This document shows positions 1 through 64,000 of a DNA stretch of 64,000 nt, in pieces. The stretch is taken from NCBI GenBank assembly GCA_029817715.1, contig JARUPY010000396.1, positions 186,001-250,000 of the forward strand, given 5' to 3'. The translations under genes were made by a program, and so were the position numbers. The notes beneath the pieces are model-generated. The model had not been told where the DNA came from. It saw only the letters and a program-made list of their open reading frames with translations, and ran no database searches. Numbering within the stretch: position 1 is the stretch's first letter; the number at the start of each line of letters is the position of its first letter. This DNA is from Melastoma dodecandrum (Eukaryota; Streptophyta; Magnoliopsida; Myrtales; Melastomataceae).

Positions 1-2
1 GC

Positions 3-164
3 ATGACGAAGAATGAGGAGGGTCAAGCGATGAAGCTAAGAGGTATTAGCGTTAACAAACAAGAAGGGGCTGAAATCCTACAAAGACTTTATGCAATTGC
101 ACTAGAAAAGTGTGCAGGAATAAGCTCAATCCTCGTAGGTAATAAAATTGAAATTGTTTTATAG
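3..164 (+). pseudogene. 53-codon conserved peptide fragment (copy 1 of a dispersed repeat)
   Basis: An ATG at 3 opens 53 codons ending in TAG at 162-164. A second copy lies at 28943-29065. The two share most residues, for example the blocks NEEGQAMKLRGIS and EGAEILQRLYA, and several nucleotide differences are silent third-position changes. This suggests the sequence was protein-coding while the copies diverged. The family is not recognised. Both copies lie near Ty1/copia pieces, so a copia-associated extra ORF is a guess. The window starts at this copy, so its upstream end is unseen. Confidence 0.4.
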
Positions 165-605
165 AGGACTATCCACAGTTATTTTACCTAGGAATAGAGT
201 TGTTACTGTTTATCAATATGTACGTTCTTATGACCTCGGAAGGGGTATAGATATATAATGAAATTCTAGATTATCAATCGGATCATTTCACGTGTGTTGA
301 TTGAGATATCACTTAGATGAATTCTAAAGTGAAATAATTACCCTAAGTGCTTTCTAATATTGAATTTTAATATAGTAGAATTCTAGTTTTCTTTATTTAA
401 GCTTTACTTGGTAATTTCCATACTTGGTGGAATTTTAGATCAATCCTAGTTTGAGAGATATCTTACTTACTCTTTATTACTTGTATGATCGCGTCCACAT
501 GCGTGGTGATCAGGTTTTCGGCGTGACAAATATTTGGCACCACTGCAAGAGATCGTTTTTGAGATTATAGTCAATATTAATTGCAATTTGTTCTTTATTA
601 AGTCA
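165..605 (+). repeat. Degenerate Athila-like LTR 3' end with decayed primer-binding site
   Basis: The stretch CTTGTATGATCGCGTCCACA (from about 480) resembles the LTR end of the Athila-type element at 59648 (CTTGTGCGACACGTGCAC). It is followed at about 530-550 by TTTGGCACCACTGCAAGAGA. That reads like the Athila primer-binding site (family form TGGCGCCGTTGCCGGGGA) with several G-to-A changes, as expected after methylcytosine decay. No Athila coding sequence follows, because minus-strand copia sequence starts at about 606. The upstream LTR limit is not visible. Confidence 0.35.
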
Positions 606-1237
606 ATTTTTGTTATTTCAATTTAATTTGCTTTTACAAGAAAAATCTTATCGTTGCCTATGGAGAGGTGAATTGGTTCCGTTCAAGAAATTGAGAGAAC
701 TTTTCAGAGACATCAAACAGAACAAAGGAGAGCCAAACATCAATAAACAACGACAAGACTCTTTCAATGCCGAAGATAATTATCTCATCTAACTGACAAG
801 ATGCAGTTTTTCGCGTTGCAAAATACGACAGCTGATAAAGAATAAATTTTGCTTTTACGTTTGCCAACAAAGTAAACTTTTTTGTCTAACATGAAAAAAC
901 AAGAACCTTTATAAAAGGTAATTAATTATACACTAATTGGTCACATAGTTGGCTAATGTGCAACAGGTTGCGTTTCGGTTCCGTCACCAACAAAATCTAT
1001 TCAATAATCACAATTTATGAACTACCAACAGTTCCTATTAAAATAATAGAACCTTTGTCGTTGTCTCCCAAACTAACAAAAACTATGTTCAACAATGTTA
1101 CGTCGGAAGACTTTGAAGTATCACCAGTCATGTGCTTACCGCAACCACTGTCCAGAAACTACTCATTTTCTTTAGCTTCTATCCTCAGACTAAGTGATCC
1201 TTCTAAGTGTGATTCAAATATGTGTGAGTACACAGCT
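606..1237 (-). pseudogene. Ty1/copia protease and integrase-start remnant (downstream half of a split element)
   Basis: Read on the minus strand from 1237, a broken frame shows the copia aspartic protease signature FLDSGCGKHMTGD (near 1110-1160), then the pre-integrase stretch ending HISQLCDQ (near 930-950), then a frame to about 610 in the integrase zinc-finger region. Several stops and frameshifts interrupt it. It continues the gag remnant at 6489-7400: the Ty3/gypsy element 1243-6483 sits exactly between them. The part near 790-900 is homologous to 28680-28790, another minus-strand copia remnant. Integrase core, RT and RNase H are missing, and the fragment abuts the Athila-like LTR piece at about 605. 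Confidence 0.75.
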
Positions 1238-1242
1238 AAAAG
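1238..1242. repeat. Left target-site duplication AAAAG
   Basis: AAAAG directly precedes the 5' LTR and is repeated exactly at 6484-6488 after the 3' LTR. Five base pairs is the usual Ty3/gypsy duplication. Confidence 0.9.
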
Positions 1243-1796
1243 TGATGCGCACTACAACCAGATCGAATAAGTTACAATCAAAGAGGAAGTTGTGGCCTAT
1301 AATGTGCTGGAGTGGATTGGACCAAGTAATGCTTCATTTGGGCAAGTTTGAAACATTTTGGAGAAGTAAAGACCCCTACTTAAGACCCAACCCATGGAAG
1401 GACGAATTTAAAGTATTAGAGTCTTAAATGGGGTTATTTATGAAGATATTGGGATGGTGGTAGTGGGGGGAATTGATTAAAGGGTTAGTGGGGAGTACAT
1501 TTAGTGCATTTAGTGCAGTTTATCTAGAACTCTCTCTTCGAAGTCTGTTAAAGGGTTCTACGCCGAAAGAGAAGGGGACATCTTTTGGGAAGTTTAAACT
1601 CGAGTGGTTCTTTCTTTTCTCTGTATCACTTAGCCTAGAATCTAAGTGTGGTGAGTTGAGAGTGTTTTCGCAGCCTTTCGTTCATGGGGGTGCCATCGCT
1701 GTATCCGGGTTCGAGGTTGTTCTATCTGGACCTTGTTCGGTTTTTGTTCTTAATTTATTTAGATTCAAGTTTACTTTGCTGGGTGTTTTCGCATCA
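1243..1796 (+). repeat. 5' LTR of the Ty3/gypsy element
   Basis: The 554-bp repeat starts TGATGCGCACTACAACC and ends GTGTTTTCGCATCA. It is about 80 bp longer than its partner (474 bp). Most of the excess is one block at about 1345-1420 that is absent from the 3' LTR. Many substitutions separate the two LTRs, so the insertion is not recent. Confidence 0.92.
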
Positions 1797-1798
1797 TT

Positions 1799-1811
1799 TG
1801 GTATCAGAGTG
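1799..1811 (+). other. Primer-binding site (tRNA-Met type)
   Basis: TGGTATCAGAGTG lies 2 bp after the 5' LTR. It matches the plant initiator tRNA-Met 3' complement TGGTATCAGAGC except near its 3' end. This is where reverse transcription would be primed. Confidence 0.88.
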
Positions 1812-1818
1812 AAAGGTT

Positions 1819-2670
1819 GTGGCTTGGAGAGTTCCACGCGGCCTTTCTCTTGAAGAAGCACGCACTTTTCATTTGGAGTGCGAAGTAGCAGATCTAAGGC
1901 ACCAACTTCGACAACTTCTCAGCGAACGTGGTACGTCGGAAGGTCATTCACATTCGTCTTCTGTTCAAGCGGAGGAGCACAACCCATTCGTGGAGATGTC
2001 CGGCAAAGAGGAAGTCAACTTGGGGTCCATCGACGACATCAACCTCCTCGTTCTTTTGGAATAAGAGTTAATATTCCGGAGTTCGAAGGGAGGATAGATC
2101 CAGAAGAATTTCTTTATTGGCTCCACACAATCGAGTGGGTATTCGAGTATGAAGACATCCCTGAGGTCAGACGTGTCAAGATGGCAGCATTCCGTCTCCG
2201 CAAGTTCGCGAGTCTGTGGTGGGAGAATCTCAATCACCAAAGGCAACGTGAGGGTAAGGAGAAAATACGTTCATGGGAAAAGATGAAGTGAGCCTTGAAG
2301 AAGCGGTTCTTGCCGGAGTTTTGGAGTACACCCGCGAGTTCGAACAGCTCATTTTACAATGTGACATGTCTGAACCACAGGAACAGATCATTGCGAGATA
2401 CATCAAGGGTCTCAAATCACAAATAGCATATGCGGTGGAGTTTCAACCTTATTGGAGCTTCGGAGATGTGTGCAACCTTGCTCATAAGGTTGAGAAGCAG
2501 CAAGTGAAATGAGCATCACCACGGCCAGTTACTAAGGCTTTTCCTCCCAGCAAAGGCGGGTACATCATCCCGATCAATCCGTTGGCAGCCAATAAGGAGA
2601 AAGGAAAAGAACAATTCTGACCACCCCAGGAAGCTGGAAGGGGCCGAAAATGCTTCAAATGCAAGGTTAC
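1819..2670 (+). pseudogene. gag remnant (capsid and start of zinc knuckle)
   Basis: Three overlapping frames make up a broken gag. An N-terminal helical stretch (1819-2064, with LSLEEARTFHLECEV) is followed by the retrotransposon gag domain (about 2066-2290, with IPEFEGRIDPEEFLYWLHTI and LWWENL) and a C-terminal capsid part (2273-2512, with LEYTREFEQLILQCD). At 2649-2690 a CCHC zinc knuckle is split between frames: KCFKC in one and GYGHVAAECP in the next. At least three frame changes and a TGA at 2510 break it. Confidence 0.8.
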
Positions 2671-3153
2671 GGACATGTCGCAGCTGAATGTCCAACACGA
2701 AGGACCGACGATGATGATAATGAAGGAACTCGAGAGGACGGACCCATATGGGATGCTGAAGAAGAATATGTGGAGGAGCAAGATGAGGCTGAATTGCTCG
2801 TGGTTTGCAAGGCTCTAAATGCAAACGTCGTACTGGAGGAAGCTGAACAGCGAGAGCGCATCTTCCAAACCTGTTGCACAGTACAAGGGAAGGTGTGCCA
2901 TGTGATTGTTAATAGTTGTAGCTGCACCAATGTAGTGTCAACTACCATGGTGGAGAAGTTAAAGTGGCCTACGAATCCACACCCCCAACCTTACAAGCTT
3001 CAATGGCTAAACAAGGACAACGACATACGGATAACTAAACAAGTTCTCATCTCCTTGTCTATTGGTCAAAACTACAAGGACACGGTGACCTGTGATGTCG
3101 TGCCAATGGACGCATGCCACTTGTTGTTGGGAAGACCATGGCAATATGATTGA
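2650..3153 (+). pseudogene. Aspartic protease region with altered active site
   Basis: The frame starts inside the zinc knuckle, passes an acidic linker (about 2705-2800), and enters a retropepsin-like domain (about 2850-3150) ending in the typical LLLGRPWQYD. The active-site position, normally Asp-Ser/Thr-Gly, reads VNSCSCTN at 2908-2931. The catalytic Asp is Asn (2911-2913) and the Gly is Cys (2917-2919). Both changes predict loss of activity. A TGA at 3151-3153 separates it from the RT frame. Confidence 0.8.
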
Positions 3154-3159
3154 CGAGCT

Positions 3160-5975
3160 GTGCATGATGGGTATCGGAATACCTACTCTATCACCATGGA
3201 CCAGAAGAAGATCACGCTTCTACCATTGTCGGCACCAACCACGTCAAGGCCATTGATGGATACTCAAAGTCAAATTCCGAAGCAAGTTGAGTTGATTAAG
3301 GCTGTTCGAGGCAATGAGCACGTGTACGTCTTGATGATCCTCGAGGAAAGCATGGAGGCAGAAGCAACTACGCACCCTCTGGTAAAGAGATTGCTTCAGG
3401 AGTTCGATGACGTGTTTCCGAAAGAGAAGCCAGGAGGACTTCCACCATTGCGGGATATCCCGCATCAAATTGACTTCATTCCGGGGGTGACGCTTCTCAA
3501 CAGACCAGCCTATCGCTGCAATCCCGAAGAAGCAAAGGAGCTGCAACGGCAAGTGGAAGAGCTTATTCAAAAGGGGTTCGTGCAAGAAAGTCTCAGCCCA
3601 TGTTCCGTTCCCGCAAACCTCGTACCTAAGAAGGATGGTTCATGGAGAATGTGCGTGGACACCCGCGCTATCAACAAGATCACGGTCAAATGCAGGTTTC
3701 CCATACCTCGTTTAGATGACATGCTTGAGGAGCTATACGGCGCGTGTGTTTTCTCGAAGGTGGATTTGCATAGTGGATATCACCAAATTCGTATGAAAGA
3801 AGGAGATGAATGGAAGACGGCATTCAAGACCAAGTTCGGCTTGTATGAATGGCTTGTTATGCCCTTTGGCCTCTCGAACGCGCCTAGCACTTTCATGAGA
3901 TTGATGAACCAGGTGTTCCGACCTTTCCTTGGCAGGTTCGTCGTTGTTTATTTTGACGACATTCTTGTGTATAGTCGCAGTGAAAATGAGCACTTAGAAC
4001 ATCTTCGACAGCTGTTCGCCAAGCTTCGAGAACAACACCTCTTTGGTAACATCAACAAATGTTAGTTCCTTATCCCCAAACTTGTCTTCTTGGGGTATGT
4101 CATCTCTAGGGATGGAATCCAGGTTGACGAGAGCAAAATCGAAACGATTCGAGACTGGCCAATTCCGAAGACCACCCATGACATTAGAAGTTTCCACCGT
4201 CTTGCTTCATTCTACTGGCGGTTCATCAAAGGTTTCGGCACCATTGCCACACCATTGACCGAATGTCTGAGGGGAACAACCTTTGAATGGACAGCGGAAG
4301 CCCAACCGAGTTTCGAAAACCTCAAGAGATGACTTTGCGTGGCACCAGTTCTAGCGCTTCTGAACTTCAAAAATATGTTTGAGGTGGAATGTGATGCTTC
4401 AGGGATTGGAATTAGAGGGGTCCTACTTCAAGAGGGTCGACCGATCGCCTACTTTAATGAAAAGCTGAATGGATCGCGACTGAACTATTCAACTTATGAC
4501 AAGGAGTTTTTCGCAATAGTTCGAGCATTGGAGAATTGGAGTCACTATCTGATGCCGCAAGAGTTTGTCCTTCATACAGACCACGAAGCTTTGAAGCACA
4601 TAAATGGGCAGGTCAAGCTCACCAACCGACATGCGAAATGGGTGGAGTTCCTTCAAACATTCACATTTGTGCTGAAACCCAAGTCAGAAGCAAAGAATGT
4701 GGTTGCAGATGCCTTATCAAGGGAAATGACGTTAATTAGTATGATGGAATCCAAGTTGATTGGATTTGAGGCGCTGAAGGAACTGTATACCACCGATGAC
4801 GATTTCAAGGAGATTTACCACGAGAGTTTGACCAAGGTAGTGGAGCATTACCATCTTTTCAATGGTTTTCTATTTCGAGGTTCAAGACTATGCATTCCTC
4901 GAAGTTCCGTTCGAGAGTTGTTGATCGAGAAGTTCATGGAGGAGGTATTGCTGGCCATTTCGGAGAGTAGAAGACATTTGAAATGTTGCACGAACATTTC
5001 TATTGGCCAGGGATGAACAAAGCCGTCCAGGTTCTGGTTCGACAGTGTCACATTTGTCAGCGAGCGAAGAGTCATATCCAGCCACAAGGCCTCTACACTC
5101 CTCCACCGGTGGCAGATTGTCCATGGGAGCACGTGAGCATGGACTTCGTTCTTGGTTTGCCTCGAACGCAGCGACAAAAGGACTCCATAATCGTGGTTGT
5201 TGATCGATTCTCGAAGATGTCACATTTCATTCCTTGCAGGAAGACTGACGATGCCACTAATGTTGCGGATCTCTACTTTCGTGAAATTGTTCGGCTACAT
5301 GGTATTCCAACGATGATTGTATCTGATGATGCAAAGTTCCTGAGTTACTTCTGGAAGACATTGTGGCACAAGCTTGGGACGAAACTACTCTTTAGCACCA
5401 CTTGTCACCCTCAGAATGATGGCCAAACGGAGGTAGTTAATCGAACAATAGGAACCATCCTCAGAACAATGGTGTCAAAGAATCAGAAGGATTGGGACAT
5501 CAAGCTTGCCCATGCCGAATTTGCATACAACCGAGCTCCTCACAGCACTACGTAAGCATCTCCCTTTGAGGTAGTTTATGGTATTAACCAGCAGGTGCCT
5601 ATTGAACTATTAACAATGCCGAGCAAGGATGCCATGAACATGGATGCTGTCAAACGAGCCGAGGCAATACTGAAACTCCACCAGCAGATTCGAACAAATA
5701 TAGAAAAGCAAAATGAAAGAAACATGAAGAAGGCGGACCAGGGACGTAACGAATGGATCTTCCAACCGGGTGATCTAGTGTGGATTCATCTTCGTAAGAA
5801 AAGGTTTTCTACAAGACGAAAGAATAAACACATTCCTCAAGCAGAAGGACCTTTTCGTTTGGTGGAACGGATCAACAATAACACCTACAAGATCGACCTC
5901 CCGGGGAATACGGAGCTTGGGCAACTTTCAATGTTCAGGACCTGGCGCCATTCTAGGATGATGACGACCCCTTAG
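3160..5975 (+). pseudogene. pol: reverse transcriptase, RNase H and integrase, broken
   Basis: The RT palm motifs are clear (WRMCVDTRAINKIT, VMPFGLSNAPSTF, YFDD at 3949-3960). RNase H follows (FEVECDASGIGI near 4380, LHTDHEAL near 4570, VVADALSR near 4700). Integrase shows HHCC remnants (CHICQRAK), first Asp in SMDFVLGLP, second in [12 protein letters not shown] and Glu in DGQTEVVNR. The second-Asp region lacks one residue found in relatives. Breaks: TAG at 4063, TGA at 4330, a frameshift near 4945-4985 and TAA at 5553. The GPY/F-like tail is YKIDLPGN near 5890. Nucleotide identity to a functional relative cannot be judged here. Confidence 0.9.
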
Positions 5976-5995
5976 ATTTGAGGACAAATCTTTTC

Positions 5996-6009
5996 CAACA
6001 AAGGGAGAA
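5996..6009 (+). other. Polypurine tract
   Basis: AACAAAGGGAGAA directly precedes the 3' LTR. It is the expected plus-strand DNA primer. Confidence 0.85.
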
Positions 6010-6483
6010 TGATGCGCACTACAACCAGTTCGAAGAAGTTACAATTAAGGAGGAATTTGTGGCCTATAATGTGCTGGAGTGGATTGGACCAAGTAATGCT
6101 TCATTTGGGAAAGTTAGAGTCTTAAATGGACTGATTTATGAAGATAGTGAGATGGTGGTAGTGGGTGAATTGATTCAGGGGTTAGTAGGGAGTGCATTTC
6201 GTGCAGTTTGTCTAGAATTCTCTCTTCGAAGTATTTTAAAGGGTTCGATGCTAAAGGAGAAGGGGAGATCTTTTGGGAAGTTTAAACTTGAGTGGTTCTT
6301 TCTTTTCTCTGTATCACTTAGTCTAGAATCAAAGTGTGGTGAGTTGAGAGTGTTTTCGCAGTCTTTTGTTCACGGTGGTGCGATCTTTGTATCCGGGCTC
6401 GAGATTGTTCTATCCAGTCCATGTTCGGGTTCGTTCTTAATTTGTTTAGTTTCAAGTTTACTTTGCTGGGTGTTTCCGCATCA
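6010..6483 (+). repeat. 3' LTR of the Ty3/gypsy element
   Basis: The 474-bp repeat starts TGATGCGCACTACAACC and ends GTGTTTCCGCATCA. It lacks the ~75-bp block of the 5' LTR (about 1345-1420). The second AAAAG duplication follows at 6484-6488. Confidence 0.92.
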
Positions 6484-6488
6484 AAAAG
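6484..6488. repeat. Right target-site duplication AAAAG
   Basis: Exact match to 1238-1242. Confidence 0.9.
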
Positions 6489-7400
6489 CTTGTTCATGCT
6501 TGTCATCAAAGTCATCACTTTCTTCCTTGGCAAACATAGGTCTCTTATCCTTATTAAGATAATAAGGATGTTCATTCTCATGGTGGAGAGGACAATAGGA
6601 TATTAAATGACCCTATTTATCATATTCATATCACTTGAGCTCATGTTGCTTAGGATGTCTCTTCTTTTGGCCTTTATTCGTATTGAGTTGACGTTTGGAG
6701 GTAAACTTGAGAACTCGTTTTGCAATCATCGCAAGTTCGTCATCCGTATCGGCTTATGTATCATCGTCAGAAGCTTCCGTTTCTTTGTAGCTTTAAAGGC
6801 CACATAATCGTTTTGGTGTCCGAATAACGTGATTTCTTAATCTTATAAGACATCAAAGAACTCATAAGTTGTTCAAGTGGGAGAGTAGTGAGGTCATTTG
6901 CTTACGTTGTAATCATTTTCTGGGCTTCTCAAGATCTTGGCAAGGTACGCATGACCTTTCTCACCAGGTCTCCATTAGTGAATGATTTGCCTAGATGTTT
7001 CAGGGAATTGACCATATGGGTCAGTCTCTCATACATCTATTTGACAGTCTCATCACTTTTCCTGGTGAAGTTCTCATATTGACCAACATACATGGTGACA
7101 AGCTTCATGATTTCTAGTACAATTTTGCACGGTTAAACTTTTTTAAATTTACTCGGGAACATTACATTAAATAACAGATACGTTTCCATTGAGTTGAGTT
7201 TCGTAAGTCTCTAAAATTCTCTGGTAGGACGTCCTTGTGGGTGTCGAGGCAATTTTTTATTTGTGTAGAGGGTAAATCACTTTCAACAATGTTCTACATA
7301 TCCTTATCGATCGCTTCTATGTAAGATCTCAATAAAGTTCTCCGATAAGAGATTATTTAGCCCATCAAATTTTGGAGGATAACCCAATTGGGGTCTTCCA
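6489..7400 (-). pseudogene. Ty1/copia gag remnant (upstream half of the split element)
   Basis: Read on the minus strand from about 7390, the frame starts PPKFDGLNN. It then gives the gag (UBN2-type) core QYENFTRKSDETVKQMYERL, HMVNSLKHLGKSFTNGD and VRTLPRSWEAQK (about 7090-6900), and a decayed zinc knuckle (YEYDK.GHL....CPLH, about 6630-6580). The acidic stretch up to 6489 runs straight into the copia sequence at 1237 once the gypsy insertion is removed. Stops and frameshifts show long decay. Confidence 0.78.
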
Positions 7401-8605
7401 CCAAAATTAGCCACTGTTGAGTTCAAACATAGCGTAAAGCTCTGTAGACTTTTTCTAGAAACTCGAAGAGCGAAAAGCTTACATAAAGTAAGGATCGCCG
7501 GTCAACTAGTTGTTAAGCTTCGGTTGAGCTTGGCTATTGTTCCAATTGTTGGTGTAACTATGGCACTATGAGGGGCGAATTAGTCATATGGCCATTTTGG
7601 ACTTTCTACAACTAATAGAACCTCAATAGCAGAATGTTAGGATTCTATTGATTATATAACCTTGATTTATAGGAAAAATTGAAGCGAACTGCTTAAGAAT
7701 TCAAATATCAGTCAAATTTTGATCTATGAAGTAATTTTACAGTCCTAAAAGGGTTTCTACAATGTAAGAAGGTCAATGCTGAACCTTATGGTTTATGCTA
7801 CCAAGTATCTACAAATTTTAATCCGTCCAAGTGCGATCAACAACGTATGCTACGAATCATGAAACGTACTTTTAGTAGTAGAAGGTTGGTCCAGAACCTT
7901 GTAGGTTTTTTCACTTCCAAATAGTGATCTACAAGAGTAGATATGTGGGGTCAACTACCGATTCTGTGAGATTTCTATAACAATAGATGTTTGGTGCAAA
8001 CTATTTGGAGTTCCTACCTAGATGAAATGTTTTGTCTATTGAATTCTTTTCATGTTAGTTATTCCAACTAAATGATCAATTAGAGAATTGTTACTAAAGA
8101 AAGTAAATGAGACACTAGAAGTTTATATTGGTTCAACAATAACTTACATCCACTTTCACCCTCTATAATAAGCTCCATTATTGAATACTTATGGTGAATA
8201 CAAAATCACTGAGGGTATTGACAATATAAAGTTGTCAAAAGTTACATGACACTCCTACAAAAGATAATGCAGATAGCCTAGATGTTAATCCACAAATACT
8301 TGTATTATCCTACTTAACAAAAAAAAAAATAGTTGTATTATCTGAAGGTACTAGAACACATCAGCAGAAGGTAATTCTCATAACGATGTGTACCTTCGAT
8401 AGGTTAGATTCCTTGGGTTTGCAAAGTTACTATTCATTGGACTGGCTATGACGTTTATGGAAAGGTAGGGACGTGAGATGTAAGCCTTCCACTCGGTTAT
8501 TGGGGAGATAACCATTACTCCTCAGGAGGTCAATATAAAAGCTTTGAATTTGGAATCTAAACTGATTTATGTAAATAGAAAATAGAAACTAATTATATAC
8601 AGACT
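7401..8605. other. No gene seen; probable LTR or leader remnants
   Basis: The stretch is AT-rich with stops in all frames. Short GAAGGT / ACCTTC motifs (for example near 7765 and 7880) resemble those around the copia pieces at 27-31 kb. It may therefore be LTR or leader of the minus-strand copia element, but no boundaries could be fixed. Confidence 0.4.
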
Positions 8606-9200
8606 CGTCGACGAAATCGCTTCACGTCGATATATTTGGCATGAAATTCACAGGGGTTTCGATGTAGTTACCATAAATGAAAAGTTGAATGTAAATGCAA
8701 TTATTTTCATGGAAATACAACTGAAGTCAAATGCTCCCATCCATGACATCAATGAAAAAAACAAACTAAAGCTGGAACGGTATGAACGTCGTAGACTTCT
8801 TGCTGGGACTCCCGACTTGCAAAGATGGCGTAGCAAAATCTGGTTGTCAGTGGTGGTATGGCAGAATGTGGATATGGATAATGGTCCTATGAGGCATGGT
8901 TGGTGGTGTGATGAAAGCAACAGTATTAGAAGTTGCGAATCGGGAACTGAGAACAAGAGTGAAAGAATGACATTGCACTTTTAGCTTGGATGAATGTTTG
9001 TATTTTTTTTGTGAGACGATCTTCCTCAATTTATTCTAAATCTTATGTTGTTAGACCAGAGATCATGGGGGTGTAACTTCTGTAAATCGGAACATTATCG
9101 GGTCCATCTACTTTGTAGACTTGATCTGATCACCCTCACACATCTTCTATAGGCTAATCTTCTAGTATACTAGTGGACTTTAACCACCTACTGATAATTG
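8606..9200. repeat. Direct duplication, copy 1
   Basis: This ~600-bp unit recurs at 9309-9979 in the same orientation with moderate divergence. Matched landmarks are TTCACAGGGGTTTCGATG / TTCATAGGGGTTCGGATG, GGACGTCGTA-type blocks, TCTACTTTGTAGAC and the common end TGATAATTG / TAATAATTG. No coding function is recognised. Paired solo LTRs or a tandem duplication are both possible. Confidence 0.6.
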
Positions 9201-9308
9201 CTTCCCTAAAACATGGGGAAATGATCTCTTTTAGTAGGTGTCAGTCTAGCTAATTCGAGCTTCTAGCTCGTGGCATATTGAACGTTTATAAGTACTCCCA
9301 TTGTGAAC

Positions 9309-9979
9309 ATGTCGACGACGTAATTATAACATATCGGATATACTATGCATGAATTTCATAGGGGTTCGGATGTGGCTGCCATAAATAAATAATAGAATGG
9401 AAAAAAAATTATATTGATGAAAACAACGGAAATACAACTAAATTCAAATGCTTACAAACCATCAAAACGATGAAGAACTAAAGAAACTATAGATGGAACT
9501 GGGTGGACGTCGTATACTCCTTGCTAGGAATCCGGACTTACAAAGATGGCATGGTGAAATATGGTCGTTGGTAGTGGTGCAACGGAAGGTGGATATAGAT
9601 ATTGGTGCAATGATGTATGGACGTTGGTGGGTGTGATGACAACCACGGGTTTGGAAGCTGGGAATTGGGAACCAGAAGCAAGAGAGAAAAAAAAGCTTTG
9701 CGACAAGCAATACACCTTTAGCCTTAGATGAATGTCGGTGTTTTGTTGAGATAAAATCTTCTTCCATTTATAGAAAATCTTGTCTTGCTAATCACTTAAT
9801 CGTGGGCTTGATACGTTTCGCATCTTTCTCTCACTGAAGATTCGGGGGTTGCTTCCTTAAAATTTCAGAAATATTATTTAGTTAATCTACTTTGTAGACC
9901 TGATTAGACTACTCTCATAGGCAATATATAGATTAATCTTCTCGTAGAATATTGGACTTTAATCACCTATTAATAATTG
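9309..9979. repeat. Direct duplication, copy 2
   Basis: Partner of 8606-9200, separated from it by ~110 bp. Small indels and many substitutions show it is old. Confidence 0.6.
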
Positions 9980-10860
9980 TCGTTAATATGCTTTTGATGA
10001 TGAGTCATATAGCATGTTGACCTGCTATGACTTTACAGAAGTTGTAACCTCTTGTAACAATTATATACTTCCTAGTAAAGGAAAAATATCACGTATTTTC
10101 TACATCCTTCAATTATCATTTCAGATCGAATGATGTGATCAGAAAAATATTTCAATAACTAGATATTTTAATAATTAATTAATAATTAATTATCTTAATT
10201 AATTTATTAATTCAACAGAAGAATATTCTTAGGAATATTATTTGAATTAATATTAAACTATTACCTGGTAAAACAAACCATAAAAAGTAAAAAATAATAT
10301 ATTTTCTTATGTTTGAAATTTATATTACTAAAATTGGAATTTTCCTATTAACCTTCTTTAAGGAGATTACGTTAATAAGAAATATCCAATAATTATAAAA
10401 CTCACATGAATTTCGTTCAGAAACGATGACAAACTTATCTGGAATGAATCAATTCATTTGGAAATAGATAATTAATTATTTCCTTATATAGAAGGTTGCT
10501 TGTCTGTTCTAGCCAAACCTTCTTTAGTGCCAACACAAAATTAATTTTTGGATAGTCCCCAATGCATATATGCACTATAGAAGGCTGTTGATTGAATCTG
10601 GCTCCAACCTTCTATAATGCAATATCTTGAGATTGGAGAAATCGATTGATACGAAATCAATAAGAGATTGTTCCCAAATGATTTATGCATTATGGAAATG
10701 CATCTGGTCGCAATTCAATTTTACTAAAATAAACTTCCTTGATACGAGAAGGTCGGAACTGCTTTATAAAAGAAAAACTCAACAAAAATTTGAATGGTTG
10801 ATTAAGTTGACGGTGGTAAGTCTTGGCACTCTTGCAGCGTTATTGTGGTATTTCACGTGT
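9980..10860. other. No gene seen; AT-rich DNA with palindromic TTAATTAA run
   Basis: Alternating TAATTAATTAATAATTAA sequence occurs at about 10160-10210. Repeated AGAAGG / CCTTCT motifs at 10490-10620 resemble the copia LTR-like pieces elsewhere in the window. The 88-codon frame at 10627-10893 has no recognisable family. Confidence 0.35.
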
Positions 10861-12215
10861 GTTGAGTGTGCAGGAATGTGGGCACATGGCTGAAAATGAG
10901 GTGTGGGTTCCCTTTCTTCCTTCTCTTTTACTTTACGTCGTCGACTAATAATCCTCTTAGTGTGATCTTGTTCATGTGCTCGGTTTGGTTTTGGACGGAC
11001 ATGTGGGAATGGTGCGTATGGGTAACAAGCATGTGTTCGTGGGTTTGCTCGTGTGAGTGTTGTTCTTGGAATGAGAAACATGCCTGGTTGGAGAATAAAA
11101 TTGTGGCATGTGGCCTCGGTTTGGCCGGAACTAGAAGGGCCAATGAGGAAGGAAGTGGCCCGTGAGCGCTATGCATGTGAAATATTTGTTTGTGTGATTT
11201 ATGTGTGGGTTGATCGTAAGGGTGTGAGGTTAGTAGTGGACTTGTGGATGGATAAGAGTTTTGTGACCTAATGATGAACATTAAAGGAAAGGATACTCGA
11301 AATGCATGTGTATTCTCGTATGGACATGTTTCGTAGCTGAAGGAAGAAGGATTATGTGAGGTTGACCCCTCATGGAACGGATGAGAAAGACATGGGAATA
11401 TATGCGAATGGTATGGGTATGTTATTGCCCGTTCTGGTGCACGAGAGCACTCGTGTGTCCGTGCGTGTGTGGTTGTTTGTCTGGGTTTGTGCGTGGTTAC
11501 TTGGGGTGACACAAGGCTGGTTAAGGATGGGAAAGATTATGTCATTGAGGTGTGTATGGTGATGGGAATGAGAAGGCACATGATTGTCGTGCACGTAATC
11601 CTACGTATGCGATTTTGTTGTATTGTGGATGATATGTGGTGAGAATATAGGGCTTGTATGACTAAGAGTGGCTGATCTGTGATAGTCATTTACATTGTTG
11701 AAATGGGTATGGAGGCATGTGAAATGAAAGATGGAAGTTATGTGGTGATGTCCCAAGTATTGGGCAACTCGAATAAAAGAAGTGTGGGCATTAAGCAAGC
11801 TGGGGGCTGCCCTAAGGGGCCAAACGAAGTGCGGTTTATAAGATGCACGAAAAGGGTGTTTGTTCCGTTGTTTTGCTTGAGTATTTGGGTTGTCCTATGC
11901 TTAGTTTTGCTAACCCGTTTCGTGTGTTTATAGTAGTTTCTCTTAGGATTCAATCAAACGTAAGCACACGAATTCATTTTATTTAAACATAGTTAGATTA
12001 GAAGCATTAGACTCATATATTTGTTGTATTGGAAACTAATTGTAAATGTTTTGAAGTGTTAATGACGAAATTGCGTTGTTTCTCACGTGAGAATGTTCAT
12101 ACTCTACCACCAAAACCCAAATTCCTTCCGATTTTCATGTGAGCATGCTCATACCCTACCACGAGATTTGGGCGTCGATGAATTTAACATGTGCACCGAT
12201 ATGAATGCAATATTC
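10861..12215. other. GT-rich stretch without a recognised gene
   Basis: The plus strand is strongly biased to G and T (for example 11420-11560). This gives long spurious open frames on both strands. None resembles a known protein. Strand-biased composition next to a chromodomain fragment would fit an LTR or leader of a chromovirus, but no ends were found. Confidence 0.3.
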
Positions 12216-12440
12216 TTATGAAATGGTGGTAAAAGAAATGAAGGATGACATGATAATCCGAGAAGAATGGAAACCACGCACAAAGTACCTAATCAAATGG
12301 AAAGGGCTATGAGAGAGCGAAACAAGTTGGAACTAGTAAAAGCCTTGTGTCGGTTTGAAGGACTGATCATTAAGTACCATGAGAAGAAGAAACGATGAGG
12401 GCATCGCCGAGTAAGGTGGAAGAGAATGTCAGGAGCCAAA
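12216..12440 (+). pseudogene. Chromodomain fragment from a chromovirus pol C-terminus
   Basis: The plus strand reads REEWKPRTKYLIKWKGL followed, after a TGA, by ESETSWN and a shifted frame up to the basic tail (to about 12430). This is the chromodomain that ends integrase in chromoviruses. Family members carry YLVKWKG and W residues at the same spacing. Nothing upstream encodes the rest of integrase. The sequence after 12438 starts TGTCAGGAGCC, a plausible LTR start, but the downstream LTR is lost within ~170 bp. Confidence 0.7.
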
Positions 12441-12609
12441 CCCTGGCACCGTAAAAAATGATCTAACAGACCTTCGACCTGCTATAATCGGCCTGTCTTA
12501 TAAAACTCTCCGCCACTTACCACCTTAATTACACAACCACTAACCACTTTCATTATGTAGGGTTATAGATCCTTCACGCATTATCTATATGAAGGACTAA
12601 TTCCCGTAG

Positions 12610-15470
12610 ATTGCCAAACGAGCATCGACAAAAGGTCTATGATGAAGTTAAAAAGTTGTTTGATGCTGGGTATATACACACGTCGAGATACACTGAATGA
12701 TTTTCTCCATTGTACCTATAAAGAAAAAGAATGGCAAAATAAGAGTGTGTATCAACTTCAGGGATGTCAGTAAGGGAACTCATAAGGATGAGTATCCCAT
12801 GTCAATAGCAGATAAACTCAATGACAAAACATTTAGGCATCAGACGATGTCTTTTATGAATGATTACTCGGGGAACAACCTAATATTCATTGCCGAGGAC
12901 GATGTTGATAAAACGAATTTTCGATGTCCATTTGGAATCTTCGAATGGTTGTTATGCCTTTTGGCCTAAAAAATGTCGAGGCAGCTTATCAGAGAGCGAT
13001 AAACCACATATTCAATTCGGTAATAGGATCAAGAGTGTATGTATGCATCGATGACATAGTCGTGCAATTTACGGTAGATGATTGCCAAGTCGATGACCCG
13101 AGAGAAGTGTTTCTTCGGATAAGGAAACATTATTTGATGTTGAACCCTATGAAGTGTGCCATTGGTGTTCAAGCCGGGTAATTATTAGGTTTTCTGATTC
13201 ATCATCGAAGGACATAAATCGATCCGGGCATGTTTAAAGTTATCTAAGATTTGCCTCCACCGTCAACCAAGAAGCATCTTCAAGCTTTTTTTGGCATAAT
13301 AAAGTACTTGCGACGGCTCATTGGCAACATTGTTGGTTGAACAAAAGTTTTCTCCAATTCATTAAGGGGGCACAATGATTTCGAATGGACTAAACCTCAT
13401 CAAAGTCTTTCAATGCTATAAAGAATTACCTTGTCAACCCGCTTGTCCTTTCCTTGCCGAAATATGGCAGACCGTTTCTGCTATATGTTATCGGAGGAGA
13501 GCGGGTCATAGAATAGGTTTTGGTACAAAAGGATGACAAGGATAAGAATGAGTGATATGTTACATGTCTAGAATATTGACACCAATTGAATGTAGGTACT
13601 TAGACACTTAAAAGTTATGTTTGTCAGTTTATTATGCCATTATGAAGGTTTGACTCATTAGGAGCAAGGCTGTATCCATAGTGTCGAAAGCTCCAGTGTT
13701 GCCTTTTGATTGGACGATTAAGTAAATGGATTCTTATAATGTCTCCATATGATCTCCAGTATTGACCTCAGATAGCAGTTAACGAGCAGGTTTTAGCCGT
13801 TTTTTTGATGCATTACAATGGCAATCAAATTCCCTATCCCAGGCGCAAGATGAATTTTGTGAGGCCCGTGTCAGCCGAAGAGGTTGGTGTAGGAATTTAT
13901 ATAGTTTCACCATTAAAGGTCCAGTATTAGTTGGCTTGCAAGATCGACGTTAAGTTGACAAACAACTATGTGTAACGAGGAGATTCACCGTTTGTGATAA
14001 ATCATGATATGGGATCGAGCATGTGTACCTTTGATCACCTTCAACAATATTTGGACAAGGTTCATGTGTTATCCTGGATGTTCAAAAGCATCAGATTCTA
14101 GCATGTTCTGTGACGGGCTAATTCTATAACTAATGAATTAGCTCAACAAGCCTCTGGCTTTCGATGCAGCTATCACCTGCTACAGGAGATGTGAAAATAA
14201 TCCCTTATGTTCTGGTCGACGATATGACTAAGGTCAATGCAATTAATGTGTTTCGTTCACTTACTGATTTGAGAATTCCATTCATGGAATTTTTCTCCAA
14301 TCCTAGGAAGGGGGCAACCAGTCAAGTAAAGTTGTCGGTGCAATTTTATACTTTCAACGACGTCGTATTATACAGAAAGCAAAATGATGGCATGCTCTTA
14401 CACTGTGTTGATATGGATGAAGCAATTCCTATAATGCTCGAAGTGTATGAAGATTTATGCAAGTTACATCATTGGGCCCGAACATGTGCTAGTCGATCAA
14501 GAGACATGGATTTTTCTGGCCTTCGATGATGAAGGACTATATCGACATTGCTTGAGGCTGTGAAAAATGTCAATGACATGGGTTGGTCTCGCATGCACTT
14601 GTAGCGCATTTGCATCCCATCGTGAAACCATGGCCTTTCAAGTCATGGCCGTCGATATGATTGGAGAAATTCGACCTAGTTCGAGCAAATGAGAATCCTA
14701 CGTCCTTGTGGCCACGGATTGCTTCATAAAGTGGGTCGAAGCTAAGGTCTACAAAAATGTAACTCAGGCGGACATGGTGGACTTGCTTAAATCTGATATC
14801 ATCTATAGTTTTGGTATCCCTATAAATGTCGTGGTCGATAATGCTTTCGCTTTTAATGGTAGTATAATCAAAGAGTTTGCGTCTGAATTTGGGTTCACTT
14901 TGGCAAGCTTTTCGCCCTACACACAGTCGAATGGAAAACAGAATCAATTAACAAGATTATTAAAAACAATATTCAAACTATGATTGATGACAATCCTTGA
15001 TTGTGGCATACGTTGCTCCTAGATACACTTTGGGCAATATAGGTCGATGACATTCGTTATAGGTCGACGAGGGTTCTAAAACACGAGGATGAATATCTCA
15101 TCGATTATGAGGAATCAATGTATATCGAACTTGAAGACCTTGAATCGACACGTCTCCAGGCATTGAACCAAATAAAAGTCAAAAAAGAAAGTATCGCTCG
15201 AAGTTACAAAAAGAAAGTCACCTTAAAGTCTTTTAAGAAAGGTGACTTAGTCTGGAAAATGGTTCTTTTAGTAGAAAGAAAGTCTATTTCTTGGAGAAGT
15301 GATCCCCTACTTGGGAAGGTTCTTTCAGAATAGACGAAGTGTATTTGAAAAACGCTTATCACTAATCGAACATGAATGGTGAATAACATGCTTTAAACGT
15401 TAATAGTAGATATTTAAAGAAGCACCGACCTACGCTGGGACTTCCATGGAGATTCGGAATCGATACCCTG
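12610..15470 (+). pseudogene. Old Tat-lineage Ty3/gypsy pol remnant
   Basis: The order matches the intact Tat pol at 47590-51049. An RT finger motif (KLFDAGYIHTS-like, 12640-12690) precedes RT (KKKNGKIRVCINFRDV at 12721; MPFGLKN at 12953; CIDDIVV at 13045, in place of YIDD). RNase H is at 13440-13700, with a second (archaeal-type) RNase H tail NELAQQASGF near 14130. The HHCC region is at 14420-14530 and the integrase core at 14700-14950 (LVATDCFIKWVEAK, VVDNAFAF). The C-terminal tail KGDLVWKMVL is at 15238-15270. Many stops and shifts break it. The 5' end joins unrelated DNA at about 12600. Confidence 0.85.
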
Positions 15471-15760
15471 AGTTGTGGTCGTAGTTAGTAGGTTGATCGA
15501 TCACAATATCAAAGAGTAATTTAAATTGAGTGTCGATTGACTTGGTATTAATTTGGTAAATTGTACAAGTCAGAATCGACATAGCATAAGCAATATTAAA
15601 CTGTCAAATCTAAGTACAACTTGATCTTCGATCGTCACAACCACTGTTGTGAGTGTTGTGAAGCTCTTGTCTTCTCCTCTACTGGGTTTTCTCTAGCGGC
15701 TTTTCTTGACATATGCATCAACATAATTTCTTCTTGTTTCTAGTGTTGCTGCGTAGTTGT

Positions 15761-16162
15761 TGTTGGAACTCGACTTAGCGTTGAACAAGGCGAACGCTAG
15801 TCTTTGAGTGGACTTCGAACTCCTAAGCTCGGAAGAAGAGGAAGTGAAACACTATCACTTGAAGCCAATACTCCACTACTTCAAATACATGGATTCTTGG
15901 ATAATTGGATGATTGAATTACAAATGAGGACCCTTCCTTATTTATACTAGTTGGCCTCCTAAACCTACGGCTAAGATTATTCCACATGTACGGCTAGGAT
16001 CGATCATCTAGAACCTTCTATACTCTTCCTAGAAACTTATATCATATTCCAAGCTTCTAATATATTCTAGAATATTCTAAATTTATCTAAGAACTTACCC
16101 GATTATTCTAGAACTTTCTAGTACATTCGAGAAACTTTGAAAGTAGTTGTTGATCTTTAACA
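15761..16162 (-). repeat. 3' LTR (element orientation) of the minus-strand copia
   Basis: The 402-bp repeat begins TGTTGGAACTCGAC and ends GATCTTTAACA on the plus strand, so it has TG...CA ends. The polypurine tract adjoins it at 16163. Confidence 0.88.
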
Positions 16163-16173
16163 CTCCCCCTCAA
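16163..16173 (-). other. Polypurine tract of the minus-strand copia
   Basis: The plus strand reads CTCCCCCTC next to the LTR end, so the element strand has GAGGGGGAG just before its 3' LTR. Confidence 0.8.
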
Positions 16174-16176
16174 CGA

Positions 16177-17172
16177 CTACTTTCCCTTTTTATCATACCG
16201 AGTTGTACTTGAAATTCCTCGAGCGACGAGACGAGCCTTGTATCTCTCCACCGAACCATCTGTGCGAGTTTTCACCTTATATACCCACTTGCAGGATATG
16301 GGTCTTACCTCGCTAGGTTTTGGAACCAAATCCCAAGTTTGGTTTTCTTCCAATGCTCGGATCTCTTCACTCATTGTCTTTTGCCATACCTTACGCTTTG
16401 ATGCTTCTTCGTAGCTTGATGGCTCTTGTGGATCAACGTCTTCTGCAAGTGTTGCATCTATGTATCTTACCGGAGGTCTTCGTTGCCTTGTGGACCTCCT
16501 CAGTGGTGTCGTCCCATCACCAGTTTCTTCTTCCGCTGCATTCTCTTGAGAGGACCTCTGGTACACTCCAGTTTGCCAAGGTCTCTCTTCTTCTGTGTCA
16601 TTTGAAGGCAGCCACCAGGAAGTTGCTTCATCAAAGACGACGTTCCTTGATACAATGCACTTGTTAGTCATAGGATCGCAACATCTCCATCCTTTTCTCT
16701 CTGTGTCGTATCCTAGGAAGATGCACTTCGTCGCCTTCTCGTCGAACTTGCTTCGTAAGTGGCTAGGGATGAAGACATAGCAGACGCACCCAAATACCCG
16801 AAAGTGACTCACTGAAGGCTTCATTTTCCAGAGTAGCTCGAATGGTGTCTTGAAGTCAAGGCGAGCTTGCGGTAACCTATTTGCAACATGTGCAGCTGTC
16901 TTCATGCACTCTGCCCAGTATCTTCTCGGGACATTCCTTGCGTGCAACATGCTTCTGCATACCTCTGCAAGATGCCTATTCTTTCTTTCTGCCACACCAT
17001 TCTGTTGTGGCGTGTAAGGGCATGTCAGTTGTCTTCTTATCTTTGACTCCTTGAGGTACTGTGTAAACTCTGGTGAGGTGTATTCTCCTCCATTATCTGT
17101 GCGCAGACATCTTATCTTCTTCTGCAATTCGCTTTCTGCCTGGATCTTAAACTCTCTGAATTTTTGTATGAC
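16177..17172 (-). pseudogene. Integrase C-terminal part and first residues of RT
   Basis: This continues, in the same frame, the 567-codon frame ending at 17173. The integrase core has its second Asp in [13 protein letters not shown] and its Glu in [15 protein letters not shown]. The copia integrase tail follows ([34 protein letters not shown]). Near the end [20 protein letters not shown] and ARLVARG mark the start of RT. After about 40 RT residues the frame ends (16177) almost at the polypurine tract. The RT catalytic palm and all RNase H are therefore deleted, and the copy depends on other elements for movement. Confidence 0.9.
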
Positions 17173-18876
17173 CTATGTCTTCTCTTTCATGAAGTCTACC
17201 CACACATACCTCGAGTAGTCGTCGATGAAGGTCACCATGTATCTATAGCCACCTACTGATGGATGCTTCACAGGACCAAACACATCTGAGTGAATCAACT
17301 GCAATGGTTCTTCGGCTCTATACTTGCAGTCTTCATACGGTAACTGGTGTGCTTTACCGTACTGGCAGCCTGAGCAGACGTTGTCAACGTTTACTTCTAG
17401 CCGCGGAAGACCTTTCAGCATCTCCTTGCTCATCATCACCTTTAACTTGTGGTATCCGACGTGTCCAAGCCTCTCATGCCACAGGTCAACTGTCTCATTC
17501 CTCTTTACCTTATCTATGTATGCCGATTCTGCTGACATCACATAGATGGAGTTTACCTTCCGTCCTTCCATGAACGGCGTCCCAGAGAACTTTAGCTCAC
17601 GGTAGACTTTCACATCTTCTGGCCCGAACACCACGAAATTGCCAGGGGCTGTCAGTTGGGCTACTGACAGAAGATTCTTCTTTATAGCAGGGACATGGTA
17701 AACTCTCTGCAGTTGAACCTTGTTAGAACTGTCATCACCTTCTATGACAGTCTTCCCAATATGAGCAATGGGTAGTTTTGAGTTGTTAGCGGTGACGACA
17801 ACTCGCTGTCCTTTGTATTCTGACAGCTCCTGTAGCTTCTCCTGATCACCCGTCATATGGTTGGAGCACCCCGAGTCAAATATCCAATTTTCTGCATAGT
17901 TCACAGAGTTGTTGTGAACTACTGCAAGAGCCTGGTCTTCCAACAACTGATCTTCTTCCATCACAGCGAGAGATGCTTCAAGGTTCCATTCATCTTCAGA
18001 TTTATCTCCTTCTTGATTGGCTGACGTGGCAGCATTTCCTTCCACGTTCTTCTTCTTGAACCAGCAGTCTCTCGCATAGTGGCCCTTCTTTCTACAGTTG
18101 AAGCATTTTTCATCGTTTCGCTGTGCTAGTTTGTCTTCTCGTTTCTCATGTTGTGGTCTAGACAGTTGGTGCTCACGCCGTCCACCTCTACCACCTCGAG
18201 AGAATTTTCTATTCTCAGGCCTCTTATATGTAGCAGAGTTTCTCCCTCTGTTGCTATATAGAGCCTCTTCTTCACTTTTCAAAGATACGCCCGCCATCTG
18301 TTTTGCTAGCGTCTCCTGATTAGCTAGCAAATTTTCTAAATCCTCTAACGACGGCGGCGTAGGCCATCCTTGCACAGCTGCAATGAATCCCCTATACTCT
18401 GGTCGTAACCCATGGATGATAATCCTTCTCATCCTATCGTCACTGATCTTGGAGCCTGGGTCTAACTCCGAAATCTCTCGGCAGATAGACTTTACCTTCG
18501 TAAAATACTGATTAATTCCTAAATCTCCTTGTCTAACCGCCATTAAATCATTCTCTAGCAACTGAAGCCTCATATCATTTTTTTTCGAGAACCTAGTTGC
18601 TAGTATATTCCAGGCATCCTTTGGGGTAGTGGCGTACCTTATGTGCTCTAGCATCTCCTCTTCTATGGTGGTCTTTATGGCGAACATGGCCTTCCCTGCT
18701 TTAATCCGCCATTTCCTCAAATTGGCAGCATCCTCCTCTGGTGGGGTTGTCTCACTTCCACCAATGATCTCCCAGAGATCTTGGCCTTGGAGATATGACT
18801 CCATGCACGTCTTCCACGTGCTATAATTCTGGTTGTTTAATTTCTTCAGCATGCCGACAGTATTAATTTCTGCCAT
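17173..18876 (-). CDS. gag, protease and integrase N-terminal part (567 codons)
   Basis: The ATG at 18876 gives [14 protein letters not shown]. Residues ~10-190 are the copia gag (UBN2-like) domain with [17 protein letters not shown] knuckle ([14 protein letters not shown]) lies at about 260, protease with [14 protein letters not shown] at about 330, the pre-integrase zinc finger ([25 protein letters not shown]) at about 465-510, and the integrase first Asp in [10 protein letters not shown] at about 530. The frame ends at an in-frame TAG (plus-strand CTA at 17173-17175), after which the same frame continues for another ~330 codons. Protease and knuckle residues are intact. No frameshift is seen. 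Confidence 0.92.
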
Positions 18877-18949
18877 ACCGAATTTACTTTCTGGAAGCGT
18901 AGCCTGGTTCCTGACCTATGCCCAACGCAATCCCGGATTGCAGCTTCCT

Positions 18950-19140
18950 TGGTAGAACTTCGGCAGTATTTCGGCAGAACCTTCGCTTGTACTTCTGCAA
19001 AATCTCCACGAGATTTCGGCAGAACCTCTGCTAGTCTTAGCAGAACCTTTACGGGATTTTGATAGAATCTCCGCAAAAAACTTCGACAGAACCTCCGCAG
19101 AACTTCGACACAATCTCTGCGGGACTTCGGCAGCTCAACC
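18950..19140 (-). repeat. Imperfect short tandem repeat in the copia leader
   Basis: Units of about 15-20 bp around the core TTCGGCAGAACCTCCGC recur roughly ten times with variation between the primer site and the gag ATG. The strand-biased array lies in the untranslated leader, where retroelements carry packaging or translation signals. Its role here is unknown. Confidence 0.65.
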
Positions 19141-19160
19141 TCGACAACCCGTACAACCTC

Positions 19161-19172
19161 GCTCTGATACCA
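19161..19172 (-). other. Primer-binding site of the minus-strand copia (tRNA-Met)
   Basis: GCTCTGATACCA on the plus strand is TGGTATCAGAGC on the element strand, an exact complement of the plant initiator tRNA-Met 3' end. It lies 2 bp inside the 5' LTR. Confidence 0.9.
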
Positions 19173-19174
19173 AA

Positions 19175-19436
19175 TGTTGGATCTCGACTTAGCGTTGAAC
19201 AAGGCGAACGCTAGTCTTTGAGCGGACTTCGAACTCCTAAGCTCGGAAGAAGAGGAAGTGAAACACTATCACTTGAAGCCAATACTCCACTACTTCAAAT
19301 ACATGGATTCTTGGATTCTTGGATGATTGAATTACAAATGAGGACCCTTCCCTATTTATACTAGTTGGCCTCCTAAACCTACGGCTAAGATTATTCCACA
19401 TGTACGGCTAGGATCGATCATCTAGAACCTTCTATA
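19175..19436 (-). repeat. 5' LTR (element orientation) of the minus-strand copia, truncated
   Basis: It matches 15761-16022 with about five differences and stops abruptly after CTTCTATA. The outer ~140 bp of the U3 side are missing, including the terminal TTAACA. Confidence 0.88.
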
Positions 19437-19441
19437 GTTGT

Positions 19442-20383
19442 ACCTCTGAAGTCCACCTGGTTATCCTCTATCTTGAGTCGCAAGTGGATGTGAGCTTTCT
19501 GTGAAGGAGTTGCAGGACATTTGCAGCACTTTGGAAGTCTGCCACATTCTGCATCTCCAGCAATGTAGGTGAGTGTGGACGAAGAAGACCCATATGGTTA
19601 TGTCTTCATGCTCCACAGGACGATGATTGTCACCCTGGGTGAACACTCACCTGATAAGTTGAAGTCTGATACTTTGTCCATGGAACATTGAATGGAAGCT
19701 TATCCCCACCTAAGGTTGTGAACCTAGGCTTTGAATGGATCTAACGTTGTGAACATAGGCTTTCTTTGTTTTAAAGACAGACGATTTTAGGAAGACGCAT
19801 CTCAGCGGAACATTGTGCCTAACAGAGAATGCACGAGTCATGTTGTCTCACTATATCTATTTATAGATAGAGTCGGAGCTCTGCATCGACGCTGAAAAAT
19901 CCCAACAGTTTCCTTGAAATGTCAATAGTCGCATAAAGTGATTTTGAAAATCTTAACAGTCGTATTGATTGATTTTGGAAATCTCCACAGCTTTACTAGA
20001 ATGTGTTTGAACTCCAGTCGATGCTCACTGTTAGTTTTGTTAATCTTAACAGCTTTGAAGGCAAAATGATTCGACGATGAGGTGACAATGCAAAACTATT
20101 GATGGTCTTTAATTGATGATCTAGTATACTTCATTGATGTTTGGGTCGATTTAGCATTGCCGATTCAATAAAGATAATTATGATGAACGTGTCGGTGCTT
20201 GGCTAGTATAATAATTTACAGTGGAAGTTATGGAGTCGATAGATGAGAAAGCTAACAGAAATGTGGCTTCCAGAACTACGATTACCCATTGTCGAAATTA
20301 CATTCCATGCTGGTACAACTGACCTGCTAGCATATCTATCAGTTGGGATCAGATGTTTTAAATGAGATGTCATTCATCGACTT
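19442..20383. other. No gene seen; part of the old Tat element by position
   Basis: It lies between the copia insertion and the antisense PMD-gene C-terminus. An imperfect ~30-bp direct repeat (AAGGTTGTGAACCTAGGCTTT / ACGTTGTGAACATAGGCTTT) occurs at about 19710-19760. No open frame resembles a protein. Confidence 0.4.
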
Positions 20384-20644
20384 CTAGCCGGAAATCAGAA
20401 CCCCCATCTTTTGTAACGGAACATGGGTTGCTTTTTCGGTCGACGTGGCTTCGGCGAGTTCTTGTTCCCGATTGACGATCTGGGCAACAATGGCAGCATG
20501 ACCGACTTTGAGCTGTTCGAATTTAGAGGTTAGTTCAGTTGTTTGCCTTTCCAGTTGCTCCTTGATCTCGTAGTTACCGCGATGAAAAGACGAGATGGCA
20601 AGGGCTTTTGTAAAGACCACCCTTTTTGTAATTAAGGAAAACAA
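20384..20644 (-). pseudogene. Antisense PMD gene C-terminal coiled coil (old Tat element)
   Basis: The minus frame gives an amphipathic helix (KEQLERQTTELTSKFEQL, QIVNREQELAEATSTEK) ending at a stop near 20384. It matches in place and character the C-terminal coiled coil of the antisense gene in the young Tat element (51244-51420), where charged heptads also end the protein. Upstream, the frame is lost in inserted DNA and resumes at 22804. Confidence 0.6.
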
Positions 20645-22803
20645 GATTTTATTTCATTTATAATAGAAGCGATTTCAATATCGTTTAAAAAATGAGTTCT
20701 TAATGTATATTCACGACAATATCCGCATAAAAAGGGGCGAGGATGAATAAATAAGACTCCTTAAGAACATGTAAAAATGCACAATCACGATAGTTAAGAG
20801 TAAGCACGACATCCCAACCCACACAGTGCACTTCATACGGTTACCATTTTGTACAACACACAATTCGTACCTTAATCCACGATTTCGACCTACATCATTG
20901 TCCAAAATTTGTCCAGGGTTACATCCCACATACTTTCATCGAATACCGAGGACATTGCATTTTCAGCTCATATATGTCCCTTCATGAATTCTTACTTTGA
21001 TCATTTTGGCTATAACATGATCAATCGCTTCGAATACTTCCATTCAAGCGTATACGGCCACAAAAGTGTACACCAGTACGTTGCCTTAGGTGAGTCTTGT
21101 TCCCTGTCTTAAAGGCCGACTACTAGGAAATTACAAGCACGGAAATCCCTCCTCCAAGCCACTCGTCGAGTGTCTCGTAAGGCAGCTTGCATTTGGGCAA
21201 TCACCGACAGTCATATTTTCTCATTTCAGCCGAACTTCAGTGGTTTTGGCCTCTCCTCCCAATCACCCCCGACCACGACTTTTATGCTTCAATTTAGCAC
21301 GTGGAATGAGCCCTTTAGGCCTCCATTTCGTCCTATTTCAGTCCAAGTATTTCCAGCCCGATGGCCAATTTGGTTCAAGACGTACGTCTCGCGGTTCCGC
21401 TGGACGAGCGTAAACGGGCAACATGTCCCTCTTCTCTTATGTTTTCCCCAAGTTCTAGCCCTAAAGAACCAAGTTCCAACCCTTCTGGGTCGCAGATGTT
21501 TCATCCAAACCGACGTTCGAATGCGATTACGAATTAAACAACACCCATACACCTCGTAACCTAGATCCTAGTTCTTCCACTCTCTGATCTAGCAGCTCTG
21601 CTTTTGTTCCTCTCCATACTGCGCACGCGACGCGCATGATCACCTCAACGAACATGTCAAAAGCACAAAAATTCCAGGACAACGATGATATGGTTGTCTC
21701 GAGTGGGTATGGAGAAAGGGATAAAGGCCGCAGCTTTCCTTTTCCCTGCGATGAAACTCTACAAGTTCGCTCCGCCTTTGGATAACCTCGTTCTGGAACA
21801 CACTCTCCCGAGCCTTTCATTCTCGGATCAGTACTTCACGTGCTTCGCAAGTAACTCTCCACTTTGATCACGCGTGCACCCTTCCTTTCCTTCCCCTCGG
21901 TCCCCCTTTTCTCACTTCGAATCTGGAAATTTTTATTTTAAGGATTTGAGAGAGTAGATGTGTCGTGTCCCCTTCTCTTCTACAAAATAAAATTATATTT
22001 ATTAATTAATTCCGAAGCTTACTCCTTTGAACAGTGTTCGTACATGTCACCTCTCGAGGTCGTACATTTCAACCTGCCACTTGCTCCGGAAGTTTTAACC
22101 ATTTTTAGTGGTCGACTCATAAATGTCAACTGTTGGGAAACTTCTTCACAAACCGGTGGAAAAAGCTTCAAATCAGAATGACGAGAGAGAACACGATCTA
22201 GACAAACAATATTAGCAAAGATCTTTACCGTGCCAGTACACTCTCTTTATGGAGTTATTGGTCAAAGGGTGCAAACTTCAGAGATAAGGGCTTATGTTCC
22301 CTAGATGATAACTGTGTCCAATTCCCATAGTTATCTTTAGTTATGAACATATATGACCATTTAATTGTCAATGTATTTGTTAGTCGGTTTGGCCACACTG
22401 AAATCTGGTGTAAACCACACCAATGTTTTTGTGAACAATTAGACGCCTGGTACGGCCACACTGAAACCGGTGTGGCCTCACCAATAATTATGTACACAAT
22501 AGGAACCCTCATGTGATCACACCGAATTCTTGTATGGCCACACCAATTCTTCTATTCATAATTGACTCTTCGGTGTGGCCAAACTGAAATCTGGTGCGGC
22601 CGCTCTAACCGTTATGTTTACCATTGACACCAAAATGTCCAATACCAGCTTCCTTTATTCCTCCGGGACGACTCCTACTGCAACTTGACATATACATGTA
22701 TGAATTCTTGCTTGTACACGAATACTCATACTCACTCATCATTCAACTCCATTTAAAAGTCATATTCTCATAGTTGAAATTAACAAAAATTATGGTCGTT
22801 ACA
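20645..22803. mobile_element. Insertion in the antisense gene, probably a solo LTR
   Basis: The antisense PMD reading frame is interrupted exactly at 22803/22804, where the inserted side ends ...GGTCGTTACA. That ending is common for chromovirus LTRs. The inserted stretch has no coding capacity of its own. The left boundary is somewhere in 20645-21100, and no clean 5-bp duplication could be confirmed there. It contains the TGTGGCCACAC-type repeats at 22387-22612. Confidence 0.45.
22387..22612. repeat. Cluster of GTGTGGCC(ACAC) motifs
   Basis: Variants of GGCCACACTGAAATCTGGTG recur about five times in ~225 bp (for example near 22391, 22453, 22468, 22532 and 22575). The same palindromic core GTGTGGCCACAC recurs in the Athila-type LTR at 58694-58790. 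Confidence 0.7.
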
Positions 22804-24350
22804 TCTTGGGTTCGAGCAAACTCATGAGCCATGAACTTGGTGGTGTAGTCTTTCCACTCACGAGAGATGTCATTGTACCCTCAAAGTCTATCAAGGACTT
22901 CTAGTATGACTCCTTGATATTCTAGCAGATGCTCAAAAGGGCAATGGGAGCCTTGGAATGCCTCTCGATGGCCTCCATTACATTTGCTAGCTCGTCGAAG
23001 GCTGATTCTGACATATGTTCGCGTCGAAGCACTTCGAGCAATATATGGCCCAGCATTATCGGATCACCTAAAGTGGCTGGAGCATGAGCCATTGTGCTCG
23101 AAGAGGAGGCCATATGTTTGGCGTCGATAATGGGCCTCAATGGGGTTGATAGCTCAAAATTCTGCTTATTATGATCGAAATTTGCAAGTGAACAACCAAT
23201 GTAAAATTGGAGTCCTTACTAATGCTATAAGAGTAGGAGAAAATTATTAACTATAGCTAATCGTACATCTCTGCGAAACCGGCATCATCCAGCGCTCGCT
23301 ACGCGTCTAGGGTGCGACATTCAACATCGACGACTTTAGTGGGTTTGAGGTCGACGACGGTGGTGGGGGAACCTACGGTGGAAGGTCTATGTGTGAGTGA
23401 GATGGTGTTTCACTGCATTGATCTGTCGAGGCTTGGTTAGTCTGCTCGGGAATTGAGCCAACGAAGGTCGGATCACGAGTATTCGTGTCACTACCAGAGG
23501 AAAGTGCAGCGGTCTAAATGGGTGGAAAGTTTCAATTAAGACTACTACGTATCAAATAAAATCTTAACCCTGGTCAGTAGGGGTCTGATTGATAAACACA
23601 GCAGAAATCTGCCCCGACATTCTGGATAGGATCCCCAGTCGATCCTTCTCTAGAAGTCTTGACGGTTTGTGGGTTGGAAGTGGCAGTAGTCTAGACTCCC
23701 TTAGGTGGTTTAGGTAACTCTTCAGACGGGGGCGATGGAGTGCTGCATAAGTTATCAACGTCGACCTACATCAATCATAGATGATTTTAGTTTAAACAAA
23801 GATATGGTTAGGTCATCAGTAACAGTTCATAATCTTATCGCATCATTGGTGGGGTTATTATCCCATGTCGATGGTGGGTAACCAGTCTCAGTGTTGGTGT
23901 CTTTAGCCTCGACAATCACCTCTAGAATAATTTCCTGCCTTGCCTTTTTTTTCGGCGAAGAGCTGGGACAGGATTTTCTTCACCAACTTCGGAGGAGGAC
24001 TCACCCCTAGTTGTGGAGGCGGAACAAGTTGTTGGCTTCTTCGACATAGTCGGTTGGGCCACTTTCTTTCTCTTCAATCGCCCTTTCTCAACAGGTGGTG
24101 GTGGGTTGGACACATCCAAAGCTCCTAGGAATGGAAATATGTCACGATCGCTGTGGAACGTTTATGAAGAAAGCATCGAAGATACCTGGCATTAGGGTCG
24201 CCAACAGGGTTTCAGTAACTTCAGGAATCAATGGAGGTATCTCGAAGCCATATTTCTTCCCCAGTTCTCCTAACGAAAGAAGCGAATAATGCCGAGGCCG
24301 GAGAAGTTCGACGGGTCATCTGTGATGACTAATTGGATGTTTTGCTGTTT
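22804..24350 (-). pseudogene. Antisense PMD gene, middle part (old Tat element)
   Basis: From 24350 down, broken minus frames show a short stretch (FPKQQNIQLVITDDPSNFSG) and then a basic, proline-rich linker (24119-23922, PPPPVEKGRLKRKKVAQP). A second Pro/Ser-rich linker follows at 23758-23564 (SPPSEELPKPPKG). The last part is a helical segment (23140-22810, with HILLEVLRREHMSESAFDEL and WKDYTTKFMAHE). The last part parallels IEELCQLLLIDPLSVNEF and RWRDYDADLL in the young copy. Splice-acceptor-like sites (TTGATGTAG at 23766, CCCATTTAG near 23517) separate the blocks, so this copy too seems to have had introns. Stops are frequent. Confidence 0.6.
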
Positions 24351-25179
24351 GGGGAAGTAGAGATGAGCCCATCATGCTGTGATTCACAGGGGTCCTCCAC
24401 CTGGCCACATATTGGGAACTGAGGATCGCCGATGACGGCTTCGAAGTGGGCCCGATGATATGGGGTTGGCAAGATGATGTGGGATTGGCAAGGTGCCGAA
24501 ACGATGGGGAACGTCACTGTGAGTGCGGAAAGGAGTGACGTTGGAATGGTCGGAAAGGTAGGTAATGAAACCGGATGGCTGAATGGATGGGAATGAAGGA
24601 TAGGTCGAGATCAACCTCCATGGATACAGATACATTACCGAGAAAGAAGGCTCGAATAAAACACATCGGTCACACGGATACAGACACACCATCGTGAACA
24701 AGAACGAGGGCGAGGAACAACACGGAGGATATAGGCACACCACCATCGGTTGATACACTCTACTCAATCTGCACTTGGAATCCGCCAAATGAAGAACGAG
24801 GTTAAAAGAGAATCCATTTCTTCGGATAGAAAGACAAAAATCTGATCTGGGTTGAAATGTCTAAATAATCTGATCTCAACTCTTACAATGTTGGGGCTTA
24901 TATAGGCTGTCAATGGAAAGACAAAAAAGGAAACGAAATAAAAGATAAAGGAAACAAAATAAATTATAGAATAGGATCAGAAAATGAGGAAAGGAAATAT
25001 ATTATTTCCTCCCGACAAGATCTAAAAAGATAGTGGAGCAGGGTAATGGAGCAGGCGCGACTCTTGGGATACAAGTTGTCAAACTTGAGCCGTCAGAACG
25101 TAACCGTCCTTTGGGTTGCTCGTCGCCCGGTTGCCTTTCTTCGTCTGAGAGACGCGTCGCTTGGTGCTCCATGTCGCCT
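24351..25179. other. Unresolved stretch, possibly an insertion
   Basis: It breaks the antisense PMD sequence. Short repeats of GATACAGACACACCATCG type occur at 24620-24750. On the minus strand CCTATATAAGCC (about 24898-24910) is TATA-like, followed ~100 bp later by ATG and a 16-codon frame. No family is recognised. Confidence 0.35.
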
Positions 25180-25560
25180 CGCTTACTCGATATTCAACAG
25201 ATTGAGTCCTCTAGTAGGCGACATTGGTGGAGATGCGGGCGAAGTGACGACCATCCTTATATCACTGGATATATCAAAAAGATCAGGAACGATGCAATCA
25301 CTGCTGATTTCGTCGCCTGAAAAAAATAGTTTGCTAACGGGATTATGTACTTTAGTGATTGCTTGTTGAGATTGGAGTAGATGTACTTGGAAAGCCATTC
25401 AACCATGAATTGGTATTCCTCCGGCTTGTCCCATGACTTGAGGTCCTTCGACATATGAGCATCGAAGATGGTTCCCTGTCCTTGCTTCCACTCGAAAGGG
25501 AATGCGATCTCTCGAACTTGCAAACATATTGGGATTACCCATAAGAAAGTGGAAACCATT
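25180..25560 (-). pseudogene. Plant mobile domain (PMD) fragment (old Tat element)
   Basis: The minus frame contains EEYQFMVEWLSKYIYSNLNK and PLANYFFQATKSAVIASFLI. These align without difficulty to EEVEFLSTWLSKFVYCFPGK and AVANFLRETDEEISWGPFIL of the antisense gene in the young Tat element. It is the most upstream recognisable piece of the old antisense gene. The N-terminal PMD half is not found. Confidence 0.65.
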
Positions 25561-26810
25561 CAATTAAAACGACTGACCACCACATCAATGTCGATGAAGT
25601 TGGATGAGTTTTTATATATACAGTTAAAAATACTTAAAGGCAAAACATTTACAGCTGCCCCGATATTTATAAGTACACTCTTTAAGGAAATATTCTCAAA
25701 TTAAGCATCTATATATAGAAACCTTACATGCTTCCTTAGAGTGTGTGGTTCGCCTATATGCCACTTACAAAATAACATGCTTAAAATTCCCTTTTTGATG
25801 AGACAATCCTCGAGCATATTTGCCACAATGGTGTCGTGCAAGTCACAACTGTCATTAATTAAAACATTAAGGAAATTTACCTCGAACATATTAATTTCAT
25901 AGACATTTCCAAAAGAAAATTATTCAATCAATGAATGTTCCTTGCTTTCTCTAAAAATAATATCCTTTTAGCTCAATGGATCTCGAATGACATTTCTAAA
26001 GTGGTACAATCTCTTGTAAATGTCCTAGGGACACGGTGCCCGAATTTCAACTTGATCCTCCCATTCTAAAGGAGCCATTCGAATATCACATGCACTTTGT
26101 TAAAATCAAATGAAATGTTTCTTTCCTCGTTTGTTTTCTTGCAAAGCCTTTTCTTTCATATTATTTCGAATTAATGGTTTGCACACAATCATATCTCCTA
26201 ACAAATCAACCTTGTCTGCTTTTAGGGGGATGCATTCTACGTAATAAGAGATAGCATCATGGGACTCTTCTCTAAGAAGATTTTCATATCAAGTAGTCCT
26301 TTGGGATAACTCGATTGTGTCTTCAAACCATTCCCCCTCGATTTGCTTCCTTACATGGAGATCTAAACTATCTTGTGCGATGTTAGGGATCTCTTCTTCT
26401 CACAAAGAAGTTTGTTCTTCATTTGAGCTCTTTTGAATTTTTTATGGAGTTGGCTAATTTTTCATTCGAATAAGTTTAACCAAAATTACAATGGCGATCA
26501 AGTCTTGCAAATATAGTTCGTAATTGTGTTTGCATATCTCATCAATCCCTAATTGTGTTAAGAGTAATGCTAATGTATTATAAGAATGTTGCTCCAATTA
26601 GGGAATTTAGAAATATACGCATCCTTAAAAAACGGTCGTTGGCAACCTTACTAGTCAGGTGCATTAAGCTTAACTGCTACGTGGGGACTCTCTTTGTCAC
26701 TAAAAAATGTTGTGAAGTAAGGACTATGATATCCTTCACGATAGAGGAAGTCTCAATCCACATTGTTGGGGTAGAGGCTAAAATCTCATGTTCGGGAGTC
26801 TCGTGACATA
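25561..26810. other. No gene seen
   Basis: AT-rich DNA with short frames on both strands and no recognised motif. The 3' LTR of the old Tat element would be expected in this direction but could not be identified. Confidence 0.35.
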
Positions 26811-26982
26811 GTATATGTTAGTGTCGATGTCGGTGCTTTGTTCGGACATGTCAATGTACTGTTAATATACCTGCATCATTTATCCATACGTCTGCAGTAT
26901 ATGTCAGTGTCGATGTCGATGTTTTGTTCGGACATGTCAATGAACTGTTAATACATCTACATCATTTATCCGTACGTATGAG
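26811..26982. repeat. Tandem duplication of an 86-bp unit
   Basis: GTATATGT(T/C)AGTGTCGATG opens both units (26811 and 26897). Each runs through TTGTTCGGACATGTCAATG to a CATCATTTATCC block. About eight differences separate the units. Confidence 0.8.
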
Positions 26983-27142
26983 TTTACTCTTAATACAAGT
27001 GAGTCCCTGACTTGTACATTACGATTCAATGTTAATACCTGTTACCTCATGTCTCTCATATGCCATTAAAATGTTCATATATATGCTCCCAATTTTGCAT
27101 GCATGTTATATAACTGTTCATACATCTGCATCATTTTTCCTT

Positions 27143-28347
27143 AACTATAGAATTGTACGTTAAGAAAATTTTCAATAATATATTTCATATTTTTCTTAAC
27201 AAATTCTCTAAGGCTTATTTATCTTAACCTTTGTAGAAGCTCAGAACATAAGGTTAACCATCTGTCCGTAAAGATTATTTCCTAAATTAGGAAAATCTTC
27301 GATAATATGAGTTATCTCATTTTCTAACTCACAAGAATCGTATATTCTTGTTTAAATTAGGGAATGTCTGATTTAATTGGGATAATATTCTCAATTATTC
27401 AACTTAGGGAAATAAAATATTTTCCTAAAGGTTAGGAAACAAAATATTTTATTTTCTATATCTAATTCTTTCCTCTCTATCATGTTTCACGCCACATTCT
27501 GAGAGCAAAACGAGAGAAGAAACCCTAGGAAGAATTTCTTCCTTCGTTCTCCTAACCGATCGATGTCAATCGTCCGATTTTGTGCGATGGCACCTAAGAG
27601 CAAGTTCGGCACTCGTCGTTTCTTCTCTATCTTGGCCTCACCTCCATCGGCTAAGAATCGCCCAACCAGCCTCGTCCTCTCCATAGATGACAAGGAAATT
27701 GTGTCCGAGCATTTGGTCACTAAGGACTCGATTTTCGAGACTGAGGAGACCTCCAAGGAAGTTCTGGTTAAACAGCACGAGGAAACCCCTATTTCTGAAA
27801 AACCTCCTCCACAAAAGGAGATTATAAAGGAAGTTGTTGCTAATGCGGCCTCTAATCCGATGCTGAAAGATGATTTGGTCTGCACCGTCAAGTTGCTATT
27901 CAAACTAAAGAGATTCAAATTCTCAAAGTATTATCGCGAATCTCTCTCACACCGTCACATGCTAGGAAAGCTCATGCGGGACAATCTGAAGGTGCCTCCT
28001 ATGGAATAATTCCTTCTGTTGTTTACCTTTTAGTACCTTAGACCAGATCCATTAGGAATCTTAATGGTCTTGCTATGATTTTGATGTCCAATTCTCTAAG
28101 ACATGCCTAACCCATTTCTGAATGGACTATTTCTACCTTCTACAATTACGGTTTACCTTCTACAGAGTCATTCTTCTCCGTTTATAACTTCTACTCCTTT
28201 TGATATTACAAAAAGGGGGAAAGATTATGGAGATATTATGAGAAATGGGAAGTAACGATTAACAGGGAGATGTAATGAGATATAGTCTAAGCTAATTCTC
28301 GAAAGCCTCAAGAATTATTGAATATTTAGCGGGATAGAAGGTCAGTC
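27143..28347 (+). repeat. Copia-associated duplicated segment, copy A
   Basis: It is highly similar to 30822-31753 over AACTAT.G.ATTGTACGTTAAG-type landmarks through TTTAGCGGGATAGAAGGT. It contains the frame 27563-28009 and a polypurine-like run ACAAAAAGGGGGAAAG near 28207. That arrangement (terminal ORF then purine tract) fits the 3' end of a copia element with an extra ORF after pol. Its exact LTR boundary is not clear. Confidence 0.65.
27563..28009 (+). CDS. Unidentified 148-codon ORF (MAPKSK protein)
   Basis: The frame starts MSIVRFCAMAPKSKFG; the second ATG (27587) may be the real start, since copy B keeps it. The N-terminus is basic, the middle is acidic and Glu/Pro-rich (SEKPPPQKEIIKEVV), and the C-terminus is basic (KLLFKLKRFKFSKYYRES). 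No signal peptide or membrane segment is evident. The ORF is not recognised. Its position before a polypurine-like tract suggests the post-pol ORF that some copia elements carry. Copy B (31268) has an exact 273-bp in-frame deletion. Confidence 0.4.
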   Translation: MSIVRFCAMAPKSKFGTRRFFSILASPPSAKNRPTSLVLSIDDKEIVSEHLVTKDSIFETEETSKEVLVKQHEETPISEKPPPQKEIIKEVVANAASNPMLKDDLVCTVKLLFKLKRFKFSKYYRESLSHRHMLGKLMRDNLKVPPME

Positions 28348-28394
28348 AACTATGTGGTATATCAAACTTCTATGTGGTATATCAAACTTCTATT

Positions 28395-28790
28395 GTCATC
28401 AACCACTATAAGGCAGGGTGGTTTTCCTCCAACATTTTAAACTCTGATTGAACCAATATAATCCATGTGTAGAAGGTCCAAAGGTTTAGTTGTAGAAACC
28501 TCTTTCATATGCTTGATTGAGTTTTTTATTTGCTTACTAAGAGATCAAGTTTCACAAAAGCGTTCTTGCACGAATGTAATGTTGGGTAATCCCTCACCAA
28601 ATTCATCGAGGCAAGTATGGATAGCAACTGAAAATTGATATGACTGAACTTTCTATGTTAAAGATAACTTTCATCTTTAATTGACATTAGGCAGTTTTCC
28701 GCAATGCAAAAACAGTCAGTTGATAAAGAGTAAATATTTCTTTTGTGTTTGCCAATAAAGTGAACTTTATTGTCGAACATGTGATAACTC
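28395..28790 (-). pseudogene. Ty1/copia integrase N-terminal remnant, minus strand
   Basis: From 28790 the minus strand reads EFDNKVHFIGKHKRNIYSLS-like sequence, then the zinc-finger region HRKFSHINFQLLSIL. A shifted frame then gives KEVSTTKPLDLLHMDYIGSI, where the Asp is the first integrase catalytic residue, and CLIVVDD. A TAA replaces the Trp before the HR motif. It is homologous to the fragment at 790-900. Confidence 0.75.
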
Positions 28791-28942
28791 TATGGAAATA
28801 GAGTTAAGAGACCACATTTTATACATAAATGAAGCTAGTTGTTATGCACTATTCTTTAATTTCATTTTTTCCAATACATTTTTCATCCTTTTATCCTTGT
28901 GCTTTTCTATGCATTTTGTAAGGAAAATCAGAGAAGGAAAGC

Positions 28943-29065
28943 ATGATGAAGAATGAGGAGGGACAAGCGATGAAACTGAGAGGTATTAGCAATGATAAAG
29001 AAGAAGGGGCTGAAATCCTGCAAAGACTTTATGCAGTTGCATCGGAAAAGTGTGCGGGAATATAG
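28943..29065 (+). pseudogene. Conserved peptide fragment, copy 2
   Basis: Copy of the 53-codon ORF at 3-164, beginning MMKNEEGQAMKLRGIS. A TAG at 29063-29065 cuts it short, and similarity continues past the stop to about 29106. Several differences from copy 1 are synonymous. Confidence 0.4.
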
Positions 29066-29106
29066 CCAATCCTCGTAGGTAATAAAATTGGAATTGTTTT
29101 CATATC

Positions 29107-29520
29107 CTTCTACGCGCTCTTTCATATCTGCTACTTTGTTGTATTCAACAGAAGCCTTGTTCTCTGTTTGAATCTCACAATTGGAATCAAATCGGGTACC
29201 TTCTAACCAAAGAACAATTGTATGAACAAAAGCCTAACAATTTTTTTGAGATCTTATAGAAGCTCGTATCTTCTAAGAGCTCAGTTGCTACTCTACAGAA
29301 GCTTACGCTCTGTAAAAGTCACAAATTTGTTTCTTTCTACAGAAGTCTAGGCTTTACATGAATCCAACAATTTGTGTTAAACGGGATTCAACAAAAGCTG
29401 AAGTGTTTAGTTATATCCTTTCGAAAGTGTTACCTGCTATACGCTTAAAATCACTAATGCGGTGTTTTCTCCTGCTGAAATTAGACTATAGGGATAAACT
29501 TGACAACCATGTATGTTGGG
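29107..29520 (+). other. Probable copia LTR or leader remnant
   Basis: No coding frame. Repeated CTACAGAAG / TTCTACAG motifs (29150-29410) precede the copia gag at 29530, which is where a 5' LTR and leader would lie. Boundaries and primer site are not evident. Confidence 0.35.
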
Positions 29521-29529
29521 ACAAACCAG

Positions 29530-30285
29530 ATTAGAGAAACTAAGATGAATTTCTTAATTTATCAATATGAAAATTTTACCATCAAAGGTGAAGAATCTGT
29601 AGAACAAATGTCGAGAGACTTAACTTTCCGGTTGATGCCTTAACTCACTTAGGCAAACATTATTCTAATTTTGTATTAGTACGAAATTTTTTACGCACTT
29701 TACCCAAGTCTTGGGAAGCCAAGAAAACGGCTATAGAGGAAGTTAAGGATCTTTCTACTCTTCGATTAGAACAATTATTGAGTTCTCTAATGTCGTATGA
29801 GATGGTATGAACCTCTCAGCTAGACATGAAAAGAATTTCAGTAGCTTTTAGAGGATCAAAAGAGCCAACAGAAGGTTCGATGATGAAATAGAAGCTGATT
29901 CGGATGATGAACTCGCTAAGATTGCTAAAAGCCTTTTGCGGTTCGCCTCTAAAATACATTTCAATAAAAGAAATCAGAAACATGAAAAACAACCTGATCC
30001 TAATATGATCATATGTTATGAGTGTAATAAGAGGAGACATATCAAATCTGAATGTCCTTTACTTAAAGAGAAGGAAAAACCTTCTCTAAACAAGAAAGCT
30101 ATGGTTGCTTTGGGAGATATTGAATATTATGATGATGAGGAAGAACAAGCACTTATGTGTATAACTACTCACACAGAAACTCCTCTACAAAAAGTCAACT
30201 ATGTCTTCAGACAGAAGTAACGGGAAATGAATGTTATCTGGACAGTGGTTTCTCTAAGCACATCACCGGAAATCCATCTTGATCC
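29530..30285 (+). pseudogene. Ty1/copia gag and protease remnant, plus strand
   Basis: Broken frames give the gag core (NFTIKGEESVEQMSRDL, VRNFLRTLPKSWEAKKTAIE, about 29560-29750), an acidic stretch and an intact CCHC knuckle CYECNKRRHIKSEC at 30014-30055. An acidic linker (30121-30160) and the protease signature NECYLDSGFSKHITGN (about 30228-30275, DSG intact) follow. The remnant ends abruptly, and the next copia homology (30330) is the RNase H tail. Most of integrase and all RT are deleted. Confidence 0.8.
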
Positions 30286-30329
30286 AAACCTTCTACAAAA
30301 GATATAGAAGGTTACAAACCTTCTGTTCA

Positions 30330-30545
30330 TGATTCTCAATGAGAACCTGAACAAATAGTTGAAAATTCTCATGAGGTATCATCCACAACTCAGAATAATC
30401 AACAATTGGCTAACATTCTCACCAAACCTCTTAATAAGGATAAGATCTTCTTTTTCGGGAATGAAATGGGATTTGTTATCCATTTTAATCACAGAAACGT
30501 TGTACAGTAGGTTCCACGATCTGTACGAAATATCTTTTGAATCTT
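30330..30545 (+). pseudogene. Ty1/copia RNase H C-terminal tail
   Basis: The frame around 30360-30480 reads TTQNNQQLANILTKPLNKDK followed by a G-M-F-V-like ending. It corresponds to the conserved QLADIFTKPL tail of copia RNase H. It joins the protease remnant upstream through a large internal deletion. Confidence 0.7.
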
Positions 30546-30547
30546 GA

Positions 30548-30740
30548 TTAGAAATTTATTTCCATGAATGTAGGACAATATTGAGTATTGAAGGACAATA
30601 TTATTGAAGGACAATAATATTCCATGAATGTTGGGCAATATTCGAAATTTATTTCCATCAATTGAGTATTGAAGGACAATCTTATTCTAATGAGTATCTT
30701 GTCAATAAAGAATCTATTTACATGAATGTAGATTCTCACA
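30548..30740. repeat. Minisatellite-like ATTGAAGGACAATATT / CCATGAATGTAGG repeats
   Basis: The blocks TTCCATGAATGT, TGAGTATTGAAGGACAAT and GAAATTTATTTCCAT each recur two to four times in ~190 bp in varying order. Confidence 0.7.
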
Positions 30741-30821
30741 GCATAAATTACATATAGAAGGTTATACCTTCTGTACAGGGTTAATTCAATACATCTATTT
30801 TGAAATTAACCAAAATTTTCC

Positions 30822-31753
30822 TTAACTATCGTATTGTACGTTAAGAAAATTTTAAATAATATATTTCAGATTTTTCTTAACAAATTCTTTAAGGCTTATT
30901 TATCTTAACCTCTGTAGAAGCTCAGAATAGAAGGTTAACCCTTTGTCCGTAAAGATTATTCCTAAATTAGGAAAATCTTCAATAATATGAGTAATCTCAT
31001 TTTCTAACTCACAAGAATCGTATATTCTTGATTAAATTAGGGAATGTGTAATTTAATTGGGATAATATTCTCAATTATTCAACTTAGGGAAATAAAATAT
31101 TTTCCCAAAGGTTAGGAAACAAAATATTTTATTTTCTAAATCTAATTATCTACTCTCCATCTTATTTCTCGCCACATTCTAAGAGCACACATGAGAGAAG
31201 AAACCCTAGGAATAATTTCGTCCTTCCTTCTCCAAACCGATCGATTTCAATCGTCCGATTTTGTGCGATGGCACCTAAGAGCAAGTTCGACACTTGTCGT
31301 TTCTTCTCCAAACTTAAGAGATTCAAATTCTCAAGGTGTTATCGCGAATCTCTCTCACATCGTCACACGCTAGGAGAAGCCCCTACAGGACAATCTCAAG
31401 GCGCCTCCTATGGAATAATGCCTTCTATTGTTTACCTTTCAGTACCTTAGACCAGATCCATTAGGAATCTTAATGGTCTTGCTACGGTTTTGATGTATAA
31501 GTTTCTAAGACATGCCTAACCCGTTTCTGAATGGACTATTTCTACCTTCTGCAATTATGGTTTACCTTCTGTAGAGTCATTCTTCTTCGTTTATACATTC
31601 GACTCCTTTTGATATGACAAAAAGGGGGAGAGTTATAGAGATATTGTGAGAAATGGGAAGTAATGATTAACAGGGAGCTGTAAAGAGATATAGTCTAAGC
31701 TAATTCTCAAAAGCCTGAAGAATTCTTGAATATGTAGCGGGATAGAAGGTTAT
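30822..31753 (+). repeat. Copia-associated duplicated segment, copy B
   Basis: Partner of 27143-28347, lacking 273 bp inside the ORF. A purine run ACAAAAAGGGGGAGAG lies at about 31617-31632. Confidence 0.65.
31268..31450 (+). CDS. Shortened MAPKSK ORF (60 codons)
   Basis: It begins MAPKSKFDTCRFFS and jumps directly to KLKRFKFSRCYRESLSHR, skipping 91 codons present in copy A. The reading frame is kept across the deletion, but later indels change the C-terminus. Product unknown. Confidence 0.3.
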   Translation: MAPKSKFDTCRFFSKLKRFKFSRCYRESLSHRHTLGEAPTGQSQGASYGIMPSIVYLSVP

Positions 31754-32160
31754 CTTTTACACAGAAGAAGCTTACCTTCTGTATGACATCATCAAAACTA
31801 TACTAACACTCACCGTGATCGTCAATGTCGTTGCCGGGGAATCGAGGAAAGTAGGAAAATGGGAGAAGAGCAAGAAGCGGAGACGATTAGATTGTAGCCT
31901 TTCGGTTTGAGCAAAACTAATCGTGGTCTTCAGAGTGAAATGAAAGGAATAAGGACTTCATGAAAGTGAAAAGGATATTTACATGGAAACAAGAATATAG
32001 TACACAATGCGAAGATTGCCTTGAATAAACATTCAAAGGAGCAAAAAAAAAAAAAGACAACTGTGTTTCTGGTGTAACACGTCCTGCAAAGAGAATTTAG
32101 ACGTGATGTCATAGAGGTCTTCAAGTAGTTGGTGTTATCTGATGGTTGTCGATCTTCAAG
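31754..32160. other. No gene; contains an Athila-type primer-site-like motif
   Basis: GTCGTTGCCGGGGAATCG at about 31828-31845 resembles the Athila primer-binding site half GTTGCCGGGGAA, also seen at 59700. No LTR end or gag follows. An A-run occurs at 32046-32058. Confidence 0.35.
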
Positions 32161-35100
32161 CGGGGGGTTGATACATTTTCCACTTTATCAAGTTATTTGG
32201 ATAGTTGTTGATGGTTGTTTGATACATGTTTTCTACATTTGAAGAGAATCTATAGTACTTTCAATTTTCACTTTTCGAGTGTACAGAATCTCGAGTCTCT
32301 ATCTAATTAAACTTTTAATATTCTCCTCAAACTAGTATGTAATTTTCACCAATAAAAAATTCTATTGAGAATCCAATAAAAAATTTTCTCGAAAAAGACA
32401 TAAAAGATTTATTCAGATACACTTTTCTTGAGAATGCCAAAAAAATATCATATGTAAACCGTCTCGTGATATAAAAACAAACGTTTAGATGCTATTGTTC
32501 TATCTCACACCAATCAGTTTTCAAAACTTATTATATGATTAGTTAACTATATTTAAAAAAATTTACAGACATGAATAAATATAATAAACATATCGTAATC
32601 ATTTAAATTTTTTCAAATAATTTAGAGCATCGGTAGTAATTTATAGTTTTAAAAGTGTATTCCGACTTTCTAAAAAATATTAAGTTTCAAATAAATTTAT
32701 TCTAATGCTTGAAAAATAATTTAAATGATTAGTATTCATGATTTTTTTAAAAAAATTATTTGGGATTTTAACAAGTAATAAAAATAACATATTATATTTT
32801 AAAAAGTTAATTCCAATTTTTTTAAATAATATACTTAATGTGCTGTTTCTGAAAGTATCATAATTTGAAATTCGAATTTGACTAATCGGAATTTTTTAAG
32901 TAAAGACTTATCTAGTTAAACACAAATCTTAAATGGTTTTAAACCTTATATAGAAGCGATTGGCTTTAAATCTTAAATAGTTTCCTCCCCAAACAATTAA
33001 TCATTAAGTACTTGTTATTCTCGATCGACGCATCATCCCGTCACCTTTCCTCTAATTCTCGTCTAGCCAAATATTCGTCATTTTTGGATACTATGCTAAC
33101 ACTTTTTTGGGCTGTATTGTACGAACATATAAGTCATGTGATCCTGTTAACGTGTAATGTTGTTTTTCATGATGGAATCTTAAATCTTAATAATTTTTTT
33201 ATAGTGGTAATTTCTTCGAAACTTTTTGCTAGCATATGAAAGTAACATCCTGCTTATATTTAAATTAGAAACGGCCACATTTAGTTGGAATGGTTCTCCT
33301 TTGCTCTAAGACAAGGAAGAGCTTTTCGGAGCTACATGGAAAAATATAAGTGCCCATAGCATCCTTATATTCCGGTGAAATCTTTTATCTTTAGAAAAAA
33401 ACTCTACAAAGAAATTATTTCACGCAGAATATATTTTTTTTTTAATCGGGTGGATATTTAAGTGTACTCTCATGCTCTACATATTCTTATTAAATAACCT
33501 ACCAAACACTAAAAGTAATTGTCGACTTCAGCTAATGCAACTATCTCTATCTCAATGTAAAAAAAAAATAATTCATTTCAACATATCTTATAATTCAACT
33601 TTTGTATCATCATGTTTATATTTGGCCAAATAGATTAATTGAACTTTATATTTTTTGTCTTGCGTATATAATTTAAATTTCTTAATTTTGATCATTAATC
33701 AAATAATGACTCTGGCTATTAAATGATTAAACAACCCAAAGCAATTTACTTACTATACTTAATTGACATTCTTAAAAAGTATATGGTAAATTATGAGTTA
33801 TATATTCTGTTTAACAGAAAAACGGATATTTCTTACTTATTAACATACAATCACTAATTACAAAACTCGCGTGTGGCTAATAATGTTTATTTTTCTTCTC
33901 ATGAAAAATCCTCGGCGATTGGCTTAGCCCTATCCCCCTCTCTATGGTTCGATTGATGTTGATATTCATTTACAAGGAATTCTTGGATGTGGGAGAACGT
34001 ACAGGACAAGCATAATAGCGCGTTAGATTCGCATTAGGTGATGGATCTGATTTCATCTCGATTAATGTAAATATTCTCTCCCATTTTATTAAAGGATTTT
34101 TTTAAAAGATGGTCAATGTTTTCTACTTTATTACTTTTTAAGTATAACTCTGTTATATTAATAAAAATTTATATTATTATGGAAGCATTGGGTTCAAACA
34201 TATTTTCTTTTTATATAGAAGAACTACTAAACGCACACTGGGGAGAGATGGGAAGGGCAGGCGGGGGGGGGTTGTTCTGTTTGTGGACAATGACATGTCA
34301 GGTCAGAAGGCACTCCGGCTAATGCTTTCGAGGACACGTGATCCCGCCCCGTTGCCCGCTCCCTTTCCCAGCGTTGTCCAAGTGCCATGTAATAGTACTC
34401 AATAAATTATACATATTCACTATATTTTTTCCGATTCGGCTAATTTAGAAAACCCTATTTGCATCACAGAGTTTATGGGAGCCATGCAATCATTAAAGAT
34501 CGTACACTTGAACTGTTTGTTATATTTAGGCAGAACCACTTTCGAAAATTGAATATATTAAGATTTTTTTTTTACTTTTCAAATGTGGCGTTGTCCCGAA
34601 ATGTTTCTTTCGGATATGAGTCCCTAAACTGATCGTCTATAAAGGAAAGGAGGTTGTCGCTAATATAAAAAATAAAAAGGAATAAATAAGGAAAGGAACA
34701 CAATGAAAAGGTTCAAATAATTGGGATGAGGGGAGGGACCGTTGCCCTCCATCCGTGACATGGAAAACATTAAAAATCGGATCACCACTTTTTACTTATT
34801 TTTCTTTCGTTAAAATTTGTTACTATTACCTAGACACGGATTCGGAGGAGACATATTTTAACTTGTACTTTTAAATGAAATAACCATAGATCACTGAAAA
34901 AGCAGCCTGTATGTCTAAATGTATATATGTAAAGGTGGACCCCATCCTTTTTTTTTGGGGGGAGGGGGGGGCGCGGGAGGGTGCCTTTCCTTATCCCAGT
35001 CCCAGTCTCTGTCCTACCAAGCATTTTAGACGGCCATGACTCCTCGATTCAAAATCAACAAAAAAAAAACCTAGACTAGGCCTCTACATACATATATTAC

Positions 35101-36480
35101 ATATTCTGACTCTTAATTCACTTCAACCCTCACTTGATTTTTCTTATTTATTATTATTATTATTGTTATTGCAAGGACTTTTGAGTCCTAACGTAGCTAG
35201 TTTCGACCAAGAAACTCATCTAAATGATAAGATGTATTCAAATAAAAAATATATGGGGTATGGCAAGAAACCCCCTTAAAAAAGAAAGGCAGAACACACG
35301 GAGGAATCCAATGTTGTTGCTGCTGAGTGTGACACGGACAACAACGGCGGGTGAAAAATATAGAGGGTGTGCCAATCCAAGTCTGGTTGAAAATGAAGGG
35401 AAGGGGGACTAAAACCCAAGCCAAAAATAATTTAAAGAGAAAACTCGAAAAGAAAAGATTTTCGTGTTGACCGATTGATTAAAACACCAAATGCAATCAC
35501 CGTGCTAATAATGAAAAGATGAATCACTAGTTAATGCGTCCAAGCACGTTCCCGTCACATCGACAGGGATAGAAATTGGCTTTTCTACCCCCACCCACGT
35601 TTCCACATGCAAAGTCCCCTCCATTCCCGTCCCATCTGTCATCACGAGAACCACCCAAAGAATTCCTCCTTCTTCCCCCGTTTTAACGTGGGGGTGTTCT
35701 CGATTACAGACAATATAAATATATACTTAAATACTAATTACACAGATGCGTAAAACTAATTAAAACAAATCGTACAATTCCCCTATTCTTTTGAGATTAT
35801 GAAACTAAAACTAAAACAATATGTATAAGTATAATTCCACGGACAGTCAATGAGGATTGATCTCTCCTGGGAAAGATTAATCTAATCTTTAATCCCCATA
35901 AGAATATTATTTATTCCTCCCGAGTTTTCACGCCGGCTTTGGCGCGCCAAAAACCAAGCCCATGAATCTCTCCTCCCAATTATTATTCATTCGCCCCGAG
36001 ATTTATTTATTTTTTTATCTATTCAATGTTACTAAAAGAAAAGGACTTGGACATCCTTATCACGGCTGTATTAGTGATGAATACTTTATTACCAAAAAAA
36101 CGATTCCTGACAGACTGAAGACTGATCCCTGTAATTTTATATACCGCAAGTTGACGCTGCATATGATGTCTAGGTGAAAATGATATGCCATAACAATAAC
36201 AATAGACTCTAATCCTTCTCCCTACTGCTGAGACATGTTGAATTAATTGAGGAGATGTCGTGCACTTCAATTTATGCCAAGAGGCAGCGCGTTTGCTTGT
36301 CTTACAAACGACCCATAAGCATCTTGGTGCTATATTCCTCTTAACAGGTACAAAGAAGCGCAAGAACAATTCATAAATACCTACCTGTGCCCATTGATTC
36401 AACTGTCCATGATATTACGAACTGTTTGTTACTTTACCTCACCGTTGGTCAAACTTGGGTTAAGTTGAACAAATTATTTT
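32161..36480. other. AT-rich, apparently low-copy DNA without a recognised gene
   Basis: Short frames (33012-33239, 35224-35412, 36019-36402 minus and others) match nothing known. GC-richer islands occur at 34230-34380 (with the G-box core CACGTG near 34337), 34955-34990 (long G runs) and 35540-35700. No exon-like series of open frames with splice sites was found. The islands could be promoter debris of a gene outside the window or lost. Confidence 0.4.
35938..35951. promoter_or_regulatory. Palindromic double E2F-like site
   Basis: TTTGGCGCGCCAAA is a perfect 14-bp palindrome. It contains the E2F consensus TTTSSCGC on both strands (TTTGGCGC). In plants such sites occur in promoters of S-phase genes. 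No gene is evident nearby, so function is unproven. Confidence 0.35.
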
Positions 36481-36519
36481 GTCGTTAAGTTTATGGGGAT
36501 TTCCTCGTCCTATTAAGTA

Positions 36520-39500
36520 TATCGTTACGAAATTTAATTTGTCACAAAAAGGTAATTATATTGACAAGTGAAATTGTCAACGTAAACATTCCATTTATCA
36601 CTAATATGCTAATTTAGTTATTTGATAATTAATTAGATATTATGATAATATGGTAATGGTGACAAATAAAACTCTCACCATGTTCATCATTATTACAAGT
36701 TTTTTTTATTTAATAATTAATTATATTGTTCAAAAAAATATTGGTAATTATTAAGACAAATTAAATTTTCGCCAAAACTATTTCATTCATCACTAAATTT
36801 ATATATATCGTGACAAAAATTATTATATATAACTTCAAAAATATTTTTTCAAAAAATTTGGTTTATATTTTGTTAAGTATTTTTATTAATATTTTCAATA
36901 ATAAAAAATATTTTTCCCCGAACTATATTTTTTGATGAAAAATATAATAAATAGGTAGCAAGCAACGAAATAATATTTTCAAATTTTCATCTTTTAAACA
37001 AAATAAAAACGATATAAAATGAAAAAGATGTTAAAATACAATTGTAATTGTCCATTCTTTTCTCTTGATTAAGCCCATCTCCTCCACAATGAAAATCCTA
37101 CAAAACATTAAAAGAATTTCTATCCGGTTACAATGGAACTAAATTTTTTGTTATGAAATAAATAGATAAAACATTTTAATTTTTACCCTTATGCCTAGTA
37201 TGAAAAATCACGTGACATATTTGATCTTCGTGTGGTTTTTGTAGTTTATCAATTGTCACTCTCAATCAATTTTATCCTCCAACACCCTTGAACTTTCGAG
37301 CTTGTCGTTCCGACTGTAGTGCTTCAATTTCTTCTTGTGCTTGAATCAAAGACATTCTTAAAGCTTTCGTCCTAAAATTTTGTCGACAATCTGTTTTCTA
37401 GTGAGAGCAAAGATTTACCATTGCTTCCTGCAAAGAGCAAAAGAATTGTGCAAACTCTGGAAATACTAGCTTGGAAACCTTGAATATCATGGGAGATGGA
37501 AAACAACAAGAATAAAGATAGACAATAAGAAGAAGAAAGATGGACAACAAGATGAAGAAAGTGGGCTTAGCGGATAATTTTTTTAATCACGAACGTGTTT
37601 ATTTATTTGTGTGGTTAACAAACCAATCGTGGTTATTAAAACAATATTAATTATCATTTATATTTTTTAAGTAAATCAAATATCATTTATATTTTTTAAG
37701 TAAATCAATGTTGAAAACATTTTGAAAAACTTCTCCAATTAAATCTTTTTATTCATTTGAAAAAACTTCTCTCAATTTTTTTAAAACATATCCTACGATT
37801 GCATACAACTAACCGGAATAAATCACAAATGAATAATATCTTTAGTAGATGATCGATTACGGAAAACACGCTCGGATCAAATTGCATTGAACGTGAAGCA
37901 ACAACCTATGAATAATTAAAAAAGAAATCCATAAAGTTGCAACAGATTTGGGTACAAATATCTTTTATATTTTTTAAGTAAATATCCAAGTATTTTTAAA
38001 ACTTCTTTAATTAAATCGTATTTTTTATTATTATTTTTATTTAATAAATCTCAACTAAATAATAATTTAGTTAAAAACACACGCTTATTAAAAACCCTGT
38101 ACTCAAATTACATTTGAATAAATGTCGTAGCTATTCAAACACAAATATCTACATAATATATATGATAAAGTAATTTATAATTAAGTAATGTCCCATAAAG
38201 CCTTATGTATTTAAATTATAACAAAAATATATATAATATTGATATAGTAAACTTACATTAAAACTTGTCAGCATCACTATCCTCGCCATCTTGATCAATC
38301 TGATTATTATTTATATTATATATTAAATGTCCTTGTGGAGTCGGATGAATATCCACACGATTTATTGGTTATAAACTTGTATAATCAACTTCATCAACCT
38401 CAAGATCAAGAGTTATTTTTGGTTGCTCGTCTATCTTCAAGTTTCATCCATCTTCGATCCATTATTTAATCCTAAATATTACAATGTATAATACTTAATT
38501 AGAAGTTTATCAATTAAGAGCACAAAAATAGATAAGTAATAATTATAGTTAATATATAAGAATTAGGAATTTCCAATAGGTAGAACATGATATTTTTTTA
38601 AATTTGTTTAATCTTTCGAAATCTTAATGTTGACAAATCGCAATAAAAAAAATATCACCGTAATCTAAAGATAAGTTACTTCATATAAATTATTGTTTTA
38701 AATGTTTAAGAAAGATGTTTTACAGGCAAATTTGTTTTAGCCCACTCCATTCGTGTACCTCTATGCTCTAATATTATAAATTAAAATTTTGATGTTGATA
38801 TTTCATAATCTTATAATTTAATTATTCAATCATTTGACTTACAAAATGTTGTCGTGCTTGGTAGACCATGTCACCATTTATTTAATTTATATTCATTATT
38901 AAATAAATTTTATTGTGCGGTACTTTTTCGTTCAACCATTTATTGATTGTCAATCAAATATTTGAGGAAAAAATTACTATTTAGGAAATCGTTCTCTGGA
39001 TTGAAGTTTAATTAGTAAAAGATCTTTAATGAAAATATTCAAACATTAATTTTATTTTATCGGATTGAGTATATCTAACTACATTTTTTTATAACAAAAA
39101 AATCAACAAAGCTGAATAATATAATTTGGAGCTTGATTGGTTACCGCCAACTAAAAATAGTCATATGATATCCACAATCTAATCTCAGAATTGAATCGTC
39201 AATATTGTAATAACAATAAACTAAAAGAGCATAAATAAGAAGTTTTGTGTAGGGCCGCACAGAAAATAGAGAAAATGACTCAAACTGAAAGCCAATATAA
39301 TAAATACATTCATTATTCACAAAAAAAAATCTTTCATAAAAATATCTTCTACTTAAATTCTAATATTAGTTTTGCTAATGCTGTAAAAGATTTTCCTTAA
39401 CTATCACCGCTACTTATAAAATCAAAGTTATAAATATATTTGAACTGGATAGTTTTTTTTATAAATTAAATATATTTTTTAGTAATTCATAATTTTGATC

Positions 39501-39990
39501 GATTTAAATGTGAGCATGCATATATTTTGAAGAAACATAGAAGTACCATAAAATTATTATATATTACATAAGAGCGACCATTTTTCTTGTAATTTTTATT
39601 ATTTAAAAAATATGTAAAATTAAATAAAAAATAATTTAAATTTAAAATTTTTTTAAGAATAGTTGCTAATTATTTAAAGTTTCTATTTTTCTCAAAGAAT
39701 GAACTTTTCATGACAAAAACTATAGTGACTCAAATTATTTGTCATAGTATATAGGGATGAGTTGTTTATCCATTTTTATTGCGACAAAGTATAGTGATAA
39801 ATATAAATTTGTCATAATTTATATTAAAATGATGTCAAAATATAAAGAAAAAATAAATTTTGTCAAAATTATTCACTATCTTTGCATATTGTGATAAACA
39901 TAAAAACTTTGTCTTTGTAAGTATATTAATTGAGACACAACATTTTTTATCAAAATAATTTTGCTCAAATAAACAATACTTGTTGTAGTG
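36520..39990 (-). mobile_element. CACTA-type DNA transposon remnant
   Basis: The right end ACTTGTTGTAGTG (39978-39990) is the complement of CACTACAACAAGT, the terminal sequence typical of plant CACTA elements. TCA follows as a possible 3-bp duplication. Subterminal TTTGTCA / TGACAAA motifs recur both at 36530-36830 and 39700-39950, as in CACTA ends. Decayed minus-strand coding pieces lie between. The left terminal CACTA was not found, so that boundary is approximate. Confidence 0.45.
37270..38400 (-). pseudogene. Possible CACTA-encoded protein remnant
   Basis: On the minus strand, 38400-38270 reads RVDIHPTPQGHLIYNINNNQ followed by an acidic DQDGEDSDAD stretch. 37370-37270 reads a coiled-coil RMSLIQAQEEIEALQSERQA ending GVGG and a stop. 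Such acidic and coiled-coil C-terminal stretches occur in CACTA proteins, but no catalytic domain is visible. The assignment rests mainly on position inside the putative element. Confidence 0.3.
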
Positions 39991-39993
39991 TCA

Positions 39994-42346
39994 ATAATCC
40001 ATGGCTTCGAAAAACAAAAAATATATATAGTAAAACCATATTAACCTGGCCTGACAAATTAATAAAATCATAAATAATTTACGTAAAAATGTAAGAAACC
40101 CGAGCAAATTCTGCAACTTCCCCACAACACCACATTATTTTTATTAATTTATCATAAAATAGTTATGCTATATAGTCCTATTATCTCGCTCTCAAATATC
40201 CCATTTCTATGGATTCCTTGGAAAGGGTTATATTTTTTTTATATAAATTTTAATATAATAATATTTTTTTAAAATTTATTCTATTATAAAGTTTCTTAGT
40301 GGGAACAACTTGTGCGTGATCAATTTTCCCTTCAAATAAAACTTATTTCTTATTTAAAACTACTAATCTCATCATCAAAAAACGATTTTATGTGGAATAG
40401 ATAAGTTATACAATTATGCTTACATAATATTTACAATTTTAAAATTAAATAAAAATTATAATTACTTAAAATTACATAATATGTTTTTGTAATTTTAAAA
40501 TTATATTATCTATACAATCCATTTTTTTATTTTAAAAAATATACTGGTTATTTGGAAATGCCATGTAGTGTCAACTATATAAGGTATTTTCAAAATGTTT
40601 TTCTTTAATTTTATTTACATTTTAAAATTATAATAAAAAAATTTCCAAGAAGATAAAACCAATCAAAATATTGAATTTTTAAAATTTTGAATGTCATGTT
40701 TGAAAATTATAAGATTAATTTACATATAAATTCAAAATTCTATTTTTTCATCTTTATAATTTTCTACAGATTTTGTAAAAAATGATTCATAGTTTTATGT
40801 ACTTTATTATAGAAATAATTTATTGTATATAATTCGTTCATGATGTTTTCATTAGGAGATAGTAAGTAATCCTTATTTGTTTTAAAGAAATTTGAGTATG
40901 ATTTATAAATATTTAAATAATGTATACTTTTAATCTTATCTCATATTGTACAATGTTGTAAAATGTTGTAAAATTTCCCGATTGTACGATGTTGTAAAAT
41001 TTCTCGAATGAGTAATTTTATTTGACTATATTATTCTGGTAAATTTTATTTTAAATAAAAAATAATAATATTTTTATTCTTCTTACATATTTAGCAATTT
41101 CTTTTAATATTACTTCTTTAAATTTATAATTTTTGTTAAGTTAAAGTAGTTTGAAATTTATTAGATACCATTACTTTGTAACATGTCTGTTTGAACAATT
41201 TACTAATTATTATATGTACGTTTTTGTAGATATTCGAAAAATGAAGGTAGGTCTATTTCTAATTTTTAATATTTTTGTGGGAGTAGAATTTGTTCAGCGA
41301 AAAAGATTAACAGAAAGATCAATTTTGATTTTCTTGCATGATTTTACCGTGAGAGAGAAAATAGATACAACTTTTTTTTCACTTCTAACGAATACAATAA
41401 TTTTTCTATTTTCTTTCGACAATTTCATGAATATGTTTAGGACAAACTATAACTTGAAAAAACAAGAATTGAAGAATTGGTTTATAATTTATGACAAACC
41501 AAACAATAACACAAGCTTTTTGTCAAAGAATCACGTTAAATTGAGCTCATCACTAAACATATATTCCTTTCTTTGCTGCAGAGGCATGCAAATGATGGTG
41601 ATGGAATTACTCAAGAGTTGAGAAAGAGAGAGGAAGCCAACCAGGTCGTCAACCCCACCTTGATTTGGGTTTTCCTATATTTAGGCCATCTGTAACGTTA
41701 GGCTTCGGGACGACTTTACTCTTATATCACTCAAAAAGCTTTTTAACCGTGATTTTTGTGGGGGTAGAGGTGGAGGAGGAGGTCACCCCTCCTAATAATT
41801 TCCATGAACAACTTACTTCTTTTATTTTATATTTTCCCTCTTTTGTTTGAATCTGAATCTGATAATTGTCGGTCTGGTCGGTATGGTCCCGGTTTTAGCC
41901 TTCTGTTCTATTACCACGGGGTTGGGGACTTGATAAACAGACACAATTATTGTTTCTTTCATAGCAACTCCAGTCCCCCACCCACTTTCCCAATGTCTTT
42001 TCGGACAGTCCACTCCAAATCAAGTGTCCATACATCCCCCACGTTCCTTTATGTTTCTTCTTAATTTGTGATTTAATGTGAAATCATGGCTAGCATCCTA
42101 TGCGGGAATTCCTACATGGGAATTGAACCATGGAGATATGAGTCAAGGACACTAATTTTTCATCCAGAAACGTGCACATAATTCTGACAAGAATTAACTT
42201 TTGCTTTCGGATTCCTGTTCAGTTTTAAAATATTGACAAATTATCGATATTTGGCCCAACTATAGGCCAACTTTACGTTTTGTCATATCGTTTAAAAATT
42301 TTTTGATTTGGCCTTATTTCAATTTTAATTTTCGATTTAGCCTTAT
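39994..42346. other. AT-rich DNA without a recognised gene
   Basis: A short direct repeat TTGTA(C)AATGTTGTAAAAT occurs three times at 40945-41005. The 156-codon frame 41151-41621 is AT-rich and unrecognised. It ends just after a splice-acceptor-like CTTTGCTGCAG (about 41571-41581), but no matching exon or donor was found. 42281-42346 (TTTGATTTGGCCTTATTTC and similar) resembles the ends of small DNA elements. Confidence 0.35.
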
Positions 42347-42459
42347 TTGTAACGGACGTTACGAAAATATAATGTGTCTCTAACGTCGATAATATTATTG
42401 TCCACGTAGTCTTCTGACTTATAAATTATGCCTACGTGGCCCTGTAACTTTCTCCTCGT

Positions 42460-42635
42460 CTCCGTTTCCTCCGCTCCCCCTCCCCCGCCCCTGGCCCCAC
42501 ACCCACTCCTACCCCCTCCCCCAAAACTTCCCTTCCCCCCACGGTCACCCTCCCCCTCCCCCCTCCCCCAAAATTCCCTCCTGCCTCCACCATCACCCTC
42601 GCCCCTTCCCTGCCCCTCCCCTCAAAACTGCCCCC
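42460..42635. repeat. C-rich CCCCTCCC minisatellite, left part
   Basis: The plus strand is mostly C and T with unit-like CCCTCCCCCAAAACTTCCC. The same units continue at 55550-55740 beyond the retrotransposon. Long proline-rich frames here are composition artefacts. Confidence 0.75.
42631..42635. repeat. Left target-site duplication CCCCC
   Basis: CCCCC precedes the 5' LTR and again follows the 3' LTR (55550-55554). In a C-rich target the exact register is not provable, but the continuity of C-rich sequence supports it. Confidence 0.75.
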
Positions 42636-42734
42636 TGTTGACATGGCAAATAATTTTGGGCCTGGGCTTAGAACAGAAACCCAGCAATCACTCAAGTCAC
42701 ACTCCGAGTCGGCCCAAGACACAGCCGTCTAGGC

Positions 42735-42850
42735 CGACTCACGGCGAAGTCGATTAGGTCGACCCATGACGAAGTCGACTAGGTCGACTTATGACGAAGT
42801 CGACTAGGTCGACTTATGAACGGAGTCGACTAGGTCGACTCACGACGAAG
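42735..42850. repeat. 25-bp tandem repeats centred on GTCGAC in the LTR
   Basis: Four units of CGACTTATGACGAAGTCGAC plus TAGGT lie at 42735, 42760, 42785 and 42810, followed by a partial fifth. Each carries the palindrome GTCGAC or a one-base variant. The same array is in the 3' LTR (54653-54768). Placement ~300-400 bp upstream of the TATA box would fit an upstream transcription element. Confidence 0.85.
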
Positions 42851-43153
42851 GAATATGGTAATCAAAGTCAACCAAGATGACTCAACAGTAGCTAAGTCTA
42901 CTTGTAGGGTCAAGTCGACGGAATTCTGGATAAGTCGACCAAGTCGGTCGTAGTCCGTACAGATCAGTCAAGTCGACAAGGTTGGAATAAATTTATCACG
43001 TTTGTTAAGGATCGTAACTGATCCTAATATCCAGGAACGTGATCCCATATATCAAGGAGGTTGTTGAGACACTCCCACGATATTAGGGATCACAATCTAT
43101 AACACGATCTGTAACACGATCTATCTGTTACGTGTTAAACACGTACAACTCCT

Positions 43154-43163
43154 CTATAAATAG
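43154..43163 (+). promoter_or_regulatory. LTR TATA box
   Basis: CTATAAATAG lies about 480 bp before the LTR end and should set the start of the genomic RNA near 43190. The 3' LTR copy is at 55072-55081. Confidence 0.75.
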
Positions 43164-43536
43164 AAGAGGAATTTTTCAAGACAAGCACGACCATACACAG
43201 CCAAAGCTCTGAAGTTTGTTCGTCAACCTTAGGAATTAGATACCTTGACCCGATTTATAGGTCAACTCCCCTTCCACCGACAGAGTGAGCTCGTAGGGCC
43301 TTTGCCGTCAACCCCCCGCCAGCGACACCACCGACGGAGTGAGCTCGTAGGGCCTTCGTCACAGCCTCCCGCCAGCGACCGCCACCGACGGAGCGAGCTT
43401 CCAAGGCCTTCGTCACAAGTTCTCCGCCGTCACAGGATTCCACATCGTTGTCACCACTTGCTCCCTTTTCGTTTCTTTTATGGCTGTAAGCCCCTTTTCT
43501 TAATTCGTCAAGATTGTAAGACTTGCATTCTATTTG

Positions 43537-43542
43537 AATAAA
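43537..43542 (+). terminator. LTR poly(A) signal AATAAA
   Basis: AATAAA lies 95 bp before the 5' LTR end. The functional copy for ending the genomic RNA is at 55455-55460 in the 3' LTR. Confidence 0.6.
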
Positions 43543-43637
43543 ATTGTGCATCTTCTTACTGGCGACAACAATCCAATTCCTGTGAGTCCTTTGCCAAATA
43601 TTTCCGACGTGATCCGTTCTATACGCGAACACGTTTT

Positions 43638-43656
43638 TGGCGACCACAGTGGGAGC
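43638..43656 (+). other. Primer-binding site of the Tat element
   Basis: TGGCGACCACAGTGGGAGC begins 7 bp after the LTR. It resembles the TGGCGACTCCACTGGGG site used by Tat/Ogre elements (reported as tRNA-Arg). The tRNA identity was not checked here. Confidence 0.7.
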
Positions 43657-43679
43657 AGAAGAAAAAATCTTAGTCTCAA

Positions 43680-45102
43680 ATGCCGAGAAATACTCGAAGT
43701 ACTATTGGCCGTGAGCCTCAGAACCCCTTAGATGGGGAAGACCAGGAACTTCCTCCGGGAATGGTCTTGGAAGCGCCGGCCCTAGGAGGCCAGGCAGCTG
43801 CAAACCAGTCCACTTTTGATTCACATGCCCCGTCCGAATTTATTTCGAGACTGGAGTTCTACAAGGAATTGGGGGATGTGCGTCAGGAGCTGACTGATAT
43901 GAAGGGTATTCTAATGGATGTCCAAACTCTAATAGGGCGTTTTTCTGGCCCGAGAGACGAGGAAAGAGTGAGACCTCGTATGAGAGAAGCCCCCTTTAGG
44001 GAGTCCACGTTCATGGCATACGCTTGTCGGACTGCTCAAGGGCCACGTAACGTGACTTTTGAGCAATCTGAGATAAGGACGAATGCTCTCTTTGAACTCG
44101 GGAATCTGGTTCCCCCTGGTCGACCCTCTTCTTCACGTAATCGACCAGCGAATACGTATTGGAATGAGGCAGAGGACTTCCAAGAGGAAACAGATCGGGG
44201 GGAGGATTTTATTCCGTCTCGTCGCCCTGGAAAAGAGCCAATGGTCGAGCAGTTGGAGATCCCTATGAGCCTGGACCCCAGAGTAGTAATCATCGTGAGG
44301 AGCCTTCATTTTATGTAAGGGATCCAACGAGCCAAACAATGGGAGAAAGGCCTCCGTTAGCCCGTTAAGGCCAACTCGACTCGCAGGGCAGGGGCCGATA
44401 GGCGGTGTACCCCCAGACTTAAGAGAGGCCATAACTCAGGTTATAGAGCAAGTCGTCCCCGGAATAGCTCGGCGAGATGATACCTGTTTATACAGGTCTC
44501 CTTATCCTGCGTACATTGATAGGGATTTCCCTTTACCTAGAGGTTATAGGGTGCCCGACTTCACTCGCTTCTCGGGCGAAGATGAAATGACTCCACTTGA
44601 GCATATTGCTCGCTTCACTCATCAACTTGGCGAGGCGGCCGGGAATGACTTCTGGAAACTAAAGCTCTTCCCGAACTCATTAATCGGGGATGCCTTTACC
44701 TGGTATGCAAGTTTGCCGTCGGGGTCAGTAGCCTCATGGACTCAGATGCAGTCCATGTTTGTTAAAACCTTTGCTCGACTCGATACCCCCATGTCGATGT
44801 TTGAGGTTATGCGCCTTAGGCAGGCTAATGGGGAACACCCGGGGCAGTTTTTAATAAAACTTAGAAAGGCCTTATTACGGTGTAGGCCTCCCATACCGGA
44901 GAAAGACAAGTTGCTCCTCGCATTAAATGCGTTGTCCATTCCTTTCCGGAAAAAGCTACAAGGGGAGCGCTTTGCCGATCTATATGATTTGGCAAGGAGA
45001 GCCACTGAGTACTATCAGCTCCTAACAGAAGAGGCCACGCTGACTCGAGCCTACCAAGTCGATACATATGAAGTCGACGTGGCCGAGTTTGTTAAGGGAT
45101 AG
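43680..45102 (+). pseudogene. Tat gag, N-terminal and capsid part
   Basis: The ATG at 43680 gives MPRNTRSTIGREPQNPLDGE and a helical stretch (YKELGDVRQELTDMKGIL). The frame shifts near 44280 and again near 44365, then stays open. It shows YPAYIDRDFPLPRGYRVPDF and the retrotransposon gag domain (FTRFSGEDEMTPLEHIARFT, WTQMQSMFVKTFAR, about 44550-45000). A TAG at 45100-45102 stops it, but the same frame continues at 45103. The shifts mean no full-length Gag is made from this copy unless they are assembly errors. Confidence 0.88.
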
Positions 45103-45120
45103 TCGACTATATGTGACCCC

Positions 45121-46509
45121 TTGACTAGGAAAAATTCTAAAGCTAAAGCCTCCCAGAAAAATGCCGAGGAAAGGAAATACTCCTTCGACACAGATAAAGT
45201 CGACGCCATTTTTGACAGGCTTTATCAAAAGAAAAGGATCAGGCTTAAGCCTGGTCATCGAGTCCCTCAGACAGAAAGGGAAAAAAGTAGGAATTATTGC
45301 AAGTGGCATGGTTTCTTCAACCATACTACCAAGGACTACCTGTCCTTTAGAAATATAATTCAGGATTTAATAGAGTCTAAAGAGCTCTGTTTTCCTGAAG
45401 TCGATGAAGTCGCCATGGTGGATGATAATCCATTTGGCGACGAAGTCGCCATTCATGCATTTGATATATTTGACACTGAGGTTAACCATGTAGAAGTCAT
45501 TAACGACTCTGCTATACCCTCGCAGGATTTGCAAGCAACTGGCGAGACCTTGGTGGCTAATGCCCTGATGAAGCGACTGGCTGAGCGTGGGGTTTTCATC
45601 CTGCCGAAGGGAAGGGACAAGTGGCTTTGCCACTGGCACCTGAACGACACTCACACGACGGACCAATGCCACACATTTAAGAAGTACCTGTTGGACAGTA
45701 AGACAGAAGACTGGTATGACCTGACCCCTTTCGAGGAAGCAGCAATGTCGTTGACTACCCCCCGAGGACCTTCTCACGTCCTCAAAAGTCCTCCTAGTGT
45801 GGATCGCCGACTGGCTTCGCGAGGAGGAAGAGGAGGTTCCCAGGGGCATAGGGGGAATGGAGAGGCAGCCGCCCGGGGTACGGAACGCCCGGCACGGCGA
45901 CTTGAGTTTATGGACTCGTCTGGCCAGAGAGTCGTCAAGCAGGGGTACACTAGGACTACCCCTGTCAAGGAGATAAGACCTGTGGAAGAGTATAAGGGAG
46001 TAGACCGACCCCAACAGGCTGCAAGTCGCGGGCCTCGATATGCGTCACAGACAGTCGACCCCCAGGAATTGCGGAGGGGACCTCCTATCGCCCAATTCTT
46101 GGACGAGAAGCTACTGTGCCAGAAATGCAAGCTGATCGCCCACAATCGGATACTTATTACCCAGCTCTGCACAGCATGCTGTGTCAATTATTTCTTGCGG
46201 CTGGTCGACTTGTCCGCAAAAATGGAGATGCTGGTAAAAGCGGTCCGCCCCGAGGGTACAGGTAATTCGAACCCTAGCAAACCTTCCTCGAAAAGACCAG
46301 AAAATACTCTAGTGCAGGTGGGATATGACCCAGTCGACGGCAGATTCGTGGAGGTAAGCCGACTCCCTTTTGGTTCTAGGAAACCAAAATTCGTCAAAGC
46401 CCTTAACCCTTTCGTCTCAATGGCAGAAGGTGGAAAGGAAGGTTGCGCCCCCCTTAAGGGCTCAAAAGAGAAAGGAAAGGCGTCTAAGTCACGCCCAAAA
46501 AAGACCTAG
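45121..46509 (+). pseudogene. Tat gag, C-terminal part
   Basis: 462 codons in the same frame as the capsid part beyond the in-frame TAG. Cys/His motifs typical of Tat Gag are visible: YCKWHGFFNHTTKDYLSFRN near residue 60 and WLCHWHLNDTHTTDQCH near residue 165. A Cys pair in LLCQKCKLIAHN occurs near residue 340. Gly/Arg-rich and Lys-rich linkers follow (RGGRGGSQGHRGNGEAAARG). The protease frame takes over by a shift near 46500. Confidence 0.85.
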
Positions 46510-47443
46510 GATGACCCCTGCGATGCCACCCTCGGAAGGGAACCAAGCTGCAGAGAAACAAGTCGCGGAGCCTAAACGGATCGAGTCTACTGATTACTCG
46601 GAAAACCCGGGCTCAAGCTTCGACTACACTCCTCTACGAGGAGACAGGCCCTGCGACTTCAACGCAGAACAAGGGCCCCTTGTGAGCTGTAACGCTCTCA
46701 CCTTCCCTGCGGAGTTCGCCTGCAACGACAAGTCGGAGGCGCCGAAAGGTAAAACCCTGGATTCTAAGGTCACTTCTTTTCCATCTGGCTTCCCTCTGCA
46801 CTGGCTGAGGAAACCATCGGATCGCATGAAACAGCACATGCACTCGCTATACATCGCAGCCACCTTTGACGGTGTTTTGGTGGGTCGAGTCTTAATAAAC
46901 AACGGTGCCACCGTCAATGTTCTCCCACTCACCAAGTTTAGACTACTTGGGTACAAGCCTAGCGAGTTGGTGCGAACCGACGTGGCTGTAAGCGGCTTTA
47001 ATGGGAGGAAGTCCGAATGCCTGGGGATATGCTCTGTGCATTTGGGCGTTGGAAGACACGAGCAGGAAACTGCTTTCTTCGTAATTGACATAGCCCCTTC
47101 GTTTAATGCGCTTTTGGGACGCGATTGGCTTCATAAAGCCGCCGCGATCCCATCGACTTTGCATAGGGAGTTGATTTTATGGCTTGACTCTGAAATAGAG
47201 ACTGTCAGGGCTGATGAATACTCCTGTTGTGACAAGGGCATTTTACATGCAGAAACATGCAAGATGATCAAGGACCTCACCCTGGATCAACGCTACAAGC
47301 TAGGAGACCCTACTGTCGGACCCCTAGGTGAACCCTCCGGGAAGTTCGACTTCATTGTGAGCTATGGCACCTCTCACCCCAAGCCTGATGAGGGATCAAT
47401 CGTGCCGACAGGATGGGGCCCGACTTCACGGACAAGGACATAG
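46370..47443 (+). pseudogene. Tat protease region, active-site Asp replaced by Asn
   Basis: The frame overlaps the Gag end by 140 bp. A Pro/Glu-rich linker is followed by a retropepsin-like domain (about 46840-47150: HMHSLYIAATFDGVLVGR, SGFNGRKSECLG, FFVIDIAPSFNALLGRDW). The catalytic motif, normally (V/I)DNG, reads LINNGATVN, so the Asp at 46898-46900 is Asn (AAC). The LLGRDW end is intact. The frame shifts at about 47420 and again at about 47597 before pol. Loss of the Asp predicts no Gag processing. Confidence 0.85.
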
Positions 47444-47476
47444 ATGAGGTCCTGCAGGAAGTAGTCCCGACCAAGG

Positions 47477-50400
47477 ATGGAGGCGAGACAGACAACAGTC
47501 CTAATGGCGACAAGGGGGAGGCGCCTAAGAGCCAGGAAAGTGCTACGACGGAGTTGGAGCCCGATAGACTCCTGCACGAAGGGGTGTATGGACAGTGACG
47601 AAGGAAGAGGCTATGCAGTCGCTGATATCCTCCAGCGACTTCAGGAGTATGTTAGGAAGTCTAGGAAATTAGGTTGCCAAATAAGCAATGTAAATGCTGA
47701 GGCTAGCTTATCTAAGTCCATTGATACCGACTTAGGCGGTGTCCAGGGTCGCGAGTCACTTATGATGCCATGTGACCCACTTGTAAGTATCAATTTAGGC
47801 GAGGAATCTAGCCCTCGGATCGTTTTCGTTAGTTCTTCAATGAATAAAGAACTTTTCAATTCTATTAAGGCTACTCTTGAAGAATTCAAGGACTGTTTCG
47901 CCTGGGACTATACTGAAATGCCTGGCCTAGATCGCCGACTTGTAGAACATAAGTTGCCAATCAAAGCAGGATTTAAACCAGTCCAACAGGCACCAAGGAG
48001 AATGACTCATGAAGTCACTCAGGCAGTATTCGAAGAAGTCAAGAAGCTATTTAAAGCCGGGTATATAAGAACATCGATGTACACCGAGTGGATATCCAGC
48101 ATAGTCCCTGTCATCAAAAAGAATGGCAAGATTAGAGTCTGCATCGACTTCAGAGACCTAAATCGTGCTACTCCAAAGGATGAATATCCCATGCCCATTG
48201 CAGACGACTTAGTCGATAAGACTGCAGGGCACCAAATTATGTCATTCATGGATGGTTTCTCAGGATATAACCAAATTTTCTTGGCTGAGGAAGATATCCA
48301 TAAAACCGCGTTCAGATGTCCGTTAGGCATTTTCGAATGGGTAGTCATGCCGTTTGGGCTTAAAAACGCTGGTGCAACCTACCAACGAGCTATGAACGCC
48401 ATTTTTGATGCTTCAATTGCCAAAATAGTCGAGGTATACATAGATGATATAGTGGTCAAATCAAAAGATGAGAGGTCGCATGTTAATGATCTTAGGAATG
48501 CTTTCATCCAAATGAGAAAGCATCAGCTCAAACTAAACCCTCTCAAATGTGCTTTTGGAGTAAGAGCAGGACATTTCCTAGGGTTCCTAGTTCATCAACG
48601 TGGCATAGAAGTCGACCAGAATAAAGTGAATGCCATTCAAAGATTGAACCCTCCGAGTAACAAGAAGCAGTTACAGGCTTTCTTAGGAAAGGTCAATTAT
48701 CTCAGGCGATTTATTGGTAACGTCACTAGACGGACAGAAGTCTTCTCGACTTTACTAAAGGCAAAGGGAAACTTTGTGTGGAGCGACGAACACCAAAAAG
48801 CATTTCAAGGCTTAAAGGAGTATTTAATGAAGCCGCCTGTGCTTGCCCCTCCTCGGATAGGAAAGCCCTATCTGCTTTACGTGGCAGCGACTGAATCAGT
48901 CATCGGAGCCATGTTAGCCCAAGAGGCGGAAGACAAAACTGAGAGAGCGGTCTACTATTTGTCAAGACAACTAACCGCTACAGAAAAACGCTATACAATT
49001 AAGGAGAAGTTATGCCTGTCAGTCTTTTATACTGTAACTAAGCTAAGACATTATATTGGATCCCAAGAGGTTCATGTCATTACCAAGTCTCCAGTCATAA
49101 AGTACTTTTTCGAAAGTCCCCTACTGACTGGGAGAATTAGTAAATGGAGTTTAGTGCTATCCGCGTATGATCTACGATTCAAATCCCAACAGTCGGTGAA
49201 AGGACAGGCTCTAGTCGACTTCTTGGTGAGTCACGATCCATCTGTATCAATCGACCAAGAAGAATCCCTTGAGGACATCTGGCAGGGTTGGTTTGATGGA
49301 TCTTCAGCGAAATCCGGCGTAGGTATAGGCCTTCGTATACTTTCGCCACTAGGGAAAGATGTTCGTCTTGCGTATCGCTTGACGACAACTCACACCAACA
49401 ATGCGACTGAATATGAAGCTTTGATCACGCTCCTGAAGGAACTATTAACCTTGGGAGCCAAGAAAGCCACAGTGATGGGGGACTCTCAACTGGTGATTAA
49501 CCAGATGAATGGTACTTCTATATGCCAAGAGAAACTCACACCCTATCATCAAGTCGCCCGCAAGCTAGTCGAGCGATTTGAAGCGATCGCTTTCCTCTTT
49601 GTAGGTCGAGGGGAAAATACCATCGCTAACGACTTAGCCCAAAAGGCTTCAGGATACAAGGCCAAAAGAGGAAGCGATTGTATCCCAGAAATAGTTTCCC
49701 ACCTAGTTCCCCAAAGCGACGCGTTCGTTCTGGACTTAATGACAAGCGATAAGGATTGGAGGAAGCCAATCACCGACTTCCTTTCTGACCCAACACAAAA
49801 GGCGAGCCAAAGAATTAAGACTCAGGCTTTGTCGTACACCCTTATAGATGGGGTACTTTACAGAAAGACCAAGGAAGGAGTCCTATTAAGGTGTGTCGAC
49901 TTAGACGAAGCGACCCCAATTATGTTAGAGACTCATCAGGGGTTATGCGGATCTCACCAATCTGGCACCAAAATGTCTTGGACTATCCAAAGACGGGGTT
50001 TTTACCAGCCATCAATGCTAAAGAACTGCATAGAAATGGCTAGGGGATGCCAAGAGTGCCAAAAACATGGTCCGGTGACAAAGGCCCCAGCGTCCGACTT
50101 GGTCTCAGTCATCAAGCCTTGGCCATTTAGGTCTTGGGCTTTAGATATAATCGGGGAAATCCATCCGCACTCAAGTAAAGGTGACGCCTATGTTCTAGTC
50201 GCCACCGATTATTTTACTAAATGGGTCGAGGCTCAGGTTTATAAGAAGATCGATCATAAAGAAGTGATCGATTTCCTCAAATCATCCATCATCTATAGAT
50301 TTGGAATTCCCCAGAATATTGTAATGGACAATGGCACCGCTTTCAATAATGAGAAAATGCGAGAATTCGCTACGGAGTTTGGTTTCTCAATCACCAACTC

Positions 50401-51049
50401 AACACCTTATTATCCTCAGGCGAATGGACAGGCTGAAGCTACCAATAAACTCATAAAGAACAATATTCAGAAAATGGTTGGTGCAAATCCAAGAGGATGG
50501 CACAAACTATTACAAGACACTTTGTGGGCTTTAAGGGTTACTAAGAGAGAAAGCACAGGGGAAACCCCTTTTTCACTAGTATATGGGCAAGACACCGTCC
50601 TACCTATTGAGGTTCGATACAAGTCGCTCAGGGTGACTCACCCTGATTTACAAGACGAGGCAATGTACCTCGCTTTGGAAGAATTAGAGAAGAAGCGACT
50701 TGATGTAATAGACCGACTCGAGGTGCATAAACAAAGGATTGCTAGGCATTATAACAAAAGGGTTGTCCATAAGCACTTTAAAGTGGGCGACTTGGTTTGG
50801 AAGATGGTGCTACCCCTTAAATCGAAAGACCAAGTTTTGGGTAAATGGTCCCCTAATTGGGAAGGTCCATATGAGGTATGTGAGACATACTCATCTAATA
50901 GTTATCGGCTTATGACGAGAAGTGGGGTCAGACATCCATTAAAGGTTAATGGTAAATATCTCAAACCCTATCGCGCGACTATCTGGGAAGCTCACCATAA
51001 AATCCTAAAACAAAGGACTCCATTAATTTGGGAAGCGCTTAATTCCTAA
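47477..51049 (+). CDS. Tat pol: RT, RNase H, archaeal-type RNase H, integrase
   Basis: The open frame has 1190 codons; true pol similarity begins near codon 38. RT spans residues ~170-400 with KKNGKIRVCIDFRDLNRAT and the catalytic YIDD at ~320. The gypsy RNase H follows (~430-560, YVAATESVIGAMLAQ, YTIKEKLCLSVFY). A second, archaeal-type RNase H lies at ~600-735, with acidic residues in WFDGSS, NATEYEAL, GDSQLVINQM and ENTIANDLAQ. Integrase has HHCC (THQGLCGSHQ, CQECQKHG), Asp in ALDIIGEI (~888), Asp in VMDNGTAF (~950) and Glu in GQAEATNKL (~986), then a KVGDLVWKM tail. All catalytic residues are present. It is the only long intact ORF in the window. Confidence 0.95.
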   Translation: MEARQTTVLMATRGRRLRARKVLRRSWSPIDSCTKGCMDSDEGRGYAVADILQRLQEYVRKSRKLGCQISNVNAEASLSKSIDTDLGGVQGRESLMMPCDPLVSINLGEESSPRIVFVSSSMNKELFNSIKATLEEFKDCFAWDYTEMPGLDRRLVEHKLPIKAGFKPVQQAPRRMTHEVTQAVFEEVKKLFKAGYIRTSMYTEWISSIVPVIKKNGKIRVCIDFRDLNRATPKDEYPMPIADDLVDKTAGHQIMSFMDGFSGYNQIFLAEEDIHKTAFRCPLGIFEWVVMPFGLKNAGATYQRAMNAIFDASIAKIVEVYIDDIVVKSKDERSHVNDLRNAFIQMRKHQLKLNPLKCAFGVRAGHFLGFLVHQRGIEVDQNKVNAIQRLNPPSNKKQLQAFLGKVNYLRRFIGNVTRRTEVFSTLLKAKGNFVWSDEHQKAFQGLKEYLMKPPVLAPPRIGKPYLLYVAATESVIGAMLAQEAEDKTERAVYYLSRQLTATEKRYTIKEKLCLSVFYTVTKLRHYIGSQEVHVITKSPVIKYFFESPLLTGRISKWSLVLSAYDLRFKSQQSVKGQALVDFLVSHDPSVSIDQEESLEDIWQGWFDGSSAKSGVGIGLRILSPLGKDVRLAYRLTTTHTNNATEYEALITLLKELLTLGAKKATVMGDSQLVINQMNGTSICQEKLTPYHQVARKLVERFEAIAFLFVGRGENTIANDLAQKASGYKAKRGSDCIPEIVSHLVPQSDAFVLDLMTSDKDWRKPITDFLSDPTQKASQRIKTQALSYTLIDGVLYRKTKEGVLLRCVDLDEATPIMLETHQGLCGSHQSGTKMSWTIQRRGFYQPSMLKNCIEMARGCQECQKHGPVTKAPASDLVSVIKPWPFRSWALDIIGEIHPHSSKGDAYVLVATDYFTKWVEAQVYKKIDHKEVIDFLKSSIIYRFGIPQNIVMDNGTAFNNEKMREFATEFGFSITNSTPYYPQANGQAEATNKLIKNNIQKMVGANPRGWHKLLQDTLWALRVTKRESTGETPFSLVYGQDTVLPIEVRYKSLRVTHPDLQDEAMYLALEELEKKRLDVIDRLEVHKQRIARHYNKRVVHKHFKVGDLVWKMVLPLKSKDQVLGKWSPNWEGPYEVCETYSSNSYRLMTRSGVRHPLKVNGKYLKPYRATIWEAHHKILKQRTPLIWEALNS

Positions 51050-51136
51050 GAAATCGCGCTAGGCTTCAGTAACGCTGTCTGAAAGAATGAATTGTGCGTA
51101 GTGGGCAGAAATTCATTTGAGACACAATGCACTTGA

Positions 51137-51142
51137 TTTATT
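51137..51142 (-). terminator. Poly(A) signal of the antisense gene
   Basis: The minus strand has AATAAA in CTCAATAAATCAAG, about 102 bp past the antisense stop codon. It lies just beyond the pol stop, so the two transcription units converge here with their 3' ends nearly touching. Confidence 0.55.
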
Positions 51143-51243
51143 GAGTAAAACAAAAACAATGGAATTGCATTGTTCTTTGATTACAAATCTAATTTCCATA
51201 ACCCGCCAACTTCTTTGAAATCGAGGACAAGGGATTCACGAGC

Positions 51244-54200
51244 TCATCGCTTCGCGTTCACCTTGTTTCGCTGGGCATAAAGGTCGACGACCTTTTCTCT
51301 ATCCTTCTCAGCATTGGCCTCCAGCTCCTCGATTTCTTGAGTATTGATCGACGCGAGCTGCCGAGTCAAGTCATTCTTGAGGTTCGTATAGAACTCTATT
51401 AGTCTCTCTGCCTCGGTCAGCTTCTCTTGCACGTCGACCAAACGTTGGCAGGCGTCCTGCGCAGCTTTAGAGGCCTGCCCTCGAGCTTGATTAATCGACT
51501 GAATCTTCGAGTCAGTCGATTCCAAGGTGAGCAGGTCGGCGTCGTAATCCCTCCAGCGGGTCCAGTACGTCGACCTGAAGCTCTTGCAGGCCCCCAATAT
51601 TTCGTCCGTGACCCGAGGGGATGCCTCGATTCTCTTCAACAGCTTCTGCATCCTCCTAAATTCGTTGACGCTTAAGGGGTCGATGAGCAGAAGTTGGCAA
51701 AGTTCTTCGATATCCTCGTGAAGCTTCTCCCACGGGTCTTTGGTTGACCTAGAAGTCACTGCAGCAGGATCCTGAAGAATAAGAGGCAAAATGTTGTTAA
51801 ACAATACCCTAGAAAGGCCAACGACCTCGTGCGATCGAGTACTTACCTCTGGAGGCAATATATCCCTAGAGCTCTCGTCCGAAGAAGAAGGGGGAGTAGG
51901 AATCTTTTGTCGGCCAGCAGACACCTTCACCCTCTTCAGACGAGCCTATAAGGAAGGATACAATTACCCCAGTTAAAATCGCAATGATAATACTATGTTC
52001 TGTTTAAAACAAGAACACATACCATCGCCGGTGTAGGAATTTGGACTGGAGGAGAAGGAACAGGATCGCGACATCCAGAGCAGCCTGTTCTTCTTGAACC
52101 AAGGCCTCAGGGATGTGTCGTTCCTGAAACAGAGTATGATGCAGAACAGAAAGTTCATATATGAACTAAAGTAATGATACACCAGCTTAGAATTAAACTC
52201 ACCTTGGCGACTGAAGCCTTTGAACTTTTGTCCAAGGCATGGGAGATAAGCTGGTCGTCATCCTCATCTGAAGCCTCTCCCTAGACAATATATTATGGGT
52301 TAGATATGAAAACTCAAAACAAAAAAAAAACTGGAGTCATCAGAGTCATACCTCTGCGGTCGGCCTTTGTGGAGCGTCGACTGCAGCTGAAGATGCTGGC
52401 ACCGCAGCTGGTGCCTTGGTAGATGAGGTCGCCACTGAAGCAGCTGGCGACCTGGATGCGGTCGCCGCTGCAGCAGCTGGCGACCTGGATGGGGTCGCCG
52501 CTGCAATAACTGGCGACCTAGGAGAGGAAGTCGCCGCTGGAGTCAACGCCTTCACCAGTCTCTTCCTCTGAGACAGAGGCACCTCTTCAAGATCTTCTCC
52601 CTCTTTCTCGGCCGCCTTGCGCTTTGGTGCGCTTTTAGATCGAGCCTTAGAGGGATCACCTTTGGCTACTTCCCTGGGGCTCGCAACTTTAGCCTTCCCC
52701 TTGCTGGTCGACTTGAGTTTAGAAGGAGCAGGGGCAAGGGGGGCTTTAGGCTTGGGTTTTCCAGAGCCCCGAGGAAGCAATGATCCTGAAAGAGGAGAAA
52801 AACTTATGATTAGTATTAAGAACCCAATACTCTTAAAACAAAGCTAAGTCCTTACCTCTTGCTTTAATATGCGCGTCATCGGTGTAAAAATCAGGTTCCT
52901 CGGAGACCTCCAAGAAATGCATCAAGGCCCGCAGCTCTTCGTATGTAGTCGACCACAGCACGGTGAAGAACTGTGTGGCGAAACAGGAAGAAGTATCAGA
53001 TGGGAATTCCATCTGGGAGAGCTGCGTGATTGAGCAAGTCGAGGATCTTCGAGTCGATCGACTTGCACACAATCTTCTTCATCATGTCCCCATACAAGCC
53101 GCCGGCAGGGTCAGCGAGTGGAACTGCTACACTTTGGATAAACCCAAACTGCCTTGCACACAGTTGAGGGTTCTAGACTTCAAAGGTCAGGCCGCCATCG
53201 AAAATAACTGGCAGATCTCTACTGGTCAATACTCTATTCCAGAAGCCACGAGCAGTTTGAGGATTGACTTCCTGAGCAAGTGTCTTGTCGCCTGGAAAGG
53301 GTGCCCAGTTTCGTCGATCTACCCTGCCGAAGTCGACTATGTGCTTTAGATGGCCAGTGATCGATGTCATAAGCCATTGATCCTTACGCTGGCAGCACTG
53401 ATCTAGTATGCTCTCCCCATAATAGAAGGCTTCAGGGGGCGAAGAAGGGACCTTGAACCCAGTCAATCCCGGCATCCACATGGCTGACCAAAGATGAACT
53501 AGCCAGAGCAACCCTCCTGCTGGATGTTTTGGAAATGGCTTGATTTGAGACGTTGCTCTGTCCAGATCGTGATAAAGAAGACCCAAAATGAAGGGACCCC
53601 AGGAGATTTCTTCATCGGTCTCCCTCAGAAAATTGGCCACCGCATAAGAAGTGTGGCTAACTTTCTTCCCAGGGAAGCAATAGACGAATTTGCTCAACCA
53701 GGTGCTGAGGAACTCGACCTCTTCCTGGGCACCAAAACTTTCAGTCGACAACCTCTCATCTGACCTCTTGCCTGCTGAAGCCATCTTCAGATGCCTATTC
53801 ACCACCTCCATGTACTGAAGGGCGCCCTTGGGATTAATATCGCCTGCCTGGGAGTACTATCGAACAGGGCGGCCATTGATTTTTCACTTGGTCAAAATCT
53901 TCACATCTGCCAATGTAACTGACATAGGGCCTTCTGGGAAATAGAAGCAGTTCACGACAGAATTCCAGAAAGGCAGCATGGCCGAACAAACCCTGGGATC
54001 ACAGTTCTTATTTGCTACTGACATCCTAAAGAATCTCAAAATCCTCTGGTTCCTAAATCTCTCTGTAAAGTGCTCCTCCCATATCTCAAGCCAGTCTACC
54101 ATCTCAGACTTAGATGCAGATGGAAAACACCGGAAAGATCCCTGACCTTCCCAGTTGAGGGGATCGATGAAGTCGGGATGACAAATCGGGATGGGCTTCT

Positions 54201-54357
54201 CAGTGATGAGATAGTTGAGCGGCACCGTCTTCGAGAAAAGACGCTCTGGCAAGATAGGTCCAAGAGTGACGCCCGACCCCTGATCCTCTGCGACCGGAAT
54301 GGGTCCGGTTGGCCCCGCGCGCAGTTTATGGAACTCAAAAGACTTAAAAGTTGACAT
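51244..54357 (-). pseudogene. Antisense multi-exon plant mobile domain (PMD) gene
   Basis: The ATG at 54357 gives MSTFKSFEFHKLR. A PMD (aminotransferase-like plant mobile domain) follows with WNSVVNCFYFPEGPMSVTLA, then EEVEFLSTWLSKFVYCFPGK and PAGGLLWLVHLWSAMW, to ~52860. After that come a Lys/Ala/Ser/Pro-rich linker (52785-52352), short acidic exons, and a helical C-terminus with coiled coil (TNLKNDLTRQLASINTQE) ending at 51244. Introns: 52855-52786, 52351-52281, 52202-52124, 52022-51946, 51846-51772. Breaks: TGA at 53884, a TAG near 53850, TAG at 53173, a frame change near 53010 and a 1-bp shift in exon 52123-52023. PMD proteins such as MAIN/MAIL1 act in the nucleus, and retrotransposon-borne relatives are known as antisense ORFs in Tat elements. 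Confidence 0.8.
51772..52855 (-). other. Five short GT-AG introns in the antisense gene
   Basis: Donor / acceptor pairs on the minus strand: AG^GTAAGGAC / TTTCAG^GATC (70 bp), GAG^GTATGACT / GTCTAG^GGAG (71 bp), AAG^GTGAGTTT / TTTCAG^GAAC (79 bp), ATG^GTATGTGT / TTATAG^GCTC (77 bp), GAG^GTAAGTAC / TTCAG^GATC (75 bp). Removing the first two joins the flanking exons in frame across stops present in the introns. Sizes of 70-80 bp are normal for plant introns. The last one is divisible by three and lacks a stop, so it could be retained. Confidence 0.8.
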
Positions 54358-54490
54358 CTTTTTGAGGATCGAAGGAGTTTTGGCAAGGGAGACAAAGGGT
54401 TTTCTGGGAAACGAGGGTTTCTGGTTTCTTGGAGAAGATGGAGAAGTGTTGAGCAAGGAAGAAAAGTGCGGGAAAAGGACGATGACTCTC

Positions 54491-54500
54491 CTTTATATAG
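54491..54500 (-). promoter_or_regulatory. TATA box of the antisense gene
   Basis: The minus strand reads CCCTATATAAAGGAG, 135 bp upstream of the ATG and about 55 bp inside the 3' LTR. A start near 54465 would leave a ~110-nt pyrimidine-rich leader. This places an internal promoter directed against the retrotransposon's own transcript. Confidence 0.6.
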
Positions 54501-54538
54501 GGTATGATTTTTGCTGAGTCAGCATAGCCAACCCTGCA

Positions 54539-54550
54539 TAAAAGGGGGGC
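54539..54550 (+). other. Polypurine tract of the Tat element
   Basis: TAAAAGGGGGGC followed by TTA precedes the 3' LTR start TGTTGACATGG at 54554. Confidence 0.8.
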
Positions 54551-54553
54551 TTA

Positions 54554-55549
54554 TGTTGACATGGCAAATAATTTTGGGCCTGGGCTTAGAACAGAAACCC
54601 AGCAATCACTCAAGTCACACTCCGAGTCGGCCCAAGACATAGCCGTCTAGGCCGACTCACGACGAAGTCGATTAGGTCGACCCATGACGAAGTCGACTAG
54701 GTCGACTTATGACGAAGTCGACTAAGTCGATTTATGAACGGAGTCCACTAGGTCGACTCACGACGAAGGAATATGGTAATCAAAGTCAACCAAGATGACT
54801 CAACAGTAGCTAAGTCTACTAGTAGGGTCAAGTCGACGGAATTCTGGATAAGTCGACCAATTAGGTCGTAGTCCGTACAGATCAGTCAAGTCGACAAGGT
54901 TGGAATAAATTTATCACGTTTGTTAAGGATCGTAACTGATCATAATATCCAGGAACGTGATCCCATATATCAAGGAGGTTGTTGAGACACTCTCACGATA
55001 TTAGGGATCACGATCTATAACACGATCTGCAACACGATCTATCTGTTACGTGTTAAACACGTACAAGTCCTCTATAAATAGCAGAGGAATTTTTCAAGAC
55101 AAGCACGACCATACACAGCCAAAGCTCTGAAGTTTGTTCGTCAACCTTAGGAATTAGATACCTTGACCCGGTTTATAGGTCAACTCCCCTTCCACCGACA
55201 GAGTGAGCTCGTAGGGCCTTTGCCGTCAACCCCCCGCCAGCGACACCACCGACGAAGTGAGCTTGTAGGGCCTTCGTCACAGCCTCCCGCCAGCGACCGC
55301 CACCGACGGAGCGAGCTTCCAAGGCCTTCGTCACAAGTTCTCCGCCATCACAGGATTCCACATTGTTGTCACCACTTGCTCCCTTTTCGTTTCTTTTATG
55401 GCTGTAAGCCCCTGTTCTTAATTCGTCAAGATTGTAAGACTTGCATTCTATTTGAATAAAATTGTGCATCTTCTTACTGGCGACCACAATCCAATTCCTG
55501 TGAGTCCTTTGCCAAATATTTCCGACGTGATCCGTTCTATACGCGAACA
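54554..55549 (+). repeat. 3' LTR of the Tat element
   Basis: 996 bp, the same length as the 5' LTR, with about 21 substitutions counted by eye and no indels. CCCCC follows at 55550-55554. Confidence 0.95.
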
Positions 55550-55740
55550 CCCCCACACCTACTCCCTCCCCCTCCCCCAAAAATTTCACCGTCACCCTCT
55601 CCCTCCCCCTCCCCCCTCCCCCAAAACTTCCCCCACACCCAGCCCCTCCCCCTCCCCCAAAACTTCCCCCACACCCAGCCCCTCCCTGCCCCCACACCCA
55701 GCCCCTCCCCCTCCCCAGCCCCTGCCCCACCCCGAATTCC
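55550..55740. repeat. C-rich CCCCTCCC minisatellite, right part
   Basis: Three to four units of CCTCCCCCAAAACTTCCCC and CACACCCAGCCCCTCC. It continues the C-rich DNA left of the retrotransposon. On the minus strand it is fused to the receptor-kinase fragment as a Gly-rich frame. Confidence 0.75.
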
Positions 55741-55868
55741 AGCAACCTGCTGTTGACGGCGAAGGAGTAGGGGTTATCGTTGATCGGGAAGAAAATCACG
55801 GAGAACGTGCCGTCGGAGGAGACGAGGACATCGGAGGGTACTCGATCGAGAGAGGCGAAGCTTCGTAG
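55740..55868 (-). pseudogene. Captured G-type lectin receptor-like kinase fragment
   Basis: The minus strand encodes about 43 residues including PSDVLVSSDGTFSVIFFPIN and DNPYSFAVNSRL. This is the start of the bulb-type (G-type) lectin domain of S-domain receptor kinases of the ZmPK1 kind, where ILVSSDGTFSxGFY and xxNAYxFxIW are conserved. Only the beginning of the ectodomain is present. It runs into C-rich repeat instead of the rest of the lectin fold, and no kinase follows. Its location inside a TIR element suggests transduplication from a host gene. Confidence 0.7.
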
Positions 55869-56000
55869 GGGAGGGGAGAGCCTTTTTTATTTTTTTATTT
55901 ATTAATGTCCACGTATGAAAACAAAATGACGTGTCAAATTATTTAATATAATAAAAGGAATAGTCACAGACACGTCACCGAATCGTAACGTCCGTTACAA

Positions 56001-56345
56001 TGTACAAACGTGTACTAGTACAACGTTAGTACATTGTACTAAATTGAACAGTAAAAGTTTTGTACCGATTAGTACAGTTGTAATTACTACAATTGTACTA
56101 ATTTTAATTAGTACAATATACAAATCGTGTACTAGTACATCGTTCGTACATTGTACTAATTTTTCATTAGTACAATTGTAGTAATTATAACTGTACTAAT
56201 CGGTACAAAACTAAATTATTACAATGTATAAGCGTGCACTTGTACAATGTTTGTACATTGTACTAAGTAAAAATAATATAATTATAGTAATTACAAACTG
56301 TACTAATTTCTTGTACAATGTACTAAAAAAAGGTCTAAATTAGTA
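56001..56345. repeat. GTAC-rich nested palindromes
   Basis: The ~50-bp arm AGTTTTGTACCGATTAGTAC... (from about 56056) is inverted at about 56160-56208. Smaller palindromes (TGTACTAGTACA, GTACAATGTAC) fill the loop and the flanks. It could form a cruciform or a hairpin RNA. No TIR or duplication was defined. Confidence 0.65.
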
Positions 56346-56522
56346 CGAAAGGGGGATTTCCCACCCGTGGGACGTTAGCGGTTTCCAAAACCACCGGGCC
56401 CCGGGGCAGTCTTGGGGATAGAAAAGGTCCTACTTGGATTACATTCAAAGCTCGAGATCATGTCGGATCATTGAAAAAGGAAAGAAAAACAACACATAGA
56501 AGAGTCTGTAATTACGAGACAG

Positions 56523-56657
56523 ATCCTATATAAGAATCAAGGAAATCGGAGAGAAATTAAGAGATGGGGTCCAAGGTAGTACAATTCCCACAATCTTCAC
56601 CCACCTCCCCCATGTGCACCATGTTCCCCAACCAAAAAAATATATCCCTCTCCCTAT

Positions 56658-56696
<39 letters not shown>

Positions 56697-56880
56697 TATA
56701 TCCATCTCCCGAGAGAAAACTTCAACCTCCCTACCCTTACTTTTCATTTGAAAAACCCCATTTTTTTAAATCCCTCGATAACTTCACGTCAGTGAATAAT
56801 GGGGTTTGATGACTTTACACGAGGAGTGCGTCCCCCTCTTGTAAGGGAAGAAGGGTTCGAGGCGTGGTGTGAGACATACG
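56523..56880 (+). other. Gene-start-like fragment: TATA, CT-rich leader, ATG
   Basis: CCTATATAAGAATC at about 56525 is TATA-like. It is followed by a (CT)n(TA)n tract (about 56658-56700), as is common in plant 5' leaders, and an ATG at 56800 with a frame MGFDDFTRGVRPPLVREEGF. The frame runs to the foldback insertion at 56891 and stops soon after the insertion when rejoined at 58206. The protein is not recognised. It may be a decayed host or element gene start. Confidence 0.3.
56658..56700. repeat. (CT)n(TA)n microsatellite
   Basis: About 12 CT repeats are followed by about 8 TA repeats. Open frames across it are artefacts. Confidence 0.9.
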
Positions 56881-56890
56881 TGCTTTTTAC

Positions 56891-58196
56891 GGAAGCGGCT
56901 AACGGTACGTGTACGTAACGCTAACGTAGTTTACTAATTACTACTAACTTTTTTAGTAAATTTTACTAAAAGTTAACCATTACTAACAAAGTCAACGTAA
57001 AATTAGTAAAAAAAACAGTAAAATTTACTAAAAACTGGTCTGTTTTTAGTAAAGTTAACGCAAAATTAGTAAAAAAGTATGAAAATTTTAGTACTTTTGT
57101 ACTATTCAAAGCAGTTCAAGTTTACTAATTTTGCGCTGACTTTACTAAAACTTTTCCGTTAGTAAAGTCAACTCAAAATTAGTAAAAAAAGTAGTAAAAT
57201 TTGCTACTTTTTTTTTACTAATTTTACGTTGACTTTACAAAGAAAATCACATTTTTAGTAAAGTCAACGAAAATTTAGTATAAAAAGTAGTAAAATTTAC
57301 TACCTTTTTAACTAAATTTGCGTTGACTTTACTAAATTTCTCTTTTTTAGTAACGTCAACGCAAATTGTTTACTAATTGTGAACCGAATTAGGTTCGTAA
57401 ATAGGTTCCGGTGTCACTGTTTAGTAACGGGGGTAAACCGGTAATTTCACATCAAAAATATGTTCGGAGTTAGGTTCGGAAACACTGTTCTAATTAGCAA
57501 ATTCATTAGTAAACACCTTCATTTTTAGTAACAGTTTACTAACTTTTTTCGTAAAAACATGTCAAAATTAGTAAACATTAACTAAAACCGTAAGACTTTA
57601 CTGACAGTTTCACTAACTCGAAGAGTTTTTACAAGAAAACACACCAAAATTAGTAAATAATTACTAAATATCGCCTAAATTCGTACAGTAAAAAAGTAGT
57701 AAATTTTACTACTTTTTTACTAAACCTGTGTTGACGTTACTAAACAAGAGAAATTTAGTAAAGGCAACGCAAATTTGGTAAAAAAAGTAGTAAATTTTAG
57801 TACTTTTTTTACTAAATTTTCGTTGACTTTACTAAAATTGTGCTTTTCTTAGTAAAGTCAACGTAAAATTAGTAAAAAAAAAGGAAAATTTTACTACTTT
57901 TTTTACTAATTTTGAGTTGACTTTACTAATGGAAAAGTTTTAGCAAAGTCAGCGCAAAATTACTAAACTTGAACTGCTTTGAACAGTACAAAAGTAGTAA
58001 AATTTCCATAATTTTTTACTAATTTTGCGTGGACTTTACTAAAAAAGGCCAGTTTATAGTAAATTTTACTACTTTTTTTACTAATTTTGCGTTGACTTTG
58101 TTAGTAATGGCCAACTTTTAGTAAAATTTACTAAAAAAGTTAGTAGTAATTAGTAAACTACGTAAGTGTTACGTGCACGTACCGTTAGTCGCTTCC
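56891..58196. mobile_element. Foldback (long-TIR) element, Mutator-like by its 9-bp duplication
   Basis: The left arm starts GGAAGCGGCTAACGGTACG, and the right arm ends with its near complement GTACCGTTAGTCGCTTCC. Arms pair over about 475 bp each (56891-~57368 and ~57722-58196) around a ~350-bp spacer. GCTTTTTAC (56882-56890) and GCTTTGTAC (58197-58205) flank it as a 9-bp duplication with one mismatch, the size made by Mutator-like elements. Each arm is itself built from short palindromes around TTTAGTAAAGTCAACGCAAA and AAAAAGTAGTAAAATTTACT. No coding capacity, so it is non-autonomous. Confidence 0.85.
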
Positions 58197-58205
58197 GCTT
58201 TGTAC

Positions 58206-58358
58206 GAGTGTCATGAAAGAAGGAGGACATACTTAAACATCTGCCCCTCCGCTCACCTTGGTGGGTTCTATTGTCCCCAAAGAGTCCCAGCTCCTTTTCT
58301 AACTTCTTTTAACTCTATGAAATTAGAGCTATATGTAAGTGAAGTAATCGATACGACA
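58206..58358. other. Short spacer between foldback and Athila elements
   Basis: No gene. It is the right flank of the foldback insertion site and reads on from 56881. Confidence 0.4.
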
Positions 58359-58693
58359 TGAGAGTCATGTTTAAAAAGATATCTTGATAGAAGAAGGCAA
58401 AGAAGACAATGCCTTTTAGTGAGGAAGTTGCAGAAACACGACAAGCGAAAGCTTACGGGCGAAACAAATACCAAGCGACACAGGTCACCAGGCGACACAA
58501 ATAGATGGAGCGACAGTCAAGTAAGCGAACGAAGAAACCTCTACAGGCGAAGGTTAATTGGCGATACAGTTGTTCGGTGGCTGTCATGGAAAGATATGGG
58601 AGGTCTTAGGAGCATGGAAGGAAATAGTTGTAAAGAGAATTCAAAAAGAAAAGAGATATTTTACGATAGGCGCAGACATGGACATAATGATTA

Positions 58694-58790
58694 GTGTGGC
58701 CACACGAAGATGTGGTGTGGCCACACGAGCGAAGCAGCCTATCACAGAAAGGTTGGTGTGGCAACACGAGATTCCGGTGTGGCCACAAGA
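58694..58790. repeat. GTGTGGCCACAC palindromes in the Athila LTR
   Basis: Two perfect 12-bp palindromes (58694-58705, 58715-58726) and two one-base variants lie about 40-140 bp upstream of the TATA box. The same motif family is at 22387-22612. Confidence 0.75.
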
Positions 58791-58830
58791 GGCGAGATGA
58801 TTTTCTGAATCTTTCGAGATTTACCCTAGC

Positions 58831-58839
58831 TATATAAAG
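58831..58839 (+). promoter_or_regulatory. TATA box of the Athila LTR
   Basis: CTATATAAAGAG, with the palindrome cluster just upstream and a purine-rich leader downstream. Confidence 0.55.
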
Positions 58840-59691
58840 AGCTTCAACGTGAATTCTGAGGAAGAGGGGACCAGAGGGGAGAGCCGTCGAGAAATGAGAT
58901 TTAGTTTTCCTGGTTTTCATTTAGGATGATCTTTAGTTTTATTTTCTGGTTTTTCGTTAATCTCGTCATGAACCAAGTTTTTGTTCTAGGGTTATGATGG
59001 AACCCGATATGTAGCTGGATTACTTTTGACTTTCTTTGATTTAATGTGTTTAAGACTTCGTTTACTTATTTTATCATGTTTTTAATGCTTGCGGTTGCCT
59101 GATCAACAATCCGTATTGATTTCTTAACCTATCTCAACTCGGAAAGGGAATTTTAGGTTTATAAGGAGGATAAAATAGTCTAGGTTAACGTCGAGGAATC
59201 GAGTTAATTTGACGAGTACTATAGGAATATATTACTTGTCTTAGGTAGCTAGATGAAGATTGCAACTTCGTGAACTTGATTTGAACTTCAACTATTAACG
59301 AGTACAATAGGAATATAGGGAGTTTAGCTGGGTTAGGTATTTCTCTTGTGTAGGTCGGAAGATGCATAAGAGTGGCCGAGAATCTTAGGTTAGTAACCAT
59401 GTTTCAGACAATTTAATGACAAAGAGGGGGTTGAGTGATCTGATAAAATATCGGGGGAAGTTGTGATCCTAGGTTTTTCTCATTTAATTAATCTCGTATT
59501 TTTCTGCTGTTCAGTTTCTTATCAAGTTACTCTTCCTGAATTCTCGTTTTAATTGATTTGACTACTTCGTGGTTGTTCACCGTTGATCGCTAGGATTTTT
59601 CTGAAATAATTATTCGTGAGAACGACTTTTACTCATTACTTTATTACTTGTGCGACACGTGCACTTGCGGGATTCATACCGTGGAGCAAGT

Positions 59692-59713
59692 TTTTAGCGT
59701 TGTTGCCGGGGAA
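59692..59713 (+). other. Degenerate Athila primer-binding site
   Basis: TTTTAGCGTTGTTGCCGGGGAA corresponds to the family form TTTTGGCGCCGTTGCCGGGGAA (tRNA-Asp type) with two or three changes in the first half. Confidence 0.65.
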
Positions 59714-59895
59714 TTATTTTCAGAATTATTTTACATTCAGCGAAGCAATTTTTGTAGAGCAAGTCCTTTTAATTTTAATTTTCGTATTCATGCCATTTCA
59801 GGTGTATGCATCGATTGCGCAACAAAGAAACATTCGAGTTTGATCCGGAAATCGATCGAACTTTTCGTGTCTGATTAAGAGAGCAGCGACGAACG

Positions 59896-61140
59896 ATGGC
59901 GGACAATAATATGAACAATGGAAACAACAATCAAATCGCAAATCTACCTCAGCGGAGGACAATGCGAGATTTTGCTCAACCAACGCCATACGAGCTGACA
60001 AGATTTCTTCGGCCAGCTGTCCAGGTGAATAACTTCGAGATCAAGCCTGCCATACTCAACATGATTAAAAAATCAAGCTTTGGCGGGCAATCGAACGAGG
60101 ATCCACATTGGCATCTAACCCGTTTTGAGGATTTATGTGATACTTTCAGGTACAACGGAGTGTCTCCCGAAGCTGTAAAATAAGGATGTTCCCTTTCTCT
60201 TTAAGGGACAAGGCAATGGGATGAGCAGTCAAGGCAATTTTTAACCAAATATTACCCACCAAGCAGGACTATGAGGTTGAGGAACGAGATCACTTCTTTC
60301 CGTCCACAAAACACCGAGTCTTTGTATGAGGCGTGGGAAAGATTCAAGGAATTACAAAGATTATGCCCCCATCATGAGATTCCGAAGAGGATGTTAGTTC
60401 AATGTTTCTATGATGGATTGGCGGAACCACTTCAATCGAAGATCGATTCAGCCGCATGAGGGACATTGATGAACAAGACTCCGGAGGAAGCACTTGAATT
60501 ATTTGAGTGATTGCCAACAACGATCAAAGAAGGACGTCACTCGAGGGGTAGCTGGGATGCATTCGGTTGACCAATTGTCATCCTTGAGTGCCTAGATGGA
60601 AACATTAACGAGGGAAGTAGCCGCACTCCGAACTTCTAATCAATCTGCTGATAAACCTCATGCACTAAATTCTGAATTTTAGGTGATGGATCAATATGCA
60701 GAGCCCAATGAAAATTATGTAGGGGGAGTAATTCTCGAAACAACCTCTACTCCAACTTGTACAATCCCAGATGGAGGAATCATCCAAACTTTTTATGGAG
60801 TAATAATCAAGGAGCACCATTAACAGCACCACCACCGAGATTAAATCAACCTCAAGGATTCGTAGTGCCATCTCCTGCAAACATTGGAGAAAACAAGTCA
60901 AACTTGGATGATCTGTTAAAGTAGCTCATTACAAATCAAGAGGATGTGTGGAAGCAACAAGATGTGATATTGAAGGATCATGCTACCTCCACTAAGCAGT
61001 TAGAGGTTCAAATTGGCCAAATCGCAAGTTCGTTGAACAACAGACCACATGGAGCATTACCAAGCGACGCCGAGTAAATCCAAAGAGAGAACAATTCAAT
61101 GTTTGCGCAATAGACGTCACTTCGAGGATGTCTTTGAAAG
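59896..61140 (+). pseudogene. Athila gag remnant
   Basis: The ATG at 59896 gives MADNNMNNGNNNQIANLPQR. The capsid domain follows (FEIKPAILNMIKKSSFGGQS, PHWHLTRFEDLCDTFRYNGV), stopped by TAA at 60181. A shifted frame continues (SLYEAWERFKELQRLCPHHE, MLVQCFYDGLAEPLQSKID, TGA at 60458). Further pieces include SRNNLYSNLYNPRWRNHPNF and LEVQIGQIASSLNNRPHGAL near 61000-61060. Order and motifs match Athila Gag. At least four stops or shifts break it. Confidence 0.82.
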
Positions 61141-61346
61141 GATGGAACAGAAGAAAGAGCAGGCTTGAGAACAACGTCGAAACAACAAGGTAAGTGAGGT
61201 ATGTAAGAAGCAGAGTGAGCATCACTCAAACAATCTTATTGAATTACCAAAGATAAGTGCTAATTCATCTCCAATTATTCCTCCTATACCTTTTCCGCAA
61301 TGTTTAAAAAGGAAAAATGATGAGCAACATTTTCAAAAATTTCTAG

Positions 61347-62331
61347 ATGTGTTTAAACAGTTGCAGATTAACATTTTCTTTTGTGGAAGCGTCGGAACAG
61401 ATGCCAAGTTATGTGAAATTCATGAAAGATATTTTATCAAAGAAGAGACGGATTGGTGAGCACGAGACCATCTCTTTGACTGAGGAGTGCAATGCAATAT
61501 TGCAAAATAAGCTACCTCCGAAGTTCACTATCCCGTGTAACATATGAACACAATTTTTTGGACATGTTCTTTGTGATTTAGGAGCAAGCATCAACCTTAT
61601 GCCATACTCGGTTTACGAGACGCTCAATATTGGAGAGGTAAAGCAAACTTCTATGGCATTGCAACTTGTCGATAGATCATATACATATCCTAGGGGTGTC
61701 ATAGAAGTTGTGCTAGTTAAGGTTGATAAATTCATTTTTCCTGCTGACTTTGTGATACTGGATTATGAGGAGGATCGTGAGATCCCCATTGTTCATGATA
61801 GACCATTTCTTGCTATAGAGAGAACTCTTATTGACGTGTAGAAATGTGAGTTAACAATGAGGGGTTCACAATCAGGAGGAAAAATTTAACATTTATAATA
61901 CCATGAATATGCCTGATGATCCTGACGTGTGTAATTTTGTTGATGACATTACATATGAGGATTTTCTGAATTTGTATTCAAGTATCTCACTTGAAGAAGC
62001 ATCGTCATTCGACATGACAAAAGATGAAGATAAGAGTGCAGATGAAGTATCATACATGCGACACATGCCAACGATTGAACCATTAAAGCGGTCAATTTCC
62101 TCAGCTAAACCATCAATCAAAGAACCATCCAAATTGGACATGAAGCCATTACCAGAACATTTGAGGTACTCGTTTCTTGGTACGTCAAATACCCTTCCTG
62201 TAATTATTTCTGCATCATTGACTAACGAACATGAAGAGATGCTACTTCGAGTCTTATGCAAGCACAAGAGAGACATTGGGTGGACAATCGCTGTCATTCG
62301 AGGAATCAACCCTTCGATATGCATGCACTAG
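61347..62331 (+). pseudogene. Athila protease and start of pol
   Basis: A pre-protease stretch (MPSYVKFMKDILSKKRRIGE, 61399-61460) is conserved in Athila. The protease shows GHVLCDLGASINLMPYSVYE at 61562-61620 with the catalytic Asp in DLGAS intact, and ends EIPIVHDRPFLA (61780-61812). A TAG at 61839 separates it from 61903-62331, which contains the segment before RT (KLDMKPLPEHLRYSFLG, LTNEHEEMLLRVLCKHKRDI). The His in VHDRPF replaces the usual Leu/Gly-type residue. Confidence 0.78.
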
Positions 62332-62339
62332 AAGAGAAT

Positions 62340-63700
62340 CACAAGGTATCAATCGAGCAACAAATAAGATTAAATCCGAACATGAAATAGGTAGTGAGAA
62401 AAGAAATCATTACTGGGCTTGATGTAGGAATTATTTACCCAATGTCTGATAGCTCGTGGGTAAGCCCGATCCAATGTGTACTAAAGAAATGTGGAATAAC
62501 GGTGATCGAGAATGGAAAGAACAAACTCATACCGACACAGATAGTCACTGGATGGCGAGTTTGCATGGACCACCGCAAGCTCAACTCCACCACATGCAGA
62601 GACCATTTCCCTCTTCCTTTCATTGATCAGATGCTCGACAGGCTAGTAGGTAAGGATTTTATTGCTTTCTTGATAGATATTCTGGTACAATCAGATAGCT
62701 ATTTCACCGGAGGATCAGGTGAAGACCACTTTCACATGTCCATACGGTACGTTTTCGTTTTGACGTATGCCTTTTGGTTTGTGCAATGCCCCAGCCACAT
62801 TTCAAAGATGTATGATGGCATTCTCAGACATGATTAAGCATTGCATCGAGGTATTTATGGATGACTTTTGGGTCTTTGTACTTTCTTTTGATAATTACCT
62901 TGAGAATTTATGAGTTGTGCTTAATCGTTGCAAGGAGACTAACCTTGTTTTAAATTGGGAGAAGTGTAATTTTATGGTTAAAGAAGGTATTGTGCTAGGT
63001 CATAGGATCTCAATAAATGGAATTGAGGTGGATAGGGCCAAGGTGGAAACAATTGAAAAACTATCACCTTCAACATCAGTTAAAGGAGTTCGAAGTTTCC
63101 ATGGACACGCAGGATTCTATAGGTGTTTTATCAAGGATTTTTCAAAAATCACAAAACGTTGTGCAATCTCTTGGAGAAAGACGCAGCCTTCATCTTCAAC
63201 GGTAAGTGTTTGGAAGCGTTTCTAGAGTTAAGAAAGTGGTTAGTCTCTGCCCCGATAATTTTTGCTCCGAATTGGTCTATTCCTTTTGAACTATTGTGCG
63301 ATGCCAATGATTTTGTTGTTGGAGCATTTTAGGACAGAGGAGAAATAAAGTTTTTCATGCAATCTACTATAAAACATTGGATGTTGCACATGTGAATTAC
63401 ACCACGACAGAGATAGAAATGTTAGTAGTGTTTTATGCGTTTGATAAGTTTAGATCATAGTTAATTGGGTCGAAAGTGATCGTTCATACTGATCATTCTA
63501 CAATTAAATACTTGATATTCCAAGAAGGATGCAAAACCACGGTTAATAATAATGGATCCTCTTGTTTCAAGAATACGACTTGGAAATTGTTGATAGGAAA
63601 GGAGCGTACAATCAAGTCATAGATCGTCTTTCAAGGTTAGAAAGCGGAAGCACCTCCCTTGATTCAACTCATATATATGATTCATTTCCCGATGAACAAT
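62340..63700 (+). pseudogene. Athila reverse transcriptase and RNase H remnant
   Basis: RT pieces: MSDSSWVSPIQCVLKKCGIT (62440-62500), VTGWRVCMDHRKLNSTTCRD (62545-62605), FPLPFIDQMLDRLVGKDF, then frame changes. The catalytic box reads [10 protein letters not shown] at about 62852-62880 (usually FMDDFSVF). The thumb follows (GHRISINGIEVDRAKVETIE, 63000-63060). RNase H begins FELLCDANDFVVGAF (63287-63330) and continues in broken frames, ending RKGAYNQVIDRLSRLE (about 63597-63645). Many stops. Confidence 0.78.
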
Positions 63701-63819
63701 TATTTATAGTTGATGCGAATTTACCATGGTATGTCGATTACGTGAATTATATTGTTGCTAATGTGTTGCCTTCGGATTTGACAGGTGAGCAAAAGGTTTC
63801 TACATGATGTAAAATTTTA

Positions 63820-64000
63820 TACGTGGGATGAACCTCTTTTGTTTAAGAAATGTGCAGATCAAATCATATGAAGATGTGTACCCGAGGAAGAAGTAACTAT
63901 TCTTCAACATTGTCACGCTTCTTCTTATGGTGGACATTTCAGTGATAAGAAAACAGCCGCAAAAGTGCTTCAATCATGTTTTTTTCTAGCCAACACTTTT
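63820..64000 (+). pseudogene. Athila integrase start (HHCC region), cut by window end
   Basis: The plus strand reads ILQHCHASSYGGHFSDKKTA and AAKVLQSCFFLANTF at 63900-64000, the His-His half of the integrase zinc finger. The catalytic core would lie beyond the window. Confidence 0.7.

Follow-up and report, generated by a model that had tools for sequence, protein, structure and literature searches.

A decayed copy of an intron-bearing antisense gene for a Plant Mobile Domain protein, probably carried by a Tat-lineage retrotransposon family in Melastoma dodecandrum

The window, by which we mean the whole 64,000-nucleotide stretch of Melastoma dodecandrum DNA analysed (assembly GCA_029817715.1, contig JARUPY010000396.1, positions 186,001 to 250,000), contains a whole Ty3/gypsy Tat-lineage element on the plus strand (42636..55549), delimited by LTR comparison and TG..CA ends. 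The 5’ LTR (42636-43631) pairs with the 3’ LTR (54554-55549, with TG..CA ends) at 97.9% identity over 997 bp. CCCCC flanks the element at either side and is likely a 5-bp target-site duplication, set in a C-rich repeat. A PBS-like stretch, which we take to resemble the tRNA-Arg type, lies after the 5’ LTR. Frames for gag (PF03732) and a protease-like product (PF13650, below cut-off) occupy 44299..47443 on the plus strand and are interrupted in the window copy by stops or a frame change. The sense frame at 47465..51049 encodes RT, RNase H (RH), an additional RNase H (aRH) and integrase (INT), in the Pfam order RVT_1, RT_RNaseH, RVT_3, rve. The second RNase H (RVT_3, residues 636-728, besides RT_RNaseH, residues 466-568) marks the element as Tat, and its position ahead of integrase (rve, residues 887-984) is the aRH placement between RH and INT that defines Ogre/Retand, the angiosperm Tat group (PMC6317226). 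An older Tat-like pol lies at 12.6-15.4 kb; a search for a second antisense Plant Mobile Domain (PMD) gene in six read-through pieces downstream of it gave no Pfam match.

An antisense gene with five GT-AG introns of 70-79 bp, a TATA box and an AATAAA had been proposed in the initial annotation, and all of these features were found where claimed, on the minus strand between integrase and the 3’ LTR. The TATA box, TATATAAA (54492..54499), is outside the LTR, and CCCTATATAA stands at its position in the 5 copies of the window family and the 10 copies of a sister subfamily inspected. Coding exon 1 (52856..54357), with its start ATG at 54357-54355, contains the PMD. It is followed by intron 1 (52786..52855, 70 bp) and by exon 2 (52352..52785), whose predicted product is basic and rich in Ala, Ser and Pro, and in which units recur and basic, NLS-like clusters were recognised by eye. 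Intron 2 (52281..52351) measures 71 bp in the window, 64-72 in the family and 64 in the sister subfamily. Exon 3 (52203..52280), at 78 bp, has phase 0 at both ends and precedes intron 3 (52124..52202, 79 bp). Exon 4 (52023..52123) is 101 bp long in the window copy, compared to 147 in 27 of the 30 family copies, and intron 4 (51946..52022) is 77 bp, compared to 66 in nine sister copies. Exon 5 (51847..51945, 99 bp) has a basic cluster at its start. Intron 5 (51772..51846, 75 bp; family range 73-84) is open in frame 0, and exon 6 (51181..51771) encodes a tail predicted to be helical. Of 30 family copies, 28 retain the poly(A)-signal-like hexamer AATAAA (51137..51142); none was seen at the corresponding place in 10 sister copies.

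The window copy itself is decayed. Its exon 1 carries three in-frame stops (53886-53884, 53859-53857 and 53175-53173). Compared with most copies, exon 1 also lacks 5 nt at 53027/53026 and exon 4 lacks 46 nt at 52061/52060, and the stop near the end, at 51246-51244, occurs in this copy alone. The earlier description of a full eukaryotic gene holds for the family, which shares a spliced frame, but not for the window copy, which is a pseudogene. The PMD assignment was borne out by a match of one window exon-1 piece to PF10536 at 44.8 bits (cut-off 34.9); the other piece scored 18.4 bits, below cut-off. PF04195 (Transposase_28), for which a search had also been suggested, gave no match at E ≤ 1 with the window exon pieces or with P0010, a related protein model described below.

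Thirty copies of the window family were aligned; L039, a further family copy, lies outside this set. The ATG is common to all 30, donor GT was kept at 150 of 150 sites and acceptor AG at 148 of 150, with 148 of 150 complete pairs. A 951-codon spliced frame ends at the same stop, 51183-51181, in 29 of the 30 copies. The median number of stops per copy was 1 when spliced versus 25 when introns were read through, and the 43 internal stops found over all copies fall in 37 codon columns, five of which were hit in more than one copy. The spliced frame is broken in 27 copies (in one merely by a stop 5 codons early) and open to the end in three, one of these with a changed acceptor. Some single copies carry exon changes that are not multiples of three, and among shared events the bias of indels toward such multiples did not reach significance (P 0.23).

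These introns might instead be GT-AG stretches that arose by chance within non-coding DNA or within several short unrelated ORFs, given that GT-AG pairs 60-100 nt apart abound, with 243 counted in the last part of one copy, and that intron 5, having no in-frame stop, is the weakest of the five on frame evidence alone. However, 20,000 random draws of five non-overlapping GT-AG stretches of 60-100 nt from one family copy always left at least 2 stops (median 18), and an acceptor shift of 1 or 2 nt at any intron raised the median number of stops from 1 to 8.5-24. Inside the window family alone, splice-site conservation was not above chance (2 changes seen in 600 splice bases, with about 5 expected from the intron singleton rate).

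From the sister subfamily, ten of the 39 listed matches were sampled, with 77-78% DNA identity to the window family; all five intron positions with GT-AG are present in nine of them, and the tenth, rearranged from intron 4 onward, was excluded from region identities. The initial annotation had made its reading depend on splice-site conservation between copies, and both groups keep these sites. With introns 73% identical between subfamilies, 20 unchanged splice bases would be expected by chance with a probability of about 0.74^20 = 0.002. The usual lengths of exons 1 to 5 in family and sister are 1507/1504, 401 or 434/410, 78/78, 147/165 and 99/99, differing by multiples of three throughout, whereas the usual lengths of introns 1, 3, 4 and 5 differ by 8, 4, 11 and 2 nt. 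Each subfamily has its own common stop.

An independent gene model, the 918-residue Melastoma candidum protein P0010 (PF10536, 92.2 bits), has exon junctions at the residues where introns 1, 4 and 5 lie and terminates where the family frame does, as judged from protein sequence only; it is without exon 3. Of the other M. candidum models in that alignment, all seven stop in exon 2 or intron 2. The M. candidum annotation is described as combining RNA-seq, homology and AUGUSTUS (PMC9911893). Chance introns are thus refuted for introns 1-4, and for intron 5 by conservation (GT-AG kept, usual lengths 75 and 77 nt) together with P0010, and we assign this explanation a negligible probability.

Selection was assessed between and within subfamilies. 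The initial annotation had proposed a check for dN/dS below 1, and between subfamilies it was 0.16-0.19 in 15 of 15 pairs (bootstrap limits 0.13-0.23, 100 bootstraps per pair; one of the three family copies used has a changed splice acceptor), values that may be too low because synonymous sites (dS 0.5-1.6) are more diverged than introns (p ~0.26). The PMD exon, exon 1, gave 0.08-0.09, or about 0.4 when measured against introns instead of synonymous sites. For integrase, the yardstick, stops made 7 of the 15 pairs unusable, and the remaining 8 gave 0.04-0.06. Within the window family, raw N:S of the antisense gene did not differ significantly between private and widely shared variants (Fisher P 0.16, but P 0.004 when variants in 2 copies are counted as shared), whereas at the integrase end it did differ (P 5e-5; 0.11 under the alternative counting). 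Spectrum-corrected N/S was mildly low in exon 1 (0.60 shared, 0.69 private), and in exons 2-6 it was 0.94 and 0.85, respectively, not significant; one of two copies with identical flanks was excluded from this analysis and from the indel count, and included elsewhere. Among the best 81 of 2564 matches, a choice that biases the fractions upward, exon 1 was free of stops in 33 of 39 sister and 24 of 42 family matches. Conserved splice positions and exons under purifying selection, with a dN/dS that is possibly underestimated, point to an intron-bearing protein-coding gene, and on this sequence evidence the predicted spliced protein is under purifying selection.

The antisense transcript, not a protein, could alternatively be the functional product, pairing with genomic RNA and feeding siRNA silencing or copy-number control, with the frame as a leftover. 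siRNA from antisense transcripts has been proposed for such elements (PMC7264820), and the 27 broken frames among the 30 window-family copies would fit. However, the dN/dS values and the exon-length differences in multiples of three point to a selected protein. A search for uninterrupted frames in other copies had also been suggested, and open spliced frames occur in 3 of 30 family and 5 of 10 sister copies, the latter arguing further against an RNA-only function, which we consider unlikely.

Protein searches returned Melastoma candidum proteins as the only matches. An AlphaFold model of P0010 (8 sequences) was poor, with a mean pLDDT of 35.5. Solved structures gave two matches, both weak (E 0.032 and 0.56). 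Viral contigs scanned for relatives yielded 3, 4 and 37 pattern matches and no confirmed relative.

Other PMD loci are present in the genome, including L001 with a 759-aa open frame, as are MULE-linked PMD genes with a split match, and an intron-bearing host PMD gene could in principle have been captured recently by one element (transduction) as passenger DNA. This was rejected, and we regard it as very improbable, because the gene, its orientation, its place and its five introns are common to subfamilies diverged 22-23% in DNA, and selection has acted on the protein since the subfamilies split. An origin from the MULE-linked PMDs was likewise rejected, since their PMD match is split inside the domain (profile position ~238), whereas the PMD of the antisense gene lies within exon 1. 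Among the 139 PF10536 matches listed, which are the best-scored candidates and include none of the 30 aligned loci, two split matches were inspected. At L040, MULE (PF10551) and PMD matches, the latter split, occur in neighbouring ORFs; L041 has a split PMD match and ORFs like those of L040, and the one transposase piece tested there had no Pfam match. Taken together, a Tat-lineage family probably carries an accessory gene antisense, between integrase and the 3’ LTR, and the locus is one of its copies, now decayed. The predicted gene has a TATA-bearing start outside the LTR, a long PMD exon and five short introns at positions shared by two subfamilies.

The idea that an antisense cargo would keep its introns through retrotransposition agrees with all 30 LTR-adjoining copies retaining them, mostly with distinct flanks. 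The outer flanks differ bar one identical pair, giving 29 distinct insertion sites; in one family copy a second LTR-like end lies farther outward. No copy judged intronless by length was found among 34 near-full-length matches, and no match crossed a spliced junction at the 40 scored loci of 189 candidates. In the proposed mechanism, the gene’s own Pol II promoter would yield an antisense pre-mRNA, which the host spliceosome would turn into an mRNA for a protein of ~940-950 residues with an N-terminal PMD, a basic middle with NLS-like clusters and a helical tail. The genomic RNA that is reverse transcribed is the opposite strand, on which these introns would be unrecognisable; they would therefore never be removed, and each new copy would receive the full gene. 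As had been suggested, its protein or antisense RNA might regulate the element or host silencing. The most likely role, offered only as a hypothesis, would be that of an accessory protein acting in the nucleus to promote persistence of the element, for instance through interference with host PMD (MAIN/MAIL1-PP7L) silencing, a pathway with which its domain has kinship.

Tat elements are already known to carry antisense extra ORFs and PMDs. The ORF between pol and the 3’ LTR, opposite to gag-pol and present in many family copies, fits the aORF-3R class; the aORF-3R/eORF-3’R of Tat/Retand/Ogre elements (Grande gene23, RIRE2, Retand) share its place, its orientation and a long pol-3’LTR region. 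MULE-PMD transposons of the same genome are likewise mobile and carry a PMD, but they are DNA transposons with the PMD oriented as the transposase and the match split inside the domain. HTLV-1 HBZ and its relatives are spliced and have few introns. They resemble the window gene as retroelement antisense genes for a nuclear regulator (PMC11963269), with no sequence relation claimed, but their promoter is in the 3’ LTR (PMC7264820), whereas the window-gene TATA box is outside the LTR. Grande gene23 is reported to be transcribed from its own promoter and to have a nuclear product (PMC7264820, PMC11963269). Retand antisense ORFs carry Transposase_28, whereas the window gene has a PMD and no PF04195 match. 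Ogre elements share the PMD (PF10536) in their eORFs, reported for 57% of them (PMC6317226), and the aRH between RH and INT. Gypsy-borne PMDs form the PMD-A clades across angiosperms (Ikeda et al. 2017; PMC5418596), and host MAIN/MAIL1 (PMD-C) relatives act in TE silencing (PMC5418596); the window-family protein differs from PMD-A and MAIN/MAIL1 in its long basic middle and predicted helical tail. Ogre elements also have a functional intron, between gag-pro and RT (PMC6317226), but it is sense and spliced in a subset of transcripts, whereas those of the window family lie antisense, and every aligned copy has retained them. Earlier surveys sought uninterrupted ORFs of at least 250 codons (PMC6317226) or of 600 bp (PMC11963269), and the word “intron” is absent from the main text of PMC11963269 and PMC7264820. 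The conserved five-intron form, believed undescribed in the initial annotation, was not found in the literature searched, where Steinbauerova 2011 and Gomez-Orte 2013 were represented through citations only.

This suggests that ORF-based surveys undercount antisense extra ORFs. Since retroelements copy themselves through an RNA stage, loss of introns is the expectation. In the present case all five have persisted since the two subfamilies separated and, in one of these, at 29 distinct insertion sites, which the antisense orientation explains. A broader proposal, possible but doubtful, is that antisense placement lets LTR retrotransposons keep a host-style gene with several introns indefinitely, that the spliced, nuclear PMD protein counters MAIN/MAIL1-PP7L silencing, and that such genes are widespread in Tat and were missed by uninterrupted-ORF surveys. 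For antisense extra ORFs, the structure supplies gene models that can be tested, each complete with start, splice sites and stop. Should the PMD protein act against host PMD silencing, Gypsy PMDs would be tied directly to the MAIN/MAIL1 pathway.

The element carrying the antisense gene is a Ty3/gypsy retrotransposon on the plus strand (42636-55549) with TG..CA LTRs that are 97.9% identical across 997 bp. CCCCC borders it at both ends, within surroundings formed by a C-rich repeat. Its sense frame runs from RT through RNase H and a second RNase H-type domain to integrase; a second RNase H located between RH and INT is described as a mark of Ogre and Retand, the Tat elements of angiosperms (PMC6317226). 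The gag-protease frames of this copy are interrupted. Between the integrase and the 3' LTR lies the minus-strand gene that the initial annotation had described, with five canonical introns, a TATA box and a poly(A) signal. All were re-derived from the sequence: the TATA box TATATAAA (54499-54492), the ATG (54357), GT-AG introns of 70, 71, 79, 77 and 75 bp, and AATAAA (51142-51137). The frame had also been called PMD-type, and the Plant Mobile Domain (PF10536) is indeed located in exon 1; Transposase_28 (PF04195), the other Pfam domain put forward for comparison, had no match in the antisense gene. The window copy is dead: three stops interrupt the frame of exon 1, which has also lost 5 nt, exon 4 has a 46-nt deletion, and a private stop lies close to the gene end. 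Units of ~33 bp are repeated in the coding middle of the gene, within exon 2 (52422-52539).

A DNA search of the host genome (assembly G000, 372.9 Mb, 607 contigs) with the antisense gene gave 44 matches, and 30 loci were aligned. An LTR adjoins each of them, and the outer flanks are distinct save for two loci with identical flanks. Splice donors are GT in 150 of 150 cases and acceptors AG in 148 of 150; the ATG is kept in all 30 copies and AATAAA in 28. The joined exons comprise 951 codons and share a stop (51183-51181) in 29 copies. Internal stops in the spliced frame number 43 across 37 codon columns, five of which are common to two or three copies, and the median per copy is 1 when spliced versus 25 unspliced. 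Retaining only intron 1, 2, 3 or 4 raises the median to 25, 20, 15 or 11, and retaining intron 5 alone leaves it at 1. Acceptors shifted by 1-2 nt give medians of 8.5-24, and none of 20,000 random five-intron sets had one stop or fewer. Among distinct indels, multiples of three stand to other lengths as 19 to 14 in exons and as 5 to 17 in introns (Fisher P 0.014). Restricted to those present in at least two copies, the corresponding counts are 2 to 1 and 1 to 5 (P 0.23). The commonest exon-2 length change is a 33-nt deletion (10/29 copies).

These copies are young (median exon distance 0.037). Their introns show 84 singletons in 368 columns of the 30-copy alignment, a rate at which ~5 changes are expected among 600 splice bases; 2 were observed, so splice-site conservation inside the family proves little. 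In the antisense gene, raw N:S changes little between private and widely shared variants (409:217 versus 91:63, P 0.16; P 0.004 with two-copy variants counted as shared); the change is larger at the integrase end (544:191 versus 20:25, P 5e-5; P 0.11 when so counted). Spectrum-corrected N/S for variants in at least three copies and for private variants, respectively, was 0.60 and 0.69 in exon 1 (one-sided P 0.012, 0.005), 0.94 and 0.85 in exons 2-6 (P 0.35, 0.085), and 0.39 and 0.91 at the integrase end (P 0.001, 0.09). Uncorrected pairwise pN/pS was 0.38 in exon 1 and 0.54 in exons 2-6.

The decisive comparison for the antisense gene is with a sister subfamily. With the Melastoma candidum protein P0004 as query, the matches listed included 39 at 91-99% identity and 42 at 77-79%; the former constitute a second subfamily. 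Ten of the 39 were fetched. Nine align, at 77-78% DNA identity, with the window family over the stretch from above the TATA box through the integrase end; in the tenth, rearrangement begins at intron 4. Splice-site positions were one of the points that the initial annotation had proposed to compare between copies, and they are conserved: all five intron positions and their GT-AG bases are identical in the nine aligned sister copies. Because the introns average 73% identity between subfamilies, the computed chance of 20 unchanged splice bases is ~0.002. Intron lengths (family/sister) are 70/78, 64-72/64, 79/75, 77/66 and 75/77. Usual exon lengths (1507/1504, 401 or 434/410, 78/78, 147/165 and 99/99) differ by multiples of three, with single copies deviating. 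A palindrome-like TGCTGACTCAGCA directly above the TATA box (54524-54508), which resembles bZIP sites, is altered in the sister subfamily.

The initial annotation had also proposed to look for an uninterrupted frame in other copies. The spliced frame stays open to its end in 5 of the 10 sister copies and in 3 of the 30 from the family, and one of these three carries an altered splice acceptor. The 15 family-sister pairs of these open copies gave dN/dS of 0.16-0.19 (bootstrap limits 0.13-0.23), below 1 as had been proposed, although absolute values may be too low because dS (0.5-1.6) exceeds intron divergence (p ~0.26). By exon, the ratio was 0.08-0.09 (exon 1), 0.35-0.54 (exon 2) and 0.26-0.35 (exons 3-6); the integrase end, usable in 8 of 15 pairs, gave 0.04-0.06. 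Measured against introns, exon 1 is still at ~0.4. Exon 1 dS (~1.3-1.6) lies far above the introns and exons 3-6 (0.49-0.61), an excess that could reflect gene conversion, mutation spectrum or intron constraint.

The introns survive retrotransposition, as the antisense orientation had been expected to allow. None of the 34 near-full-length DNA matches is intronless, since all measure 3323-3482 bp, as against 3364 bases for the query, of which 372 are intron. With a 184-base query joined across introns 2 and 3, none of 114 partial matches at the 40 scored of 189 candidate loci reaches more than 3 bases past a junction.

In a database of 5.8 billion sequences, M. candidum gene products account for all nine of the closest proteins, the best full-length match having 92% identity, which makes Melastoma or a close relative the probable host. 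The M. candidum model P0010 (MLD38_027211, 918 aa) and seven others aligned with it were compared through their protein sequences. In P0010 the exons are joined at residues that correspond to introns 1, 4 and 5; exon 2 is fused to exon 4, and the protein terminates at the family stop. In the seven others (P0001-P0006 and P0009) the step from the first to the second exon falls on the intron 1 residue, and the protein terminates in exon 2 or intron 2. The models are no proof of transcripts, because the annotation is described as combining RNA-seq mapping, homology and AUGUSTUS (PMC9911893). Both subfamilies have exon 3 (52203-52280, 78 bp, phase 0-0), which P0010 lacks; it may be a cassette exon, or the model may be in error.

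Other elements surround this one. A second, degraded Tat-like pol lies at 12605-15437 (+), its best RT pieces 52-67% identical, followed downstream by a copia-like element (15761-19436; 262-bp direct repeats, 98%) and, beyond that, by a coiled-coil-looking ORF (20384-20653, minus strand), perhaps the tail of a further antisense gene. Inverted-repeat, hairpin-like sequences directly outside the element (55996-56307 and 56890-58197) are MITE-like by appearance. Two more Ty3/gypsy-type fragments occupy 3310-5894 and 59875-63225, the latter starting with a gag that looks Athila-like. Elsewhere in the genome, at PMD locus L040, matches to the MULE transposase and to the PMD fall in adjacent ORFs that point the same way; L041 has similar ORFs, and in both loci ~80-90 nt interrupt the PMD match near profile position 238. 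Seven further PMD loci (L002-L008) share long stretches of DNA at ~96-99% identity. They have a 437-aa open frame and 1-2 TGA inside the PMD match, and gave no tblastn match to P0010, the protein of the window type.

Antisense extra ORFs are a well-documented feature of Tat elements (PMC7264820, PMC11963269), PMDs are reported in 57% of Ogre elements (PMC6317226), and the PMD is reported as the most frequent non-canonical domain of plant Gypsy elements (PMC9289625). The word 'intron' is absent from the main text of both Vicient papers (PMC7264820, PMC11963269), the 2020 one calling for a look at antisense and spliced transcripts. Our literature search, which covered Steinbauerova 2011 and Gomez-Orte 2013 through citations, recognised no description of a multi-intron antisense gene, in line with the initial annotation. 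The kind of gene is therefore known; what is new is its conserved form with five introns.

At the level of sequence, these comparisons establish the gene anatomy, the conservation of position and selection on the protein. Transcription would start in the conserved TATA region adjoining the 3' LTR, and the antisense transcript would be spliced to encode a nuclear protein. Basic clusters encoded by exons 2 and 5 resemble, by eye, nuclear localisation signals, and the protein tail is predicted with moderate confidence to be helical within an otherwise poor structure model. Grande gene23, at the same place in its element, is reported to be driven by a promoter of its own, and its product to be nuclear (PMC7264820). 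MAIN and MAIL1 are reported to function in TE silencing, and TE use of PMDs for counter-silencing has already been suggested (PMC5418596, PMC8616336); we consider such a hypothesised role rather unlikely for this PMD protein. Most likely, the antisense gene has an accessory role that aids persistence of the element.
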